Positions 1 through 64,000 of a DNA stretch of 64,000 nt are shown piece after piece. The position numbers and the translations under genes were made by a program. The DNA is from Streptomyces sp. SID486 (lineage in GTDB: Bacteria; Actinomycetota; Actinomycetes; Streptomycetales; Streptomycetaceae): NCBI RefSeq assembly GCF_009865385.1, contig NZ_WWJT01000547.1, forward strand, positions 1 to 64,000, read 5' to 3'. The notes under the pieces are model-generated. The model saw only the letters and a list, made by a program, of their open reading frames with translations. It ran no database searches and had not been told where the DNA came from. Within the stretch, counting starts at the first letter, position 1; each line of letters starts with the position of its first letter.

Positions 1-45
1 GGGCCGCGGCGGCAGCGGGGTCGGATGGCCGGCGCGGCCCGCCCA

Positions 46-66
46 CCCGCGCGACGGGCGCGCGGG
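46..66 (-). terminator. Hairpin downstream of malG
   Basis: An 8-bp inverted repeat (CCCGCGCG / CGCGCGGG) with a 5-nt loop lies 20 bases past the malG stop. GC-rich stems without a U-tract are usual for Streptomyces terminators. It probably ends the malEFG transcript. Confidence 0.4.
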
Positions 67-86
67 AGTCCTGCTCCGGCGGGCGG

Positions 87-998
87 TCAGCCTTTGGTGC
101 CGCCGGCGGTGAGGCCGGTGACGAGGTTCTTCTGCACGAGGTAGAAGAACACCGTCACGGGTATCGCGATCAGCACCGCGGTGGCGGCCATGTAGTTCCA
201 CTGGGCGTCGTGCTCGCTGACGAAGGTCTGCAGGCCGACGGCGAAGGTGTACTTGGAGTCGTCCAGCAGGAAGGTGGTCGCGAAGGCGACCTCGCCGACG
301 GCGGTGATGAAGTTGTAGAAAGCGGCCACGGCCAGGCCCGGCCGGGCCAGCGGCAGGATGAGCCGGAAGAAGGTGCCGAAGGGGCTGAGGCCGTCCACGC
401 GTCCGGCCTCGTCGATCTCGAAGGGGATGGTGTCGAAGTACCCCTTGAGCAGCCAGGCGCTGTACGGCACGGCGGTGGAGCAGTTGATGATGATCAGCGA
501 CCAGTAGGTGTCGATGAGGCCGAGGTCGCTGAAGATCTCGTACATCGGCACGATCAGGATGGCGATCGGGAACGCCTGCGTGAGCAGCAGGACCCACATC
601 AGCTGCTTGTAGCCGGGGAAGCGCATGCGGGAGACCGCGTAACCGGTGGTGGCGGCGACGAAGACACCGATGAGGGTGGTCCCGAGGGCCACGATCATCG
701 TCGATCTGAACCAGTCGAAGAACCCGGTGTGCTGCAGCACGTAGCTGTAGTTGGCGAAGGTCGCCTTGCCCGCGATGCCGCTCGGGTGGAGGTAGTCCTC
801 CTTGTCGGGGCCGAGGGACAGGTAGCACAGCCAGGCCACCGGGGCCAGGGCGACGAGGCCGGCCAGGACGAGGCCGCCGTGCAGCAGGGCGGTGCCGAGC
901 GGGCCGCGCTCGCCGCGCCGGCGCACGCGGCGCCGGGGAGCGGTGCCCGGGCCGGGGGCCGGTGCGGTGTCGGTCTTGTCCAGGGTCGTGGTGCTCAT
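87..998 (-). CDS. malG: Maltose/maltodextrin ABC transporter permease MalG
   Basis: Inner-membrane permease of a sugar importer, 303 aa, with about six hydrophobic segments. The cytoplasmic EAA loop is visible as DEAGRVDGLSPFGTFFRLILP, the docking site for the shared MsiK-type ATPase, since no ATPase is encoded in this operon. I chose the ATG at 998 because GGAG sits about 8 bases upstream. An in-frame ATG at 1037 would overlap the malF stop and has a weaker ribosome site. It is the last gene of malE-malF-malG, under the divergent regulator MalR. Assignment to maltose rather than another oligosaccharide rests on malR and on gene order. Confidence 0.9.
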   Translation of the reverse strand: MSTTTLDKTDTAPAPGPGTAPRRRVRRRGERGPLGTALLHGGLVLAGLVALAPVAWLCYLSLGPDKEDYLHPSGIAGKATFANYSYVLQHTGFFDWFRSTMIVALGTTLIGVFVAATTGYAVSRMRFPGYKQLMWVLLLTQAFPIAILIVPMYEIFSDLGLIDTYWSLIIINCSTAVPYSAWLLKGYFDTIPFEIDEAGRVDGLSPFGTFFRLILPLARPGLAVAAFYNFITAVGEVAFATTFLLDDSKYTFAVGLQTFVSEHDAQWNYMAATAVLIAIPVTVFFYLVQKNLVTGLTAGGTKG

Positions 999-1017
999 GG
1001 CGGCGGCTCCTGCGGCG

Positions 1018-2022
1018 TCAGACGGCGAGCTGGTCATTGCGCTTCAGCCAGCGGAAGTAGAAGGAGGTGAAGACGGCCAGGATCGACAGCAGCAGCACGC
1101 CGTACGCGGCGGACTGGGCGAAGTCCCGTGGCTGCTGGCCGAAGCCCAGCGCGTAGGCCCAGGTGACGAGGATCTGGGTGTCCGGGGCGGAGTTCTTGCC
1201 GAACAGCAGGAAGATGATGACGAACTGGTTGAAGGTCCAGATGACGCCGAGCAGCACGACGGTGGAGCTGACCGAGCGCAGTCCGGGCAGGGTGACGTGC
1301 CGGAAGCGCTGCCAGGCGCTCGCGCCGTCCATCTCCGCCGCCTCGTACAGCGAGGAGTCGATGGACTGCAGCCCGCCGAGCAGCGAGAGCATCATGAACG
1401 GCACACCGCACCAGGTGTTGACCATGACCGCGGCGAAGCGCTGCCAGAAGGTGTCCTCCAGCCACTCGGGCTGCGGCAGGTGGAGCGCGCCGAGGACCTG
1501 GTTGAACACGCCGGAGTCGGCGAGCATGATCCGCCAGGAGAACACGGTGACGAAGGTCGGCACGGCCCAGGGCAGGACGAGCAGCAGCCGGTAGACGGTA
1601 CGCCCGCGCAGCTTCTGGTTCAGCATGAGCGCGAGGCCGAGGCCGATGGAGTAGTGCAGGGCCACGCAGGCGACCGTCCAGACGACCGTCCACAGGAAGT
1701 GCGACCAGAACCGGTCGTAGGCCGTCGGGCCGAACAGGATGTCCTGGTAGTTGTCGAGGCCGATGAACTTGTAGGTGGCGTCGATGTGGTTGACGCCGAT
1801 CGTGCGCGCCGAGTTGAGGCTGTTGGCGTCGGTGAGGGTGAGGTAGAAGCCCCGCGCCAGCGGGTAGCCCACGAGGACGCCGAGCACGACGACCACGGGG
1901 GCGATCATCGCGTAGGCGTACCAGTACTTCTGGAAGCCGTTCCTGATGCGCTGCCCCGGCCCGGGCCGAGGCGCGCGGTCACCGCGGCGCTTGCCGGTCG
2001 CGCGGTCGATGGCGACTGTCAT
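1018..2022 (-). CDS. malF: Maltose/maltodextrin ABC transporter permease MalF
   Basis: Partner permease of MalG, 334 aa, with a basic N-terminus (residues 8-25) then six hydrophobic segments. The EAA loop YEAAEMDGASAWQRF is complete and would contact the ATPase. Start at 2022 is supported by GAAGG about 8 bases upstream. The gene lies 106 bases behind malE with a hairpin between them, and its stop is 19 bases before the chosen malG start, so malF and malG are probably translated from one message. No separate ATPase is present; in Streptomyces these importers share MsiK. Confidence 0.9.
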   Translation of the reverse strand: MTVAIDRATGKRRGDRAPRPGPGQRIRNGFQKYWYAYAMIAPVVVVLGVLVGYPLARGFYLTLTDANSLNSARTIGVNHIDATYKFIGLDNYQDILFGPTAYDRFWSHFLWTVVWTVACVALHYSIGLGLALMLNQKLRGRTVYRLLLVLPWAVPTFVTVFSWRIMLADSGVFNQVLGALHLPQPEWLEDTFWQRFAAVMVNTWCGVPFMMLSLLGGLQSIDSSLYEAAEMDGASAWQRFRHVTLPGLRSVSSTVVLLGVIWTFNQFVIIFLLFGKNSAPDTQILVTWAYALGFGQQPRDFAQSAAYGVLLLSILAVFTSFYFRWLKRNDQLAV

Positions 2023-2069
2023 GGTTCGACACCTTCAATGGTTCAAGGGGTTGGGCCGGGCACGGGGCG

Positions 2070-2121
2070 GTGGCCGCCGGATCCTTCCCCCCCGGGTCCC
2101 ACCGGGAGGATCCGACGGCCA
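2070..2121 (-). terminator. malE-malF intergenic hairpin (attenuator or mRNA stabiliser)
   Basis: A long inverted repeat with arms GTGGCCGCCGGATCCT and AGGATCCGACGGCCAC (one mismatch) plus an inner CCCGG/CCGGG stem fills the gap between malE and malF. In sugar ABC operons such hairpins usually let the binding protein be made in excess over the permeases. That role here is inferred from position. Confidence 0.55.
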
Positions 2122-2128
2122 CCCGGGC

Positions 2129-3403
2129 TCACTTGCTGAAGTCGGGCACGAGCCTGGTCATGGCCAGCTCGGCGTTGCTCAGGCCCTTGTCCAGCGACTC
2201 CTTGCCGCTGGCGACCTTGGGCAGCTCGGTGTCCAGCGGGCCCCACAGGGAGCTGTACTCGGCCAGCGCCGGGCGGGGCCGGGCGGCGGACAGGACACCC
2301 TGGTAGCCGGCGATGCCGGGGTCGGCCTTGACCTTCGCGGTGTAGGCGTCGGAGCGGGTGGGCAGGGTGGAGTTCTTCAGGGCGATGGTCTCCTGGGACT
2401 GCGCCGAGGTCATGAACTTCACGAACTTCAGGGCCGCTTCCTGGTGGGCCTGGTCGGAGCCGGCGTAGACCGAGAGGTTGTGGCCGCCGGTGGGGGCGCC
2501 CGCCTTGCCGGTGGAGCCGGCCGGCACGGTGGCGATGCCGAGGTTGTTCCTGTCCTTGAAGGCGCTGCCCTTGTAGAAGTTCGTGATCTCCCAGGGGCCC
2601 TGGAGGATCGCGGCGACCTTGCCGTTGACGAACGCGTCCTGGATGTGGGCGTAGGCGTCGGCGGTGGCGTCGGCCTTGTGCAGGCCCTTGCCGGAGAACA
2701 GGCTCAGCCAGGTGCCGTACGCCTTCTTCGCGGCGGCCGAGTCGACGGTGATCTTCTTGGCGCCGACGTCGACGGTGTCGGTGCCCTCGCCGTGCAGGAA
2801 GGACTGCGCGTAGTACGCCTGGGTGGAGCCCCAGTAGCCGTCGACCCCGGCCTTGGCCTTGACCTTGGCGGCGTCGGCCCTCAGTTCGTCCCAGGTCTTG
2901 GGCGCCTCGGTGATGCCGGCCTTCTTGAACAGGGCCTTGTTGTAGACGAGGGCGAGGGTGTCGGTGACCAGCGGGACGCCGTAGGTCTTGCCCTCGTACT
3001 GGGCCTGCTTGATCAGGTTCGGCTCGAACGCGGCCTGGTCGGCGAGGGCCTCGGTGCCGTCCAGGGGCAGGAAGAAGCCCTTCTTGGCGAAGGCCGGGGT
3101 CCAGCCGACCTCGGAGCGCAGCACGTCCGGTGCGCCCTTGGCGCCGGCCGCGGTGTCGAACTTGTTCTGCGCCTGGTCGAAGGGGACGTCGACGTACTTG
3201 ACCTTGATGTCCTTGTTGGCGGCCTCGAACCGCTGGACCAGGGCCTTGTACGTCGGCGCCTCATTGGTGGCGTTGGAGGTGTCCCACCAGGTGATGGTGA
3301 CCGGGCCGTCCGACTTCCCGCTGTCGCTGTCGCTCCCGCCGCACGCCGTCGCCGTCAGGGCGAGGGACGCCACCAGCGCGGAGGCCGCTATGCCACGCCG
3401 CAT
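2129..3403 (-). CDS. malE: Maltose/maltodextrin-binding lipoprotein MalE
   Basis: Extracellular solute-binding protein, 424 aa, lipid-anchored outside the membrane. The N-terminus has RR, a hydrophobic stretch and a lipobox ending LTATAC with Cys21, then a Gly/Ser/Asp linker. The body resembles family 1 solute-binding proteins, including a TWWDTSN start of the mature fold. I chose ATG 3403 because AGGAG lies 7 bases upstream; the frame is open for another 116 codons but that stretch covers the operator region and has no signal sequence. First gene of malEFG, divergent from malR, and the expected target of MalR repression. Confidence 0.9.
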   Translation of the reverse strand: MRRGIAASALVASLALTATACGGSDSDSGKSDGPVTITWWDTSNATNEAPTYKALVQRFEAANKDIKVKYVDVPFDQAQNKFDTAAGAKGAPDVLRSEVGWTPAFAKKGFFLPLDGTEALADQAAFEPNLIKQAQYEGKTYGVPLVTDTLALVYNKALFKKAGITEAPKTWDELRADAAKVKAKAGVDGYWGSTQAYYAQSFLHGEGTDTVDVGAKKITVDSAAAKKAYGTWLSLFSGKGLHKADATADAYAHIQDAFVNGKVAAILQGPWEITNFYKGSAFKDRNNLGIATVPAGSTGKAGAPTGGHNLSVYAGSDQAHQEAALKFVKFMTSAQSQETIALKNSTLPTRSDAYTAKVKADPGIAGYQGVLSAARPRPALAEYSSLWGPLDTELPKVASGKESLDKGLSNAELAMTRLVPDFSK

Positions 3404-3534
3404 GAGTTCTCCTAGAGGGTTGAGCCCGAGTGGTACAGAGGGCGGTCCCGCCCGCTCCCTGCGACTTGCCGACTGCGCCGTTGCCGCGGCCGGGCGACTG
3501 GGAACGTAACAGCGATGTAAGCATCGCGAAAGAC

Positions 3535-3666
3535 CTTGCAGAAAAAAAGTGCAAGAGGACACGATGGTTACCCGGCCGTGACCGGCCGTCGACCGCCGCG
3601 CAACCCTTTGATGCCGGGGCTGAGCGGCGAGGACGACACTTGTGCAAGACTCTGCAAGCTCTTGCC
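3535..3666. promoter_or_regulatory. MalR-type operator array in the malE-malR intergenic region
   Basis: The 378-base gap between malE and malR carries several copies of the hexamer CTTGCA/TGCAAG: CTTGCA at 3535 facing TGCAAG at 3550 around an A-rich spacer, the palindrome CTTGTGCAAG at 3639-3648, TGCAAG again at 3653, and CTTGCC at 3661. MalR of Streptomyces is known to bind CTTGCAG-like repeats here. The 10-base spacing of the two TGCAAG copies is one helical turn. The A7 run at 3541-3548 is unusual for this GC content. Confidence 0.7.
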
Positions 3667-3781
3667 AGCATGAAACCGAGGGAGCGCGATGACGCAGCAA
3701 CCCACGGCAGGCCGCGCGCCCGCCCGTGCCCGGCGACCGGCCGGTGTGCAAGGCGAGATACGACCGGTACAGTCCAGTGGC

Positions 3782-4816
3782 GTGACCACACGGCTAGCCG
3801 ATATCGCTGCGCAGGCGGGGGTGAGCGAAGCGACGGTCAGCCGGGTCCTCAACGGGAAGCCGGGCGTCGCCGCCACCACCCGCCAGTTGGTGCTCGCCGC
3901 ACTGGACGTGCTGGGCTACGAGCGCCCGGTACGGCTGCGCCAGCGCAGCGAGGGGCTGGTCGGGCTGATCACGCCGGAGCTGGAGAACCCCATATTCCCC
4001 GCCCTGGCCCAGGTCATCGGCCAGGCGCTGACCCGCCAGGGCTACACACCGGTCCTCGCCACGCAGACCCCGGGCGGGTCGACCGAGGACGAGCTGACCG
4101 AGATGCTGGTGGACCGCGGGGTCGCCGGGATCATCTACGTCTCCGGACTGCACGCCGACACCACCGCCGACATGCAGCGCTACGAGCGGCTGCGGGCGCA
4201 GGGGGTGCCGTTCGTGCTGGTGGACGGGTTCTCGCCCAAGGTGCAGGCGCCGTTCATCTCCCCCGACGACCGGGCGGCGATGACGCTCGCGGTGACGCAT
4301 CTGGCCTCTCTGGGACACACCCGGATCGGGCTGGCGCTCGGCCCCCGGCGGTTCGTGCCCGTACAGCGCAAGATCGAGGGTTTCGTCCGGGCGGTGCAGG
4401 ACCAGCTGGGGCTCGCCGCGGACACCGTGGAGACCGAGCTGGTCCAGCACTCCCTGTACACGCTGGAGGGCGGCCAGGCCGCGGCGACCGCGCTGATCGA
4501 GCGCGACTGCACCGCGGTGGTCTGCGCCAGCGACATGATGGCGCTGGGTGCGATACGGGCGGCCCGGCAGCGGGGCCTGGAGGTGCCCCGGGACGTCTCG
4601 GTGGTCGGGTTCGACGACTCCCCGCTCATCGCCTTCACCGACCCGCCGCTGACCACCGTCCGCAAGCCGGTCCCGGCGATGGGGCAGGCGGCGGTGCGCA
4701 CGCTGCTGGAGGAGATCGGCGGGACTCCGGCGCCGCACAGTGAATTCGTCTTCATGCCGGAACTCGTGGTGCGCGGCTCCACCGCTTCGGCCCCGAACGT
4801 CCTCCGTACGTCGTAG
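3782..4816 (+). CDS. malR: LacI-family repressor of the maltose operon
   Basis: DNA-binding repressor of malEFG with an N-terminal LacI helix-turn-helix (LADIAAQAGVSEATVSRVLN) followed by a sugar-binding effector domain. The GTG at 3782 puts the helix-turn-helix at residue 4 and gives 344 aa, the length I recall for S. coelicolor MalR. An upstream in-frame ATG at 3689 has a better ribosome site (GAGGGAG) and would add a 31-residue Arg/Pro/Ala-rich tail, so the start is not settled. It is divergent from malE, which fits autoregulation through the shared operators. The effector is probably a maltodextrin, by analogy. Confidence 0.85.
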   Translation: MTTRLADIAAQAGVSEATVSRVLNGKPGVAATTRQLVLAALDVLGYERPVRLRQRSEGLVGLITPELENPIFPALAQVIGQALTRQGYTPVLATQTPGGSTEDELTEMLVDRGVAGIIYVSGLHADTTADMQRYERLRAQGVPFVLVDGFSPKVQAPFISPDDRAAMTLAVTHLASLGHTRIGLALGPRRFVPVQRKIEGFVRAVQDQLGLAADTVETELVQHSLYTLEGGQAAATALIERDCTAVVCASDMMALGAIRAARQRGLEVPRDVSVVGFDDSPLIAFTDPPLTTVRKPVPAMGQAAVRTLLEEIGGTPAPHSEFVFMPELVVRGSTASAPNVLRTS

Positions 4817-4884
4817 AAGGTGCGCCGCGGACCCAACCTTGGGATGATCGGCCGAAGAAACCTTTTCTGGCAGACTCTGTGCCT

Positions 4885-5754
4885 ATGAGTGACTCGACCG
4901 TGACAGATCCGGAAGGTCGCGAGGAGGTGGCCGTTCCGCGAGCCGTCACGGGCGAGGGCAGAGGAGGTCCGCTGAGCCGGCTGCGGCGCCCGGGCCGGCC
5001 CCGGCTGTGGTTCGAGATCCTTCTGATCGCGGTGAGTTACTGGACGTACTCACTGATCCGCAACGCCGTCCCGGAACAGCGGGCCGCGGCGCTGCGCAAC
5101 GCGGACTGGATCCGGCGCGTCGAGCACGCGCTGGGCATCGGGGTCGAACAGTCGATCAACCACGCCGTGAACTCGGTCAATTGGCTCATCGTAGGGATGA
5201 ACTACTACTACGCCACCCTGCACTTCGTCATCACGCTCGGTGTGCTGGTGTGGCTGTACCGGTGGCATCCCGGCCGCTACGCGGCGACCCGGCTGGTGCT
5301 GTTCGCGACCACGGGTGTGGCCCTGCTCGGCTACTACCTCTTCCCGCTCGCCCCGCCCCGCCTGACGGGCGGCGGGGACTTCGTGGACACGGTGACGGTC
5401 CACCACACCTGGGGCTCGATGGCCTCGGGCGACCTCAAGCACATGTCGAACCAGTACGCGGCGATGCCGTCGATGCACATCGGCTGGTCGCTGTGGTGCG
5501 GACTGACGATCTTCGCGCTGGCGACGGTGCCGTGGGTGCGGGTGCTGGGGCTGCTGTACCCGGCGGCCACCCTCCTGGTGATCGTCGCCACGGCCAACCA
5601 CTTCTGGCTCGACGCGGTGGGCGGAGTGCTCTGCCTCGCCTTCGGCTTCGCGCCGGCCCGGGCGTGGTACGGCAGCCACCCCTACGCGCTGCCCCGGCTG
5701 GTCCCGGCGCCCGTGCGCCGGGGGGCGCGCCGCCCGGACGCTCAGTCCGCGTAG
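4885..5754 (+). CDS. PAP2-family membrane phosphatase
   Basis: Integral membrane protein, 289 aa, with about six hydrophobic segments. The catalytic motifs are the inositolphosphotransferase-type PAP2 ones: AMPSMHIGW near residue 194 and ANHFWLDAVGG near 236, which supply the two His and the Asp. The likely reaction is hydrolysis or transfer of a lipid-linked phosphate on the outer face of the membrane; the substrate cannot be told from sequence. Start ATG 4885 is chosen over GTG 4879; neither has a clear ribosome site. Its last 13 bases overlap the convergent end of glnE. Confidence 0.75.
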   Translation: MSDSTVTDPEGREEVAVPRAVTGEGRGGPLSRLRRPGRPRLWFEILLIAVSYWTYSLIRNAVPEQRAAALRNADWIRRVEHALGIGVEQSINHAVNSVNWLIVGMNYYYATLHFVITLGVLVWLYRWHPGRYAATRLVLFATTGVALLGYYLFPLAPPRLTGGGDFVDTVTVHHTWGSMASGDLKHMSNQYAAMPSMHIGWSLWCGLTIFALATVPWVRVLGLLYPAATLLVIVATANHFWLDAVGGVLCLAFGFAPARAWYGSHPYALPRLVPAPVRRGARRPDAQSA

Positions 5755-8735
5755 AACAGCTCGTCCACCACCGTCCGGGCCCTGCGGGTGGTACGGCGGT
5801 AGGCGTCCAGCATGTCCCCGGCGTGCCCGGCGCCGTAGCCCAGGTAGCGGCCGACGGCGGCCAGCTCGCGCGGCTCGGTGGGGAAGGTGTCCCCCGCCCG
5901 GCCCCGCACCAGCATGACGGCGTTGCGCACCCGGGTGGCCAGCACCCACGCCTCGTCCAGGGTCTCCGTGTCCTCGGCGGACAGCAGCCCCGCCTCGCGG
6001 GCGGCGGCCAGCGCCCGGCGGGTACGGGTGGTGCGCAGCCCGCTGACGTGGTGGCCGTGCCGCAGCTGGAGCAGCTGCACGGTCCACTCGACGTCGGACA
6101 GCCCGCCGGGGCCGAGCTTGGTGTGCAGCTTGGGGTCGGCGCCGCGGGGCAGCCGCTCGGACTCCATCCGGGCCTTCAGCCGGCGGATCTCGCGGACCGA
6201 ATCGTCCGGGAGTCCGGCGGCCGGATACCGCAGGGGGTCGATCAGCTCGACGAAGCGCCGGCCCAGGTCCTCGTCGCCGGCGACCTGCTCGGCCCGCAGC
6301 AGCGCCTGGGACTCCCAGACCAGGGACCAGCGCCGGTAGTACGCCTCGTACGACTTCAGCGTGCGCACCAGCGGACCCGACTTGCCCTCCGGGCGCAGGC
6401 CGGCGTCGATGAGCAGCGGCGGGTCGGCGCTGGGCAGCTGGAGCAGGCGGCGCATCTCCGCGACGACCTTGTTGGCGGCGGCGGACGCCTCGTGCTCGTC
6501 CACGCCGTCTTGGGGTTCGTGCACGAAGAGGACGTCGGCGTCGGAGCCGTAGCCCAGCTCGTGCCCGCCGAAGCGGCCCATCCCGATGATCGCGAACCGG
6601 GTCGGCAGGGTGTCGCCCCAGCCGTCCCGGACTACCGCGCGCAGGGTGCCGGCGAGGGTGGCCTTGGTCAGGTCGGAGACGGCCGCGCCGACCCGGTCCA
6701 CCAGGGCGCCCTGGTCGGCCTCCGCGGGGTTGGTCTCGGTGCCGTAGGAACCGACGATGTCGGCGGCGGCGGTGCGGAACAGCTCGCGGCGGCGGACACC
6801 GCGGGCCGCGGTGACGCCCTGCGCGGCGTTCTCCGCCCGGCCCACGGCCGCCACGATCTCCTGCTCCAGGGCGGTGCGCGGGCGCGGTGCGAGACCGCCG
6901 CCGTCGCCGTCGCCCAGCAGGGCCACCGCCTCGGGGGCGCGCATCAGCAGGTCCGGGGCGAGGCGGCCCGCCGACAGGACGCGGGCCAGGTTCTCCGCCG
7001 CCGCGCCCTCGTCGCGCAGCAGGCGCAGGTACCAGGGGGTCTTGCCGAGCGCGTCGGAGACCTTGCGGAAGTTCAGCAGGCCGGCGTCCGGGTCGGCGGA
7101 GTCGGCGAACCAGCCGAGGAGGACCGGCAGGAGGGTGCGCTGGATGGCCGCCTTGCGGGTCACGCCGGAGGCCAGGGCCTCCAGGTGGCGCAGGGCGGCG
7201 GCGGGATCGGTGTAGCCGAGCGCCACCAGGCGGGTCCGGGCCGCCTCGGGACTGAGCCGGGTCTCGCCCGGGGCGAGTTGGGCCACGGCGTCGAGGAGCG
7301 GGCGGTAGAAGAGCTTCTCGTGCAGCCGGCGTACGACGCCCGCGTGCCGCCGCCATTCGCGGTTCAGGCCGTCCACGGGGTCGGTGCGCAGGCCCAGCGA
7401 GCGGCCGAGGCGGCGCTGCTCCGCCTCCGCCTCGGGGACGAGGTGGGTGCGGCGCAGCCGGAACAGCTGGATGCGGTGTTCCAGGGAGCGCAGGAAGCGG
7501 TACGCCTCGGCCAGCCGGGCGGCGTCCTCGCGGCCGACGTAGCCGCCGGCGGCGAGGGCCCGGAGGGCGTCCAGGGTGCTGCCGCTGCGCAGGGCGGCGT
7601 CGGTGCGGCCGTGCACCAGCTGCAGCAGCTGGACGGCGAACTCGACGTCGCGCAGGCCGCCGGGGCCGAGTTTGAGTTCGCGGTCGATCTCGGCCGGGGG
7701 GATGTTCTCCACCACGCGGCGGCGCATCTTCTGGACGTCGGCCACGAAGTTCTCGCGGTCGGCCGCCTGCCAGACGAGGGGTTCGAGCGCGTCGATGTAC
7801 GCCCGGCCCAGGTCCGCGTCGCCGGCCACCGGGCGGGCCTTGAGGAGGGCCTGGAACTCCCAGGTCTTGGCCCAGCGTTGGTAGTAGGCGAGGTGGCTGC
7901 TGAGGGTGCGGACGAGGGGGCCGTTGCGGCCCTCGGGCCGGAGGTTGGCGTCCACCGGCCAGATGGAGCCCTCGACGGTCGTCTCCGAGCAGATCCGCAT
8001 CAGGTGCGAGGCCAGTTTCGTCGCGGACCGGAGGGCCTCGGGTTCGGGGGTGCCCTCGGCCGGTTCCGCCACGAAGATCACGTCGACGTCGGAGACGTAG
8101 TTCAGCTCGTGGCCGCCGCACTTGCCCATCGCGATCACCGCGAGCCGGCAGGCGGCGGCGTCCTCGGGGGCGGCGCGGCCGGCGAGTGCCAGGGCCGCGC
8201 GGAGGGTGGCGGTGGCCAGGTCGGCGAGTTCCGCGGCGGTCTCGGCGACGTCCGTGGTGCCGCAGACGTCGCGGGCGGCGATGGAGAGCAGGCAGCGGCG
8301 GTAGGCGACGCGGAGGGAGACCGGGTCGGTGGCCTCGGCGAGGCCGCGTTCGAACTCCGTGACGCCCGGGTGCAGGTCGTGCGGCTCGTACGTGACCAGG
8401 GCCTGCCAGTCGCTGGGGTGCCGGACCAGGTGGTCGGCGAGGGCGGTGGAGGCGCCGAGGATGCCGAGGAGGCGGTCGCGCAGGGGCTTGGCCGCGATGA
8501 GGGTGTCCAGTAGTTCGCGATGGGCGGTGGGGCCGTCCTGGGCCTCCAGCAGGCGGGCCAGGCCGTGCAGCGCGAGGTCGGGGTCGGCGGTGGCGCCGAG
8601 GGCTTCCAGGAGGACCGGGTCGTCGCGGACGGGGCCCAGCTCGGGGCCGTCCAGGAGGCGCTCGGCGGCGGAGGGGTCGGTGAAGCCGTGTCGCAGCAGA
8701 CGGGTGAAGGTACTGCTCCTGCGCCCCGGCGTCAT
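5742..8735 (-). CDS. glnE: Glutamine synthetase adenylyltransferase/deadenylase GlnE
   Basis: Bifunctional nucleotidyltransferase that adds and removes AMP on glutamine synthetase I according to nitrogen status. The 997-aa protein has two nucleotidyltransferase halves, each with the GG..EL...SD.D signature: GGHELNYVSDVDVIF in the N-terminal half and GGHELGYGSDADVLF in the C-terminal half. Each is followed by an all-helical domain (LGPGGLRDVEFAVQLLQL and LGPGGLSDVEWTVQLLQL). Start 8735 has GGGGAGG about 8 bases upstream; the open frame runs further up into repeated sequence and is not credible. It is likely transcribed alone, as the upstream gene ends 217 bases before it. Confidence 0.93.
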   Translation of the reverse strand: MTPGRRSSTFTRLLRHGFTDPSAAERLLDGPELGPVRDDPVLLEALGATADPDLALHGLARLLEAQDGPTAHRELLDTLIAAKPLRDRLLGILGASTALADHLVRHPSDWQALVTYEPHDLHPGVTEFERGLAEATDPVSLRVAYRRCLLSIAARDVCGTTDVAETAAELADLATATLRAALALAGRAAPEDAAACRLAVIAMGKCGGHELNYVSDVDVIFVAEPAEGTPEPEALRSATKLASHLMRICSETTVEGSIWPVDANLRPEGRNGPLVRTLSSHLAYYQRWAKTWEFQALLKARPVAGDADLGRAYIDALEPLVWQAADRENFVADVQKMRRRVVENIPPAEIDRELKLGPGGLRDVEFAVQLLQLVHGRTDAALRSGSTLDALRALAAGGYVGREDAARLAEAYRFLRSLEHRIQLFRLRRTHLVPEAEAEQRRLGRSLGLRTDPVDGLNREWRRHAGVVRRLHEKLFYRPLLDAVAQLAPGETRLSPEAARTRLVALGYTDPAAALRHLEALASGVTRKAAIQRTLLPVLLGWFADSADPDAGLLNFRKVSDALGKTPWYLRLLRDEGAAAENLARVLSAGRLAPDLLMRAPEAVALLGDGDGGGLAPRPRTALEQEIVAAVGRAENAAQGVTAARGVRRRELFRTAAADIVGSYGTETNPAEADQGALVDRVGAAVSDLTKATLAGTLRAVVRDGWGDTLPTRFAIIGMGRFGGHELGYGSDADVLFVHEPQDGVDEHEASAAANKVVAEMRRLLQLPSADPPLLIDAGLRPEGKSGPLVRTLKSYEAYYRRWSLVWESQALLRAEQVAGDEDLGRRFVELIDPLRYPAAGLPDDSVREIRRLKARMESERLPRGADPKLHTKLGPGGLSDVEWTVQLLQLRHGHHVSGLRTTRTRRALAAAREAGLLSAEDTETLDEAWVLATRVRNAVMLVRGRAGDTFPTEPRELAAVGRYLGYGAGHAGDMLDAYRRTTRRARTVVDELFYAD

Positions 8736-8817
8736 GTCCGTGGCCTCCCCTTCGGGTGCTCGGGTGTCCTGGCCAGAGCCTAACCGGCAGGGGCCGGTGT
8801 GGCGTCGTCCGCGGGGG

Positions 8818-8904
8818 CGCCGTGGCTTGTCCCGGGCACGGCGGCCACGGTGGGTGCGCCGCGGCTTGTCCCGGGCACGGCGGCCACGGTGGGTGCGCCG
8901 CGGG
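8818..8904. repeat. 39-bp tandem repeat between glnE and an ABC permease gene
   Basis: Two near-perfect 39-base copies (starts 8818 and 8857) and a 9-base third start at 8896 lie in the gap of 217 bases between the glnE start and the end of the downstream-oriented permease gene. The unit contains CTTGTCCCGGGCACGGCGG. Because 39 is a multiple of three the repeat reads as RGAPTVAAVPGTS in one minus-strand frame, but no gene there is credible. Confidence 0.7.
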
Positions 8905-8952
8905 TCGCCGTGCCCGCGCACGGCGCCGTGCCGCGGTGCGCGGGCCGGCGTC

Positions 8953-9579
8953 TCAGTTCCGTTCCGCCCGTTCCGTCTGGCGTGGCCGGCCGGTCGCGGC
9001 CAGGCACGCGCCGGTCAGCCAGAGTGCCGCGGCCAGGGTCATGGCCGAGGTGCTCGTGGCCGGGTGCAGGGACCACGCCCAGGTTTCGGGCGTGTTGTCG
9101 CTGCCGACGCCCAGGAGCAGCGTGGGGCCGAAGACGCCGAGGGGCAGCAGCCAGGCGAGGCCGCTGCCGAACAGGCGGGCGCTGATCATGGCGAGGCCGA
9201 GATAGCCGACGACGTTGCGGGCGGCCGAGGCGGTCACCTCCGCCGTGGCGCCGGCGAGCAGGGGAAGCGCGCTCAGGCCCAGGGCCAGGGCCAGCAGCGC
9301 CACCAGGTACACGGCCCGGTGGCGGCGCATCGGCTGGGCGGACGTCGCCTCCAGGTCGGCCATGGGTGAGAAGAGGGTGGTGGCGAGGATCACCGCGTGG
9401 GCGAGCGGTACCACCTCGGCCACCGGGACGCTGAAGTCGACCAGGTACCGGAACTCGGGGAGCGCCACGCGCTGTCCGGCGAACGCGGTGGCCGCCAGGG
9501 CGACGAGCAGGGCCGGTCCGGCGGCCCGGGGCAGGCCCCGGCAGCGCAGGAAGGCGAGGGCGGGGTGCACGGGGGTCAC
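8953..9579 (-). CDS. ABC transporter membrane subunit, short
   Basis: Hydrophobic 208-aa protein with five or six membrane segments and no soluble domain. Its GTG start at 9579 overlaps the stop of the upstream permease as GTGA, so the two are translationally coupled. The context (ATPase, larger permease, this protein, plus an upstream small secreted protein) suggests a second membrane subunit of one exporter. I recognise no specific family. Its C-terminus ends RPRQTERAERN, a charged cytoplasmic tail. Confidence 0.7.
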   Translation of the reverse strand: MTPVHPALAFLRCRGLPRAAGPALLVALAATAFAGQRVALPEFRYLVDFSVPVAEVVPLAHAVILATTLFSPMADLEATSAQPMRRHRAVYLVALLALALGLSALPLLAGATAEVTASAARNVVGYLGLAMISARLFGSGLAWLLPLGVFGPTLLLGVGSDNTPETWAWSLHPATSTSAMTLAAALWLTGACLAATGRPRQTERAERN

Positions 9580-10877
9580 CGCGGCAGCCGCGGTACGGGT
9601 TCGCAGGCACGGATCCGCTCGGCCGCCTGCCCGATCCAGGCGTCCTGCACGGCGCGCGGGGCGCCGGTGACACGGCCGAGCGCGCGGCCGAACTTCTCGC
9701 CGAAGTACTCGCCGGGCGCACCGGCGCGGCTGCGCACGACGGCCTCGAAGAGGAAGGTGTCGGGGTAGCCGCCGGTCTCCGGGAGCATGTGGGGTCCGCA
9801 GTCCGGGGACGCGGGCTGGGGCAGGGCCGCGGCGAACATGGCGTCCGTCAGGTCGGCCTCGCTCTCGGCGGGTGACATCACGGGCAGCTCGGCGGTGTCG
9901 CCCGCCGGCCGGTCGAGGCCGCTGGCGTAGAAGCTCCGGTTGAGGCCGGTCAGCGAGCCGAGCCGCGAGTCCACGGTCCGTGCGGCGGCCCGTGCCTGGG
10001 GCAGCAGATGGCGGTCCTCGGGCCACAGGCACACCTTGGTGCCTCCGCTGCCGGCGCAGAGCGGGTGCGCGGGCTGTGCCTTGCGGACCGCCCAGTACGA
10101 GTCGGGTGCGGGGGTGCGGAACGCCACGAGGGTGCCGCCGGCGACCACGGCGACGAGGGCGAGCGCGCCCAGGGCCGCGGGGCGGGGGGCGAGGGTCGCC
10201 CGGCGCCGCAGGGCGGGCAGCGCGGGCAGCAGCAGGCCGAGGGCCAGGCACCAGGCGACCGCGACGAGCATGCGGGTGGTGTTCGGCGCGAACTCCGAGC
10301 TCCAGAACTCGTCGATGGCCGGGAAGAGCTTGTCGAGGGCGGTGCCGGGCACGAACGCGACGAGGACGAAGAGGCCGTACCAGAAGATGCCCGCGAAGGG
10401 TGCGATCACCCGGGACGGGAGCGCCGAGCCGACGGCGGCGCCGAAGGCGGTCTGCAGGCCCGTCATGCTCGCGCCGAGCAGCAGCGGTGTCCAGGCGGGT
10501 TCGGTGACGTCGCTGACCGCCGCGGTGCGCGTGAACGCGACGACGACGAACAGCACGTAGGCGAGCAGGGTCCACAGCCAGGCGGCGAGCCACAGCAGGA
10601 GCGCCTGGGACCATCCGTTCCTGGCGGCGGTGTCGGCCCAGGGGCGGGTGCGGTGGCGGAAGGCGCGGCCGGCTCCCCAGGCGGCGGCCGAACTCATCAC
10701 CGAGCCCATGACGATCACCGAGAAGAGCTGGACCTGGAGACTGGTCTGGGTCCACCAGCCGATCCAGTCGCTGTCGCCGGGGCTCTCGGAGGTGAAGTAG
10801 TAGACGCCGACGGCTCCCATGAGGGCGGCGGCCCATTTGGCCTCCCCGCGGCGCATCTCGGTCAGCAGGACGCGCAT
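9576..10877 (-). CDS. ABC transporter permease with a large extracytoplasmic domain
   Basis: 433-aa membrane protein. Residues 1-235 hold about six hydrophobic segments and a further one follows near 240-260. The remaining 170 residues are soluble, with cysteines in HPLCAGSG, TKVCLW, SPDCGPH and IRACEP, probably outside the cell. Start ATG 10877 overlaps the ATPase stop as ATGA. The arrangement resembles bacitracin/lantibiotic-type or ABC-2 exporters, but I cannot name a substrate. Four cysteines in an exported domain could form disulfides. Confidence 0.75.
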   Translation of the reverse strand: MRVLLTEMRRGEAKWAAALMGAVGVYYFTSESPGDSDWIGWWTQTSLQVQLFSVIVMGSVMSSAAAWGAGRAFRHRTRPWADTAARNGWSQALLLWLAAWLWTLLAYVLFVVVAFTRTAAVSDVTEPAWTPLLLGASMTGLQTAFGAAVGSALPSRVIAPFAGIFWYGLFVLVAFVPGTALDKLFPAIDEFWSSEFAPNTTRMLVAVAWCLALGLLLPALPALRRRATLAPRPAALGALALVAVVAGGTLVAFRTPAPDSYWAVRKAQPAHPLCAGSGGTKVCLWPEDRHLLPQARAAARTVDSRLGSLTGLNRSFYASGLDRPAGDTAELPVMSPAESEADLTDAMFAAALPQPASPDCGPHMLPETGGYPDTFLFEAVVRSRAGAPGEYFGEKFGRALGRVTGAPRAVQDAWIGQAAERIRACEPVPRLPR

Positions 10878-11686
10878 CAGATCGCCGCCGCTTCCGTGCC
10901 GGCCAGGTGCAGGTAACCGGCTTCGACGGCCGCGCCGTCGACGTTCGGCTCGCCGGCGCCGGAGTCCCCGCGGGCCGGCAGGGCGCACAGGTCGGCGACC
11001 GTGCCGGTGAAGCGGACCGTGCCCTCCAGCAGGACCGCGACCCGGTCGCACACGTGGGCGACGTCCTCGGCCAGGTGGGTGCTCATCACGACGGCGCACC
11101 GGTCGCCGAGTTCCTTGATCAGACCCCGGAAGCCGACGCGCTGGGCCGGGTCGAGTCCGACCGTGGGTTCGTCGAGGAGGACCAGGGAGGGTTCGTTCAC
11201 CATGGCCTGGGCGATGCCGACGCGGCGCAGCATGCCGCCGGACAGCGCGCCCATCCTGCGGCCGGCGTGCTGCTCCATCTGCACCAGGCGCAGGGCCTCG
11301 GCGGCTCGTCGCCGTCGCTGGGCGGCCGGGACCTTGCGCAGCCAGGCCGCGTACTCGGTGAACTCCTGGACGGTGAAGCGTGGGTAGAACCCGAAGGACT
11401 GCGGGAGCACGCCGATGCGCCGCCTGAGCCGCTGTACGCGGGCCCGTCCCGACGCCTGTTCGCCCAGCAGGGTGACGGTGCCGGACCTGGGGGTGCGTGC
11501 CGTGCTCAGCAGCGACAGCAGGGTGCTCTTCCCCGCTCCGTTGGGTCCGAGCAGACCGGTGACCCCCGGGGGGAAGGTGAGGGAGACATCGTCGAGGGCG
11601 ATCGTCGTTCCGTACCGCACGGTGACGCCCGCGACCGCCGCGACCGGCTGGGAGCCGGCCGCGGCGGTGCTGTGGTGAGTGGTCAC
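10877..11686 (-). CDS. ABC transporter ATP-binding protein
   Basis: 269-aa ATPase with Walker A GPNGAGKST near residue 48, signature LSGGMLRRVG and Walker B LVLLDEPTVGLDP, then the switch His in MSTHLAEDV. This is the ABC-2/export type with a C-terminal extension of about 50 residues. It is the first gene of a coupled ATPase-permease-permease set (overlaps ATGA and GTGA). A small secreted protein gene lies 18 bases upstream on the same strand and is probably co-transcribed, hinting that the exporter handles it or protects against it. Confidence 0.9.
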   Translation of the reverse strand: MTTHHSTAAAGSQPVAAVAGVTVRYGTTIALDDVSLTFPPGVTGLLGPNGAGKSTLLSLLSTARTPRSGTVTLLGEQASGRARVQRLRRRIGVLPQSFGFYPRFTVQEFTEYAAWLRKVPAAQRRRRAAEALRLVQMEQHAGRRMGALSGGMLRRVGIAQAMVNEPSLVLLDEPTVGLDPAQRVGFRGLIKELGDRCAVVMSTHLAEDVAHVCDRVAVLLEGTVRFTGTVADLCALPARGDSGAGEPNVDGAAVEAGYLHLAGTEAAAI

Positions 11687-11704
11687 GTGGTTCCTGAGTC
11701 CGGG

Positions 11705-12127
11705 TCAGTTTTCGGCGCTGGCGTAACCATAGGCCCGGCTGCCGGGGATGCCGGCCCAGCTGACCTTGGTGTAGTACTTGCCACCGGTGCTCGTGCCCTT
11801 GTACGAACCGCAGCCGTATCCCTGCTTGTAGCTGCGGGACGTGCTGGCGATCTGCGGGTCGGGGCGCAGGCTCTTGTCCTGGTAGATGTACACACTGAAG
11901 GTCCTGGTGTCGTTCACCGGGACGTCACCGCACGGCTTGGCGTGGCCGCTGCCGCTGCCCTTCCAGCGGTCGCCGTCCTCCGCGCTGCCGGCGGTGGCGA
12001 TCGAGAACGGCAGCCTGCTGGTGTTGATCTCGGCCGCGACCGCGCTCACCGCGGGCACCGCCATCGTGATGGCGGCCAGCGTCCCCACGACCGCGAGTTT
12101 ACGCTTCCTCGTCAGGCTCTTACGCAT
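11705..12127 (-). CDS. Small secreted protein next to an ABC exporter
   Basis: 140-aa precursor with a basic start (MRKSLTRKRK), a hydrophobic stretch and AVAA at the likely signal-peptidase site near residue 32. The mature part, about 108 aa, has a single pair of cysteines (KPCGD and GYGCGSY) and many Gly, Ser, Tyr and Lys residues. Start ATG 12127 has AGGGGGA upstream. No family was recognised. Being 18 bases ahead of the ATPase gene of an exporter, it could be an antimicrobial protein or the sensor/ligand of the transporter; this is inference. Confidence 0.65.
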   Translation of the reverse strand: MRKSLTRKRKLAVVGTLAAITMAVPAVSAVAAEINTSRLPFSIATAGSAEDGDRWKGSGSGHAKPCGDVPVNDTRTFSVYIYQDKSLRPDPQIASTSRSYKQGYGCGSYKGTSTGGKYYTKVSWAGIPGSRAYGYASAEN

Positions 12128-12263
12128 GAATCCCCCTGAGAACAGGCTTACTTGGTCGATCGCCAACCTACGGCGAAGAGGGCGCGGGGCGCTCGTCAAT
12201 TAGTTCGACTATGTCGATGATCACCCTTGTTGCGAAGGGGTTGCACATGCGTACGCCGTGGGA

Positions 12264-13082
12264 CTATGCCAGCAGCCCCCGCATCGACTCCGCCGCCCTG
12301 ACGGCCGCGTCCGCACAGCAGTTGTTGAAAAGGAGGTGGACCTCCTTGGTCTGCTCGGACAGCGCCCGGACGCGGGGCAGCCACTCGGCGAGTTCCCGCT
12401 CGGTGTAGGTGTGCCGGAAGCGCTCCTCCTTGGTGCCCGTCAGCCAGTGCGGGCTGCGGCCGTGGAAGCGGACCAGGGCCAGGTGGGGGGTGGTGACGGG
12501 GGGCTGCCCCAGGCCCTCGCGGGTGTCCGTGGCCACGGCCGTGGCGTCCAGGTCCCGGAGGAAGGACGCCGTACGGCCGCTCTCCCACCAGGCCGGGTTG
12601 CGGAACTCCACGGCGAACGGCCAGTCGTGGGCGCGTTCCCGGGCGGCGCGGACGAAGGACTCGGCCTGCGGGCCGGGCGTGAGGGAGGGCGGGTACTGGA
12701 AGAGCAGGGTGCCCAGGCGGCCGGCGTCGCGCAGCGGGGCCAGTGCCCGGGCGTAGCGGGTCCAGACCTCGGCACGCAGGGCCTCGTCCCGGGGGTGGCC
12801 GCGGAGGTCCGCGGGGAGCGCGGCCGGGCGGGTGGGGTGACCGGTGAGGAGGGAGAACGCCTTGACGTCGAAGCGGAAGCCGGGGGGTGTGCGTTCCGCC
12901 CAGAGGGCGGTGGTGCGGCTGTCCGGCAGGGCGTAGTACGGGGAGTCGGCTTCCGCCAGCGGGAACCGGGTCGCGTAGTGGCGCAGGCGTTTCTCGGCGT
13001 CCCGGTGGCCGGGTGGGTACCAGCCGCTGCGCAGCAGCGCCGGGTCGGTCCAGCCGCAGGTGCCGATGAGGATGTCCGCCAT
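12264..13082 (-). CDS. DUF72 (YecE-like) family protein
   Basis: 272-aa cytoplasmic protein with the DUF72 TIM-barrel signatures: GTCGWTDP at the start, YYALPDSRT, FAVEFRNPAWW and the C-terminal LLFNNCCADAAVRAA. The molecular function of this family is not established. It is last before a divergent secreted phosphoesterase gene, and 136 bases separate its stop from the start of the small secreted protein gene that follows it on the same strand. Confidence 0.85.
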   Translation of the reverse strand: MADILIGTCGWTDPALLRSGWYPPGHRDAEKRLRHYATRFPLAEADSPYYALPDSRTTALWAERTPPGFRFDVKAFSLLTGHPTRPAALPADLRGHPRDEALRAEVWTRYARALAPLRDAGRLGTLLFQYPPSLTPGPQAESFVRAARERAHDWPFAVEFRNPAWWESGRTASFLRDLDATAVATDTREGLGQPPVTTPHLALVRFHGRSPHWLTGTKEERFRHTYTERELAEWLPRVRALSEQTKEVHLLFNNCCADAAVRAAESMRGLLA

Positions 13083-13210
13083 GGGGGCGCAGGTACCCGC
13101 CGTTCATCCGGTCTTCACCTGTGAGGTTGGCCGGCTTGGGCGCAGGGAATATTGGCGTGTGCATGCTCTGTCCGCACCGCCAGCCGTCCATCCATGTCCC
13201 GGAGGTTGAT

Positions 13211-14098
13211 GTGTCCGGCAGTTCCGTGTATCGCCGTGCCCGTACCGTCGTGGCGGCCGCGGCGGCCCTCGCCGCGGCCGCGGCCGGTCTGTGGACCGGG
13301 CTCGGCCAGCAGTCCGCGCACGCCGCGGGCGCCGTCCCCAGCCCGGACCACGTGGTCGTCGTGGTCTTCGAGAACCACGCGTACAGCCAGGTCATCGGAT
13401 CCTCCAGCGCGCCGTACATCAACTCGCTGAAGGCGGGAGGCGCCAACCTGACCCAGTCGTACGCCGAGACGCACCCGAGCCAGCCCAACTACTTCGCGCT
13501 GTTCTCCGGTTCGACGCAGGGCGTCACCGACGACAGCTGCTACACCCCGGGCTTCTCCTCGGCGCCCAACCTCGCCTCGGAGCTGATCGCCGCGGGCCGC
13601 AGCTGGGCCAGCTACAACGAGACCCTGCCCAGCCAGGGATCCACGGCCTGCACCAGCGGCAAGTACGCCCGCAAGCACAACCCCTGGTTCGGGTTCAGCA
13701 ACGTACCGACGTCGAGCGCCAGGACCTTCGCCCAGTTCCCGGCGGACTACTCGACGCTGCCGGAGGTGTCGTTCGTCGTGCCGAACCTGTGCAGCGACAT
13801 GCACGACTGCTCGGTGTCCTCCGGCGACACCTGGCTGAAGAACAGCCTGGGCGCCTACGCGACCTGGGCCAAGACCCACAACAGCCTGCTCGTCGTCACC
13901 TTCGACGAGGACAACCGGCTGAGCGGGAACAAGATCCCCACCGTCCTCTACGGCCAGCCCGTCACCGCCGGGTCCAGCTCCTCGGCCACGTACAACCACT
14001 ACGACCTGCTGCGCACCCTGGAGGACACCCAGGGCCTGACCACGCACGCGGGCAACGCGGCCTCCGCCAAGGACATCACCGGCATCTGGGCGTCCTGA
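13211..14098 (+). CDS. Secreted phosphoesterase / acid phosphatase family protein
   Basis: 295-aa exported enzyme. An N-terminal YRRARTVV followed by an Ala-rich hydrophobic stretch and AHAAG looks like a signal peptide, possibly Tat-dependent because of the paired Arg. The mature part carries phosphoesterase-superfamily metal-site motifs: VVVVFENHAYSQVIG, HPSQPNYFALFSG and VVTFDEDN. It likely hydrolyses phosphate esters outside the cell. GTG 13211 is chosen because GGAGG is 5 bases upstream; an earlier in-frame ATG lacks such a site. MFS and beta-propeller genes follow almost without gaps, so the three are probably one operon. Confidence 0.85.
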   Translation: MSGSSVYRRARTVVAAAAALAAAAAGLWTGLGQQSAHAAGAVPSPDHVVVVVFENHAYSQVIGSSSAPYINSLKAGGANLTQSYAETHPSQPNYFALFSGSTQGVTDDSCYTPGFSSAPNLASELIAAGRSWASYNETLPSQGSTACTSGKYARKHNPWFGFSNVPTSSARTFAQFPADYSTLPEVSFVVPNLCSDMHDCSVSSGDTWLKNSLGAYATWAKTHNSLLVVTFDEDNRLSGNKIPTVLYGQPVTAGSSSSATYNHYDLLRTLEDTQGLTTHAGNAASAKDITGIWAS

Positions 14099-14099
14099 C

Positions 14100-15353
14100 G
14101 TGTACGTAGCGGACAGCCGTGCCAGTACGTCCGCTCACGGCGCCGCCCGGCCACCCACCGGGCGGCGCCGTGCCGCGGTCGCACCGACCGTGCTCGCGCT
14201 GGGGACGGTGAGTCTGGTCACCGACGTGTCGTCGGAGATGGTGACGGCGGTACTCCCGCTGTACCTGGTGACCGGCCTCGGCCTGTCCCCGCTGGGCTTC
14301 GGGCTGCTGGACGGCATCTACAACGGGTTCTCGGCCGTCGTACGCCTCGTCGGCGGGCACTTCGCCGACCGGGGCGGCGGGCGGCACAAGTGGGTCGCGG
14401 GGCTCGGGTACGGCGTCTCGGCCGTGTGCAAACCCCTGTTGCTGCTGGCGCATTCGCTCACCCCGATCGGGTTGGTGCTCGCCGCCGACCGCACGGGCAA
14501 GGGGCTGCGGACGGCGCCGCGCGACGCGCTGATCTCGCTGTCCAGCACGCCACGGACCCGCGGGCGCGCCTTCGGCGTGCACCGGGCGATGGACACGGCC
14601 GGCGCGCTGCTCGGGCCGCTGGTGGCGTTCCTGATCCTGCGGGCCACCGTGGACGGCTACGACGCGGTGTTCACGGTGAGCTTCTGCGTGGCCGTGCTGG
14701 GCGTGCTGGTGCTCGTGCTCTTCGTGCCGGGCGGGCGCGGTACGGCGGCCGTCCCGGAGCGGCCGACCCTGCGCGCCGCCGTGGGGCTGCTGCGCGGGCG
14801 CGACCTGCGCCGGATCACCGTCTGTGCGCTGCTGCTGGGCCTCGCCACGGTCAGCGACTCCTTCGTCTACCTGCTGCTCCAGCGCCGGCTCGGCGTCCCC
14901 GACCGCTGGTTCCCGCTGCTGCCCCTGGGTACGGCCGCCGCCTTCCTGCTGCTGGCGGTGCCACTCGGCCGGCTCGCGGACCGGGCGGGCCGGTGGACGG
15001 TGTTCCTGGCCGGCCACGGCGCCCTGCTCGCCGCCTACCTCCTGCTGCTGACCTCCTGGCACGGCGCGGGTCTGCCCTGGCTGGTGCTGGCCCTGCACGG
15101 CACCTTCTACGCGGCCACCGACGGCGTGCTGATGGCGGCGGCCTCCGACAGCGTGCCGGAGGCGCTGCGCTCGTCCGGGCTGGCCGTCGTGCAGACCGGG
15201 CAGGCGCTCACCCGGTTCGCCTGCTCGCTGCTGTTCGGCGCGGCCTGGACGGTGTGGGGCGACCGGGCGGCGCTGGCCGGGGCGGCGCTGGCGCTGGCCG
15301 CCTGTGCCGCGTTCTCCCTCACCCTGCGCCCGAAGGGGACGGTGCCCGCGTGA
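14100..15353 (+). CDS. MFS transporter
   Basis: 417-aa major facilitator with about 12 hydrophobic segments. The loop 2-3 motif GGHFADRGGGRHKWV and the ADRTGKGLRTAPRDALI stretch are as in the MFS subgroup of YfmO/tetracycline-like efflux pumps. GTG at 14100 comes one base after the stop of the phosphatase, so translation is coupled, and its stop overlaps the next start as GTGA. Substrate unknown. Confidence 0.82.
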   Translation: MYVADSRASTSAHGAARPPTGRRRAAVAPTVLALGTVSLVTDVSSEMVTAVLPLYLVTGLGLSPLGFGLLDGIYNGFSAVVRLVGGHFADRGGGRHKWVAGLGYGVSAVCKPLLLLAHSLTPIGLVLAADRTGKGLRTAPRDALISLSSTPRTRGRAFGVHRAMDTAGALLGPLVAFLILRATVDGYDAVFTVSFCVAVLGVLVLVLFVPGGRGTAAVPERPTLRAAVGLLRGRDLRRITVCALLLGLATVSDSFVYLLLQRRLGVPDRWFPLLPLGTAAAFLLLAVPLGRLADRAGRWTVFLAGHGALLAAYLLLLTSWHGAGLPWLVLALHGTFYAATDGVLMAAASDSVPEALRSSGLAVVQTGQALTRFACSLLFGAAWTVWGDRAALAGAALALAACAAFSLTLRPKGTVPA

Positions 15354-16369
15354 GCGTACGCAACCGTGTGCTGATCCTGGCCGCGGCCGTCGCCGTGCTG
15401 GCGGCGGTCGGGCTGGCCGCCGTGCTGCACGCCTCCGCGCGGGCGGACCGCCGCGACCACCCGCAGGCCGGCGGCCCGCGAGTCACCGAGGGCGCGGTGA
15501 CGCTGACCGGTTCCGGGCGCCTGGTGTTCCGGAACATGGCCTGGGGACCGCACCGCGACGAACTGACCGGCGTCCCCGCCGGGGACCCGGCCGGACCGCG
15601 CACCGCCTCCGGCGTCAAGTGCCTGCGCTTCCACGCCGCCTCGGGCACCGGGGTGTGCCTGCAGGCCGTGCACGGACCGGTCTCGGACACCTACCGCGCG
15701 CTGATCCTGGACGCGCGCCTGCGCACCGTGGACCACTACGACGTACCGGGCATCCCCTCCCGGGCGCGGGTCTCGCCCACCGGCCACCTCGCCGCCTGGA
15801 CGGCGTTCGTGGGCGGCGACTCGTACGCCGGTACGGACTTCTCCACGCGCGCCGCCGTCGTGGACGTCCGCACCGGACAGCTGATCCCGTCCCTGGAGAC
15901 CTTCCGGATCGTCAGGGACGGCCACCCGTACCGGGCGGCGGACGTCAACTTCTGGGGTGTGACGTTCGCGGCCGACGACCGCACCTTCTACGCGACCCTG
16001 GCGACAGAGGGCCACACGTACCTGGTCCGCGGCGACCTGCCGACGCGTACGGTCACCACCGTGCACGAGAACGTCGAGTGCCCCTCACTGTCGCCCGACG
16101 GCACCCGGATCGCGTACAAGAAACGGGTCGAGGGCCTCCCCCGGGACGCTCCGTGGCGCCTGTACGTGCTGGACCTGCGGACCATGCGGGAGACCCCGCT
16201 GGCCGAGCCGCGCAGCGTGGACGACCAGGCGGTGTGGCGGGACGCGCGTACGGTCGTCTACGCGCTGCCCGGCGACTACGGCGCCGACCTGTACGAGGTC
16301 CCGGCGGACGGCACCGGCACCCCGCACCGCATCAGCCCGGCCGCGGTGTCGCCGGCGTACCTGCCCTGA
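15350..16369 (+). CDS. TolB-like beta-propeller protein, membrane-anchored
   Basis: 339-aa protein with an N-terminal hydrophobic anchor (residues 6-26) and an extracytoplasmic part containing propeller blades. Recognisable blade motifs are ARVSPTGHLAAWTAF, CPSLSPDGTRIAYKK and DQAVWRDARTVVYAL, the last two very like TolB/WD40-like repeats. Start GTG 15350 overlaps the MFS stop. It closes the phosphatase-MFS-propeller operon; a scaffold or sensor role outside the membrane is a guess. Confidence 0.78.
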   Translation: MSVRNRVLILAAAVAVLAAVGLAAVLHASARADRRDHPQAGGPRVTEGAVTLTGSGRLVFRNMAWGPHRDELTGVPAGDPAGPRTASGVKCLRFHAASGTGVCLQAVHGPVSDTYRALILDARLRTVDHYDVPGIPSRARVSPTGHLAAWTAFVGGDSYAGTDFSTRAAVVDVRTGQLIPSLETFRIVRDGHPYRAADVNFWGVTFAADDRTFYATLATEGHTYLVRGDLPTRTVTTVHENVECPSLSPDGTRIAYKKRVEGLPRDAPWRLYVLDLRTMRETPLAEPRSVDDQAVWRDARTVVYALPGDYGADLYEVPADGTGTPHRISPAAVSPAYLP

Positions 16370-16623
16370 GGCGGCCGGTGACGGCCGGGGCGGCGCGGAC
16401 ACCGGCGCTTCCGGTCCTCCGTTCCCCTTGCCGTCACCCCCGCCCCTCGTCACCGGGATCACGGAACGTCCGGCCGTGGCCGGGCGCCGGCTCGGGTCAA
16501 CGCGGCGGCCGGGAGTGTCCGTCGTCCCGGTGGTTTGCGGCACGCGCCCCGGGCCGGGCGGCGCGCCGCCCACGAGACTTTCCGGGGTGGCGGCCGGGGG
16601 GTTGCCGGGAGAGGGGCGGGCGG

Positions 16624-19050
16624 ATGGCCGACAGCAGGATCCTGGTCGCGGTACCCCAGCATCCGCGCGCCGAGGGCGCCGCGGCGGAGCAGCTGCGCAA
16701 GATCCGGGACGCGGTGGAGGCGGCCGGCTTCGGCGTGCGCTGGGCGGTCACCGCCGAGGACGCCGACGCCGTCCTGCGGACCGAGGCGGGGCTGGCGGCG
16801 GCCCTGGTCGCCTGGGACCTGCCCGGGGACGGGACGCGGCGCGGTGGTGACGGGGGCGGGGCGCGGCCGGGTGGTGACGGGGACGGGGGCGCGCCCGTGC
16901 CGTCGGCGGGTGGTGACGGGGGCGGGGGCGCGCTCGTGCCGTCGGCGGGTGGTGACGGCCTGACGTCGGGCGGGGCCGCCGTACTGCGCCGGATCGGCCG
17001 GCGCTTCCGGGACCTGCCCGTGTTCCTGGTCATGGCCGAGGAGGGGGTGCGGGAACTGCCGCTGTGGGTGTCGGAGACGGTGGTCGGATACGTGTGGCCG
17101 CTGGAGGACACCCCGGGGTTCATCGCGGGCCGGATCACCAGTGCCGCCCGCGCCTACCGGGAGGACGTGCTGCCGCCGTTCTTCCGGGCGCTGCGCCGTT
17201 TCGACGACGCCCACGAGTACTCCTGGCACACCCCCGCCCACTCCGGGGGCGTCGCCTTCCTCAAGTCGCCCGCCGGACGCGCCTTCCACGACTACTTCGG
17301 TGAGCGGCTGCTGCGCTCCGACCTGTCGATCTCGGTGGAGGAGCTGGGCTCGCTCTTCGAGCACACCGGGCCGATCGGTGAGGCGGAACGCAACGCGGCC
17401 CGCGTCTTCGGCTCGGACCTCACCTACTTCGTGCTGCACGGCGACTCCACCTGCAACCGCGTGGTGGGCCACTTCAGTGTCACCCGTGACGAGCTGGCGC
17501 TGGTGGACCGCAACTGCCACAAGTCGGTGCTGCACGGTCTCGTGGTCTCCGGCGCCCGGCCCGTCCACCTCATCCCCACCCGCAACGGCTACGGTCTCGC
17601 CGGGCCCCTCCCGGCGGCCGAGCTGGCGGCGGAGTCGATCGCGGCCCGGATCGCGGCGCACCCGCTCGCCGAGGGTGCCGTCTCCCAGGACGCCCAGTAC
17701 GCGGTGCTCACCAACTCCACCTATGACGGCCTGAGTTACGATGCCGTACCCACCGCGCGGGCGCTCGCTGCCAGTACGCCGCGGGTGCACTTCGACGAGG
17801 CGTGGTTCGCCTACGCCCGCTTCCATCCGCTGTACGCGGGCCGGTACGGCATGTCCGTGGACGCCGCCGCCCTCCCCGGCCCGGACCGGCCGACGGTCTT
17901 CGCGACCCAGTCCACGCACAAGCTGCTGGCCGCGCTGTCGCAGTCGGCGATGGTGCACGTGCGGCCCGCTCCGCGGGCCCCGGTGGAGCACGACCGGTTC
18001 AACGAGGCCCTGATGATGCACGGCACCACGTCCCCCCTGTACCCGATGATCGCCTCGCTGGACGTGGCGACGGCGATGATGGACGGCCCGCAGGGCGAGT
18101 GGCTGCTGGACGAGGCGGTGACCGAGGCGATCCGCTTCCGGCAGGAGATGGTGCGGCTGGGACGGCGGATGGCGAGCGCCGGGGACCGGCCACCGTGGTT
18201 CTTCGGCGTCTGGCAGCCGGAGGAGGTCACCGACCCGGCGACGGGCGCGCGCCTGCCCTTCGACGAGGCGCCGGCCCGGCTGCTCGGCACGGAGCAGTCC
18301 TGCTGGCTGCTGGAGCCGGACGCCGCCTGGCACGGTTTCCCCGGGCTGACCGAGGGCCACTGCATGCTGGACCCGGTCAAGGTCACCCTGACCTGCCCCG
18401 GGATCACCGCCACCGGGGAGATGGCGGACGAGGGCATCCCGGCGCGCGTCCTGACGGCGTACCTCGCCACCCGCAACATCGTGGTCGAGAAGACGGACAC
18501 CTACACCACGCTGATCCTCTTCTCCATGGGCATCACCAAGGGCAAGTGGGGGACGCTGCTGGACGCCCTGATGGACTTCAAGGCCCTGTACGACGCGGAC
18601 GCCCCGCTCGGCCGCGTCCTGCCCGGGGCGGTGGCCGCGCACCCCCGCCGCTACGCCGGCCTGACCCTGCGCGGACTGTGCCGGCAGATGCACGACCAAC
18701 TGCGTTCCGTACGCCTGGTGGAGCTGCTGGACACGGCCTTCCAGCAGCTTCCGGAGCCGGTCTTCCCGCCGCAGCACTGCTATCAGCGGCTGGTGCGCGG
18801 CGGCACGGAACGGGTCCGTGTCGCCGACGCGGCGGACCGGGTGGCGGCGGCGATGGTCACGGTCACCCCGCCCGGCATCCCGGTCCTCATGCCGGGCGAG
18901 TCCACCGGCGCGCCGGACGGCCCCCTCCTGCGGTACCTCACCGCGCTGGAGACCTTCGACCGCCGCTTCCCCGGCTTCCGCAGCGAGACCCACGGCGTGA
19001 CGATCGACGAGGACAGCGGGGACTACGAGATCGAGTGCCTGCGCGGCTGA
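16624..19050 (+). CDS. Orn/Lys/Arg decarboxylase-family PLP enzyme
   Basis: 808-aa fold-type I decarboxylase. Residues 1-150 form the N-terminal wing/response-regulator-like domain, then the PLP domain with EYSWHTPAHSGGVAF, HGDSTCNRVV, the FDEAWFAYARFHPLY aspartate motif and QSTHKLLAALSQ with the PLP lysine at about Lys433, then the C-terminal domain. It would remove CO2 from arginine, lysine or ornithine to make a polyamine or agmatine; the substrate is not resolved. A Gly/Asp-rich repeat interrupts the wing domain at residues 70-119. Before the element inserted, its neighbourhood was much closer to glnA2, a glutamylpolyamine ligase. No strong ribosome site but ATG 16624 starts the family domain. 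Confidence 0.88.
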   Translation: MADSRILVAVPQHPRAEGAAAEQLRKIRDAVEAAGFGVRWAVTAEDADAVLRTEAGLAAALVAWDLPGDGTRRGGDGGGARPGGDGDGGAPVPSAGGDGGGGALVPSAGGDGLTSGGAAVLRRIGRRFRDLPVFLVMAEEGVRELPLWVSETVVGYVWPLEDTPGFIAGRITSAARAYREDVLPPFFRALRRFDDAHEYSWHTPAHSGGVAFLKSPAGRAFHDYFGERLLRSDLSISVEELGSLFEHTGPIGEAERNAARVFGSDLTYFVLHGDSTCNRVVGHFSVTRDELALVDRNCHKSVLHGLVVSGARPVHLIPTRNGYGLAGPLPAAELAAESIAARIAAHPLAEGAVSQDAQYAVLTNSTYDGLSYDAVPTARALAASTPRVHFDEAWFAYARFHPLYAGRYGMSVDAAALPGPDRPTVFATQSTHKLLAALSQSAMVHVRPAPRAPVEHDRFNEALMMHGTTSPLYPMIASLDVATAMMDGPQGEWLLDEAVTEAIRFRQEMVRLGRRMASAGDRPPWFFGVWQPEEVTDPATGARLPFDEAPARLLGTEQSCWLLEPDAAWHGFPGLTEGHCMLDPVKVTLTCPGITATGEMADEGIPARVLTAYLATRNIVVEKTDTYTTLILFSMGITKGKWGTLLDALMDFKALYDADAPLGRVLPGAVAAHPRRYAGLTLRGLCRQMHDQLRSVRLVELLDTAFQQLPEPVFPPQHCYQRLVRGGTERVRVADAADRVAAAMVTVTPPGIPVLMPGESTGAPDGPLLRYLTALETFDRRFPGFRSETHGVTIDEDSGDYEIECLRG
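16843..16958 (+). repeat. In-frame 39-bp repeats inside the decarboxylase gene
   Basis: GGTGGTGACGG recurs at 16843, 16870, 16909 and 16948. Copies at 16870 and 16909 are full 39-base units, encoding GGDGDGGAPVPSA and GGDGGGGALVPSA. The reading frame is kept. Number of copies probably varies between strains. Confidence 0.85.
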
Positions 19051-19155
19051 CCAGACCGGTGCCCGCCGGCCCGCCGGACTCGGGACCGCCGCGGTCGCCC
19101 GGATCCACGGGCACTGCGCCCGCCCGGATCCCGGGCGCCGCGGGTGCCGCCGGCG

Positions 19156-21918
19156 TCAGGGAGCCGGCCGCCCCGAACCGTTGCGGGGGCGGCGGGGAGG
19201 TCCCGGCCGGCGGCCGGCCGGCTCCTGCACCGGCAGACTCCAGGCCCGGCGTACCGACCGCAGAAGGGATCTCGCCGTGTACGGCGACACGGCGAGCTCC
19301 TGCCTGGCCTCCGCCAGCAGCTGCGGATCGCCGTCCGGGTGCGAACCGGCCCGCGCGCTGCGCCTGCTGAACCCTTCGGTACCGAAGATGTCCAACAGGG
19401 TCAGCGAGAAATAGGCGTAGGACGACGCCTCCAGCAGCAGCCGGGAAGTCGCCGCCTCCAGCTGCAGTCCGCCGCCGAAGAAGTCGAACTGCCGCCTGCC
19501 CTCCGCGAAGTCCGCGAGATCCCGGTGGATGGCGGACGCGTCCGTGGACCCCGACCTGAGGTGGGCCATGAGCCGCCGGAAGGACTCCAGCACGGGGCTG
19601 GCCTCCGCGGTCCATTCCTGCCGGCTCAGCAGCACGCGGAAACCCGACAGGGTCTCGTACAGTTCGTCCAGGATCAGCTTCCGGGAGATCTCCGACAGTT
19701 CCACCGCCCCGGTGTTCTTCTCGGTCTCCATGACGCGGCGGCCGTAGCGGACGAGATCCCGGGGAACACCGCCCGACAGGGCGTGCACCAGTTTCATGTA
19801 GGGCGGCGATATGCCGGGAGCCCGCTTCTGCAGGATCCTCATGGACTGGCCGAGCGTGCCGGGCTGCACGTGCACGACGTCGTCGAGCGAACTGTCGGTC
19901 GCGTCCCGGTACGGAAGACCTCTGCGCACGAACGCCGCCCCCACGTCCTCGGCCACCGAGACGAGGTAGTGGACGTGCGCGACCCCGAAGATCGCCTTGA
20001 TCTCGCTCAGGAAGGCGAGCGCCTGCGCGTCGCTGCCCAGCCGGTCGAGTTCGTCGATGGCGATGATCGTGCGCTTGTCCTGCAGGGACCTGGACAGGGC
20101 GATGCTCGCCAGCACGTCCCGGAAGTCCGCCACCAGTTCGGGGAAGTTCGGCGGGACGCTCGTCACCGCCGTCGCGTGCGAACTGCCGACGGAGACGAGC
20201 TGGGACGTGCCCAGATTCAGCGTGGAGGTCGTGCTCTGCACCGTCTGGAGTCGGTACAGCTGGTTGCGGCACTGCCGGACCAGCTGGGGTTCACCCGGTC
20301 TGGGCTTCCATTCTCCGAACTTGTACAGGGCGATGCCGGTCAGCGCCGAGAGGATGCGGAGCTGGTTGTCCTCGTCGGTGACCATGGCCCGCACGGCCGG
20401 AAAGTGGCGGCAGAGGAGGACCCCGCCGGCCAGGCACAGGATCCGGACCAGCCGGAGGACCGCCTTCTTCGGCACCTCCCACGGTCCGACGGACCACTCG
20501 CCCCGGCTGTCGCCGGGGTCCGCGACCCAGTACAGGAAGAAGCAGCCCACCACGGAGAAGGTGGCGACGTCGTCCCCGAGGAACCGGCCCCAGTTGCGCG
20601 CCAGTCCGGGGTCACGGAACAGGGAGACGACCGGCAGGACCACCAGGGTCGTGCCGAGCAGGAACGCTCCCAGGTCCCAGCCGTACCTGAGGGTCCGCAG
20701 GAGGTTCCGGTTCTTCCGGGACCTCCAGATCAGCACTCCCAGCAGGGCGATGGCCACACCCGCTCCGACGTTCTCGCCGTCCCACACCGCGCCCACGAGG
20801 TCCGCCGCGTCACCGGACAGGCGGTGCGTCTGCGACGTGAGCGACTTCCCGTGCTGCTGCTCCAGGGACCGGACCGCCGCGAAGGTGCCCAGTCCGATGA
20901 GGAGCAGCGCCGGAAGGGCGTAGGAGAGCCAGGTGGCGAGACGCTTCAGCCCCGGCACCGTCCGGCGCACGGCCCGCTGCGTCGCCGTGATGCGGGTGAA
21001 GTCGGGGACTCGGTACCCCTCGCTCTCGATGTAGCGCTCGCACAGGGCGGAGAACAGCGACAGGAGGAAGTCGTGCGGGGTGAACGTGGCCGGCGCCGCG
21101 GCGAACACCGAGAAGTCGTTCTCGGTGACGCAGTGCTCCAGCAGCGTGGTCTTGCCCGAGCCCCTGGGCCCGCAGACGGCGATGGTCCCACCGTCCATCT
21201 GCTCCATCTTCCGGGCGAGCTGCGCCGCTCCCGCGCTGTCGACGACGTACTGACGACTCGATGTCGTCCGGAAGCCGTCGTAGTTGTCCGGAAACAGGAG
21301 CTCGTCCGGGTCGTCGCCGAGGAGCGCGTCCAGCACGCGCTTGACCAGGGGCTGCACCCCGTTGGCGCGCAGATCCGCTTCCCAGGCGTTCCCCGCGAGA
21401 CGTGCCCGCAGCGCGAGGAACGTCTGTAAGGGGGTGTGGCAGACGAAACCGCCTGCCAGCATCAGCGTGCGTCTGCTCGGCGGATTCGTGAGCATCAGCA
21501 GAATCGACAGCGCGGTCACGGTGGCGGCCGTGTAGACGGCGACGTCGGGTCGGTTCTGCGACCACATCAGGAAGGACAGGAAGAGGAGGGCTATGGGAAA
21601 TCCGGACCTCCAGTTCCAGTCCATCTCCTGTGCGCGGTACTCCTGGCCGGCTTCGACCCGGCGCAACGCGGAAAGACGGCGGCGGAACTGCTCCAGTGTC
21701 TCCTCGCTCGGCTCCGTCGCGCGCGTGGCGTTGGACTCGGCGGCCATGGCGGAGCGGATGGCCTCGGCGTTGGCCCCCGGCCGCTTGCCCAGACGCCGGG
21801 AGATGTCCGGCTCCTCCAGGCACAGCTCCACGACCTTGCGGTAGATCTCCGCCTCGGTACGGTCTTCCCACACCACGCCGACCAGCCGCTCGTAGACCGA
21901 GCGGGTGTTCCCCACCAT
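19156..21918 (-). CDS. KAP-like P-loop NTPase with inserted membrane segments
   Basis: 920-aa protein with Walker A GPRGSGKT at residues 250-257 and Walker B TIIAIDELDRLG with Asp622-Glu623. Two hydrophobic segments lie before the P-loop (about 105-145). Five more (for example LLLIGLGTFAAV, AIALLGVLIW, VVGCFFLYWV) fall between Walker A and Walker B. Membrane helices inserted at that point are the mark of KAP NTPases, which are usually cytoplasmic ATPases tied to the membrane; several act in phage defence or signalling. ATG 21918 has GGGGGTGG upstream. The N-terminus (1-90) is helical and charged. The Arg-rich Pro tail (last 25 residues) is likely disordered. Function unproven. Confidence 0.72.
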   Translation of the reverse strand: MVGNTRSVYERLVGVVWEDRTEAEIYRKVVELCLEEPDISRRLGKRPGANAEAIRSAMAAESNATRATEPSEETLEQFRRRLSALRRVEAGQEYRAQEMDWNWRSGFPIALLFLSFLMWSQNRPDVAVYTAATVTALSILLMLTNPPSRRTLMLAGGFVCHTPLQTFLALRARLAGNAWEADLRANGVQPLVKRVLDALLGDDPDELLFPDNYDGFRTTSSRQYVVDSAGAAQLARKMEQMDGGTIAVCGPRGSGKTTLLEHCVTENDFSVFAAAPATFTPHDFLLSLFSALCERYIESEGYRVPDFTRITATQRAVRRTVPGLKRLATWLSYALPALLLIGLGTFAAVRSLEQQHGKSLTSQTHRLSGDAADLVGAVWDGENVGAGVAIALLGVLIWRSRKNRNLLRTLRYGWDLGAFLLGTTLVVLPVVSLFRDPGLARNWGRFLGDDVATFSVVGCFFLYWVADPGDSRGEWSVGPWEVPKKAVLRLVRILCLAGGVLLCRHFPAVRAMVTDEDNQLRILSALTGIALYKFGEWKPRPGEPQLVRQCRNQLYRLQTVQSTTSTLNLGTSQLVSVGSSHATAVTSVPPNFPELVADFRDVLASIALSRSLQDKRTIIAIDELDRLGSDAQALAFLSEIKAIFGVAHVHYLVSVAEDVGAAFVRRGLPYRDATDSSLDDVVHVQPGTLGQSMRILQKRAPGISPPYMKLVHALSGGVPRDLVRYGRRVMETEKNTGAVELSEISRKLILDELYETLSGFRVLLSRQEWTAEASPVLESFRRLMAHLRSGSTDASAIHRDLADFAEGRRQFDFFGGGLQLEAATSRLLLEASSYAYFSLTLLDIFGTEGFSRRSARAGSHPDGDPQLLAEARQELAVSPYTARSLLRSVRRAWSLPVQEPAGRRPGPPRRPRNGSGRPAP

Positions 21919-22198
21919 CAGCCACCCCCAGGTGGACGACGATGATAGGGGCCACGCCGCGGACGGGACAGCCCGCCGAAACCACGCACCGACGGGCGTC
22001 CCCCTCGACACAGTGCAGCCAGGCACGATTGTGGTCGCACCACTCCTGCACCTCTTGCCGCAACGCGCTCTTTGCTTCCTACTGCTCAAGCTTGGGCTTG
22101 CTGAGGCTTCGTCGGCAGGATCGCCGCCCCATGGCTGGGGCCGGAAAGCCGTGGACAGTCCGCGTCAGAAGGCCGTCCCTTCCAGCTCACCGAGGACT

Positions 22199-22654
22199 TC
22201 AGAGGGGCGTTTCAACGGTCCATCTTGTTCCAAAAAACCCGTTGTCCGGCTTGAGCTGAAGCGTGTTGGGTCCTGGGTTGCCATCGAGCAACCGCGGTCC
22301 ATTCGCCGCACTGAGGCAAGTGAAGATGAGTGAGTCTTCCGGCCCGTTAGAACGCAGCCACCTGGTGCCCGTGTTCGGCTCGTTGGTGTTTCGTACGAGT
22401 TGAATGGTACCGGTGAACGGATTCCCGTCGAGATAGCGGTCTTCGCTGAACGAGTCCAGAAGGTCAAAGAAGCTGGTGGGGTCCAGGTCCTGCATGCACA
22501 GGAAGGTGTACTGGTTGTTGCCGAGCGCGTTCATCTCCCACCGCGTACCGGGCTCATCCTTGTCCCTCAGGGTTGTTGCAGCAGCTTCCGGGATACCGGC
22601 GAGATAGTGCTTCCCGGGAAAGTCGGCTTTGCAGCGAAGATGCACCAGCGCCAT
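22199..22654 (-). CDS. Small beta-trefoil-like protein (three internal repeats)
   Basis: 151-aa cytoplasmic-type protein with no signal peptide. Three repeats can be aligned: KHYLAG..GTRWEM (about residues 15-41), RYLDGNP..TGTRWLR (73-101) and RLLDGNP..FGTRWTV (121-147). A ricin-like or fascin-like beta-trefoil is the natural reading. I recognise no family. Start ATG 22654 is preceded by GGGAG. Base composition is less GC-rich than the chromosome around it. It sits between the KAP-like NTPase and the element border; a ligand-binding or targeting role is possible. Confidence 0.55.
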   Translation of the reverse strand: MALVHLRCKADFPGKHYLAGIPEAAATTLRDKDEPGTRWEMNALGNNQYTFLCMQDLDPTSFFDLLDSFSEDRYLDGNPFTGTIQLVRNTNEPNTGTRWLRSNGPEDSLIFTCLSAANGPRLLDGNPGPNTLQLKPDNGFFGTRWTVETPL

Positions 22655-23036
22655 GGCGAGGCTCCCTTCCCTTTGACATATTCCAGCACAGGAAGATTTA
22701 TGTGGGAACTCAAGCACATCCTCACCCGCGAGAGTTTCGCCTCAACTACCAGGTTGGCTGGTTGCCGCCAGCTGCGCAACTCCCGGCCGGCCGTCGTGCG
22801 GAGCTGCGCCAGGAGAGAGCTATTCACCCCGAAAGGCATCAATTCCCGCAAGAGCTGTGCCGCTGAGTCGCCGAGAGGACCCTGTTCCCCTCGCCCAGCC
22901 GCCGACCCCTGCGCCGCCTCCATGAGCGCGAGCACTTCCTCGCCTTCGCGCCAACTGACGGACTGGAACGAAGTCTTGGGGCCGAGGCTCAGCACCTGCG
23001 ACGGCCCGGAGGCGGCCCAGGGCGGTGCCACAGCGT
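22655..23036. other. Unassigned stretch before the element border
   Basis: No gene is credible here. One minus-strand frame stays open from about 23163 through this stretch and has protein-like segments (ELMPFGVNSSLLAQLRTT, near 22800-22860), but it starts inside the displaced glnA2 end, has no ribosome site and overlaps the trefoil gene. It may be a relic of a protein whose 5' end is gone. Confidence 0.4.
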
Positions 23037-23065
23037 GGGGCCGACGGTCCGCGACCGTCGGCCCC
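23037..23065. terminator. Displaced glnA2 terminator copy
   Basis: Perfect 13-bp stem (GGGGCCGACGGTC / GACCGTCGGCCCC) with a 3-base loop, 35 bases past the displaced glnA2 stop codon. The same hairpin, with one mismatch, lies at 39806-39834 behind the intact gene. It is presumably the original chromosomal terminator of glnA2. Confidence 0.75.
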
Positions 23066-23099
23066 TGCGCCGAATCCGGAAGCCCTGCCTGACCTGCCC

Positions 23100-23187
23100 C
23101 TACAGCACCGGCAGGTTCTTGCGCAGCTCGAAGGCCGTCACCTCGGACCGGTACTCGTGCCACTCCGCGCGCTTGTTGCGCAGGAAG
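23100..23187 (-). pseudogene. Displaced 3' end of glnA2 (original chromosomal copy)
   Basis: Reading the minus strand from 23186 gives LRNKRAEWHEYRSEVTAFEL, then RKNLPVL and a stop. The intact gene ends LRNKRSEWEEYRSEV and the same tail, so only Ser/Ala and Glu/His differ while many third positions differ. Homology stops sharply at 23187. This is the stranded end left when the element inserted into glnA2; it has no start and makes no protein. Confidence 0.85.
23169..23187. repeat. Candidate att core, left end of the element
   Basis: The 19-base string GCGCTTGTTGCGCAGGAAG is identical here and at 39942-39960, and homology between the two ends stops immediately to its right. It is the most likely crossover site. 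A second identical string of 21 bases around the stop codon (23100-23120 and 39873-39893) is an alternative. Confidence 0.65.
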
Positions 23188-23386
23188 TGGCGTCGACCTG
23201 GACCGACCTCATGCGATCGTCGTCGGCGCAGCAGTGACCTGCGGTCGAGCGGTCATCGTCGGTCGTTGTTGGTTGCCAAGGGCCGCCCTCCGACGGCCCG
23301 CAGACGGCCCAGCTCGGCACTGCGGTCGCAAGGCTGGCTTCCCTGAAGACCGCCACCGAACAGGGCACATCCGCCACAATGGGCGC

Positions 23387-23701
23387 ATGACGCTGACACA
23401 GACCACGCGCAGGCGGCTATGGGCAGGCGGGGCAGCGCTTGGGGCCGTGATGGTGGCAATGGGCGCTTATTTCTTGCATGTTGGCCTGGACCAGTCCAAC
23501 AAGGTCGCCGGAGTCTCAGGGCCATTTCTCGCACTGATCGGAATTGGCCTTTCATGGGTATCAACTATACAGGCCCGCTCAACACCTGGGAGCTCTCAGA
23601 CTCCCACAAGGCAATCACAAAGCAGCGGAAGCAACTCAGTCAACATTCAGTCCACTAACGATATCAACATTGGAAACAACAATAAGTTTGGCGGGCGCTA
23701 A
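23387..23701 (+). CDS. Small membrane protein with Asn-rich C-terminus
   Basis: 104-aa protein with two hydrophobic segments (residues 12-32 and 43-60) and a Ser/Gln/Asn-rich tail SNSVNIQSTNDINIGNNNK. The tail resembles the short beta-type INIG motifs found at the start of the next protein (ARQINIG). Its stop overlaps that gene's ATG as TAATG, so they are coupled. Codon use is AT-richer than the chromosome, especially from 23540 on, which points to recent transfer. No ribosome site is obvious at ATG 23387. Function unknown; probably the membrane partner of the downstream protein. Confidence 0.65.
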   Translation: MTLTQTTRRRLWAGGAALGAVMVAMGAYFLHVGLDQSNKVAGVSGPFLALIGIGLSWVSTIQARSTPGSSQTPTRQSQSSGSNSVNIQSTNDINIGNNNKFGGR

Positions 23702-24726
23702 TGTGGCAGAGACAGAAGGCCGGAGAAAACTCAGCCCTGCTTCAAGCGAGACAGATCAACATTGGTGTGGGCGTCGAGGATGTCGAGTACATCTCCACAA
23801 AGATGGCCATGGAGGTCTTTTCGGCCCACTCCAGAGATGCCTTCCAGCTGATGGCGGAGCGAGTCGAAACGTTCGCACGTACCTACGTTGACCAGATTTT
23901 GCTCGAATCCCCTGAAGCCATCGAGAACATCAAGGACCCAGGCGTTCAGGCAGCAATTTTGGATGCAGAGTCAGCCTACGCTAAGAGCGGAGACGACGAC
24001 CTAGGCGCCCTTCTGGTCGACATTCTGACCAAGAGAACGTCGATTATGGATAGGAACGTTGCACAGCTCGCACTTTCCGAGTCTATCCATGTAGCACAAA
24101 AACTCACAGCGCAGCAGTACTCATCAATGTCCTTGATTTTCTTGCTGCGACACGTCAAGTTCGGCGCGCCGAGCCTCAAGGTCCTGCATCAGAGGTTGCG
24201 CGAAAATCTGGACCCAGTGGCCGCAGAGGCCACTATCACCGGAGCAGACGCACAACACCTAATTGCCACCGGGTGCGCGATCCTCCTGCCCATTTCTCAG
24301 TCTATCCCCGAAGCCATCTCCGGTACATACCCAGGATTCTTTTGCATGGGCCTGGAATCCGACAACCCTGCCGTCAGAGATTTGCCAGCCTCCTACTTCC
24401 AAACATGCATTAGGGATCCCAATAAGGTGCAGGTTGGCTGCGTAGATGAGCAAGCCCTCTCGGTATTGACGGAACAGAATGGAGCTAGCGCATCAGAGAT
24501 TGAAACTCTCAAAGGTCTGCTAAAGGCAAATCCGATGAGTCACGACGACCTAATCAAGGAGCTTATAGCCGTTGCGCCAAATATGCAGTCGGTGGAAGAA
24601 AAATGGAGTAAGACGCTTTTCCCGCAGCTAAGCCTTACTTCGGTGGGCTTGGTTCTCGCCCACTCAAATCTCCTTAGGCTGACAGAGGGCAGATTCGACG
24701 CTCCCCTGGAGGTCTTCCTTTCGTAG
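23701..24726 (+). CDS. LPO_1073/Vpar_1526-family protein
   Basis: 341-aa soluble, mostly helical protein. Features I associate with this widespread but uncharacterised family are present: an MWQ start with a short N-terminal beta segment (QARQINIGVG), IKDPGVQAAILDAESAYAKSG, a GDDDLGALLVDILTKRT segment, and LTAQQYSSMSLIFLL. No enzymatic motif is evident. Start ATG 23701 overlaps the upstream stop. The gene is clearly AT-richer than its neighbours and is accessory cargo at the left end of the element. Co-translation with a membrane protein and location suggest a two-part, possibly defensive, system; that is inference. Confidence 0.75.
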   Translation: MWQRQKAGENSALLQARQINIGVGVEDVEYISTKMAMEVFSAHSRDAFQLMAERVETFARTYVDQILLESPEAIENIKDPGVQAAILDAESAYAKSGDDDLGALLVDILTKRTSIMDRNVAQLALSESIHVAQKLTAQQYSSMSLIFLLRHVKFGAPSLKVLHQRLRENLDPVAAEATITGADAQHLIATGCAILLPISQSIPEAISGTYPGFFCMGLESDNPAVRDLPASYFQTCIRDPNKVQVGCVDEQALSVLTEQNGASASEIETLKGLLKANPMSHDDLIKELIAVAPNMQSVEEKWSKTLFPQLSLTSVGLVLAHSNLLRLTEGRFDAPLEVFLS

Positions 24727-24765
24727 GAGTGACGAACAGAACCTAGGTACCAGGTCGGCTGCACA

Positions 24766-24826
24766 GCGCCGCCCAGCGTGCAGGGACCCGGACACTCTGT
24801 CCGGGTCCCTGCACGCTGGGCGGCGC
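24766..24826. terminator. 29-bp perfect stem hairpin containing GACCCGGA
   Basis: Arms 24766-24794 and 24798-24826 pair perfectly over 29 bases around a CTC loop, ending the LPO_1073-like gene. The central part (GGGACCCGGACA / TGTCCGGGTCCC) is shared with the hairpin at 26756-26784. The octamer GACCCGGA on each strand equals the TraB recognition sequence I recall for plasmid pSVH1, so a transfer role is an alternative to termination. Confidence 0.75.
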
Positions 24827-24927
24827 ACCCTTACTTAAGGCCTTCGACAAGCAAAGCTAACTACCTGCCCAACCGACGGCTCTGTACTGTGAGTCAGGCC
24901 CCTACCGCCCGCAGGAGGCAGCACGCA

Positions 24928-26163
24928 ATGCGTGGTCTAGGAGATCATCTCAGCGTCGGTGAGCGCATCGCGTTCTACCGAAAGCGTCGCGGCTACACGC
25001 AAGAGGTACTGGCCGGCCTAGTCGGGCGTAGCACCGACTGGTTGGCGAAGATCGAAACGGGACGCCGGAAGCCTCCCCGGATCGACATGCTCGCGGAGCT
25101 ATCGCGCATCCTGCGCGTGCCCCTCGGCGACCTGCTCGGTCAGACCATGCTCATGGAGGACGAGAAGCAGCGGGACGACGTTCCGGCCGTGCGCGATGCG
25201 CTCATGAGCCCGCGCCGGCTATCTCGTCTGCTCTTCGGCCCCGAGGCTGAGGCGCAGCTTCCTACGCCCGTGCCCGTGGCCGTGCGTGTGGAGCAGGCGT
25301 GGAACGACTACCAGGGTGGGCGGCTCGGCAGCGTCATCGCTGCACTTCCCGCCCTCCTCCAGACTGCGCAAGAACTGGAGGAGCGAGCCGCACGGCGCGG
25401 CGAGGACCGTAGCGACTGCTGGGCAGTGTCGGCCCGCACTCACCACCTCGCAGCAACGACCCTCGCGAAGATCGGCGAATCGGACATCTCATGGCTCGCC
25501 GCAGAGCGCGCGATGCGTGCCGCAGACGAGTCTGACAACCCGCTCGTGTTGGCGTCCGCCGCACGGTCAGGCACTCACGCCCTGCTGGCCAACGGCCGGT
25601 ACGACGATGCTTTGGAGCTGGGCAATACGGCCGCCGCATGGCTGTCGTCTCAGGTGACCGACAACGACCCTGCGGCACTGAGTTTGCTGGGGATGATCCA
25701 CCTGCGGGCCGCTGTCGCAGCAGCCCGCCACCAGGACCGGCCCACCGCAACCGGACTGCTGAGTCGAGCCGAGGAACTCGCGGATGACCTCGGCTCGGAT
25801 GAGAACTACTGGCAGACCGGCTTCGGACCCACGAACGTCCTGCTTCACCGTTTGTCGGTTGAGCTGGACCTCGACAACGTGTCGTACGTGGTGGAGCACG
25901 GGCGCATCAACGTCGACCACATGCCGCAGGAACGCAGCGTCTCGCATCGGATCGACTACGCACGCGCCCTCTCGCTCGCCGGACAGGGTGATGATGCGTT
26001 CACGGAGCTGCGTACGGCTGAGCGCACGTCGCCGCAGCTCGTACGCAACAATCCCAGGGTGCGCGAGACGCTGCGGGACCTGATCAAACAGTCTCCGGTC
26101 ACTGGTGGCTCGCGTTCATCCGAAGTGTTCGTGATGGCTCAGCGGTGCAGGGCGGTGCAGTGA
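24928..26163 (+). CDS. XRE-family regulator with TPR-like helical domain
   Basis: 411-aa protein. Residues 7-65 form an XRE helix-turn-helix (RIAFYRKRRGYTQEVLAGLVGRS), followed by helical TPR-like repeats that in this family bind peptides or small ligands. Start ATG 24928 has GGAGG 9 bases upstream. The next gene, a flavoprotein, starts in the stop codon (GTGA). XRE-TPR plus flavoprotein pairs are common in Streptomyces and its mobile elements; the regulated target is unknown. The pair is set off by hairpins on both sides. Confidence 0.85.
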   Translation: MRGLGDHLSVGERIAFYRKRRGYTQEVLAGLVGRSTDWLAKIETGRRKPPRIDMLAELSRILRVPLGDLLGQTMLMEDEKQRDDVPAVRDALMSPRRLSRLLFGPEAEAQLPTPVPVAVRVEQAWNDYQGGRLGSVIAALPALLQTAQELEERAARRGEDRSDCWAVSARTHHLAATTLAKIGESDISWLAAERAMRAADESDNPLVLASAARSGTHALLANGRYDDALELGNTAAAWLSSQVTDNDPAALSLLGMIHLRAAVAAARHQDRPTATGLLSRAEELADDLGSDENYWQTGFGPTNVLLHRLSVELDLDNVSYVVEHGRINVDHMPQERSVSHRIDYARALSLAGQGDDAFTELRTAERTSPQLVRNNPRVRETLRDLIKQSPVTGGSRSSEVFVMAQRCRAVQ

Positions 26164-26723
26164 GTTCAGGCAGGCGTGGAGTGCTCGGGGTCGTCGGGTC
26201 TGCGGCCGGAGGCGTTGAGTCGCTGCGTACCGGTCTCGTAGAGCCCGCGATGGATCGCGGATGGCAGGTGGCCGTCACGCTCACGCCGACCGCAGGTCAG
26301 TGGCTGCGCCTCAGTGGCGAGGCCGAGCGGCTGGAGAAGCTGACCGGCCTACCCGTCCGCGATGAGCCCCGGTTGCCCGGCGAGGCGCGACCGCACCCGC
26401 CGGTTGACTGCTACGTCGTCGCTCCCGCGTCGGCCAACATGGTCGCCAAGCTCGCGACCGGCCTGATGGACAACCAGGCTCTGACCCAGGTGGGCGAGGC
26501 GATAGGCACCCTCGGTCTGCCGGTTGTCGTCTTCCCTCGGGTGAACGCGGCGCACGCTCGCCACCCGGCATGGCAGCACCACATCGACACCCTCCGGGCG
26601 GGTGGCGTGCATGTCGTCTACGGACCGGATGTGTGGCCCCTGTATGAGCCTCGGGAAGCGCCGGCGGGCCGCCCGCTGCCCTGGACGGCAGTGCTCGACA
26701 CAGTGGATGCGGCCATCCGATGA
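26160..26723 (+). CDS. Flavoprotein (PPC decarboxylase-like fold)
   Basis: 187-aa Rossmann-like flavoprotein family member: GVLGVVGSAAGGVESLR at the start, a DCYVVAPASANMVAKLATG motif that binds flavin phosphate, and ALTQVGEAIGTLGLPVVVFPRVN. The last stretch matches flavin-binding (Dfp/EpiD type) decarboxylases, but the catalytic His and substrate cannot be fixed. GTG 26160 overlaps the upstream regulator's stop. Partner of the XRE-TPR protein in one transcript, closed by the hairpin at 26756. Confidence 0.8.
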   Translation: MSSGRRGVLGVVGSAAGGVESLRTGLVEPAMDRGWQVAVTLTPTAGQWLRLSGEAERLEKLTGLPVRDEPRLPGEARPHPPVDCYVVAPASANMVAKLATGLMDNQALTQVGEAIGTLGLPVVVFPRVNAAHARHPAWQHHIDTLRAGGVHVVYGPDVWPLYEPREAPAGRPLPWTAVLDTVDAAIR

Positions 26724-26755
26724 CGGTTCGTCAACAGCCCTGACCTGCAAGGAAA

Positions 26756-26784
26756 GAGGACCCGGACAGTCTGTCCGGGTCCTC
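26756..26784. terminator. 13-bp hairpin matching the one at 24766
   Basis: GAGGACCCGGACA pairs with TGTCCGGGTCCTC around GTC, 32 bases past the flavoprotein stop. Its core is the same as the centre of the 29-bp hairpin ahead of the XRE gene and again holds GACCCGGA on both strands. It could be a terminator or a TraB-type recognition pair. Confidence 0.65.
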
Positions 26785-26812
26785 CGCCGTTCCGGGCCAC
26801 ATCCTCATTGGC

Positions 26813-27031
26813 ATGTCAGGGATCAATGAGCAAAGCGGCGAGTTGGAAGGCATGACTCCCGCCGAACTCGCTTTGATCAAAGCGAGTTTGAGCGAGGCGC
26901 GCGCCAAGGTTGAACGACTGCTGAAGCGCGCGGACGAACTCACGGCGACGGTGGAGTCTCGCTACCCACAAGCTGCTCAAGGCGATCAAGGCGCTCGCCA
27001 AGTAGGCGCAGGGCGTCATGAATCGTGCTGA
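26813..27031 (+). CDS. Possible small coiled-coil protein
   Basis: 72-aa frame whose first 50 residues look protein-like (ALIKASLSEARAKVERLLKR, amphipathic helix), while the tail is Gln/Gly-rich. It has no ribosome site at ATG 26813 and its 3' part overlaps the end of the GntR gene on the other strand, so the tail may be shadow. Doubtful. Confidence 0.3.
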   Translation: MSGINEQSGELEGMTPAELALIKASLSEARAKVERLLKRADELTATVESRYPQAAQGDQGARQVGAGRHESC

Positions 27032-27335
27032 GTTCTGCGGCCAGGGCGGTGAATGCCGGGCTACTGCCCGGCTCGCTGCCGAGGGGCACAGCAGGATCGC
27101 GGACGAACGTCCCGCGACCCTGCTGGGTGAGCACCAGCCCCTCGTCACGGAGCTGACCGAACGCGCTCTGAACAGTCATGAGCTGCACGCCAAGCTCCTT
27201 GGCGAGCTTGCGAGCGGCTGGGAGTTGATCGCCCGGCTCGTACTCACGGTCGGGGCCCGCGATCTTCTCACGGAACTGCGCCGCGATCTCCTTGGCCGTG
27301 GGCGTCTGCTTGGGCGCTTCGGGGCTCTGATCCAT
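26940..27335 (-). CDS. GntR-family transcriptional regulator
   Basis: 131-aa short GntR repressor. The winged helix-turn-helix (EIAAQFREKIAGPDREYEPG, then LPAARKLAKELGVQLMTVQSA and GTFVRDP) fills residues 10-80; the rest is a helical dimer segment with an LxxLxxL pattern, and there is no large effector domain. In AICEs such as pSAM2 a protein of this type (KorSA) keeps transfer and replication genes silent. Two palindromic operators lie directly upstream, one overlapping a rightward promoter. It probably represses itself and the transfer operon. Confidence 0.85.
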   Translation of the reverse strand: MDQSPEAPKQTPTAKEIAAQFREKIAGPDREYEPGDQLPAARKLAKELGVQLMTVQSAFGQLRDEGLVLTQQGRGTFVRDPAVPLGSEPGSSPAFTALAAELSTIHDALRLLGERLDRLEQLVGSETPPSP

Positions 27336-27352
27336 GGCATCGAGAGTAACCG

Positions 27353-27417
27353 GACCTAGGTCAATCTCTGATCCTCCGACGGATCCTCTTGACAGTCAGA
27401 TTGACCTAGGTCAATCT
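27353..27417. promoter_or_regulatory. Operators and divergent promoter of the GntR repressor
   Basis: A perfect 20-bp palindrome AGATTGACCTAGGTCAATCT spans 27398-27417, and a partial copy GGACCTAGGTCAATCT begins at 27353. TTGACA at 27389-27394 is a good -35 for rightward transcription, with CAATCT 17 bases on, inside the palindrome. The gene start for the repressor is 18 bases left of the partial copy. Binding would shut both directions. Confidence 0.7.
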
Positions 27418-27878
27418 GAACTCACGCCGAAGCGAGAGGCCCGGAAGGGCTTCATCGGATGGCTTCACAAGTGCTTTACCTGCACAAACGCAGAGGGCGG
27501 GGACGCTGCAATCCCGCTAAAGGCCAGGTGGAACAGGGCTTCGGCCCGTACTGGCGAGGTGGCCCGGTGACCGCGAGCAACGGCCGGAGAGTGGGGACAA
27601 GGTCCCCCTTGCAGTGCAAACGCCCCGTTCATCGTTTTGAAGGAGCGACTGTGATCAGACGAAAGCGTTGGGCGCGGCCGTGATCGACCGGCACGGCCGC
27701 GCCGCTCCATCCCCCGTCCCTCGCACCGTTCGGATGCGGCGGACAACCGGTCACCTTCTGCCGAATCGCGGTGGCTATCACCGCGCCGGTTGCCTCCCTC
27801 GCCCGTCCGGCCGCGCTGTCTGCGCCGGCTGTACGGGCGGGGTGGTGGGGAGCCGGAACCCCCCGACTTCAACGGCGT
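27418..27878. other. Leader between repressor and transfer operon
   Basis: About 460 bases with no convincing gene. The only frame with a ribosome site is GTG 27651 (GAAGGAG upstream), encoding ten residues MIRRKRWARP before a stop, and another GTG follows at 27681. It could be a regulatory leader peptide or an untranslated leader. Confidence 0.35.
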
Positions 27879-27908
27879 GAGCCCCCGGAGGTGCAACTCC
27901 GGGGGCTC
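27879..27908 (+). terminator. 12-bp hairpin ahead of the transfer operon
   Basis: GAGCCCCCGGAG pairs with CTCCGGGGGCTC around GTGCAA, ending 37 bases before the first transfer gene. It is either a terminator for leader transcripts or an attenuator controlling entry into the operon. Confidence 0.55.
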
Positions 27909-27945
27909 TGTTCGGGCCGTTCCTCCGTGGAAGGAACCACGACCC

Positions 27946-28215
27946 ATGAACCACGTTGTCACACTTCAGGACGCTGTCACGGCGTTCGCCGACTTCATGG
28001 AGCCGACAAACGCTGAGCTGGACGCCATCGACCGGGAAATGCCCGTGATCCTGGCGGACGTCGACCTGTTGGACGCACAGATCATGACCCTAGACCGCGT
28101 CCCGACGGAGTTCGACGAACGGCGTATTCGCCGGGCCCGCCGCCGTGCGCTGGCCGCCCGCGTCGCCGTGATCAACCAGACGGCCGGTGTGAGCCTTCCC
28201 GGCGGTGCGGCATGA
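27946..28215 (+). CDS. Small conserved AICE protein (DUF6284-like)
   Basis: 89-aa protein, helical and charged: ADFMEPTNAELDAIDREMPV near the start and ERRIRRARRRALAARVAVIN near the end. From memory it is like DUF6284 proteins of Streptomyces mobile elements, whose role is unknown. Start ATG 27946 has GAAGGA 8-13 bases upstream. The stop overlaps the next ATG (ATGA). First gene of the operon running to the zinc-type gene at 30201. Confidence 0.7.
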   Translation: MNHVVTLQDAVTAFADFMEPTNAELDAIDREMPVILADVDLLDAQIMTLDRVPTEFDERRIRRARRRALAARVAVINQTAGVSLPGGAA

Positions 28216-28565
28216 ACGAGGGTCTGACCCTGGATGGACTGGCTGTTCCGCTGCGGGTGCTGCGCCTGCTTGCGGTCGACTTTCCGCACCTGACCGCGCC
28301 GAACGTGGACGTCTCGCCCCTGTACCCGGAGGTGCTGCGTCTGTCGCTGCACGAGTCGTCGTGCGACAGCTTCGCCGCGTTCGAGTCCTGGCGCCGTGCG
28401 CTGGGCATCGAGTGCGCCGCGGTCGACTTCCACACCCAGAGCGATGGCCGCACCGCAGTCCTGAAGGGGTCCGGCGTGTACGGGGGTGCGGACATCGAGT
28501 TGACCGCCTTCGCCTCCTTGCCCGCCGATGACACGGCGTTCGCCGGGGCGGGGGGTGCACAGTGA
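28212..28565 (+). CDS. Small AICE protein of unknown function
   Basis: 117-aa acidic, globular-looking protein with no membrane segment. It overlaps the genes on both sides (ATGA at the start, GTGA at the end), so it belongs to the transfer operon and is real despite lacking a recognisable family. Contains FAAFESWRRALGIECAAVDF. Possibly spread- or entry-related by position only. Confidence 0.65.
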   Translation: MNEGLTLDGLAVPLRVLRLLAVDFPHLTAPNVDVSPLYPEVLRLSLHESSCDSFAAFESWRRALGIECAAVDFHTQSDGRTAVLKGSGVYGGADIELTAFASLPADDTAFAGAGGAQ

Positions 28566-29557
28566 TGTCGCAGTCCGCGGAACGCGCGACGGTGCCGCCG
28601 CTCACTCACCCGGAAATGGGGCTCGCCGGTGTGGGCGCGCTGGCCGCGGCCGGCGTGGGCGCACTCGGTCTGATTTCCTCTTTCGACGCGGTGTCGTTGG
28701 CCGCGGCGCGGTGGGGGTTCGGTGAGCCGTGGATGCTGCCGGTCGGCATCGATACCGCGATCCCGGTGTTCACGGTGGCCAACCTGCTGTTGATCCGGAT
28801 GGACATGGCGTTGGCGTGGGTGCGGTTCGTGCCCTGGGCGTTGACCCTGGTCACGTGCGGTTTGAACGTCGCCGCCGGCAACGGAATGTGGGCGAAGGTC
28901 GCACACGGGACGATGCCGCTGCTGTGGGTGGTCTTCTCCGAGATCGGCGCGCACATCTACGCCGTGCGGATCGGTGCTGCGACCGGCCGGCGTATGGAGA
29001 AGATCCGTTTCTCACGGTGGCTGCTGGCGCCGCTGTCGACGTTCGCTCTGTGGCGGCGCATGACCTTGTGGGAAGTCACCTCCTACAGTGCAGCGCTGGC
29101 GTGTGAGCGTGAGCGGTTGCTGATCCGTGCGGATCTGCACGAGCGTTACGGCCGCAGCTGGCGCCGGAAGACCCCGCGGCGTGAGCGCGTGATGCTCCGC
29201 ATGGGCGAACTCGCCCCCGCCGCCCCGATGCCGGCTGCCACCGCCCCGGAGCCTGAGCCGGTGCAGGCACCGGAGTCGCCGGAGCCCGCAACGCCTCGTC
29301 CGTCGCGCAAGCGGCCGGCCAAGGCCAAGCCCGCTCCGGTGCAGCGCACCGCCGCCGACATGCTGACTGAAGCCCGCAAGGTCACAGCGGACTGGACGGA
29401 TGACGCGGTCAACGCCGAGGCGCTGCGGAAGGTGCTGCGGTGCGGGTCGGCGTCGGCGCGGCAGGTGCGTGACGTCCTGCTCGCCGAACGCTCGGAGGCT
29501 CGTTCCCTGCGTCCGGCGGACGTCGTCCCGGCTGAGGCTGAGGGGGTGGCGGCATGA
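28562..29557 (+). CDS. DUF2637 (SpdB-like) membrane protein
   Basis: 331-aa protein. Residues 20-140 hold four hydrophobic segments typical of DUF2637 (GLISSFDAVSLAA, PWMLPVGIDTAIPVFTVANL, WVRFVPWALTLVTCGLNVAAGN, MPLLWVVFSEIGAH). The C-terminal half is soluble: basic after residue 180, then a Pro/Glu-rich linker and a short helix-turn region (LRKVLRCGSASARQVRDVL) that could bind DNA. In Streptomyces plasmids related Spd proteins help spread incoming DNA along the mycelium. GTG 28562 overlaps the upstream stop; ATG 28565 is also possible. Confidence 0.8.
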   Translation: MMSQSAERATVPPLTHPEMGLAGVGALAAAGVGALGLISSFDAVSLAAARWGFGEPWMLPVGIDTAIPVFTVANLLLIRMDMALAWVRFVPWALTLVTCGLNVAAGNGMWAKVAHGTMPLLWVVFSEIGAHIYAVRIGAATGRRMEKIRFSRWLLAPLSTFALWRRMTLWEVTSYSAALACERERLLIRADLHERYGRSWRRKTPRRERVMLRMGELAPAAPMPAATAPEPEPVQAPESPEPATPRPSRKRPAKAKPAPVQRTAADMLTEARKVTADWTDDAVNAEALRKVLRCGSASARQVRDVLLAERSEARSLRPADVVPAEAEGVAA

Positions 29558-30201
29558 GCACGCTGGCCACGCTGCTGTTAGCCGTGCTGCCGCTGGTGGC
29601 GGGGTGGGTGGTTCATGTGCGGTGGCTGCACCGCTGCCTGAGCACCGCGCGCCTGGACCCGTTGACGGGTCTGGTCACTCGCGACGGGTTCACCCGCCGC
29701 GCGAACGCCCTGTTAAAGGATCCGCGGGCGGTCGTTGTCCTCGCCGACGTTGACAAGTTCAAGCAGATCAACGACACCCACGGGCACGCCGCGGGTGATG
29801 CGCTGCTGAAGGCTACCGCTGACCGCCTCGCCCACCACGCGGGTCGCTCCGGCATCGCCGGCCGTCTGGGAGGCGATGAGTTCGCCGCCGTGCTCATCGA
29901 CACTCACGGCACCGCCGCCGACATGCTGACCCTGCTCCACGGCGTGCTGGCCCGCCCGGTCGACGGCCACGACCCCGACGTGCACACCACGGTCTCGCTG
30001 GGCTGGGTACGCGCCGCGGACTTCCCCGCCGACAACCTGTCCGAGCTGCTGCGCCGGGCGGATGAGGCGATGTACGCGGCCAAGCAAGCCCGCTCCGGCA
30101 CCCGCCGGGCGGGCCTGGGACGGCTGTTCGCCACGATCGCCGGGCGCCGCTCCGGCCGCACCGGGACCCGCTCTGACGGGCCCGTGGGGGTGGCGGTCTG
30201 A
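29554..30201 (+). CDS. Membrane-anchored GGDEF protein (putative diguanylate cyclase)
   Basis: 215-aa protein: one membrane segment (residues 4-20), a short linker, and a GGDEF domain with DPLTGLVTRDGF, ADVDKFKQINDTHGHAAGD and RLGGDEF (106-110). The active-site signature is complete, so it could make c-di-GMP; the inhibitory RxxD site is not seen in its usual place. Two in-frame TTA codons, at 29578 and 29713, would make translation depend on the bldA leucyl-tRNA. It is inside the transfer operon (overlaps both neighbours). c-di-GMP controls development via BldD in Streptomyces, so the element may delay or steer host differentiation; this is inference. Confidence 0.85.
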   Translation: MSTLATLLLAVLPLVAGWVVHVRWLHRCLSTARLDPLTGLVTRDGFTRRANALLKDPRAVVVLADVDKFKQINDTHGHAAGDALLKATADRLAHHAGRSGIAGRLGGDEFAAVLIDTHGTAADMLTLLHGVLARPVDGHDPDVHTTVSLGWVRAADFPADNLSELLRRADEAMYAAKQARSGTRRAGLGRLFATIAGRRSGRTGTRSDGPVGVAV

Positions 30202-30584
30202 TGTCCGCCTACACCAAGTGCTACGACCCTGCCGGGGCACGGTTCGGGATACCGACCTACCCGTGGCACTTCGCCCCGGACGGCTACGCCACCCGCCGTC
30301 AACTGCGCGCGTCCGGGCTGCGCCCTGGCGGGCAGGAGGTGGCGGCGCAGATCATGCGCACGCATCGCGGCCGGAAGGCGGGGGTGCAGGTGGCATTCCT
30401 CTATCGCGTCGACCGCGCCAAGCCGGTGCGTCCGATGACGTCCCGGAAGTGGGGTGCGCTCGCGCTGGCGATGCTGGCTCGCCGCACCTGCCCGAACTGC
30501 CGGATTACCTACGGCTACTGCATCCCGACGTCGCTCGGGATGTGCGTCCTGTGCGCCTACCCCGAGGAACAGTGCGCCGCCTGA
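30201..30584 (+). CDS. RRQRL-type zinc-binding protein
   Basis: 127-aa protein with an N-terminal RRQLRASGLRPGG motif and four cysteines in CPNCRITYGYC and MCVLC, a likely zinc knuckle at residues 99-120. I recall RRQRL-motif zinc-binding proteins as standard small genes of Streptomyces AICEs; function unknown. ATG 30201 overlaps the GGDEF stop (TGATG). Last in the tight operon before a hairpin that precedes traB. Confidence 0.7.
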   Translation: MSAYTKCYDPAGARFGIPTYPWHFAPDGYATRRQLRASGLRPGGQEVAAQIMRTHRGRKAGVQVAFLYRVDRAKPVRPMTSRKWGALALAMLARRTCPNCRITYGYCIPTSLGMCVLCAYPEEQCAA

Positions 30585-30596
30585 CCGCTTCCATGC

Positions 30597-30636
30597 GGGG
30601 CCCGGTCACGACCGACCAAAGCAGCGACCGGGCCCC
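30597..30636 (+). terminator. Hairpin between zinc protein and traB
   Basis: GGGGCCCGGTC (30597-30607) pairs with GACCGGGCCCC (30626-30636), 18-base loop. It may end the upstream operon and leave traB with its own promoter or with partial read-through. Confidence 0.5.
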
Positions 30637-30665
30637 TCATCCCTCATGAGCGAAGGACGACTTCA

Positions 30666-32897
30666 GTGAAGCACCCCGACGACGACAACGAACTCTTCAA
30701 CCGACTGGAAGCCGAACTTGCCGCCGACTCCGGCGGGGACGTGGTCGACCTCGACAAGGCACGGTCGGCCCGTGCCGAGTCGGCCGACCCCGGCGCCCGA
30801 CCGGACGCCGACCGGTCGGCCGACTCCCGCCCCGTCGGGTCGGGCATCGAGTCGGCCGACCCGAGTACGCCGGTGTTGGTCGACTCGCCGACGCTGAAGG
30901 CGGCCGGCCCCGGCTACCTCGGTCGGCTTGCCACAGCCAAGCGCCGCGCGGTCATCCCGCTATGGCTGCGATCGGTCTCCGAGCTGAAGACCGCGTCCGG
31001 GTGGGTGGCCCGCCACTACGCCCACACCGCCGGATACCACGCCCTGCGCGCCCCGGTCTACGCCGCGCGGCTCGCCCTCCAGGCACCGACCGGCGCCGCG
31101 CGGTTCGTGGGCGGCACGATGCGATGGGTCGCCGACCGTGAAGGCGAACCCGTCCGCCTCGCCGCCGTGCGCCGCGAGGACGCAGCCGAATACCTGAAAC
31201 TGTCGAGGCAGCGTGACGGCCGCGTGCGGCTACGAACCCTGGTTGCCGTGCTCGCCCTGTTCGTCGGTGTCGGGTCGGCGCTGGCCATCTACGTGCTCGC
31301 CCCGGACTGGCTGCAAGCCCTGTCGGCCGGCATGGTCGTGCTGGCGCTCGGGTCGGCCGGCCGGAAGGCGGACGCGCCGCTCATCCACAAGGCTGTGGAA
31401 CTCCCCGACGCACCCAAGCTCACCAGCGACATCGTCCTGCGTGCGCTGGGCGCGCTGGGCATTCCCGCGATCAACCAGGCGCAGGCCAAGGGGCGGGACG
31501 GGTTCGCGTTCACCGCGCCGATCACCCGGGACGGCCCCGGATGGCGCGCGGAAGGCGACCTGCCCTACGGGGTGACCGTCACCGACGTCATCGAGCGTCG
31601 TGACCGTCTCGCGTCCGGTCTGCGCCGCCCGCTGGGCTGTGTGTGGCCCGAAGCCGTGCCGGACGAGCACACCGGCCGTCTCGTGCTGTGGGTCGGTGAC
31701 CAGGACCTCAAGAGCGCGCGCAAGCCCCTCTGGCCGCTGCTGAAGTCGGGCACCGTGGACCTGTTCAAGCCCGTCCCCTACGGCACCGACCAGCGCGGAC
31801 GCTGGGTCGACGTCACCCTGATGTTCATCGCCGGCGTCATCGGCGCGATCCCCCGCATGGGCAAGACGTTCCTGCTGCGTCTGCTGCTGCTCATCGCAGC
31901 GCTCGACCCGCGGGCGGAGATCCACTCCTACGACATGAAGGGCACCGGCGACCTGGACCCCGTCGGGGAAAAGGTCTCCCACCGGCACGGCGTCGGCGAG
32001 GAAGACGAAACCCTCCAGTACGCGCTGGCCGACTTCCGGGCCCTGCGCGAGGAACTACGCCGCCGCACCAAGGTGATCCGCTCCCTGCCCCGGGACATCT
32101 GCCCGGAATCGAAGGTGACCAGCGAACTTGCCTCCAAGCGGTCCCTTGGCCTGCACCCCATCGTGATCGGGGTGGATGAGTGCCAAGTGCTGTTCGAGCA
32201 CCCCGACTACGGCAAGGAGTTCGAGGAGATCGCCACCGACCTGGTCAAGCGCGGACCGGCTACCGGGATTGTGCTGCTGCTGGCCACCCAGCGGCCTGAC
32301 GCGAAGTCCCTGCCCACCGGGATCAGCGCGAACGCGGGCGCCCGTTGGTGCCTGAAGGTCATGGGCCAGACCGAGAACGACATGGTCCTCGGCACGTCGT
32401 CCTACAAGCGCGGCGTACGCGCGACCATGTTCGCGTGGGGTGACAAGGGGCTGCACTACTTCGTCGGCGAGGGCTCCGATGCCCGGATCGTGTCAGCCAC
32501 GTTCGTGGACGCGCCCGGCGCCGAAACCATCGCCGCCCGCGCCCGCACCGTCCGCGAGAAGGCCGGCCTTCTGTCCGGCTACGCGCTCGGCGAGAGCGCT
32601 GGCGAGGTGACCGGGCCGTCCTACGACCTGCTTGCCGACGTGGCGGCCGTGGTCCCGGAGAAGGAAGAGCGGGTGTGGAACGAGCGGATCGCCGCCCGCC
32701 TCGCCGAACTCCGCCCGGACGTCTACGGCGGCTGGAAGGGCGAGAACGTCACCAGCGCACTCAAGCCCCACGGCATCCGCACCCGCGACGTCGCCGGCAC
32801 CACCGACGACGGAACCCGCACCACCCGCCGCGGCATCACCCGCGCCGATCTCCTCAAGGCGATTGCGGAGCGTAACGAAAAGCCGGGCGCGGCATAG
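30666..32897 (+). CDS. traB: FtsK/SpoIIIE-type DNA translocase TraB
   Basis: 743-aa AAA+ motor for conjugative transfer of double-stranded DNA between mycelia. An acidic disordered start (residues 1-80) precedes two membrane segments (about 189-235), then Walker A GAIPRMGKT (393-401) and Walker B IVIGVDE (499-505). A C-terminal helix-turn region (NVTSALKPHGIRTRDVA) may serve as the DNA-reading domain. Start GTG 30666, AAGGA upstream. In Streptomyces plasmids and AICEs TraB alone can move DNA. Repeats directly behind the gene are candidate binding sites. Confidence 0.9.
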   Translation: MKHPDDDNELFNRLEAELAADSGGDVVDLDKARSARAESADPGARPDADRSADSRPVGSGIESADPSTPVLVDSPTLKAAGPGYLGRLATAKRRAVIPLWLRSVSELKTASGWVARHYAHTAGYHALRAPVYAARLALQAPTGAARFVGGTMRWVADREGEPVRLAAVRREDAAEYLKLSRQRDGRVRLRTLVAVLALFVGVGSALAIYVLAPDWLQALSAGMVVLALGSAGRKADAPLIHKAVELPDAPKLTSDIVLRALGALGIPAINQAQAKGRDGFAFTAPITRDGPGWRAEGDLPYGVTVTDVIERRDRLASGLRRPLGCVWPEAVPDEHTGRLVLWVGDQDLKSARKPLWPLLKSGTVDLFKPVPYGTDQRGRWVDVTLMFIAGVIGAIPRMGKTFLLRLLLLIAALDPRAEIHSYDMKGTGDLDPVGEKVSHRHGVGEEDETLQYALADFRALREELRRRTKVIRSLPRDICPESKVTSELASKRSLGLHPIVIGVDECQVLFEHPDYGKEFEEIATDLVKRGPATGIVLLLATQRPDAKSLPTGISANAGARWCLKVMGQTENDMVLGTSSYKRGVRATMFAWGDKGLHYFVGEGSDARIVSATFVDAPGAETIAARARTVREKAGLLSGYALGESAGEVTGPSYDLLADVAAVVPEKEERVWNERIAARLAELRPDVYGGWKGENVTSALKPHGIRTRDVAGTTDDGTRTTRRGITRADLLKAIAERNEKPGAA

Positions 32898-32907
32898 GTC
32901 CGATCCA

Positions 32908-32998
32908 CTGCTACCGGTAGCAGGTATGCCTGCTACCGGTAGCACCCCCGCTAGCACCCCATTCGCCCATTCACCTGTGATCTAGCAGATAGCACCCC
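32908..32998. repeat. Palindromes and direct repeats downstream of traB (possible clt)
   Basis: CTGCTACCGGTAGCAG at 32908-32923 and TGCTACCGGTAGCA at 32931-32944 are near-identical palindromes 23 bases apart. TAGCACCCC is repeated directly at 32940, 32952 and 32990. Streptomyces clt loci, where TraB binds, lie near traB and hold short repeats. The identification is by position and repeat structure only. Confidence 0.5.
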
Positions 32999-33037
32999 AC
33001 CTGCGGAAACCCCTGAAACCCGCCCGGAGGGCCCCTG

Positions 33038-33310
33038 ATGACCCCCATCCTGGCCGCTATCGCCTGCCTGATAGCCGTCACACTCGGTTACGGCGGGCTG
33101 TGTGCGGCCTCGCCGTTCGGCGACTGCCGCCGCTGCCGCGGCATGGGCCACCAGCTCAAGCACGACCGCCGCGGGCGCCTCAAGCGCGGCAAAGACTGCC
33201 GCCGCTGCCACGCCACCGGCAAACGCATCCGCGCCGGCCGCTGGCTCTACAACCGCTGGGCCCGCATCTACCGCGCCGGCACCGACACCCCCCGCCCGGA
33301 AGGCTTCTGA
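33038..33310 (+). CDS. Small membrane protein with DnaJ-like zinc motifs
   Basis: 90-aa protein with one N-terminal membrane segment and two CxxCxG-type pairs, CRRCRGMG and CRRCHATGK, as in DnaJ zinc fingers, with a basic stretch between and after. GGAGGG precedes ATG 33038. Likely membrane-tethered zinc protein in a short transcript with the next two genes. Function unknown. Confidence 0.65.
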   Translation: MTPILAAIACLIAVTLGYGGLCAASPFGDCRRCRGMGHQLKHDRRGRLKRGKDCRRCHATGKRIRAGRWLYNRWARIYRAGTDTPRPEGF

Positions 33311-33313
33311 CCG

Positions 33314-33508
33314 ATGGTCCTCGACATCTCCGCCGTGCTCCTCTTCGGCGCCGCCTCCGCCTTCGCCGTGCGCACCCGCTCCGCCAACGCGGGCGCAGCC
33401 CTGGTCCTGTTTCTGTTCGGGTTCTTCGCCGCCGGAACCGGCGCCTACGAGCCGATTCACAACCTCGTGCAGGCGTCCGCCGACGCCCTGTCCACCCTCA
33501 GTAAGTAG
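33314..33508 (+). CDS. Very small membrane protein
   Basis: 64-aa protein with two hydrophobic segments (about residues 4-18 and 27-44). It begins 3 bases after the previous stop, so is translationally coupled. Spd-like small membrane proteins are common near traB in Streptomyces elements. No family recognised. Confidence 0.6.
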   Translation: MVLDISAVLLFGAASAFAVRTRSANAGAALVLFLFGFFAAGTGAYEPIHNLVQASADALSTLSK

Positions 33509-33520
33509 GGAGACACCCCC

Positions 33521-33979
33521 GTGAACGAGCCCACCCGCCGTCACCCGGCAACCGTCGCGACGGCGCCGGAAGTCCACCAGCCCATCCCCCTCGTGATGCG
33601 GCCGGCCGCCCCCGTTCCCGTCCAGCCGCACACTGTGCCGAGCGTGGCGAGCGTCGTCCTCCCGGACGGCCGGATCGTCACCGGCTACGCCGTCGACCAC
33701 GTCCAGCCGGAACCGGTCGCGTCCAAGCCGGTCGTCTTCCGCGCGGCGGTGAACATCGCCCTTGGTGGCGTCGGGTTCCTCGCGGTGTGCGGTGGACTGC
33801 TGCTGCTCACCACATTCATCGCCGCCCTCACCGCGCTCATCACCCAGCTCATCACCCTCGCCGCGGTGCTGTTCGGCGGGTTCATCGTCGTGCAGGTGCT
33901 CACCGCCGGCAGCCGCGGCGGCGGGACCACGATGAACATCCGCAAGGCCGTGATCAAGCGCAACCACTTCCACGGTTGA
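33521..33979 (+). CDS. Membrane protein, possible Spd-type
   Basis: 152-aa protein: a Pro-rich soluble start (residues 1-70), two hydrophobic segments (about 76-98 and 101-125) and a basic Asn/Lys tail. Start GTG 33521 with GGGAG upstream. It lies 12 bases after the preceding small membrane gene. Resembles small spread proteins only in topology; role unproven. Confidence 0.65.
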   Translation: MNEPTRRHPATVATAPEVHQPIPLVMRPAAPVPVQPHTVPSVASVVLPDGRIVTGYAVDHVQPEPVASKPVVFRAAVNIALGGVGFLAVCGGLLLLTTFIAALTALITQLITLAAVLFGGFIVVQVLTAGSRGGGTTMNIRKAVIKRNHFHG

Positions 33980-33999
33980 CCGAAGGAGACCCAACCATC

Positions 34000-34269
34000 G
34001 TGATGCGACTCCGCTTGCAGGTGATTGGCTGCCCCCGCCGGGCACTCGCCCTGCTCGATGCCCCCCGGCCCGACTGCCCCGACTGCCACGGCGAGGGCGG
34101 CGTCCACCACGACTACGGCGACGAGACCGGCGAGTACGCCGGCACCCACTGGTACCCCTGCGACTGCTCCACCCCCTGGTGCGTGGTCCTGCTGCCGCTC
34201 CCACGCCTGCCCCACATGCCACGCCACCGCGCCCACAGCGACCCGTGGAGTGACGAACCGCCTTTCTGA
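34000..34269 (+). CDS. Small zinc-ribbon-like protein
   Basis: 89-aa protein with CPDCHGEGG near residue 26 and a CDCSTPWC cluster near 52, suggesting metal binding. GAAGGAG sits 11 bases before GTG 34000 (ATG 34003 also possible). It ends one base short of the convergent nuclease gene. Function unknown. Confidence 0.6.
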   Translation: MMRLRLQVIGCPRRALALLDAPRPDCPDCHGEGGVHHDYGDETGEYAGTHWYPCDCSTPWCVVLLPLPRLPHMPRHRAHSDPWSDEPPF

Positions 34270-34270
34270 A

Positions 34271-35284
34271 TCAGGCGATGGGCCACCCAGCGAATCCGTG
34301 CTCCGTCTGGTAGACAAGCTCGATCTTCTGTTCCGCGAGAAGCTGCTGAACGTCGGGCGTGGGCGCGCTAGGCAGCAAGACGGCGACGCGCAGCGTCTCG
34401 TGTCCGGGGACGCGACGGCGGTAGTCGGCAAGCTGTCCGATGGCCATGCGGACGTTGGCGCGAGTCGTCAATCCCTTGGCTTCGTAGAGCACGTGGGCCG
34501 TCGCGTCGTACAGGTCCGGGGTCAGCGTGCCCGGCTCGCCCTCAACGGTGAATTGGAAGCTGTGAGTGTGGTGCCCGGCGGCGGTCAGGTGGGCCACGAA
34601 CGCCTTGACCAACTCGCCTTCCCGGCGCAGGACCTTCCGTTGCCCCGCGGGAACATCCATGACCGTCTCAGCGGTCTTGTGCTGCTCGGTCTTCTTGACC
34701 TTCGTGGCGTCCTGCGCCGGCAGCGTGACCGGCTCCGGGATCTCCACCACCGGTTCGATGATCTCGTAACCGGTCTTCGTGGCGGCCGGCTGACGGTCCG
34801 CGTCCGTCCACGCCGGCATGGTTCCCGGCGCCGGCCGGAACCGGAACACCAGCGCATTCCGCATCACACGGTTCTTCCCCGGCCCGCGGCGCACGTCATA
34901 CGGCTTGACCAGGTCCACCACCATCGGCCCGATGTACCGCTGCTGCACGGCGCCACTGCCCGGCACGGTGCCGTCCGCGACGAACAGATGGATCTCCCGG
35001 TTCTTCTTCGCCGCGGTCAACAAGGACCCGTTGCGGCCGGACGGCTTCTGATCCCCATTCACGCCGGCGCCGGTGTACAGGTACAGCGGCCCGAACTCGT
35101 CGTCGTCCACGCGGCCATCGAAGGTGTAGCCGAACTCCGCGCCCGCGGACGGGTCGGAATACACGAACACCTTGCCCGCCGCATCGGCCGGCTCGATCCC
35201 CTGAAACGTGCCACAGCCGTAGATCGCGGCGATCTCCTCACGGCTCGTGAGTACACCCGGCGAAAGATCAAAGGTCGTCGTCAT
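34271..35284 (-). CDS. Restriction endonuclease, likely modification-dependent
   Basis: 337-aa two-domain protein. N-terminal residues 35-105 include PLYLYTGAGVNGDQ and SGRNGSLL, as in the SRA/PUA-like base-recognition domain I associate with ScoMcrA of S. coelicolor. The C-terminal part has a PD-(D/E)xK nuclease core: LRREGELVKAFVAHL helix, then PDLYDATAHVLYEAK (about residues 256-270) and a conserved downstream helix QLADYRRR. It would cut DNA carrying modified bases, protecting host and element from modified phage DNA. It is the only minus-strand gene among the transfer and replication modules, so probably has its own promoter. Start 35284 or 35296. Confidence 0.75.
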   Translation of the reverse strand: MTTTFDLSPGVLTSREEIAAIYGCGTFQGIEPADAAGKVFVYSDPSAGAEFGYTFDGRVDDDEFGPLYLYTGAGVNGDQKPSGRNGSLLTAAKKNREIHLFVADGTVPGSGAVQQRYIGPMVVDLVKPYDVRRGPGKNRVMRNALVFRFRPAPGTMPAWTDADRQPAATKTGYEIIEPVVEIPEPVTLPAQDATKVKKTEQHKTAETVMDVPAGQRKVLRREGELVKAFVAHLTAAGHHTHSFQFTVEGEPGTLTPDLYDATAHVLYEAKGLTTRANVRMAIGQLADYRRRVPGHETLRVAVLLPSAPTPDVQQLLAEQKIELVYQTEHGFAGWPIA

Positions 35285-35422
35285 GCCGGCGACCATAACC
35301 GCCCCCACTGACAACCTGCTGCCCCTTTCTCGCAGGTGGCAGGCGAAAGGGCGACCCCCATCCGACCAAGAACCGGGGCCGCCCTCATCCAGCCCGCTGA
35401 AGACGTACTGGAGACCTCCAGC

Positions 35423-36271
35423 ATGACGCAACAGACCCCCCTCCGGCGAGTGGCCCTCGCCCTGGCCGCCACCGGGCTGCCCGTGCTGCCCCTGCGTGCG
35501 GGCAAGGCGCCCTTTGGCAACTGCCGCACCTGCGCGGACAACGCGTGCGGCGGCCGGCCGAACATGAAGACCGCCGGGCCGTGCCAGTGCGCCGACGTCT
35601 GCCATGCGTGGGCCGCGGCCACCACCGACCCACGTGTCCTCACCTCCCCGCCGTGGACGGCTGCATGGCGCCGTGCCGTCTGCGTCGCCTACCATCCCGG
35701 CGCCGCCGGGCTAACCGTGGTGGACCTGGACGACGCCGCGGCCGTCACATGGGCCCGCGAGACCCTACCCGCCACCCGGACCGTAGAGACGACACGCGGT
35801 CAGCACTGGATCTACCGCGGCGCCATGCCCTCGCACAACGCGGTCCGCCCCGGCGTCGACATCAAATCGTCCATGTCCTACGCCCGATGGCTCGGTCCCG
35901 GCACCGGCACCATGACCGCGCTGCCGGACGTCGTCCGAACGCTGGCCATGAGGGAACCCGCCGCCGCCCGGCCCGCGCCGCACGGCGTAAGCGTGCCCGC
36001 GCGGTTCGGGGGCGGGGACTGCCGGCACCGCACCCCCGCCTACCTGGAACGCGGTATCGCCATGGCGGAGCAGCGCATCACCGACGCCTCCAGCGCGGTG
36101 CACGCCACCGTGTACCGGACGTTCCTGGCGGTGCTGTCCACGCACGGCCGGTGCAGCTGCCTCACCGAGGCCCACATGGCGCGACTGTTCAGCGCTGCCC
36201 AGGCCAAGGGCGAATCGGCTCGGCACTGTGCTGACGCGTGGACCAACGCCCGCACCGCTTTGGGGATGTGA
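35423..36271 (+). CDS. Prim-Pol (bifunctional DNA primase/polymerase N-terminal type)
   Basis: 282-aa replication protein with the archaeo-eukaryotic primase-like fold: LRRVALALAATGLPVLPLR, cysteine-rich segment (CRTCADNACG, CQCADVCHAW), metal-binding VVDLDDAAAV, RGQHWIYRG and DIKSSMSYARWLGPG. It would make primers, and possibly extend them, for the excised circular element. Start ATG 35423 with GGAG 9 bases before. Paired with the P-loop protein that starts 3 bases later, the RepPP type of AICE replication. The Cys-rich insert may hold zinc. Confidence 0.85.
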   Translation: MTQQTPLRRVALALAATGLPVLPLRAGKAPFGNCRTCADNACGGRPNMKTAGPCQCADVCHAWAAATTDPRVLTSPPWTAAWRRAVCVAYHPGAAGLTVVDLDDAAAVTWARETLPATRTVETTRGQHWIYRGAMPSHNAVRPGVDIKSSMSYARWLGPGTGTMTALPDVVRTLAMREPAAARPAPHGVSVPARFGGGDCRHRTPAYLERGIAMAEQRITDASSAVHATVYRTFLAVLSTHGRCSCLTEAHMARLFSAAQAKGESARHCADAWTNARTALGM

Positions 36272-36274
36272 GTC

Positions 36275-37753
36275 ATGTCCGAGGACGAGAAGACTCCGGC
36301 CCGGCAGATCATCACCGACTACGCCCAAGAGCACTTCCGGTACTTCCGCACCATCGACGGCACCGTATACGCGCAGCGCAACGGCCACCCTGTTGCCCGC
36401 CCGATCCGCTCCCAGGGCACGACCGGCAGCCACCGGCAGGAACTTATGGTCGGTCTGTACAGGGACGGCATCGGCGTGTTCAACGGCACCGCGCTCAAGG
36501 AGGCGTTGGACTTGATCGAAGCACTCGCCCTGACCGAGGACGTACAGCCCACCCACATCCGCGTGGCGCCCGGATTCGACGGGGCGACCTGGCTCGACCT
36601 GGGCCGCACCGACGGCAAGTCCGTCCGCATCCACCCCACCGGCTGGGACATCCTCACCCCCGACCCGCAGGAAGTCTGCTGGCGGCGCACCCAGCTCACC
36701 GGCGAACTCCCCCTCCCGGCACAGGACACCAACGGCAAGGGCATCGATCTCCTGCTGCGCCTGTGCAACTTCGCCAGCGCCGAATCCGAATGCCTGGCCA
36801 TCGCCTGGCTGATCGGCTGCCTGGAACCGTCCGTGCCCGTCCCCGCACCGTTCCTCACCGGCCCCCAAGGGGCGGGCAAGTCCACCGGCGGCCGGATGCT
36901 GGTACGGATCATCGAGGGCATGAGCGGTGACCTGCGTCGGGCGCCGAAGGACGAGGAGAACATGATCACGGCCGTCGCCGCCGGCTGGGTCACCGCCCTG
37001 GACAACCTCTCCCACCTGCCCCCGGACCTGTCCGACCTCATGTGCTGCATCGTGACCGGCGCCGAGAGCATCAAGCGCGCGCTGTTCACCGACGGGGACG
37101 TCGTCCGCTCCCGCTACCGGCGCCCCATGCTCCTCACCGGCATCGACGTCGGCGTCATCCGGCCCGACCTCGCCGAACGCCTCCTCCCACTGCGTCTCGT
37201 ACGGCCCCGGGTGCGACGGACCGAGGCAGAGCTGTGGGCGGAGTACGCGGAAATCCTGCCGGTCGTTCTCGGCTCCCTGCTGGACCTGACGGTCAAGGTG
37301 CGGGCGGCACAGGCGGAGACTCCCACCGATCTGCGGATGGCGGACTTCGCCCACCTGTGCGCGCAGCTCGATGCGGCCACCGGCTTCGGCTCGCTCACCG
37401 CTTACCGGGCTAGCCTCGATGACCTCAACGACGACGTCATCGAAGGTGACCTACTGGCGCAGACGGTTCTCAAGCACGCGGCCGGACTCGACGCGGGCGC
37501 CGAAGTCCGTATGACGTCATCGGAGTGGCTGCACTGCCTCACCGGCCTCTACAGCGGCGAAGAGTGCCGTCCCCTGCCCAAAGGCTGGCCCACCACCGGC
37601 AAAGTCCTCTCCGACCGGCTCAAGCGCCTCCAGCCGACCCTCGCCGCACGCGGCGTCCTCATCGACTGGGGCCGCACCAGCTCCGCCCGCTACATCGAAA
37701 TGACCCACAGCACCCCGCTCACGCTCCCGCACGAGCAGGAAGCGGCGTTCTGA
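36275..37753 (+). CDS. P-loop ATPase, replication helicase-like partner of the Prim-Pol
   Basis: 492-aa protein with Walker A GPQGAGKST near residue 204, followed by a likely sensor/B region VAAGWVTALDNLSHLP and RPMLLTGIDV. The order is similar to phage and plasmid primase-helicase C-terminal halves. The C-terminus (from about 400) could be a winged helix that reads the origin. It starts 3 bases after the Prim-Pol stop and ends before a strong terminator and repeat-rich DNA. Together they probably replicate the excised element. Confidence 0.8.
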   Translation: MSEDEKTPARQIITDYAQEHFRYFRTIDGTVYAQRNGHPVARPIRSQGTTGSHRQELMVGLYRDGIGVFNGTALKEALDLIEALALTEDVQPTHIRVAPGFDGATWLDLGRTDGKSVRIHPTGWDILTPDPQEVCWRRTQLTGELPLPAQDTNGKGIDLLLRLCNFASAESECLAIAWLIGCLEPSVPVPAPFLTGPQGAGKSTGGRMLVRIIEGMSGDLRRAPKDEENMITAVAAGWVTALDNLSHLPPDLSDLMCCIVTGAESIKRALFTDGDVVRSRYRRPMLLTGIDVGVIRPDLAERLLPLRLVRPRVRRTEAELWAEYAEILPVVLGSLLDLTVKVRAAQAETPTDLRMADFAHLCAQLDAATGFGSLTAYRASLDDLNDDVIEGDLLAQTVLKHAAGLDAGAEVRMTSSEWLHCLTGLYSGEECRPLPKGWPTTGKVLSDRLKRLQPTLAARGVLIDWGRTSSARYIEMTHSTPLTLPHEQEAAF

Positions 37754-37782
37754 CCCGCGCCACCACGGAGCCACACTGAACA

Positions 37783-37824
37783 AGCAAGAGGAGCACCCCC
37801 CGGCGGGGCGGTGCTCCTCTTGCT
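37783..37824 (+). terminator. Strong terminator after the replication pair
   Basis: 15-bp perfect stem AGCAAGAGGAGCACC / GGTGCTCCTCTTGCT with a 12-base loop, 30 bases after the replication ATPase stop. A second smaller hairpin (CGGCGGCTTGCCGCCG) follows. Confidence 0.75.
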
Positions 37825-37943
37825 GTTCCGGCGGCTTGCCGCCGCCAGAGGACGCGCCGCGAAGCGGCTCCTTCTTCACGATCTGAGCCGCGCCGCACCA
37901 CCACAGACACCACCCCCTTCTCTTTTTCCTAAGAGAAGAGACC

Positions 37944-38152
37944 CTGCGTCACCCACGTCACTAGCCACCCGAAAGCGGTCCCTGACCAGCGGCTACAGCG
38001 GTGACGCAGACGGCCAAACCTGCGTCATCCGGCGTCACCCCCGTCACGGGTGACAGAACCCCGCCCCGCCCTGTGACACGCCCCGAGCTGCCCGCGTCAC
38101 CGCATAACCGCAGGTCAGAACCGCAAATGACGAGCCTGACGCGATGACGCAG
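37944..38152. other. Iteron-like repeats, candidate replication origin
   Basis: The octamer CTGCGTCA occurs four times in the 455-base gap, at 37944 and 38020 forward and at 38002 and 38145 reverse. Further GTCAC/GTGAC cores include the palindrome GTCACGGGTGAC at 38043-38054. It lies between the replication genes and xis-int, an expected place for the origin or for Xis/Int arm sites. Confidence 0.5.
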
Positions 38153-38208
38153 AAATCCGCACCTCGGACACACGCGGACTCCCGACACATCGCGTACGGA
38201 GGCGTCTC

Positions 38209-38448
38209 ATCGACACCGCACTTGATCGGCCAGACCCCCGCGCCATCCTCCGCGGCGGTCTACCCGATCGCTACCTCATCCCCGACGACATCGCCGAGAT
38301 CTTCGAGGTGCCCAAGGAAACGGTCTACCAGTGGCGCAAGAAGCGCACCGGTCCGCCCGGCTTCCGCATCGGCAAGCACCTCCGCTACGACCCCGCCGAC
38401 GTGCGCGCCTACGTCATCCAACGCAAGGCCGCGGACGCCGCCGCATAA
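38209..38448 (+). CDS. xis: Excisionase-type helix-turn-helix protein (no standard start)
   Basis: 79-aa MerR/excisionase-like protein: RYLIPDDIAEIFEVPKETV, then YQWRKKRTGPPGFRIGKHLR and YDPADVRAYV. It should bend att DNA with Int and tip recombination to excision. The frame has no ATG, GTG or TTG between the upstream in-frame stop (38137) and the domain. The best position is ATC at 38209, 6 bases after GGAGG. An ATC start is rare; sequencing error or a frameshift from the ATG at 38144 are alternatives. Located 81 bases before int. Confidence 0.7.
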   Translation: MDTALDRPDPRAILRGGLPDRYLIPDDIAEIFEVPKETVYQWRKKRTGPPGFRIGKHLRYDPADVRAYVIQRKAADAAA

Positions 38449-38463
38449 GCAACACACCCCACC

Positions 38464-38507
38464 CACACAGCAGGGAGAGCCGCCCACGCGGCTCTCCCTG
38501 CTGTGTG
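38464..38507 (+). terminator. 20-bp perfect hairpin between xis and int
   Basis: CACACAGCAGGGAGAGCCGC pairs over its full length with 38488-38507 around CCAC. It sits 15 bases after xis and 21 bases before the int start, and could terminate xis transcripts or set the ratio of Xis to Int. Confidence 0.7.
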
Positions 38508-38528
38508 TCGAGAGAGGACTACTGCCTG

Positions 38529-39797
38529 ATGGCAGGCCACATCCAAGACCGGTGGTACAAAACTGAAACCGACGCCGCCGGCAAGCCCCGCCGTGTACGC
38601 ACGGACCGCTACGGCACCGGGTTGCGCTACCGCGCCCGCTATATCGGCCCGGACGGGACCGAGAAGAGCAAGTCATTCACCGACGGACAGAAGCGACTGG
38701 CCGATCAGTGGCTCGCCCACATTGAGGCGGACATGTCTCGGGGCCAGTACGTGGACCCCGCCGCGAGCCGAGTGACGTTTCGGCAGTACGCCGAGAAGTG
38801 GCTGAGCACCCAGACCACCGACATGACCACGCGAGAGTCGGTGGGGTCCGCGATTCGGGGCCATGCAATCCCCTACCTGGGACCGCGACCGCTCGGCTCG
38901 TTCAAACCGGAACACATCCGGGACTGGCTCAGCGAACTGGAACAGGCTGTCCCTGCGTCGTCGTACCGGCGCGTGATCTACAACAACGTATCCACGGTCC
39001 TCAATGCGGCCGTGGACGACGGGCACCTGTCGAAGAACCCGTGCCACGCGCAATCGGTGCGTCCGCCTGCTGCGGGTACTGGTCGCGTTGTGCCGTGGGC
39101 GGTAGAGCGCGTCTTCGCCGTACGAGCGGCGCTCCCGAAGCGATACCGCGCGACGGTTGACCTCGGAGGCGGATGCGGACTTCGGCAAGGGGAGATCTTC
39201 GGTTTGCCCGTCGATGCAATCGGCTTCGACTCCGGATGGCTGCATATCGCGAACCAGGTGAAGGTGACGAAAGACGGTCTCGTGTTCGGCCCGCCGAAGC
39301 GCAACAAGATCCGCGACGTTCCCCTGCCGGACCGCGTAGCGCACGTTCTCAAGCAGCACATGGAGGCGTTCCCCCCGGTGGAGATCACCCTGCCGTGGCT
39401 CCGGGTGGACGGTCCGCCTGTCACCAAGCAGCTGCTGTTCACCCGCCTCGACGGCGCGGGCGCGGTTCGGCGCACCGACTTCAACGACCGCGCATGGAAG
39501 CCTGCTCTCGTAGCTGCTGGGGTGATCCCCGCGCCGAAACCGGGAGAGCGTCACCAAGCTGCCCGCGAACACGGCATGCACGCTCTCAGGCACTTCTACG
39601 CCTCGGTCCTGCTGGACGCCGGCGAGAACATCAAGGCACTGAGTCACTACCTTGGACACAACGATCCGGGATTCACGCTCCGGGTCTACACGCACCTCAT
39701 GCCGAGCAGCGACGCACGGGCCCGGAAGGCTGTGGACGGCCTGTACGAGGGCACCGATCCGGCGGCAGACGGCCCCGAGACGGCCCAGGGCCAGTGA
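38529..39797 (+). CDS. int: Tyrosine-type site-specific integrase
   Basis: 422-aa phage-type recombinase. N-terminal arm-binding region (1-65), SAM-like core-binding domain (about 80-180), catalytic domain with Arg219 (GLRQGE), His351-xx-Arg354 (HALRH), His377 (LGHNDPG) and nucleophile Tyr387 (VYTHL). ATG 38529 has GAGAGAGGAC upstream. The stop is only 9 bases before the glnA2 terminator copy and 145 before the candidate right att core, typical of Int genes next to attP. It presumably directs insertion into the glnA2 3' end, an unusual target. Confidence 0.92.
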   Translation: MAGHIQDRWYKTETDAAGKPRRVRTDRYGTGLRYRARYIGPDGTEKSKSFTDGQKRLADQWLAHIEADMSRGQYVDPAASRVTFRQYAEKWLSTQTTDMTTRESVGSAIRGHAIPYLGPRPLGSFKPEHIRDWLSELEQAVPASSYRRVIYNNVSTVLNAAVDDGHLSKNPCHAQSVRPPAAGTGRVVPWAVERVFAVRAALPKRYRATVDLGGGCGLRQGEIFGLPVDAIGFDSGWLHIANQVKVTKDGLVFGPPKRNKIRDVPLPDRVAHVLKQHMEAFPPVEITLPWLRVDGPPVTKQLLFTRLDGAGAVRRTDFNDRAWKPALVAAGVIPAPKPGERHQAAREHGMHALRHFYASVLLDAGENIKALSHYLGHNDPGFTLRVYTHLMPSSDARARKAVDGLYEGTDPAADGPETAQGQ

Positions 39798-39805
39798 AAG
39801 GGCAT

Positions 39806-39834
39806 GGGGCCGACCGTCCACGACCGTCGGCCCC
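39806..39834. terminator. Element-supplied terminator shared by int and glnA2
   Basis: 13-bp stem (one mismatch) with arms GGGGCCGACCGTC and GACCGTCGGCCCC and loop CAC between the int and glnA2 stops, which converge. It is a diverged copy of the hairpin at 23037-23065 and came with the element. Confidence 0.75.
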
Positions 39835-39872
39835 ACCTGCTGAATCGACTGGAAACCCGTCCTGACCTGCTC

Positions 39873-41234
39873 CTACAGCACCGGCAGGTTCTTCCGCAGC
39901 TCGAACGCGGTGACCTCGCTGCGGTACTCCTCCCACTCCGAGCGCTTGTTGCGCAGGAAGAAGTCGAAGACGTGTTCGCCGAGGGTCTCGGCGACCAGGT
40001 CGCTGCGTTCCATGAGGGACAGGGCCTCGCCGAGGTTCTGCGGGAGGGGCTCGATGCCCATCGCGCGGCGCTCGGCGTCGGAGAGGGCCCAGACGTCGTC
40101 CTCGGCGCCCGGCGGGAGTTCGTACCCCTCCTCGATGCCCTTGAGGCCGGCGGCCAGCAGGAGGGCGTAGGCCAGGTACGGGTTGGCGCCGGAGTCCAGG
40201 GAGCGGACCTCCACCCGTGCGGAGCCCGTCTTGCCGGGCTTGTACATCGGGACGCGGACCAGGGCGCTGCGGTTGTTGTGGCCCCAGCAGATGTACGAGG
40301 GGGCCTCGCCGCCCGCGCCCGCCGTGCGCTCGGAACCGCCCCAGATGCGCTTGTAGGAGTTCACCCACTGGTTGGTGACCGCGGAGATCTCCGCGGCGTG
40401 CTTGAGCAGGCCCGCGATGAAGGAGCGGCCGACCTTGGAGAGCTGGTACTCGGCGCCGGACTCGTAGAACGCGTTGCGGTCGCCCTCGAAGAGGGACAGG
40501 TGGGTGTGCATGCCGGAGCCGGGGTGCTCGGAGAAAGGCTTCGGCATGAACGTCGCCTGGACCCCCTGCTCCAGCGCCACCTGCTTCATGACCAGGCGGA
40601 AGGTCATGATGTTGTCGGCCGTGGAGAGCGCGTCGGCGTACCTGAGGTCGATCTCCTGCTGGCCGGGGGCGCCCTCGTGGTGGGAGAACTCCACCGAGAT
40701 GCCCATCGACTCCAGCATGGTGATCGCCTGCCGGCGGAAGTCCATGCCGACGTTGGTGGGGGTGTGGTCGAAGTAGCCCGAGTTGTCGGCGGGGGTCGGG
40801 CGGGTGCCGTCCAGCGGGCGGTCCTTCAGCAGGAAGAACTCGATCTCCGGGTGGGTGTAGAAGGTGAAGCCCAGGTCGGAGGTGCGGGCCAGGGCCCGCT
40901 TGAGGACGTAGCGCGGGTCGGCGAAGGAGGGGGAGCCGTCCGGCATGAGGATGTCGCAGAACATGCGGGCGGTGCCGGGGGTCTCGGCGCGCCACGGCAG
41001 GACCTGGAAGGTGGACGGATCCGGCTTGGCGATCATGTCGGACTCGTAGACCCGGGCGAAGCCCTCGATGGCGGAACCGTCGAAGCCGATGCCCTCGTCG
41101 AAGGCCTGCTCCAGTTCGGCGGGGGCCACGGCGACGGACTTGAGGAAGCCCAGCACGTCCGTGAACCACAGCCGTACGAACCGGATGTCACGCTCCTCCA
41201 AGGTCCGGAGCACGAACTCCTGCTGCTTGTCCAT
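39873..41234 (-). CDS. glnA2: Glutamine synthetase-like gamma-glutamylpolyamine synthetase GlnA2
   Basis: 453-aa GS-I fold enzyme with N-terminal beta-grasp (FDGSAIEGF), HPEIEFFL, GSGMHTHLSLF and the arginine motif RVEVRSLDSGANPYL. Streptomyces GlnA2 of this length glutamylates polyamines such as putrescine and cadaverine rather than ammonia; I assign it from gene context and length. A Tyr sits in GYELPPG, where GS-I enzymes carry the adenylylation site (NLYDLP). ATG 41234 has GGGGAAG upstream; ATG 41249 is less likely. The last 19-30 codons come from the inserted element, which restores the C-terminus as KNLPVL. Confidence 0.88.
   Translation of the reverse strand: MDKQQEFVLRTLEERDIRFVRLWFTDVLGFLKSVAVAPAELEQAFDEGIGFDGSAIEGFARVYESDMIAKPDPSTFQVLPWRAETPGTARMFCDILMPDGSPSFADPRYVLKRALARTSDLGFTFYTHPEIEFFLLKDRPLDGTRPTPADNSGYFDHTPTNVGMDFRRQAITMLESMGISVEFSHHEGAPGQQEIDLRYADALSTADNIMTFRLVMKQVALEQGVQATFMPKPFSEHPGSGMHTHLSLFEGDRNAFYESGAEYQLSKVGRSFIAGLLKHAAEISAVTNQWVNSYKRIWGGSERTAGAGGEAPSYICWGHNNRSALVRVPMYKPGKTGSARVEVRSLDSGANPYLAYALLLAAGLKGIEEGYELPPGAEDDVWALSDAERRAMGIEPLPQNLGEALSLMERSDLVAETLGEHVFDFFLRNKRSEWEEYRSEVTAFELRKNLPVL
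39942..39960. repeat. Candidate att core, right end, inside glnA2
   Basis: Same 19 bases as at 23169-23187. It codes for part of FLRNKR near the glnA2 C-terminus, so crossover here keeps the reading frame. Codons on its left come from the element, codons on its right from the host gene. Confidence 0.65.
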
Positions 41235-41322
41235 CTTCCGCTTCCCCATCCTTGCTGGTCAGGCCGCCTGTCCCGGGCACCACGGGTGGCGGTCGGGCAC
41301 CTGAGCATCCCACCACAACAGC

Positions 41323-41338
41323 GTTTCACGCGCGTTGC
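41323..41338 (-). promoter_or_regulatory. Possible GlnR-like box upstream of glnA2
   Basis: In the 420-base gap before glnA2 the minus strand reads GCAAC, six bases, GAAAC, one mismatch from the GlnR consensus GTNAC-N6-GAAAC, 89 bases before the start. One such match can occur by chance. No gene is seen in the rest of the gap. Confidence 0.3.
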
Positions 41339-41654
41339 GGACCTTGATCGCCCGAGCGTCCACGTCCTGAACGCCTCTCGTACGGCAGGTGTACTGCGCT
41401 CTCGCCCCATCTTGCCTGCTCGCACGGGCATCCGTCATGGGCGGGCCGGCCGGGTTCCCCGCCCCACCCGATTCGAACGTGCATACGGGTGACCTCGGTC
41501 TTCCGCGCGCCGCCGGGGCCGGCCGCCCCCGCGGCGCCGGGCCGGGCGAAATCCCACAGGTTTCCGCGCCCCCTACGGAAGCACCGCCCTCCCCCATTAC
41601 GATCAGCTGGCCCCACCTTCCACATCCGCGTCCCTTTCCCCAGAAGGACACCTC

Positions 41655-42350
41655 ATGGGTTCCGGCCAGAGCACCAGCACCGCGGCGCGCACGGCGCGCA
41701 TAGAGGAGATGCGGCGCGCCGAGCGCGCCAGGGAACGCCGCAACCGGATCCTGGTCATCACCGCCTGCGTGGTGGTCGTGGCCGGTCTCGCCGTCGGCGG
41801 CGTGGTCCTGGTGAACTCGCGGCCGGACACGAAGGACACCACCGCGAGCGCCGACGGCAAGGGCTCCGGGGGCGGCAGGGACTCCGGGGACTCCGGGGGC
41901 TTCACGACGGGCAAGGACGGGGTGAGGACCTGGTCCGGCAAGCTGTCGCGGACGCACGTGACGACCAAGGTGTCGTATCCGATGCACCCGCCGGTCGGCG
42001 GCGACCACAACCCGGTCTGGCTGAACTGCAACGGTGACGTCTACACCGAGGCGGTGCAGGACGAGAACGCCGTGCACGCCCTGGAGCACGGCGCGGTCTG
42101 GGTGACGTACACCGGCAAGGCGCAGAAGGCGGACGTCGACGCGCTGGCGGCGAAGGTGAAGAGGACGCCGTACTCGCTGATGAGCCCGTACGAGAACCAG
42201 GCGGCCCCGCTGATCCTGTCGGCGTGGGGCCACCAGGTGGCGGTGAAGAGCGCGAAGGACCCGGAGGTGGACAAGTTCTTCGCCACCTACGTACAGGGTC
42301 AGCAGACGCCCGAACCGGGCGCCTCGTGCACCGGCGGGGTCATGAAGTGA
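41655..42350 (+). CDS. DUF3105 membrane-anchored protein
   Basis: 231-aa protein: basic start, one membrane segment (residues 31-53), Gly/Ser/Asp linker and a C-terminal DUF3105 domain outside the cell (YPMHPPVGGDHNPVW, HALEHGAVWVTY, YENQAAPLILSAWGHQ). His and Cys residues in these motifs suggest metal binding. AAGGAC precedes ATG 41655. The DUF305 gene starts in its stop codon, a linkage common in Streptomyces. Function not established. Confidence 0.85.
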   Translation: MGSGQSTSTAARTARIEEMRRAERARERRNRILVITACVVVVAGLAVGGVVLVNSRPDTKDTTASADGKGSGGGRDSGDSGGFTTGKDGVRTWSGKLSRTHVTTKVSYPMHPPVGGDHNPVWLNCNGDVYTEAVQDENAVHALEHGAVWVTYTGKAQKADVDALAAKVKRTPYSLMSPYENQAAPLILSAWGHQVAVKSAKDPEVDKFFATYVQGQQTPEPGASCTGGVMK

Positions 42351-42979
42351 ACCGTCGGTACGCCGGCTGGGTCGCCGGTGCGGCGGCGGCGGTGCTCGTC
42401 GCCGCCGGCGCGGTCACCTACGCGGTCGCCGAGGACAGCGGCGGACCGGGCACGAGGACGCCGGGGGCGGAGTCGGCCGACGCCGGCTTCGCGCGCGACA
42501 TGTCCGTCCACCACCAGCAGGCCGTCGAGATGTCGTACATCGTGCGGGACCGCACGAAGAACGAGGAGGTGCGGCGGCTCGCCTACGACATCGCGCAGAC
42601 CCAGGCCAACCAGCGCGGCATGATGCTGGGCTGGCTGGACCTGTGGGGGCTGCCGAAGGTGTCCGCCGATCCGCCGATGACCTGGATGGGCATGCGCGGC
42701 ATGCCCTCCGCCGGGGACGGCGCGCTGATGCCGGGCATGGCGACCGACACCGAGCTGGACAGGCTCCGGTCGCTGAGCGGCAAGCCGGCGGAGATCCTCT
42801 ACCTCCAGCTCATGACGGCCCATCACCAGGGGGGCGTGCACATGGCCGAGGGCTGTGCCGCCAAGTGCACCGTCGACGTGGAGAAGCGGCTCGCGCAGGG
42901 CATGGTCGACGCCCAGCGGTCGGAGATCGAGCTGATGGCCGGGATGCTGAAGGAGCGAGGCGCGCGACCGCGTCCGTGA
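42347..42979 (+). CDS. DUF305 secreted/anchored protein
   Basis: 210-aa protein with an N-terminal hydrophobic anchor (residues 8-25) and two HHQQ/HHQG motifs (MSVHHQQAVEMS and LMTAHHQGGVHMAE) characteristic of DUF305, a four-helix ferritin-like fold probably binding metal. Met-rich MTWMGMRGMPS between them fits copper. GTG 42347 overlaps the DUF3105 stop, so the two form an operon, possibly in metal handling. Confidence 0.85.
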   Translation: MNRRYAGWVAGAAAAVLVAAGAVTYAVAEDSGGPGTRTPGAESADAGFARDMSVHHQQAVEMSYIVRDRTKNEEVRRLAYDIAQTQANQRGMMLGWLDLWGLPKVSADPPMTWMGMRGMPSAGDGALMPGMATDTELDRLRSLSGKPAEILYLQLMTAHHQGGVHMAEGCAAKCTVDVEKRLAQGMVDAQRSEIELMAGMLKERGARPRP

Positions 42980-43188
42980 CGTCGCCGTCAACGCAAAGGA
43001 CCCAAATCCCCCCTCATGACCGGTCCTTGAGCTTCTCTTGACTTCCACGTTCCCCTGGCATGAACGGTTCATCGAAAGAGTGGCCCCGTCGTGTGATCCA
43101 TTCGTCGGCCGAACCGCCGCGGGCCTGCGCGCAGATCGCATGACGTACCAGCCACTACATGCATGCGAACCGCATCGCAGGGGGTTCT

Positions 43189-45138
43189 ATGAGATCCAAC
43201 CGCGCCACCATACGCGCAGGTGTGAGCATGGCAGCGACACTGCCCATGATCGCCGGCGCGCTGGCGCTGGGCATACCCGCGGCGCACGCCGCGGACAGCC
43301 CCGCCCGTGACGTACTCAAGGGCAGCAAGCCGCTCTGGGCCACGGCCAAGTCCGACAAGGGCGCGACGTCCGACAGCGCCCAGGTCAAGGCCCGCGTCTA
43401 CCTGGCCGGCAAGGACGCGGCCGGACTCGCCGCCTACGCCAGGGCCGTGTCCGACCCGAGCTCGCCGCAGTACGGCAAGTACCTGAGCGCCGGCAAGGCG
43501 CAGGCCCGCTTCGGCGCCACCAAGGCCCAGGTGGCCGCGGTCAAGTCCTGGCTGAAGTCGGCCGGTCTGACCGTCACCGAGGTCACCTCGCACTACGTCG
43601 CCGTCTCCGGTGACGTGGCCGCCGCCGAGAAGGCGTTCGGCACCCAGCTGCACAACTACGCCAAGGGCGCGAAGACCTACCGCGCCCCCGCGCAGACGGC
43701 GTCCGTGCCGGCCGCGCTGCAGGGCGCCGTCCTGACCGTCACCGGCCTGGACAACGCCCCGCACAAGGCGAACCACGACGACCAGCTGCCGCCGCCGGAC
43801 GCCGTGTTCAAGAACGCGGGGCCGTTCTCGTCGTACTACGGCTCGAACGTCGCGAGCACGCTGCCGGACGCGTACGGCCACAAGATCCCGTACGCGGTCA
43901 AGGGATACACCGGCAAGCAGCTGCGCGCCGCCTACGGCGCCGGCAAGTACACCGGCAAGAAGGTCCGGATCGCGATCACGGACGCGTACGCCTCGCCGAC
44001 CATCGCCTTCGACGCGGCCAAGTACGCCCAGAAGAACGGTGACGCGGCCTGGAAGACCAGCCAGCTGCACCAGGTGCTGCCGGCCCAGTACACCAGGACC
44101 GAGGAGTGCGGGGCGGCCGGCTGGTACGGCGAGGAGACCCTCGACGTCGAGGCCGTGCACGCGGTCGCGCCGGCCGCGGACGTCACCTACGTGGGTGCCG
44201 CCTCCTGCTACGACGACGACCTGCTGGACTCCCTGAGCAAGGTCGTCGACAACCACCTGGCCGACATCGTCTCCAACTCCTGGGGCGACGTCGAGGCCAA
44301 CCAGACGCCGGACCTCGCGGCCGCCTACGACCAGGTCTTCCAGCTGGGCGCGGTGCAGGGCATCGGCTTCTACTTCTCCTCCGGTGACGACGGCGACCAG
44401 GTCGCGGCCTCCGGTGTGAAGCAGGTCGACACCCCGGCCAACTCGGCGTGGGTGACCGCGGTCGGCGGCACCTCGCTGGCCGTCGGCAAGGGCGACAAGT
44501 ACCAGTGGGAGACCGGCTGGGGCACCGAGAAGGCGACCCTGTCGGCCGACGGCAAGAGCTGGGACGCCTTCCCCGGCGCCTTCACCTCGGGCGCGGGCGG
44601 CGGCACCAGCAAGACGGTGCCGCAGCCGTACTACCAGAAGAACGTCGTCCCGAAGGCGCTGGCCACGGCCAACAACGCCGCCGGCAACCGCGTCGTCCCG
44701 GACATCGCGGCCATCGCCGACCCGAACACCGGCTTCCTGGTCGGCCAGACCCAGACCTTCCCGGACGGCTCGGAGAAGTACAGCGAGTACCGCATCGGCG
44801 GCACCTCGCTGGCCGCTCCGGTCATCGCGGCGGTCCAGGCCCTGGCCCAGGAGGCGCGCGGCGGCAAGGCGCTCGGCTTCGCCAACCCGTCGATCTACGC
44901 CAAGTACGGCAAGGCGGGCGTCTACCACGACGTCACGGACAACCCGACCGGCTCCGGCCTGGCGGTCGTCCGCGTGGACTTCGCCAACGGCCTCAACGCC
45001 AAGGACGGCCTGCTGACCTCGGTCCGCAGCCTCGGCAAGGACAGCTCGCTGTCGGCCGTGAAGGGCTACGACGACGTCACGGGCGTGGGCTCCCCGGCGG
45101 GCGGCTACGTGTCGTCTTTCGCGCCGAAGAAGCACTGA
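43189..45138 (+). CDS. Secreted S53 (sedolisin-type) serine protease
   Basis: 649-aa preproprotein. Signal peptide ends at AHAAD (about residue 32), then a pro-domain (40-230) and catalytic domain. The sedolisin residues are Glu315 and Asp319 (GEETLDVEAVHAV), the oxyanion Asp in SNSWGD and nucleophile Ser540 in GGTSLAAPV. Works at acidic pH in known relatives and needs calcium near the C-terminus (DDVTGVGSP). ATG 43189 has GGGGG 5 bases before. Alone in its transcript, ended by the hairpin at 45173. Confidence 0.88.
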   Translation: MRSNRATIRAGVSMAATLPMIAGALALGIPAAHAADSPARDVLKGSKPLWATAKSDKGATSDSAQVKARVYLAGKDAAGLAAYARAVSDPSSPQYGKYLSAGKAQARFGATKAQVAAVKSWLKSAGLTVTEVTSHYVAVSGDVAAAEKAFGTQLHNYAKGAKTYRAPAQTASVPAALQGAVLTVTGLDNAPHKANHDDQLPPPDAVFKNAGPFSSYYGSNVASTLPDAYGHKIPYAVKGYTGKQLRAAYGAGKYTGKKVRIAITDAYASPTIAFDAAKYAQKNGDAAWKTSQLHQVLPAQYTRTEECGAAGWYGEETLDVEAVHAVAPAADVTYVGAASCYDDDLLDSLSKVVDNHLADIVSNSWGDVEANQTPDLAAAYDQVFQLGAVQGIGFYFSSGDDGDQVAASGVKQVDTPANSAWVTAVGGTSLAVGKGDKYQWETGWGTEKATLSADGKSWDAFPGAFTSGAGGGTSKTVPQPYYQKNVVPKALATANNAAGNRVVPDIAAIADPNTGFLVGQTQTFPDGSEKYSEYRIGGTSLAAPVIAAVQALAQEARGGKALGFANPSIYAKYGKAGVYHDVTDNPTGSGLAVVRVDFANGLNAKDGLLTSVRSLGKDSSLSAVKGYDDVTGVGSPAGGYVSSFAPKKH

Positions 45139-45172
45139 CGCGCTGACGCGCTGACGCTCCGCTGAGCGACAG

Positions 45173-45203
45173 GGGGCGTGGGGTCCTGGCGACCCCACGC
45201 CCC
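45173..45203. terminator. Bidirectional terminator between protease and DUF397 gene
   Basis: 13-bp perfect stem GGGGCGTGGGGTC / GACCCCACGCCCC around CTGGC, lying between two convergent genes and followed by TT on the plus side. Confidence 0.75.
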
Positions 45204-45211
45204 TTCGCGCG

Positions 45212-45415
45212 TCAGGGGGACTTGAGCGCGCTGACGAAGGGAGACCAGGCGGCGGCAGAGACGAGGAGCGCGGGGCCATGGGGGGCCTTGGAGTCACGTA
45301 CGGGGACGAGGCCGGGGATGTTGTCGGCTACTTCGACGCAGTTGCCGCCGCTCTCGTTGCTGTGGCTGCTCTTGCACCAGTGAGCATCACTCAAGTCGAT
45401 CCGTTTGCTTGCCAT
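45212..45415 (-). CDS. DUF397 protein
   Basis: 67-aa protein with the DUF397 pattern WCKSSHSNESGGNCVEVA...VPVRDSKAPHGPALLVSAAAW. It overlaps the end of the upstream Scr1-like XRE gene by 29 bases. Such XRE-DUF397 pairs are very abundant in Streptomyces; DUF397 proteins are thought to oppose or partner the regulator. ATG 45415. Confidence 0.88.
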   Translation of the reverse strand: MASKRIDLSDAHWCKSSHSNESGGNCVEVADNIPGLVPVRDSKAPHGPALLVSAAAWSPFVSALKSP

Positions 45416-46250
45416 TTCGATAGTCCTTCGCTGCGGCCTTGATCATGGCGAGGGATGCGTCTGGTGACAGCGCGACAGCCCTGAGCCGATCGTATGCCTT
45501 GCGGTACTCCTTCACGAGCGCTGGATCATCGACGGTGTCACCGCTGTAGGAGGCCTCCAGATAGATCAGCGGCGGGGCCTCGGCGAAAGTCATACTCATG
45601 ATGGACGCTGCCATCAACGGGTGCGCGCCCCGCGTCCGCGGAACGATTTGCGGAGTGATTCGACGCCGGTCCGCGAGTCGGGCGATCCGCTCCAGTTGCT
45701 CCGCCATACCGTCGTCCGCCAGGAGCGGTTCGGTGAGCAGCGACTCATGCAGGATCACCCAGTATTCGGGCCGGCAGCGGTCCGCCTCGAAGAGCCCGGC
45801 CCGCGCCATTCGGCCGTCGACCTTCTCCTGGACCTCAGCGTCCGAGGACAGCGGAAGCCCGGCGAGAATGACGGCCCGTGCGTACTCCGGAGTCTGAAGA
45901 AGCCCCGGAAGCAGCGTGGGGCTCCACTCCTCGATGGCCAAAGCGTGTTTCTCCGCCTCCAGCACCTTCTCGAAGTACGCGGCATGCCCGGCCCGCCTCG
46001 CCCTGCGCACATCCTCACAGCACCGCTCGAAGAAGCCGTCCGTCCCCAGCACCCGGTCCGCGTGCCGGGCAAGGTCGAGTGGCATCCTCCGCTCACCGCG
46101 TTCGATGTCGCTGAGGTACGTCTTCCCGTAGAAGCTGCCCTCCAGGAACGTCTCCAGCGACAGCCCCGCCGCCTCCCTCTTCCACCGCAACTCCTTGCCG
46201 TAGAAGGTCGGAACGCTCATCGAGCCGTCGATGTCCTTGCCCCGTGCCAC
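45387..46250 (-). CDS. XRE-family regulator with DUF5753 (Scr1-like)
   Basis: 287-aa regulator. Helix-turn-helix at residues 18-65 (LRWKREAAGLSLETFLEGSF, SDIERGERRMP), then the Scr1-like DUF5753 domain with LLPGLLQTPEYARA and IVPRTRGAHPLM. GTG 46250 is chosen for the MARGKDIDGSMSVPT start typical of the group. It is divergent from a small gene and an ATPase-type regulator, which completes a set often seen together. Confidence 0.85.
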   Translation of the reverse strand: MARGKDIDGSMSVPTFYGKELRWKREAAGLSLETFLEGSFYGKTYLSDIERGERRMPLDLARHADRVLGTDGFFERCCEDVRRARRAGHAAYFEKVLEAEKHALAIEEWSPTLLPGLLQTPEYARAVILAGLPLSSDAEVQEKVDGRMARAGLFEADRCRPEYWVILHESLLTEPLLADDGMAEQLERIARLADRRRITPQIVPRTRGAHPLMAASIMSMTFAEAPPLIYLEASYSGDTVDDPALVKEYRKAYDRLRAVALSPDASLAMIKAAAKDYRNGKQTDRLE

Positions 46251-46364
46251 TGTTCACCGTCCTCCGCTGCCCCGGTCGCGAACGCGAAACCCCTTTCACC
46301 GTAGCGAGCCGGGCGACAGCCTGTGAGGGATTCGTCACACACCGCACAGAAGGCTGTCTCCCCG

Positions 46365-46589
46365 ATGCCAGACCGCTCCCCCACCACCTACGACGTCACT
46401 CTCTGCGTAGAGGACCTCCGGTCCGCGCTCGCCCTGCACGGGATCACCCTGCCGTCCCTCCGGGTGGACCTCGCGGGGTTCGCCGGGACGTACGCGCCGC
46501 CCGCCGGGCTCGTGACGCTCGGGAACTGCAACGTGACCACCGCGCGCGCCCTGGCCGCCGTACTGCGGAAGGCGGGGACCGAGTGCTGA
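46365..46589 (+). CDS. Small protein of the XRE/ATPase cassette
   Basis: 74-aa protein (YDVTLCVEDLRSALALHGIT, VTTARALAAVLRKAG) without a named family. It sits directly before the ATPase-type gene (7-base overlap), in an arrangement repeated through Streptomyces genomes. An upstream in-frame GTG at 46323 would add 14 residues. Confidence 0.6.
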   Translation: MPDRSPTTYDVTLCVEDLRSALALHGITLPSLRVDLAGFAGTYAPPAGLVTLGNCNVTTARALAAVLRKAGTEC

Positions 46590-46945
46590 CGCTGCTGGAG
46601 TTCCGGCTGTCCGCGACGCCCGGGGCCGCACCGGACCTGCGCCACCGGCTCCGCGACCACGGCTTCGACGTGCGGCTGTGCGCGACGGAGCTGCTGACCA
46701 ATGTCATCGCCCACGTCGGCGAGGGCACTGCGGTGACCGTGCGGGTCGTCGCTACCGCCTCGCGGCACGGGCGGACCCGGGTGGAGGTGACCGACCCCGA
46801 TCCGCGCGCGCTGCCCGTCCTGCTGTCCGTCACCGGGGAGCAGGAGTCGGGCCGGGGGCTCGCGCTGGTCGACGCCCTCGCCGAGCGGTGGGGCGTGACA
46901 CAGCGGGCGGACGGCAAGACGGTGTGGTGCGAGCTGAGAAGCTGA
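46583..46945 (+). CDS. ATP-binding anti-sigma-type regulator
   Basis: 120-aa GHKL-fold domain as in RsbW/SpoIIAB-like proteins: N box ATELLTNVIAHVGEG, G1-like VEVTDPDPRALPV, and ESGRGLALVDALAERWGV. These proteins bind ATP and hold or phosphorylate a sigma or anti-sigma partner. GTG 46583 overlaps the previous stop. Divergent from the XRE-DUF397 pair, so likely part of that regulatory cassette. Confidence 0.85.
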   Translation: MLTLLEFRLSATPGAAPDLRHRLRDHGFDVRLCATELLTNVIAHVGEGTAVTVRVVATASRHGRTRVEVTDPDPRALPVLLSVTGEQESGRGLALVDALAERWGVTQRADGKTVWCELRS

Positions 46946-47043
46946 GGTGAGCGGCCCGGAGCCGCACCCCGTGGGGTGGGTTCCGGGCCGCTCGGCGGCC
47001 GGGCGGCGGTGGGGGCGGTCACCCGGCCTGGTCGCGGCGCGGT

Positions 47044-48570
47044 TCAGCAGGCGCCGAGGTCCTGCCAGACGCCCCACTCACCGGTGGTGCCGGGCTCCTC
47101 GCCCGTCGTCCACCACTTGGCCTTCCAGGTGTGCGACTTGTACGAGACCTGCTGACCGCCGGTGTAGACCTTGTCCTTGGCCCACGGCGCGGCGGTGCAC
47201 TGGCTGCCGGTGCCGCCGGTGACGGTCAGGGAGTACGACGCCGCGTGGCTGCCGGAGGCGCCCGCACCGGTCACGGTGACCGTGTAGGTGCCCGAGGCCG
47301 CGGCCGGGGTGGTGGCCAGGGTGAGCGTGGAGGTGCCGCCCGCGGTGACCGACGCCGGGCTGAGGGAGGCGGTGACACCCGCCGGGGCCCCGCTGACGCT
47401 GAGCTTCAGACTCTGGGCGTCGCCCTTGGTCACGGCCGTCTTCACGGTGGCCGTGGCGGACTGGCCGGCCGTCACGGTCCCGGAGGCCGGGGTGAGCGCC
47501 ACCGAGAAGTCGTTGGACGGCGTGGGGGTGCCGCCCCCGGTGAACGGCGCGAAGATGTGGCTGAAGTCCCAGGTGTTCTGCGCGATGCCCGAGCAGTTGT
47601 CCGCGGCGGCACCGCCCGGGCAGCCGCCGTTGTCCCGCTGGAGCGCCCAGAAGGACAGGGTGTTGATGCCCTTGGAGACGGCCCAGTCGTACACGGTCCG
47701 GGCGTTGGCCAGGCTGAAGGTCTCCGCCGGGCCGAAGTCGTCGACGCCGGGCATCTCGGTGACGCCGACCATGTTCCACAGCTGGGCGGCGGTCTTGCCC
47801 GGGTACAGCTCGGCGAGCAGGTCGTACAGGCCCTGGGCGGCGGTCTGGGTGTCCTTCGCCATGTCGTGGGCCTGGTTGTCGTAGTAGTCGAACGTCATGA
47901 GGTTCACGACGTCGACCCGGGTGCCGTTGCTCACCGCGTTGCGCAGCAGCGCCTCGCCGGTGTCCCCGAGGCCGTGCGTGGTGGTCGGCAGGGTGTAGGA
48001 GATCTCCACCTTGCGCCCGTTGGCCGCGGCCCAGTCCTCGACCAGCTTGATGGCCTTGTTGCGGCGGTCGATGCCGGCGGTGTTGTCGAGCGAGTCGACC
48101 TCGACGTCCATGTCGAGCCGCGAGATGTCGTAGGTGGTGATGACCTTCTCGTACGCGGCGGCGATCTGCTGGACGTCGGTGCAGCTGTCGGCGATCTCGG
48201 TGCCGGTGGTGTCGGCCGTGTAGCCACCGAACGAGGGGATGACGTCACCGCCGTTGCCCTGGATCGTCTTGATGTCGGCGCCGAAGGTCGACGCGGCGAC
48301 CGGCATGCCGGTGTCGCCGTTCCAGTACGGCGTGCAGGAGCCCTTGGACGCGGTCTGCAGGAACGCCATCGTCAGGTGCTTGGCACCCGACTGGGCGGAC
48401 AGGGCGGCGGGGCTCTCGCCGGTCCATGCCTCGAAGTAGGGGGCGAAGACGTGGTTCGGCAGGGGTGTCGCGGCCTGAGCGGTGCCGGTTCCCGTGAGGG
48501 CGAGGCCCACCGCGGCCGCCGTGGTGGCGGCTGCGGTGAGGGCCGCGCGGATGGAACGCACGAGTCTCAT
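47044..48570 (-). CDS. Secreted GH18 chitinase with CBM5/12-type C-terminus
   Basis: 508-aa exoenzyme. Signal peptide (cleaved after AQA, residue 33), GH18 barrel with YFEAWTG, HLTMAFLQ, the DxDxE motif at Asp153-Asp155-Glu157 (RLDMDVEVD) and MTFDYY. A Ser/Thr-rich linker and Ig-like module (FSVALTPASGTVTAGQSATA) lead to a C-terminal chitin-binding module WAKDKVYTGGQQVSYKSHTW, ending WQDLGAC. It cuts chitin to GlcNAc oligomers. Start ATG 48570. DasR-like operator sites at 48665-48694 fit induction by chitin products. Confidence 0.9.
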   Translation of the reverse strand: MRLVRSIRAALTAAATTAAAVGLALTGTGTAQAATPLPNHVFAPYFEAWTGESPAALSAQSGAKHLTMAFLQTASKGSCTPYWNGDTGMPVAASTFGADIKTIQGNGGDVIPSFGGYTADTTGTEIADSCTDVQQIAAAYEKVITTYDISRLDMDVEVDSLDNTAGIDRRNKAIKLVEDWAAANGRKVEISYTLPTTTHGLGDTGEALLRNAVSNGTRVDVVNLMTFDYYDNQAHDMAKDTQTAAQGLYDLLAELYPGKTAAQLWNMVGVTEMPGVDDFGPAETFSLANARTVYDWAVSKGINTLSFWALQRDNGGCPGGAAADNCSGIAQNTWDFSHIFAPFTGGGTPTPSNDFSVALTPASGTVTAGQSATATVKTAVTKGDAQSLKLSVSGAPAGVTASLSPASVTAGGTSTLTLATTPAAASGTYTVTVTGAGASGSHAASYSLTVTGGTGSQCTAAPWAKDKVYTGGQQVSYKSHTWKAKWWTTGEEPGTTGEWGVWQDLGAC

Positions 48571-48664
48571 GTCAGTCCCGGTGTGAGGAGGGGTGGCCAA
48601 ATGTCCTTGCGCGGGGCGGGTGTTGCCGACCAATGGAATAGCGCCCGCCACCGGCGCGGGTCAA

Positions 48665-48694
48665 TGGTCTGGACCAAGAAGGGACTAGACCAAT
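48665..48694 (-). promoter_or_regulatory. DasR/chi direct-repeat operator of the chitinase
   Basis: TGGTCTGGACCA (48665-48676) and GGACTAGACCA (48682-48692) match the TGGTCTAGACCA repeat known from Streptomyces chitinase promoters and DasR sites. They lie 95-125 bases upstream of the chitinase start. Confidence 0.7.
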
Positions 48695-48697
48695 TCA

Positions 48698-48741
48698 GCG
48701 CCGCCGGGTGCCCTGTGCCTGTACAGGGCACCCGGCGGCGC
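48698..48741 (-). terminator. 19-bp hairpin after the MFS exporter gene
   Basis: Arms 48698-48716 (GCGCCGCCGGGTGCCCTGT) and 48723-48741 pair perfectly. It ends transcription arriving from the MFS gene about 150 bases upstream on the minus strand, and insulates the chitinase promoter. The intervening 147 bases hold no gene I can support. Confidence 0.75.
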
Positions 48742-48888
48742 ACTGGACCACACCCGGACGTTCCACCAGGTCACCTCGTCGGCGCCGCGCCCGGTGCGCG
48801 GGCGACCGGTCCCGTCGGCACCCGTCGCCCCGGCCGGCGCCGCCCCCCCCGGGAACGAGGGCGGCCGGCCCCTCCGGCACCCGTCGCC

Positions 48889-50106
48889 TCAGCGGTGCAG
48901 GGCCCCCGACTCCTCCGGGAGGTGGGCGGTGATCACCCGTCCCGGCACCGGGGCCGCCCGGCGCCGGTCGACCGCGTGGGCCACGCTCGCCACACCCAGG
49001 CCCAGGACCGCCAGGGCCGCGCCCGCGAGAGCCGGGGACGTCGTGCCGAAGCCCGCCGCGAGGGTCAGTCCGCCGATCCAGGCGCCACCGGCGTTGGCCA
49101 GGTTGAAGGCCGCCTGATTGGCCGAGGAGGCGAGGGAGGGGGCCGCCGCGGCCTTCTCCATCACCATCAGCTGGAGCGGCGAGCCGGTGACGAACGCCGC
49201 CATGCCGAGGAGGGTCACCGCCAGCGAGGCGCCCCACTCCGCACGCATCAGCAGCGGGAACAGCACGAGCACCACCGCCAGGGCGGCCAGGCCGCCGAAG
49301 AGGGTGCCGCGCAGGGAGCGGTCCGCGAGGCGGCCGCCCAGCAGGTTCCCGGCGGTGGCGCCCACGCCGAAGAGGGCGAGGAGCAGGGTCACGTCGGCCT
49401 GGGCGAAGCCCGCCGTGTCCGTGAGCATCGGCGTGACGTAGCTGTACGCGGCGAAGAGCGCGCCGAAGCCGGCCACCGTGGTGCCGAGGGCCAGCCAGAC
49501 CGGCAGGGACGTCAGGGCGGCCAGTTCACCGCGCAGGCCCGTCGCCGACGCCGCGTGCCCCCGGTCCCGCGGGATGAGCAGGGCGAGCGAGGCGATCGCG
49601 GCCAGGCCGATCGCGCTCACGGCGAGGAACGTGGCCCGCCAGCCGAAGTGCTGCCCCATGAGCGTGGCGGCGGGCACGCCGGCGACGTTGGCGACGGTCA
49701 GGCCGAGGAACATCAGGGACACCGAGCGGGCCTTGCGCTGCGGCGGGACCATCGACGTGGCCACGACCGCGCCCACGCCGAAGAAGGCGCCGTGCGGCAG
49801 GCCGCTGAGGAAGCGGGCGGCCAGCAGGGAGCCGTTGCCGGGGGCGAACGCGGAGAGCGCGTTGCCCACCACGAACAGGGCCATGAGGGCCATCAGGACC
49901 GTGCGGCGGGACATGCGCGCGGTCACGGCGGCCAGCAGCGGGGCGCCGATGACGACGCCCAGCGCGTACGCCGAGACCAGATGCCCGGCGCTGGGGATGG
50001 ATATGTGCAGGTCGTCCGCGACGTCGGGCAGCAGGCCCATCATCACGAACTCGGTGGTACCGATGCCGAAGGCGCCCACGGCTAGGGCGAGCAGGGCCAG
50101 GGGCAT
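48889..50106 (-). CDS. MFS exporter (AraJ/Cmx-like)
   Basis: 405-aa MFS protein with 12 hydrophobic segments. GTTEFVMMGLLPDVADDL in helix 1 and GRLADRSLRG in loop 8-9 are typical of the AraJ/YdhP/Cmx (DHA1) group that exports sugars or drugs such as chloramphenicol. ATG 50106 has GAAAGG 7-12 bases upstream. Stands alone. Confidence 0.85.
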   Translation of the reverse strand: MPLALLALAVGAFGIGTTEFVMMGLLPDVADDLHISIPSAGHLVSAYALGVVIGAPLLAAVTARMSRRTVLMALMALFVVGNALSAFAPGNGSLLAARFLSGLPHGAFFGVGAVVATSMVPPQRKARSVSLMFLGLTVANVAGVPAATLMGQHFGWRATFLAVSAIGLAAIASLALLIPRDRGHAASATGLRGELAALTSLPVWLALGTTVAGFGALFAAYSYVTPMLTDTAGFAQADVTLLLALFGVGATAGNLLGGRLADRSLRGTLFGGLAALAVVLVLFPLLMRAEWGASLAVTLLGMAAFVTGSPLQLMVMEKAAAAPSLASSANQAAFNLANAGGAWIGGLTLAAGFGTTSPALAGAALAVLGLGVASVAHAVDRRRAAPVPGRVITAHLPEESGALHR

Positions 50107-50200
50107 GAAGGACCTTTCAGAGCGGAGTGCCGTACGGGTTCGAGTCTCGCAGTAAGTTCCCGTACGGAACAAATGCTCGCGGGTCCGGTATTCCAGCAGG

Positions 50201-51250
50201 TTACGAGCCCGTGTCGAGCTTCACACTGGCCGCCACCGGGAGGTGGTCGCTGCCCGTGCGCGGCAGCGTCCAGGACTTCTCCGGCTCGACGCCCTTGACC
50301 ATGATCTGGTCGATCCGCGCCATCGGGAACGACGCCGGCCAGCTGAAGCCGAAGCCGCTGCCCGCCGCGCCCTGCGTGGAGCGCAGCTGCGAGGTGACGG
50401 CGTTGAGCGAGCGGTCGTTCATCGTGCCGTTGAGGTCGCCGAGCAGGACGACACGCCCCAGGGACTCGTCGGCGATCGCCTCGCCGAGCGCGTCGGCGCT
50501 CTTGTCCCGCTGCCGGGCGGTGAACCCGGCCTGCATCTTCACCCGCACCGAGGGCATGTGCGCGACGTAGACCGCGACCGGGCCCCGCGGGGTCGTCACG
50601 GTGGCGCGCATCGCCCGCTTCCAGCCCAGCTTGATGTCCACGGCGCGCACGTCGGTCATCGGGTACTTGCTCCACAGACCGACCGTGCCGACCACCGCGT
50701 GGTACTTGTACGTCGGTCCGAGCGCCTTCTCGTAGACGGGGACGGAGGAGGCTGGCAGCTCCTCCAGTGCCAGCACGTCGGCCCCCGAACCGGCCACGTC
50801 CGTGGCGGTCCCGGCCGGGTCCGGGTTGTCGGCGTTGACGTTGTGGGTGGCCACCATGAGGTCGCCGCCGCTGCCCGACTTGTCGGTCAGCAGCCCGCCG
50901 AAGAGGTTCAGCCACACGATCGCCGGGAGCAGCACGGCGATCAGCGCGGTCGCCGACTTCCGGACCAGGCCGAGGACCAGCAGCACCGGGATGGCCAGTC
51001 CCAGCCAGGGCAGAAACGTCTCGGTGAGACTACCGAGGTTGCCCACCCGGTTCGGGATGTGGGAGTGGACCAGCATCACCAGGGCGAGCAGCAGGGCCAG
51101 CACGGTCAGGACGAGGCCGCGGCGCCAGATGCGCGGGTCGCCCCGCCAGCCGGCGGACACGCGGTGCGCGAGACGCCGGAGCCGGGACCCCGGTCGCTCG
51201 GGCCCCGAGCCGTCGTCCGCCGTCTCCGTCGTGTACGCCTGCTGCGCCAT
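50201..51250 (-). CDS. Membrane-anchored endonuclease/exonuclease/phosphatase-family protein
   Basis: 349-aa protein. After a charged start, three hydrophobic segments (residues 48-120), then an extracytoplasmic EEP domain with DLMVATHNVNADNPDP, LALEELPAS, VYVAHMPSV, LLGDLNGTMND and TGSDHLPVAASV. These supply the Asn, Glu, Asp/Asn and Asp-His catalytic residues for phosphodiester or phosphate hydrolysis outside the membrane. GAGG before ATG 51250. Substrate unknown. Confidence 0.82.
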   Translation of the reverse strand: MAQQAYTTETADDGSGPERPGSRLRRLAHRVSAGWRGDPRIWRRGLVLTVLALLLALVMLVHSHIPNRVGNLGSLTETFLPWLGLAIPVLLVLGLVRKSATALIAVLLPAIVWLNLFGGLLTDKSGSGGDLMVATHNVNADNPDPAGTATDVAGSGADVLALEELPASSVPVYEKALGPTYKYHAVVGTVGLWSKYPMTDVRAVDIKLGWKRAMRATVTTPRGPVAVYVAHMPSVRVKMQAGFTARQRDKSADALGEAIADESLGRVVLLGDLNGTMNDRSLNAVTSQLRSTQGAAGSGFGFSWPASFPMARIDQIMVKGVEPEKSWTLPRTGSDHLPVAASVKLDTGS

Positions 51251-51432
51251 ACCGTCTGCCTCACTGCCTGCCGTGCACACCGTTCGTCCCCCGTTCACTT
51301 CCGACCCTAGGGGATGATCGGCTCCGTTCCCGCCGTCCCATGACGGCCGTACGGAAGACCAGGACGAGCGGGGCGGGGCGGGAAGTTCCGCTTACCCCCG
51401 GGACGGACGGTGTCTGTGACGAAACGCGCACA

Positions 51433-52068
51433 TTAGTGCTGCGCAGCCGTGGAGCTGACGGGCCGTAGACCGGCCAGGACGGTGTCGACGATGTCCTCGG
51501 CCAGCCCCTCGGGGAGGTCCGCGTCGGGGCGCAGCAGGGAGCGGACGAGGACCGGACCGACGAACAGGTCGTTGGCCAGTTCCAGGTCGACGTCGGGCCG
51601 GAGTTCGCCGTTCAGCCGGCCGCGGCGCAGCACGTCGAGGACGAGGACGCGCCGGGGCACTATGACGTTCTCGTGGTACGTGCTCCAGATCCTGGGGTTG
51701 GTCTTCATCTGGGCGTACACGTTGTGCAGGAGCGCCGAGGAACGGCTGGCCAGTCCGCGCCGGCGCAGGTTCTCCAGCAGCACGACGAGGTCGTCGCGCA
51801 TGGAGGTGCCCGGGAGTTCGGGCTCGGGCGGCTCGGCCGCGCGGACCACCTCGACGAACAGTTCCTCCTTGCCGCTCCAGCGGCGGTAGATGGTGGCCTT
51901 GCCGACGCCGACGGTGCGGGCGATGCGCTCGATGGACAGCTCGGCGAGGGGCACGCCCTCCTCCAGGAGCTTCATCACGCCCTCCAGGATGGCGCGTTCC
52001 ACGGCTTCGCTGCGCGGTCGTCCCCGCGCGGGTGTGTCCGGCCGCGGTCGGCTGTCGGCAAGGCTCAC
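51433..52068 (-). CDS. TetR/AcrR-family regulator
   Basis: 211-aa repressor: helix-turn-helix in residues 20-70 (LSIERIARTVGVGKATIYRRW), ligand domain after, with the C-terminal pattern of TetR_C_16. GTG 52068 is 6 bases after GAGGA. It lies 98 bases behind the DHA2 exporter gene and probably controls it through the palindrome at 53777-53797. Confidence 0.87.
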   Translation of the reverse strand: MSLADSRPRPDTPARGRPRSEAVERAILEGVMKLLEEGVPLAELSIERIARTVGVGKATIYRRWSGKEELFVEVVRAAEPPEPELPGTSMRDDLVVLLENLRRRGLASRSSALLHNVYAQMKTNPRIWSTYHENVIVPRRVLVLDVLRRGRLNGELRPDVDLELANDLFVGPVLVRSLLRPDADLPEGLAEDIVDTVLAGLRPVSSTAAQH

Positions 52069-52166
52069 GTCGTTCCGTCCTCTCGCTGTCCTGCGGGGAT
52101 TGTCCCGCAGTCCCCGCACCCCCTCCCTGCCCCCGGAACCGCTCCGGGGGCCCCGTGCCCGGCGGC

Positions 52167-53753
52167 TCACTCCCCCGCGGCGACCAACTCCGGTTCCCGC
52201 TCGCCGCCCTGGCCGGCGGGCGGCCTGCCCGGCAGGAACAGCACGGTGACCAGAGCGCCGACCAGCGCGACGCCCGTACCGCACAGGGCGGTGACGTGCA
52301 TGGCGTGCAGGAAGGCGTCGTCGGCGGGGGTGATCAGGGCCTTGCCCTGCGGGCCGAGCTTCTCGGCGACGCCGAGCGTGGCCTCGATGGACTCGGCCGC
52401 GGTGTCCCGCAGGCCGGGCGGCAGCATGCCGAGCCTGCCCTCGATGCCGTTGCGGTAGGAGGCGGCGAGGACCGAGCCGAGGACGGCGATGCCGAGGGCG
52501 CCGCCGACCTGCCGGAAGGTGTTGCTGAGCGCGGACGCGGAGCCCGCCTTCTCGCGCGGCAGCGCCTGCATGATCACGACGGAGGTCGGCGTCATGATGT
52601 GCGCCATGCCGGTGCCCATGAGGAAGAAGACGACTTCCAGCAGCCAGATCGGCGTGTCGGCCTCGAAGGTGGCGAAGGCGGCCAGCGTGGCGGCGATCAG
52701 CAGCAGGCCGGCGGTGGTGGTGGCCCGGTTGCCGAACCGGTCGACCAGCAGCCGGGCGCGCGGCGCGAAGATCAGCTGGGCGGCGGCCAGCGGCAGCATC
52801 AGCACGCCGGACTCCAGCGGCGAGTAGCCGCGCACGCTCTGGGTGTAGAAGACACCGAAGAACGTGACGCCCATCAGCGCGAAGAAGACCAGCGCGATGG
52901 CGCTCATGGCGGCCGAGAAGACCTTGTTCCTGAAGTAGCTGACGTCGAGCGACGGGTGGTCGCTGCGCTTCTCGAAGACGACGAAGCCGGCCAGGACGAC
53001 GAGACCGGCGATGATCGTCCCGAGCACCTTGGCGTCGGTGAAGTCGGCCAGCTCGCCGCCCTTGATGATGCCGTAGACCAGCAGGACGAGGCCGACGACG
53101 GACAGCACCACGCCGACGGGGTCGAGGCGGCCGGGCCGCGGGTCGCGGGAGTCGGGCACCAGCCAGGCCATCAGCACGAGCGCGACGACGACGATCGGCA
53201 CGTTGATGAGGAAGACCGAGCCCCACCAGAAGTGGTCGAGGAGCGCGCCGCCGGTGATCGGGCCGATGGCGATGGCGAGGCCGACGCCGCCGGCCCAGAT
53301 GCCGATGGCCTTCGGCTGCTCCTCGCGCTCGAAGACGTTCATGAGGACGGCGAGGGTGGCGGGCATCACGAAGGCGGCACCGAGGGCCATCAGCGCGCGG
53401 AAGGCGATCAGCTGGCCCGGCGAGCCGGACTCGGCGGCGAGTGCCGAGCCGACGCCGAACACCGCGATCCCGCCGAGCAGCACCTTCTTGCGGCCGAGCC
53501 GGTCGCCGACGAGTCCGGCGGTGAACAGCAGGCCGGCGAAGACGAGGGTGTAGGCGTTGATCGCCCACTCGATCTGGCTCTGGGTGGCGCCGAGGCCGGT
53601 GGGCGCCGGGGTCGCGATGGTCTTGATGGCGACGTTCAGGATCGAGTTGTCGAGCACCACGATGAGCAGGCTCAGCATCAGGACACCGAGGATCGCCCAC
53701 CGGCGCCGGTGGACCGCTTCGGGTATTCGGGAGGCAGGGACGGGACTTGTCAT
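52167..53753 (-). CDS. DHA2-family MFS drug exporter
   Basis: 528-aa exporter with 14 hydrophobic segments, of the EmrB/QacA type: [13 protein letters not shown] in helix 1, [14 protein letters not shown] in loop 2-3, and [18 protein letters not shown] (motif C of antiporters). Start ATG 53753 follows a likely operator. It and the downstream TetR gene form an exporter-regulator operon. Substrate is not predictable. Confidence 0.88.
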
Positions 53754-53776
53754 GCGTCCGAGCCTACGATCTTTTC

Positions 53777-53797
53777 GATACGGTACCGTCTCGTATC
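53777..53797. promoter_or_regulatory. Likely TetR operator before the DHA2 exporter gene
   Basis: The perfect 10-bp palindrome ACGGTACCGT (53780-53789) lies inside a wider GATACG...CGTATC repeat, 24 bases from the exporter start, in a locally AT-rich stretch that suits a promoter. Confidence 0.55.
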
Positions 53798-53968
53798 TTA
53801 TTCTTTTTACCAAGGTCTTACGCGGTTCGGTCGCGGTCCCGGCGCCGGGCAGGGCCGGGGGCGGGGATCACAGGGGGCCCTCTGGCCCTGCCCGGCACGA
53901 AGTGCCACCATGGAGACGATCCGGGGACGCCGTCAGGGCGCCTCGAGATGACTGAAGGAGCCGTTGCC

Positions 53969-54835
53969 ATGACGCAGCTTTCGGCTGCCCACGACAAGCC
54001 TTCCGACGGCAGCAAGGCGCTGTACGGAGGGAAGGGCACCCGTCGCATCACCGTCCGCGACATCACCCTCGCCAAGGAGCGGGGCGAGAAGTGGCCCATG
54101 CTCACCGCCTACGACGCGATGACCGCGTCCGTCTTCGACGAGGCCGGGATCCCCGTACTCCTCGTCGGCGACTCGGCGGGCAACTGTCACCTCGGGTACG
54201 AGACCACCGTGCCCGTCACCCTCGACGAGATGACCATGCTCTCGGCCGCCGTCGTACGCGGCACCAAGCGCGCCCTGATAGTCGGCGACCTGCCCTTCGG
54301 CTCCTACCAGGAAGGCCCGGTGCAGGCGCTGCGCTCGGCGACCCGCCTGGTCAAGGAGGCCGGGGTCGGCGCGGTCAAGCTGGAGGGCGGCGAGCGCTCG
54401 CACGAGCAGATCCGGCTGCTGGTGGAGTCCGGCATCCCGGTCATGGCCCACATCGGCCTGACCCCCCAGTCCGTCAACGCGATGGGCTACCGCGTGCAGG
54501 GCCGTGGCGAGGAGGCCGCTCAGCAGCTGCTGCGCGACGCCAAGGCCGTGCAGGACGCGGGCGCCTTCGCGGTGGTGCTGGAACTGGTGCCGGCGGAGCT
54601 GGCGGCCGAGGTCACGCGCGTGCTGCACATCCCGACCGTCGGCATCGGCGCCGGACCGGAGACGGACGCGCAGGTGCTGGTGTGGACCGACATGCTCGGG
54701 CTGACGTCGGGCCGGGTGCCGAAGTTCGTCAAGAAGTACGCCGACCTGCGTGCGGTCATGGGCGGCGCGGCCAGGGAGTTCGCGCAGGACGTCGTCGGCG
54801 GGACCTTCCCGCTGGAGGAGCACTCCGTCCACTAG
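53969..54835 (+). CDS. panB: 3-methyl-2-oxobutanoate hydroxymethyltransferase
   Basis: 288-aa TIM-barrel enzyme that transfers a hydroxymethyl group from methylene-THF to ketoisovalerate, first step of pantothenate/CoA synthesis. Signatures: MLTAYDAMTASVFDEAG, LVGDSAGNCHLG, KLEGGERSHEQI, MAHIGLTPQSVNAMGG-like stretch, VLELVPAELA and TVGIGAGPETDAQVLV. ATG 53969 has GAAGGAG 8 bases upstream. Monocistronic, with a hairpin terminator. Confidence 0.94.
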   Translation: MTQLSAAHDKPSDGSKALYGGKGTRRITVRDITLAKERGEKWPMLTAYDAMTASVFDEAGIPVLLVGDSAGNCHLGYETTVPVTLDEMTMLSAAVVRGTKRALIVGDLPFGSYQEGPVQALRSATRLVKEAGVGAVKLEGGERSHEQIRLLVESGIPVMAHIGLTPQSVNAMGYRVQGRGEEAAQQLLRDAKAVQDAGAFAVVLELVPAELAAEVTRVLHIPTVGIGAGPETDAQVLVWTDMLGLTSGRVPKFVKKYADLRAVMGGAAREFAQDVVGGTFPLEEHSVH

Positions 54836-54854
54836 ACCACCCCCGGCACCACCC

Positions 54855-54892
54855 GGCAGCCCCGCTGATCTTCCCCCGTCGGCGGGGCTGCC
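54855..54892 (+). terminator. panB terminator
   Basis: GGCAGCCCCGC pairs over 11 bases with GCGGGGCTGCC, followed by GCCTTTCC. It starts 20 bases after the stop. Confidence 0.75.
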
Positions 54893-54998
54893 GCCTTTCC
54901 GCCGTCGGGGGCCGCCGCTTCTCCGCCGTCGGGGGCGTGCCGGCGGATGTCGGGGTCCTGTCGGCCGTTTGTCGGTGGGGCCTGGCACTGTCTCCTCC

Positions 54999-56024
54999 AT
55001 GACAAGCATCGACGACATCCCCGCCGGCGGACGCTCCGCCGTGACCGTACGGGGGCTGGTCAAGCACTACGGCGAGACCAAGGCGCTGGACGGTGTCGAC
55101 CTGGACGTACGCGAGGGCACCGTGATGGGTGTGCTCGGTCCGAACGGCGCCGGCAAGACGACCCTCGTGCGCATCCTGTCCACCCTGATCACCCCGGACG
55201 CGGGCCGGGCCACCGTCGCCGGCTACGACGTCGTGCGGCAGCCCCGGCAGCTGCGCCGGGTCATCGGACTCACCGGCCAGTACGCGTCGGTGGACGAGAA
55301 GCTCCCGGGCTGGGAGAACCTGTACCTGATCGGCCGCCTGCTGGACCTGTCCCGCAAGGACGCCCGGTCCCGCGCCGACGAGCTGCTGGAGCGGTTCTCG
55401 CTGACGGAGGCCGCCCGGCGCCCGGCGAGCACCTACTCCGGCGGCATGCGGCGCCGGCTGGACCTGGCCGCCTCCATGATCGGCCGGCCGGCCGTGCTGT
55501 ACCTGGACGAGCCGACCACCGGCCTCGACCCCCGCACCCGCAACGAGGTGTGGGACGAGGTGAAGGCCATGGTCGGCGACGGTGTCACCGTGCTGCTCAC
55601 CACCCAGTACATGGAGGAGGCCGAGCAGCTCGCCTCCGAGCTGACCGTGGTGGACCGCGGCAAGGTCATCGCCCGCGGCGGCATCGAGGAGCTGAAGGCC
55701 CGCGTCGGAGGGCGCACCCTGCGGGTGCGGCCGGTCGACCCGCTGGAGCTGCGCCCGCTCGCCGGGATGCTGGACGAGCTGGGCATCACCGGGCTCGCGG
55801 CCACCACCGTGGACGCCGAGGCCGGGGCCCTGCTGGTGCCGATCCTGAGCGACGAGCAGCTGACCGCCGTGGTCGGCGCGGTCACCGCGCGCGGTATCAC
55901 GATCTCCTCCATCACCACCGAACTGCCCAGCCTGGACGAGGTGTTCCTGTCCCTCACCGGCCACCGTGCCAGTGCCCCGCAGGACGCCGTGCCCGCCGAC
56001 GACCGCCAGGAGGTCGCCGTATGA
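54999..56024 (+). CDS. DrrA-like ABC exporter ATPase
   Basis: 341-aa ATPase of the daunorubicin-resistance type: Walker A GPNGAGKTT, GLTGQYASVDEKLPGWENL, signature YSGGMRRRLDLA, Walker B AVLYLDEPTTGLDPR, and a C-terminal domain of about 90 residues ending ITTELPSLDEVFLSL. No ribosome site is evident before ATG 54999, so it may be leaderless. The permease gene starts in its stop (ATGA). Exports a lipophilic compound, identity unknown. Confidence 0.9.
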   Translation: MTSIDDIPAGGRSAVTVRGLVKHYGETKALDGVDLDVREGTVMGVLGPNGAGKTTLVRILSTLITPDAGRATVAGYDVVRQPRQLRRVIGLTGQYASVDEKLPGWENLYLIGRLLDLSRKDARSRADELLERFSLTEAARRPASTYSGGMRRRLDLAASMIGRPAVLYLDEPTTGLDPRTRNEVWDEVKAMVGDGVTVLLTTQYMEEAEQLASELTVVDRGKVIARGGIEELKARVGGRTLRVRPVDPLELRPLAGMLDELGITGLAATTVDAEAGALLVPILSDEQLTAVVGAVTARGITISSITTELPSLDEVFLSLTGHRASAPQDAVPADDRQEVAV

Positions 56025-56842
56025 GTTCCGCCACCCTGTCCCCGTCCGCGGGGAAGGCCGACACGCCGATCCCGCTCCGGGCCCACCTGCGGCACACCGG
56101 CGCGCTGATCCGCCGCAACCTGCTGTGGATCCGGCAGGACCCGGAGTCGATGTTCGACGCCGTCCTGTTCCCGGTCGTCTTCACCCTGCTGTTCGTGTAC
56201 GTGTTCGGCGGCTCCATCGGGCAGTCGCTGGGCGGCGGCCAGGACCGGTACGTCCAGTACGTGATCCCCGGCCTGCTCGCCATGATGGGCATGAACATGG
56301 CCCAGGGCGTGGGCACCGGGTTCAACATGGACTTCAACTCCGGTGTGATGGACCGCTTCCGCTCGCTGCCCATCGGGCGCGGCTCCGTGCTCTTCGCGAA
56401 GATCTCGGTGGAACTGCTGCGGATGCTGTTCGCGACCGTCGTGCTGCTGGTGGTCGCCCTGCTCGTCGGCTACGACGTGCACAGCTGGAGCGGTCTGCTG
56501 GCCTCCGTGGCGCTGTCCGCGGTGTTCGGCTCGGCGCTGATGTGGGTGTTCCTGACCCTCGGCGTCATCATGAAGAGCGCCCAGTCGGTGCAGGCGATGG
56601 GCTTCCTGGTGCTGATGCCGCTGCAGTTCGGCTCCTCGATCTTCGCGCCGACCGCGTCGATGCCGGGCTGGCTCCAGGCGTTCACCGACTACAACCCGCT
56701 CTCCGCGCTGGCCGACGCCGCCCGCGGACTGATGGAGGGCCACACGGTCGGCCGCCCGCTGTGGGTGACGCTGATCTGGTCGGTGGCGCTCACCGCGGTC
56801 ATGGCGCCGGTCGCGGTCCACAAGTTCCGCACGAAGAGCTGA
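56021..56842 (+). CDS. DrrB-like ABC-2 exporter permease
   Basis: 273-aa membrane subunit with six hydrophobic segments and the ABC-2 features IRRNLLWIRQDPESMFDAVLF, MDRFRSLPIGRGSVLF and FLVLMPLQFGSSIFAPTASMPGWLQ. AGGAGG lies 6-11 bases before ATG 56021, within the ATPase gene. It ends 9 bases from the convergent AfsR-like gene. Confidence 0.9.
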   Translation: MSSATLSPSAGKADTPIPLRAHLRHTGALIRRNLLWIRQDPESMFDAVLFPVVFTLLFVYVFGGSIGQSLGGGQDRYVQYVIPGLLAMMGMNMAQGVGTGFNMDFNSGVMDRFRSLPIGRGSVLFAKISVELLRMLFATVVLLVVALLVGYDVHSWSGLLASVALSAVFGSALMWVFLTLGVIMKSAQSVQAMGFLVLMPLQFGSSIFAPTASMPGWLQAFTDYNPLSALADAARGLMEGHTVGRPLWVTLIWSVALTAVMAPVAVHKFRTKS

Positions 56843-56850
56843 CGCACACG

Positions 56851-59800
56851 TCACACCAGGGCGGTGGCCTCCGCGAGGGAGAGGCCGCCGCCCTCGGCGT
56901 ATGCGGCCTCGTACGCCCGCTCGTCGAGGGCCTGCCGGATCCGGGCCTCGGTCATGTCGTGGCTGCGCCGTTCCACGCCGGAGGCGACATGGCCGGGCGG
57001 CAGCAGCGCGTCGGCGGCGGCCAGGCACCGGGCGGCGTCGGCGGCCCGGCCGCCGTCGGCGCGGGCGAGGGTCATCGCGGCGACGGTGAGGCCGACGGAG
57101 TGGGCGTGCGGGTTGATGGCCTGGGACAGCGGGTCGGCGGCGAGCTCCAGCGCCCTGCGGACCCGTGACAGGGCCTCCTCGGAGCGCCCGTCCAGGGCGT
57201 CCAGCCATGCCTCCTGGCAGAGGATCACGGCGTCGAAGACGATGAAGTGCGCGAGCGTGACCTCCTCGCGCAGCGACCGCAGCTGTTCGCGCGCCTCCGC
57301 CGTGCGGTCGGTCAGACCGAGCCAGCCGGCGAGGAAGAGCCTGGCCAGGGGCATCGCCTCGTTGTGGCTGCCGTCCTGGCTGGCGATGACGTCACGCAGC
57401 ATCCGCTCGCCGCGTCCGGTCTCCCCCGCCTCGATGAGCACGCTGCCCAGGCGCGCGCGGAGCACGGCCACCTGGGCGCGGGCGCCGAGGAGTTCGGCGT
57501 GCTCGACGGCCGCCCGGTAGTCCGCCGCGGCCTCGCGGTAGGCGCCCTTGCGTTCGCGGGCCTCGCCACGGGCGGACAGGGCCTCGGTGGTGCCCCAGCT
57601 GTCGCCGAGCCGGCGGTAGATCTCCAGCGACTCGTCGGCGTCGCGGGCGGCGTCACCGGCCCAGGCGGTGCGGTTGGCGAGCAGCCCGGCGCGCATCTGG
57701 AGCGCCCCGGCCAGCTCCCATTCGAAGCCGGGGGTGTCCCGGCAGGTCCGTACGCAGGCGTCCACGATGGTGCGCAGCCGCTCGGCGTCGCCGGTGAGCA
57801 GCACGGCGAAGAACCACAGCAGGCCGGGGAGCCGGCAGGTCTGCGGCATGCCGGGCTCGTAGACCCGGGTGACGGCGTGCAGCTTCGCGCGCGCGGCGGG
57901 GGTCTGCCAGCGCTCCATCTCGGTGTCCATGCAGGCGAGATGGGCGAGGTGGACCCCGCGCCGGGCCTCGGCGAGGATCTCGCCGGTGTAGGGGGGCGGG
58001 GCGTCGGTGCAGCGCTGCCACACCGGTTCGGCCCGGCGGACCGGCTCGGCGAACGGGTCGGGGCCGAGCGCCATGACCTCCTGGCACCAGGTGCGGGTCT
58101 CGACCCGCTGGTCGCGCATCTGCCAGAACCAGAGCAGGGAGAGGATCAGGCAGAGCCCCTCCTGCTCGTCGCGTTCGGCGACGGCGTACCGCAGGGCGGT
58201 GCGCAGGTTCTCGTACTCCAGCTGGAACCGGCCGATGGCGGCACGCTGGTCGGGGCCGCGCAGCAACGGGTCGGTGGTGCGGGCGAGTTCGCGGTAGTAC
58301 GTCAGGTGGGCGCGGTCGGCCTCGGGGCGCCGGCCCGTCTCGTCGAGCCGTTCGGCGGCGTACTCGGCGACGGTCTCCAGCAGCCGGTAGCGCATGCCGC
58401 CGCCGTCGGCCGGAGCGGCCACCACCAGGGACTTGTCGACCAGGGAGCCGAGGGCGTCGAGCGCGGACGGCCCGCACACGGCCTCGGCGGCGGCCAGGTC
58501 GCAGCCGCCGGCGAAGACCGACAGCCGGGCCAGTACGTCCCGTTCACCGGCGTCCAGCAGGTCCCAGGACCAGTCCACGACGGCTCGGAGGGTCTGCTGG
58601 CGGGGCAGCACGGTCCGGCTGCCGGAGGTGAGCAGCCGGAAGCGGTCGTCCAGCCGGTCGGCTATCTGCCGGGGGGAGAGCATACGCAGCCGGGCCGCCG
58701 CCAGTTCGATGGCGAGCGGGAGACCGTCCAGGCGGCGGCAGATCTCGGCGCACGCCTCGCGGTCGTCGTCGACCCGGAAGCCGGGCCGGGCCGCGGCACC
58801 CCGCTCGGCGAGCAGCCGCAGTGCGACCGGCTCGGGCAGCGGGTCCAGGGGCCGCACCAGCTCACCCGGCACGCCGAGGGGCTCGCGGCTGGTGGCGAGG
58901 ACGGTCAGCTCGGGGCAGCGGGCCAGCAGGGTCTCGGTGAGCCGGGCGGCGGCGTCGACGACGTGCTCGCAGTTGTCCAGGATGATCAGCATGCGGCGCC
59001 GGGCGCAGTGCTCCACGAGCCGTTCGACGGGGTCGCCGAGCCGGTCGGAGACGGCGCGCATGCTGTCGACGCCGGCGCCGTGCAGCACGGTCTCGCGGGC
59101 GCCGATCGCGGTGAGCACGGCCTGCGGTACGGCGTCCGGCTCGTCCACGGGGGCCAGCTCGGCGAGCCACACGCCGTCCCGGACGGTGTCCCGTATCGCC
59201 TCGGCGGCCTCCTGCGACAGCCGGGTCTTGCCGGCGCCGCCGGGCCCGAGGAGGGTGACCAGCCGGGCGCCCGCGAGGTCGGCGCCGATGGCCCGGATGT
59301 CGGCTTCCCGGCCGACGAAGGAGGTGAGCCGGGCGGGCAGGTTGCCGGGGACCGCCGCGGGCCGGGGGCTCGGCGGTTCCTCCTGTAGCAACTCGGTGTG
59401 CAGGGCGCGCAGTTCGGGCCCGGGGTCGGAGCCGAGCCGGTCCGCGAGCAGGCGCCGCAGGTCCTCGTAGGCGGCGAGCGCCTGGGCCGGGCGGCCGGTG
59501 TCGCGCAGGGCGCGCAGCCGCAGCGCCTGGAGGGGCTCGTCCAGCGGGTGGTCGTCGCACAGGGCGGTCAGTTCGGGCAGCGCCTGCTCGGCCCGGCCGA
59601 GGGCGAGGGCGGCGGTGTGCCGGCCGCGCCGGGCGTCGAGGCGGCGGGTGTCCCAGCGGGCGGCCTCGGCGGTGTGGTCGGGCAGGTCGGCGAGGGCGGG
59701 CCCGTGCCACAGGGCGAGGGCGTCGTCGAGGAGGGCGGCGGCCTTGGCGGGGTCGCCGTCGGCGAGGGCGCCGAGGCCGTCGCCGGTCAGCCGGTCGAAC

Positions 59801-60105
59801 CGGGTGAGGTCGACGTCGTCGGGCGCGGCGGTGAGCCGGTAGCCGCCGTCGGCGGAGGCGACGGTGTCGGCGCCGAGGGTCCGCCGCAGCCGCCCGACGA
59901 GCGCCTGCAGCGCGCCGGTGGCGTCGGCGGGCGGGTCGGCGCCCCACACCTCGTCGACCAGTACGCCCGCCGGCACGGTCCGCCCGGTCCTCAGGGCGAG
60001 CACGCTCAGCAGGGCACGCAGCCGTGCCCCGCCGACGGGGACGGCCGTGCCGTCGGGGCGGATTGCCTGGGTGGTGCCGAGCAGCCGGTATCGCACAAGG
60101 TCCAT
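56851..60105 (-). CDS. AfsR-like SARP regulator with NB-ARC and TPR domains
   Basis: 1084-aa transcription regulator. Residues 1-95 are an OmpR-type winged helix (VPVGGARLRALLSVLALR), 95-240 the BTAD domain, then an NB-ARC ATPase (GPGGAGKTRL, MLIILDNCEHVVDAA, TVLATSREPLG, DGLPLAIELAAARLRML) and a C-terminal TPR-like helical array. AfsR-type proteins activate secondary metabolism in response to phosphorylation or ligand. ATG 60105 has AGGGA upstream; the frame stays open through repeat DNA before it. The convergent exporter genes could be a target, but no evidence exists. Confidence 0.88.
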   Translation of the reverse strand: MDLVRYRLLGTTQAIRPDGTAVPVGGARLRALLSVLALRTGRTVPAGVLVDEVWGADPPADATGALQALVGRLRRTLGADTVASADGGYRLTAAPDDVDLTRFDRLTGDGLGALADGDPAKAAALLDDALALWHGPALADLPDHTAEAARWDTRRLDARRGRHTAALALGRAEQALPELTALCDDHPLDEPLQALRLRALRDTGRPAQALAAYEDLRRLLADRLGSDPGPELRALHTELLQEEPPSPRPAAVPGNLPARLTSFVGREADIRAIGADLAGARLVTLLGPGGAGKTRLSQEAAEAIRDTVRDGVWLAELAPVDEPDAVPQAVLTAIGARETVLHGAGVDSMRAVSDRLGDPVERLVEHCARRRMLIILDNCEHVVDAAARLTETLLARCPELTVLATSREPLGVPGELVRPLDPLPEPVALRLLAERGAAARPGFRVDDDREACAEICRRLDGLPLAIELAAARLRMLSPRQIADRLDDRFRLLTSGSRTVLPRQQTLRAVVDWSWDLLDAGERDVLARLSVFAGGCDLAAAEAVCGPSALDALGSLVDKSLVVAAPADGGGMRYRLLETVAEYAAERLDETGRRPEADRAHLTYYRELARTTDPLLRGPDQRAAIGRFQLEYENLRTALRYAVAERDEQEGLCLILSLLWFWQMRDQRVETRTWCQEVMALGPDPFAEPVRRAEPVWQRCTDAPPPYTGEILAEARRGVHLAHLACMDTEMERWQTPAARAKLHAVTRVYEPGMPQTCRLPGLLWFFAVLLTGDAERLRTIVDACVRTCRDTPGFEWELAGALQMRAGLLANRTAWAGDAARDADESLEIYRRLGDSWGTTEALSARGEARERKGAYREAAADYRAAVEHAELLGARAQVAVLRARLGSVLIEAGETGRGERMLRDVIASQDGSHNEAMPLARLFLAGWLGLTDRTAEAREQLRSLREEVTLAHFIVFDAVILCQEAWLDALDGRSEEALSRVRRALELAADPLSQAINPHAHSVGLTVAAMTLARADGGRAADAARCLAAADALLPPGHVASGVERRSHDMTEARIRQALDERAYEAAYAEGGGLSLAEATALV

Positions 60106-60230
60106 TGTCCCTGGCGACGCACGGACACCGCTTCCGGGTTTCGGCCGCGCGCGCACCGGCGGGAACCGGGAACACGACACCGGCGGGAACCGGGTACGCG
60201 CCACCGCCCGGCGACGGGCCCCCGACCCCG

Positions 60231-60440
60231 GACCGGAGGGGGCCACACCGGAGAGGGCCACACCGGAGAGAGCCGCACCGGAGAGAGCCGCACCGGAGAC
60301 CCGTATCGGCGGCACTCGGCCAGAGGGGCCCGGACCGGAGACCCGGATCAGAGGCGCTCGGACCGGAGGGGCCCGGACGGAGTGGTCCGGACCGGAGGCC
60401 CGGATTCAGAGGCACTCGGACCGGAGGGGGCCCGGACGGA
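60231..60440. repeat. Tandem repeats upstream of the AfsR-like gene
   Basis: Within the 483-base gap without genes, a 15-base unit CACCGGAGAGAGCCG recurs from 60246, 60261, 60276 and 60291. A longer imperfect unit of about 58 bases (CGGATCAGAGGCGCTCGGACC near 60345, again near 60401) follows. CACCGGCGGGAACCGGG also occurs twice at about 60156 and 60178. Confidence 0.7.
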
Positions 60441-60588
60441 AGGGATCGGACGGGGTGTTCTCGGGTGATGTCGTTCTCCGGCCGGGTCGGTGGCGCCGGT
60501 CAGGAACCGCCGGCCGACCGCGGGACGTTCCCCCGGGGACCACCTGTACGGTCTTCGCGACACCCCGTCGACCCGAGGAGCCCTTCTC

Positions 60589-61389
60589 ATGACCACCGCC
60601 ACCACCCGCCACGGCGACCGGCGGGTCAGTCCCGTGTTCGTCGGCATACTGGCCGTGACGGCGGTGACCGGCTGGGCCACCTGGGCCGGGTTCGCCGCGC
60701 AGCCGGGCATCGCGGTGTTCCTCTTCGTGACGGCGGCCTGGGTCGTCTCCCTGTGCCTGCACGAGTACGCGCACGCCCGCACCGCCCTGCACGGCGGCGA
60801 CATCACGGTCGGCGACAAGGGCTACCTCACGCTGAACCCGCTGAAGTACACGCACGCGCTGCTGAGCATCGTGCTGCCGGTGCTGTTCGTGATCATGGGC
60901 GGGATCGGTCTGCCCGGTGGCGCGGTGTTCATCGAGCGCAACCGGATCCGGGGCCGCTGGCGGCACAGCCTGATCTCGGCGGCGGGGCCGCTGACGAACG
61001 TGCTGTTCGCGGTCGTGTGCACGGCCCCGTTCTGGCTGGGTGCCCTGGACGGCGTGCCCGCGGACTTCCGGTTCGCGCTGGCGTTCCTGGCGCTGCTCCA
61101 GGTGACGGCGGCGATCCTGAACTTCCTGCCGGTGCCGGGCCTGGACGGCTACGGCGTGATCGAGCCGTGGCTGTCGTACCGGGTGAAGCGGCAGGTGGAG
61201 CCGTTCGCCCCGTTCGGCCTGCTGTTCGTCTTCGCGCTGCTGTGGCTGCCGGCGGTCAACGGCGTGTTCTTCGACGTGGTCGACGCGATCCTGCGCGCGC
61301 TGAACGTGGACGACTTCTCGCAGTACTGCGGCCAGGACCTCTACCGCTTCTGGGAGGGCGCCGACGGGTACTGCTCGGTCAGCCCGTGA
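60589..61389 (+). CDS. Site-2 protease-type M50 metallopeptidase
   Basis: 266-aa membrane protease with about six hydrophobic segments. Zinc motif HEYAH is at residues 57-63 area (SLCLHEYAHARTALHGGD); the second metal ligand is in NFLPVPGLDGYGV. Cleaves membrane-embedded substrates such as anti-sigma factors in relatives. ATG 60589 has GAGGAG upstream; an earlier in-frame start at 60490 is unlikely. The 3' end overlaps the next gene on the opposite strand by 11 bases. Confidence 0.87.
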   Translation: MTTATTRHGDRRVSPVFVGILAVTAVTGWATWAGFAAQPGIAVFLFVTAAWVVSLCLHEYAHARTALHGGDITVGDKGYLTLNPLKYTHALLSIVLPVLFVIMGGIGLPGGAVFIERNRIRGRWRHSLISAAGPLTNVLFAVVCTAPFWLGALDGVPADFRFALAFLALLQVTAAILNFLPVPGLDGYGVIEPWLSYRVKRQVEPFAPFGLLFVFALLWLPAVNGVFFDVVDAILRALNVDDFSQYCGQDLYRFWEGADGYCSVSP

Positions 61390-61564
61390 CCGATCCGTTC
61401 CGGGTGACCTTGGCGCGCTTCACGTAGTACCAGGTCATGTTGGACGACAGGCCCGCCAGCAGCACCCAGACGATCCCCAGCCAGCTGCCCTGGACGAACG
61501 AGACGACCGCCGCGGCGACGGCGAGGACGCAGACGGCGAGGGTGTAGAGGGCGATGCGGGGCAT
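61379..61564 (-). CDS. Small two-segment membrane protein
   Basis: 61-aa protein with hydrophobic segments at about residues 5-25 and 27-45 and a basic tail (YYVKRAKVTRNGS). AAGGAGC stands 6-12 bases before ATG 61564. Convergent with the M50 gene. No function known. Confidence 0.7.
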   Translation of the reverse strand: MPRIALYTLAVCVLAVAAAVVSFVQGSWLGIVWVLLAGLSSNMTWYYVKRAKVTRNGSVTG

Positions 61565-61629
61565 GGGGGCCGGCTCCTTGCGGGGGACACTGCTACGACG
61601 GTCCAGTGTCCCCCATCGCCGGGTGCGGC

Positions 61630-62334
61630 TCACACGTCGGTGACCCGGAGCCCGGCGTGCGCCTTGTACCGGCGGTTGACGGAGATCAGGTTCGCGACCA
61701 GGGACTCGACCTGGTGGGCGTTGCGCAGCCGGCCCGCGAAGACGCCGCGCATACCGGGGATGCGCCCGGCCAGCGCCTGCACGGTCTCCACGTCGGCACG
61801 CTCCTCGCCGAGCACCATGACGTCGGTGTCGATCTGCTCGATCTGCGGATCCTGGAGCAGGACGGCCGACAGGTGGTGGAAGGCGGCGGCGACCCGGGAG
61901 TCCGGCAGCAGGGCGGCGGCCTGCTCGGCGGCGCTGCCCTCCTCCGGCTTGAGGGCGTAGGCGCCCTTCTTGTCGAAGCCGAGCGGGTTGACGCAGTCCA
62001 CCACGAGCTTGCCGGCCAGGTCCTCGCGCAGGGCCCGCAGGGTGTCGCCGTGGCCGTCCCACGGTACGGCGACGATCACGATGTCGCTGCGGCGCGCGGT
62101 CTCGGCGTTGTCGGCGCCCTCGATGCCGTGGCCGAGCTCGTCCGCGGCCGCCCGGGCGCGCTCGGCGGCCCGGGAGCCGATGATCACCTTCTGGCCGGCC
62201 CGGGCGAGCCGGTAGGCGAGTCCCTTGCCCTGCGGGCCGGTGCCGCCGAGCACGCCGACGACGTACCCGGAGACGTCGGGCAGGTCCCAGGGGTCCTTGG
62301 CGGGGGCCTTCTGTGCGCTGTCGGTAGAGGTCAT
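61630..62334 (-). CDS. npdG: F420H2:NADP+ oxidoreductase
   Basis: 234-aa Rossmann enzyme moving hydride between reduced F420 and NADP. Motifs: VVGVLGGTGPQGKGLAYRLARAG at the N-terminus, IIGSRAAERA with the NADP-phosphate Arg, IVIVAVPWDGHGDTL, CVNPLGFDKKGAY, AAFHHLSAVLLQDP and AHQVESLVANLISVNRRYKAH at the end. Sets the F420H2 supply for actinomycete redox enzymes. ATG 62334. Confidence 0.9.
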   Translation of the reverse strand: MTSTDSAQKAPAKDPWDLPDVSGYVVGVLGGTGPQGKGLAYRLARAGQKVIIGSRAAERARAAADELGHGIEGADNAETARRSDIVIVAVPWDGHGDTLRALREDLAGKLVVDCVNPLGFDKKGAYALKPEEGSAAEQAAALLPDSRVAAAFHHLSAVLLQDPQIEQIDTDVMVLGEERADVETVQALAGRIPGMRGVFAGRLRNAHQVESLVANLISVNRRYKAHAGLRVTDV

Positions 62335-62371
62335 GGCCCGACTCTACGTCCGTGACGTCCGGGGCACCGGC

Positions 62372-63445
62372 TCAGGTCAGCCGGTGCACGGGCACGCGGC
62401 GGAAGGTGATCGTCTCGTAGGCGCCGAAGTCGCCCGTCTCGTAGAGCAGTCCGAGCGTGTGCGGGTCGACGCGGACGAGGTCGGAGTAGGCGGCGGGCAG
62501 CCCGTCGACGGTGAAGACCGGGCGCCAGGTGGTGCCGCCGTCATGGGAGGCGCGGATGGTGAGCAGGGCGCGGGCTGCGGGGTCGGCGGGGGCGGAGAAG
62601 AGGAGCACGTCGGGGTCGCGGAGCTGGAGCACGGCGGCCTCGCAGACCGGTGCGGTCAGTCCGGCCTGCGGCCGGAAGGGCTTGACGAGTGTCTTCCCGC
62701 CGTCCGCGGAGTGGGCGTCGGCGCGGTTGCCGGGGGACGGCGAGTCGTTGCGGGTGTTCAGGTAGACGCGGCCGTCGGGGAGTTCGGCGGCCGTGGTCTC
62801 GTTGACGTTGACGTAGCCGTCGGTGTTCTCGTCCACGTAGCCGAGGTACCAGGTCTCGCCGTGGTCGTCGCTGAGCAGGCAGTGCCCGCTGTTGTACCTG
62901 GCCTCGGCACCGGTGTCGGTGCCGGTGGGCGGGACGGTGTGGTTGGCCGGGACGAGGACGCGGCCGGAGGTCAGCTGGAGGGCGTGGCCGGGTGTGGTGG
63001 CGTACCAGCGCCAGCCGGGCTTCTTCACCTGGGCGGTGATCTCCTTCGGCGCGGACCAGGTGACGCCGTCGTCGTCGCTGTGCTGCACCCAGACCCGGCG
63101 GCCGTCGGCGTCCTTGACCTGGCCGCGCAGGATGGCGGCCTCGGTGGCGGAGGCGGCGGCACGGACGTGGACGAGCAGGATCCGGCCGGTGTCGAGGACG
63201 ACGGGGGCGGGGTTGCCGGCGAGGTCCGTCCCGTTGCTCGCGGCGACCTGGAGCGGGCCCCAGGTACGGCCGCCGTCGGTGGACCGCTTCTGCACGATGT
63301 CGATGTGCCCGTTGTCGGCCGCGGAGGTGACCCGGCCCTCGCAGAAGGCGAGCAGGGTGCCGGACCTCGTGGCGACGACGGCGGGGATGCGGAAGCTGGC
63401 GTATCCCTCCTGGCCCGCGCGGAAGGGGACGGTCACGTCGGTCAT
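62372..63445 (-). CDS. Exo-alpha-sialidase-like six-bladed propeller enzyme, no signal peptide
   Basis: 357-aa protein with the sialidase FRIP motif (residues 18-21) and Asp boxes STDGGRTW (55-62), SDDDGVTW, SDDHGETW and SHDGGTTW, plus degenerate SADGGKTL. Catalytic candidates include Arg of FRIP and a Glu in RYNSGHCLLSDD/ CEAAVLQ regions. It lacks any signal peptide from ATG 63445 (GAGGAG upstream), so would act in the cytosol or leave by another route. Might prefer KDN or other sugars. Confidence 0.8.
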   Translation of the reverse strand: MTDVTVPFRAGQEGYASFRIPAVVATRSGTLLAFCEGRVTSAADNGHIDIVQKRSTDGGRTWGPLQVAASNGTDLAGNPAPVVLDTGRILLVHVRAAASATEAAILRGQVKDADGRRVWVQHSDDDGVTWSAPKEITAQVKKPGWRWYATTPGHALQLTSGRVLVPANHTVPPTGTDTGAEARYNSGHCLLSDDHGETWYLGYVDENTDGYVNVNETTAAELPDGRVYLNTRNDSPSPGNRADAHSADGGKTLVKPFRPQAGLTAPVCEAAVLQLRDPDVLLFSAPADPAARALLTIRASHDGGTTWRPVFTVDGLPAAYSDLVRVDPHTLGLLYETGDFGAYETITFRRVPVHRLT

Positions 63446-63552
63446 CGGGCGGCTCCTCACGACCTGGGGCTGGGCCGGGACCATCCCCACTCCGGGCGAA
63501 TTCGCGGTGAACTCCGTGTCACGAGTGACCGGTTGCGGCAGGATGCGGTCGC

Positions 63553-64000
63553 ATGGACGCCGTACGGGTCGCGTTGCTGCGGGAAGTGCTCGCCGGGACG
63601 GAATGGCTGGGTGCCACCCGGAGGTTCGCGGGGGTGCTGCGCGGCTCGGTGGTGGCGCACGGGGGCGGGCTGCTGCTGGTGGGCACGCCGGAGTACGAGC
63701 CCTGGCACCTGGCGGCGCATCTGGTGGACGAGGCGGCCTGGTCGGGCATGCCCGAGCTGGCGCCGACGCTGGTCCGGCACGGCGCGCGCCCCGGTGATCC
63801 CGCGCATCTGGCGGTCGGGCCGGCCCGGATCGCGGCGGCGCGGCGCGGGGAGACCCTGCTGGTCGTGGCGCCCGGGGAAGCGGCGTCGCTGCTGGAGCGG
63901 GTCCACTCGGCGCGGCGGGCCGGGGTGACGGTGCTGGCCCTGGGCGCCGGCGGGGGCGAGCTGGCCGCGATGGCGCACGAGACGCTGGCCGTGCCGGCGG
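63553..64000 (+). CDS. Partial gene, possible SIS-domain protein
   Basis: At least 149 codons from ATG 63553 to the window edge, no stop. The stretch TVLALGAGGGELAAMAHETLAVPA resembles the last part of a SIS sugar-isomerase domain (loss of one or more C-terminal elements is due to the window edge). Cytoplasmic. Divergent from the sialidase-like gene by 107 bases. Family uncertain. Confidence 0.55.
   Translation, partial: MDAVRVALLREVLAGTEWLGATRRFAGVLRGSVVAHGGGLLLVGTPEYEPWHLAAHLVDEAAWSGMPELAPTLVRHGARPGDPAHLAVGPARIAAARRGETLLVVAPGEAASLLERVHSARRAGVTVLALGAGGGELAAMAHETLAVPA

Follow-up and report, generated by a model that had tools for sequence, protein, structure and literature searches.

A membrane protein and an LPO_1073/Vpar_1526 family protein that share a Q-x9-Q motif: candidate exclusion cargo of actinobacterial mobile elements and phages

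At one end of a Streptomyces integrative element, a gene for a small membrane protein (ORF A) overlaps a gene for a protein of the LPO_1073/Vpar_1526 family (ORF B, the LPO protein), and the C-terminal tail of the first carries the same glutamine-spaced motif as the N-terminus of the second. The same arrangement recurs in distant actinobacteria, in phages and in Escherichia coli prophages. That the two genes act as one functional unit coupled through this motif is very probable. The reading preferred here, to which we give even odds (a probability of roughly 0.5), is that the LPO protein would act as trigger, the duplicated motif as link and the membrane protein as effector, in a cargo system by which mobile elements would exclude phages or rivals.

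The features of the 64-kb window (the whole stretch of DNA that was analysed) are collected in Table 1. The coordinates, both reading frames and the TAATG overlap between the ORF A stop codon and the ORF B start codon, as read from the sequence, were found exactly as first annotated. The GC content of 23387-24726 is 0.539, equal to the lowest of 627 sliding 1340-base windows across the 64 kb, the minimum falling in the one that begins at 23401. The first-pass annotation had described the pair as unlike all of its neighbours in base composition; this stands insofar as the pair has the lowest GC for its size, but a 172-aa ORF at 22199-22717 (minus strand) is also low, at 0.574. That ORF had no Pfam, NCBIfam or PADLOC family at E <= 1.

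Table 1. Features of the gene pair and of the element that carries it (window coordinates)
Feature	Position	Strand	Description
Displaced copy of last ~110 bp of glnA, attL side	23078..23187	-	87% repeat of 39851-39960
ORF A	23387..23701	+	104-aa membrane protein, two hydrophobic helices, C-terminal tail with shared motif
Shared adaptor motif, ORF A C-terminal tail (RQSQSSGSNSVNIQSTNDINIG)	23609..23674	+	motif-profile match
ORF B	23701..24726	+	341-aa LPO_1073/Vpar_1526 family protein
Partner motif copy, ORF B disordered N-terminus (residues ~3-22)	23707..23766	+	motif-profile match, weak here
LPO_1073_dom (NF045477) match in ORF B	23764..24699	+	NCBIfam
Tyrosine integrase of element	38331..39797	+	PF00589, 7.8e-13
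Other copy of the glnA repeat, at 3' end of intact glnA, attR side	39851..39960	-	110-bp repeat
Intact glnA	39873-41249	-	Gln-synt_C, 414 bits

The pair lies just inside attL of an integrative element of ~16.7 kb in the 3' end of glnA. Its earlier placement at the cargo end beside attL is confirmed by the 110-bp, 87% identical glnA repeat, which makes it left-end cargo. Between the repeats, Pfam identified a tyrosine integrase, a primase-polymerase, a GntR regulator and a DUF2637 protein; a 743-aa protein (30666-32897) had no Pfam match at 1e-5 and is, on our own reading of its sequence, a candidate FtsK-like transfer protein. We take the element to be an AICE from its appearance. Several other genes in and around it were noted. 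A diguanylate cyclase (29554-30201; GGDEF, 7e-33) follows the DUF2637 gene and has an 81% identical relative in L018. Directly 3' of the pair, 24928-26723 encodes a helix-turn-helix protein (NsdA-like TPR region, 49 bits, below the cut-off of 75) and then an overlapping flavoprotein (PF02441), possibly more cargo. Just outside attL, a 977-aa AAA/KAP-type NTPase (19156-22089, minus strand) with hydrophobic stretches judged by eye is a candidate defence ATPase (Pfam AAA_22, 7.5e-9; KAP_NTPase, 20.7 bits against a cut-off of 20; weak PADLOC PifA match, 9.9e-5).

ORF A has two hydrophobic stretches by hydropathy (residues 11-35 and 39-63), followed by a tail with the sequence SVNIQSTNDINIGNNNKFGGR. 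Its AlphaFold model (mean pLDDT 60.7) places helices at 5-33 and 37-64; the tail, modelled with low confidence, has two short strands (77-80, 84-87). The model fits a helical hairpin with a floppy tail. From flanking charges judged by eye, both ends are probably cytoplasmic. In the membrane partners inspected, basic residues follow the last helix, so that by the positive-inside rule, again applied by eye, the tail would be cytoplasmic and within reach of a soluble LPO protein. When seven actinobacterial membrane proteins were aligned, 9 of the 15 invariant columns fell in the last 30 residues (Fisher p 0.011). No family in Pfam, a collection that may lack a Bell model, scored above cut-off for ORF A and five relatives.

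ORF B matches NF045477 (LPO_1073_dom) with 188.4 bits against a cut-off of 45, over model positions 1-252 of 257, and the family assignment made from the sequence by the first-pass annotation was therefore correct. The match begins at residue 22, which leaves the N-terminal motif outside the family model; the start of the protein carries ...ALLQARQINIGVG. The AlphaFold model (mean pLDDT 87.8) is almost all helical, with residues 1-24 below a pLDDT of 50, and is consistent with a well-folded helical body that is taken to be soluble. Neither Pfam nor NCBIfam gave an NTPase family for ORF B at E <= 1. Sequence comparison with the PDB returned 0 matches to the LPO protein at E <= 1, the best Foldseek E-values were 1.1 in the PDB and 0.36 in BFVD, and VIA-align reached a best Z of 7.1 over 80 residues, to helical designs, with weak MarR-like rows at Z 4.2-4.4. 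The search for a known fold thus found no match in the PDB or BFVD, which does not of itself make this a new fold; given this lack of a match, a sensor role for the protein is only putative. PADLOC-DB 2.0.0 had no family for either ORF at E <= 1, and relatives of the pair gave only weak matches there (E 0.0023-0.037). A literature search on the names LPO_1073 and Vpar_1526 returned nothing beyond an outer-membrane proteome study.

Both genes are under purifying selection. For the membrane protein, dN/dS is 0.17 between L005 and L025 and 0.12 between L003 and L022; for the LPO protein it is 0.08 between L005 and L025, the remaining LPO comparisons being saturated or nearly so.

In the loci surveyed, a small membrane gene stands directly upstream of the LPO gene in 21 of the 22 distinct loci with readable upstream DNA, comprising 13 of 14 actinobacterial loci and all 8 phage or prophage lineages (L028, L030, L031, L032, L035, L036, L041 and the P2-like prophages of E. 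coli), and the two genes usually overlap or abut. L029 was left out of this count, as its contig starts at the LPO start codon. The LPO proteins of other loci are 23-39% identical to that of the window (17 compared). The sole LPO gene without a partner (L007/L015, genome G417) also has no motif: among the matches listed for its contig, no frame, LPO included, exceeded -0.9 bits against the tail profiles. On the actinobacterial side, the survey with NF045477 found a member in 5 of 295 Streptomyces genomes, 2 of 396 (phylum), 4 of 293 (order) and 1 of 40 (class of G417), giving 9 distinct loci; a contig scan gave 8, of which 5 were new (L023, L024 and L027 were taken as duplicates, their contigs being equal in length to others in the set). 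The searches covered actinobacteria, E. coli, plasmids and viral collections; the family takes its name from Firmicutes and Legionella members.

Across 5426 complete E. coli genomes the pair was found in 6 at a coverage of at least 80%, two of the places being on plasmids, and a distant DNA search in this species returned the same 7 records as a near search. Among plasmids, neither P0002 nor an actinobacterial LPO protein retrieved a match at 1e-5, and two phage-side LPO queries retrieved two E. coli records only. INPHARED phages gave no LPO homologue, viral contigs searched with the window LPO protein alone gave none, and further homologue searches added no lineage.

The first-pass annotation had noticed an INIG segment common to the ORF A tail and the ORF B start; it is real, and belongs to a longer motif, Q-x9-Q-[A/S/V/I], which all 21 pairs have in the membrane tail and the LPO N-terminus alike. 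All 42 copies compared, cut out and anchored by hand, keep the fixed Q-x9-Q spacing. The motif spans ~12-22 residues rich in N, S, G or A, and in actinobacteria it mostly reads Q-x-[SG]-G-x-x-S-x-N-[hydrophobic]-Q-[AS], in many followed by GD-[IVL]-x-[IV]. The tail and LPO copies are QSSGSNSVNIQS and QKAGENSALLQA in the window, QKGGIGSKNIQV and QKGGIGSTNIQA in L035, and QSVGDNSTAVQA and QQIGNNSYAIQA in E. coli. Although this region is disordered in the ORF B model, and the motif is of low confidence in both AlphaFold models, Q5, Q15 and G22 make up three of just 9 columns that are invariant across 18 LPO proteins.

A profile of the 21 membrane tails found its best match inside residues 1-34 in 18 of 18 LPO proteins, and none of 918 shuffled or reversed decoys reached the median real score, with overlap confined to the three weakest real scores. 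With actinobacterial tails alone, 17 of 18 LPO proteins were matched within residues 1-34. The signal also crosses between groups, as a profile of 13 actinobacterial tails found the phage-side LPO N-termini at E 2.9e-5 to 0.1 (14 LPO proteins), and one of 8 phage-side tails found the actinobacterial N-termini at E 6e-4 to 0.016. The window LPO copy is among the weaker ones (E 0.016-0.029 with the tail profiles, and 0.96 in a search of 101 Streptomyces genomes); the window ORF A tail scored E 5.3e-9 with a profile that includes its own row. The suggestion that the two proteins associate by like motifs, made from the window only, is thus supported by the sequences of 21 of the 22 readable distinct loci.

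Of the 101 Streptomyces genomes, 4 had matches at E < 1e-8, at six positions in total and each time at an LPO pair; the other matches, the window LPO copy included, had E 0.29-0.96. Because some of these loci contributed to the profile, what carries information is the lack of matches at other places; the first pass of the search may also overlook short motifs. Strong matches only at LPO pairs indicate that the motif looks private to the pair in Streptomyces and is not a general amyloid motif. A generic low-complexity tail was rejected on the fixed spacing, the invariant columns and the absence of matches at E < 0.28 elsewhere in these 101 genomes.

Partner-specific co-variation of the two motif copies, with p-values that ignore phylogeny, was significant when the 21 pairs were taken together (BLOSUM p 5e-5, identity p 0.00095) and was seen in 14 pairs thinned by eye (0.00025 and 0.005); 9 of the 13 actinobacterial pairs gave 0.09 and 0.26, and the 8 phage-side pairs 0.03 and 0.07. 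The 21-pair signal follows the split between clades, and co-variation was not accepted as proof of contact.

The membrane portions attached to this motif are diverse. Across loci the whole partner has 52-106 aa and one or two helices, and with tails removed the membrane parts of eight partners fall into four types by pairwise scores against 500 shuffles: the window with L025; L028, L031 and E. coli; L008 with L035; and L041 alone. For partners of the same type, none of the 500 shuffles equalled the real score; for partners of different types 7 to 492 did, which leaves a few of these comparisons borderline. The Q-x9-Q motif is present in all four types. Since L008 (Streptomyces tauricus) and L035 (a viral contig of 36% GC) share a type, one effector type plus motif spans distant hosts.

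The idea that the pair is mobile-element cargo is supported at loci beyond the window. At 8 of the 12 other actinobacterial loci (L011, L012, L013, L014, L016, L018, L020 and L022), the 14-21 kb around the pair contain genes of the window element besides the common GntR match; L017 and L026 have the GntR match only, L021 has a 27% match to the HTH protein, and L025 has none. L012 has, at 1281-13249, another Streptomyces element sited in the glnA 3' end, with an LPO pair, an 84% identical integrase and a 97% identical glnA, the 28-residue end of which is duplicated at 13166-13249. In five viral contigs the LPO gene adjoins, convergently, a gene from a group of 72-78% identity; its identification as integrase comes from one member scanned singly, and five members match the same family. 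The PHROGs scan covered 50 of 106 ORFs of 8 viral contigs. Of the 6 E. coli records, 3 were viewed; in these the pair (WP_000687980.1 and WP_000490525.1 in the P2-prophage form) sits within a P2-like prophage or phage-plasmid, flanked by replication/DinI genes on one side and the portal gene on the other. It had been anticipated that a family usually lacking the membrane partner, and placed away from mobile or defence regions, would speak against a defence role; in the sample surveyed this was not the case, with a partner at 21 of 22 loci.

Of these three E. coli records, two have a three-gene cassette beside the pair, two proteins of which match PADLOC Hp1 and Hp2 (792 and 820 bits); from this naming we take the two to belong to a three-gene anti-P1 system. 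In L069 (E. coli PEC422), unannotated genes at 5963-6616 (minus strand) and 4847-5713 (plus strand) replace this cassette and are candidate further systems. The site in all three records is the gpA-gpQ hotspot of the P2-like prophage, which is the same hotspot that, according to the accessible part of PMC9122126, is an experimentally established anti-phage site; in that part, the text on tested hotspot systems does not name the LPO pair.

Defence matches elsewhere around the pair are scattered. PADLOC gave a match in 3 of 10 chosen neighbours. A methyl-directed restriction enzyme (PADLOC) is next door in L021, and in L036 a gene close upstream of the phage LPO pair (4486-5325, minus strand) matches 2TM_IV at 3.1e-9. 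Among 126 predicted proteins from 6 actinobacterial loci, LPO proteins included, PADLOC and Pfam gave only scattered defence matches, a count that comes with no background rate: single SAVED_HNH, SspH, ZorD, endonuclease effectors and PDC candidates, and two mads_2. Across L017, L021, L025 and L026, where 41 of 74 proteins were run against Pfam, two FtsK/SpoIIIE members turned up. These neighbour scans used heuristic ORF calls and part of the ORFs, from loci other than L018, L020 and L022. A literature search combining AICE with defence found no paper. It is the location of the pair that makes exclusion of phages or rival elements by it somewhat probable; counting against defence, proximity to an integrase suits any cargo gene.

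Taken together, these observations suggest the following mechanism. The small protein would be anchored in the cytoplasmic membrane, its C-terminal tail facing the cytoplasm, and the soluble LPO protein would present the same motif on its disordered N-terminus. The LPO body may hold or sense a state that an incoming phage or a competing element brings about; once triggered, LPO proteins would cluster and so align their N-terminal motifs, which would template the corresponding membrane-protein tails through a contact that is homotypic and probably cross-beta (amyloid-like). Clustered in turn, the membrane protein would perturb the membrane, and the invader would be stopped or the cell killed. 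As cargo of AICEs and temperate phages, the pair would serve carriers that benefit from excluding rivals. Amyloid-like templating between the motif copies is proposed tentatively, by analogy of architecture. A broader version is more doubtful still, namely that LPO_1073 sensors nucleate interchangeable one- or two-helix effectors via Q-x9-Q as a cross-phylum, NLR-independent form of amyloid-like signalling, by which temperate phages and conjugative elements, and not filamentous bacteria alone, exclude competitors.

The main rival is a static one, in which the two proteins would form a constitutive complex for superinfection or entry exclusion, the LPO protein being tethered by stable docking of the motif and blocking DNA entry or conjugative transfer without death or amyloid. 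The carriers (viral contigs, P2-like prophages and integrative elements) would gain from such exclusion, and the motif would do just as well for static docking. One-helix versions of this tiny membrane protein are unlikely to be pores alone, which also counts against the triggered mechanism preferred here. Nevertheless, a near-identical N/S/G/Q-rich motif shared by two partners typifies homotypic adaptors more than it does lock-and-key docking, as far as the available portions of PMC7889193 and PMC7159879 describe them, and we regard static docking as unlikely, at about one chance in five.

A toxin-antitoxin system, in which the LPO protein would hold a membrane toxin inactive by binding its tail and the role would be maintenance of the element, could likewise account for a small membrane protein with an overlapping downstream gene on mobile elements, and for an LPO gene standing partnerless only in L007. 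The supposed antitoxin would, however, be three times the size of its toxin, no DNA-binding family reached cut-off in ORF B in Pfam or NCBIfam (a YfeC-like match had 12.2 bits against 22.9), and one would not expect an inhibitor to bear a copy of the toxin's own tail, all of which makes this improbable. Most improbable is a housekeeping role, with LPO-dependent replication, segregation or transfer brought to the membrane and no part in exclusion: it would suit a family without assigned function near element genes, but the sporadic distribution (the family in few Streptomyces genomes, the pair in few E. coli genomes) and the unrelated carriers (AICE type, P2 and other phages) are those of cargo, unlike core functions.

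The triggered, motif-coupled mechanism favoured here has its nearest counterpart in the BASS amyloid signalosomes (Dyrka et al. 2020), in which, according to the accessible text of PMC7889193, a motif on the C-terminus of a membrane-targeted protein is matched on the N-terminus of a partner encoded by an adjacent or overlapping gene. The LPO pair is alike in being such a two-gene unit with a tail motif matched at the partner N-terminus, which was found in 21 of 22 loci. The partner differs, being here an LPO_1073 protein in which no NTPase/NLR domain was found, as does the membrane part, with its one or two helices and no Pfam family at cut-off. BASS, composed of a Bell effector and an NLR, is known mainly from filamentous bacteria such as actinobacteria, in the available parts of PMC7889193, PMC8086366 and PMC12261475, whereas the LPO pair is also in E. 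coli prophages and other phages. EADs provide a second comparison: the accessible text of PMC7159879 describes a duplicated adaptor on a core component and on an effector that is often next door, with adjacent copies most alike and homotypic coupling proposed. The duplicated adaptor across adjacent genes is shared with the LPO pair. EADs differ in that they are small domains of NTP-dependent systems, mostly present as fusions to enzymatic effectors or to signalling parts, and the LPO protein is absent from the core components named in that text. Against the pair and its relatives, only EAD10 of the EAD families gave matches (E 0.04 and 0.055; 14.4 and 13.9 bits, cut-off 24.1). Since the partner is no recognizable NLR and these scores fall below threshold, the pair is likened to such systems and not filed as one.

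Existing catalogues hold the two halves separately. NF045477 includes ORF B as a member and leaves out the N-terminal motif. In PHROGs, the LPO side is phrog_19542 (P0004, 572 bits; P0002, 43 bits) and the E. coli/phage membrane partner is phrog_27656 (P0003, 176 bits; L028 partner, 40 bits), two separate families listed under 'unknown function'; window ORF A matches neither. Literature on amyloid signalling with effectors, Bell or anti-phage terms, and on 2TM effectors with shared motifs, does not describe the pair in titles or abstracts, subscription full texts being mostly outside this search. A review of amyloid signalling asks, in the part available, whether bacterial signalling amyloids exist outside NLR pathways (PMC7889193), and the LPO pair is a compact candidate for one. 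Because the pair is present in P2-like prophages of E. coli, the question is open to a laboratory-strain test with standard coliphages. If the proposal is true, a curated family would acquire a partner and a first function, two PHROGs that now lack a function would be joined, and a portable motif would be available for finding further effectors. Beside BASS and EADs, the pair may then be a small membrane-acting immune or exclusion switch.
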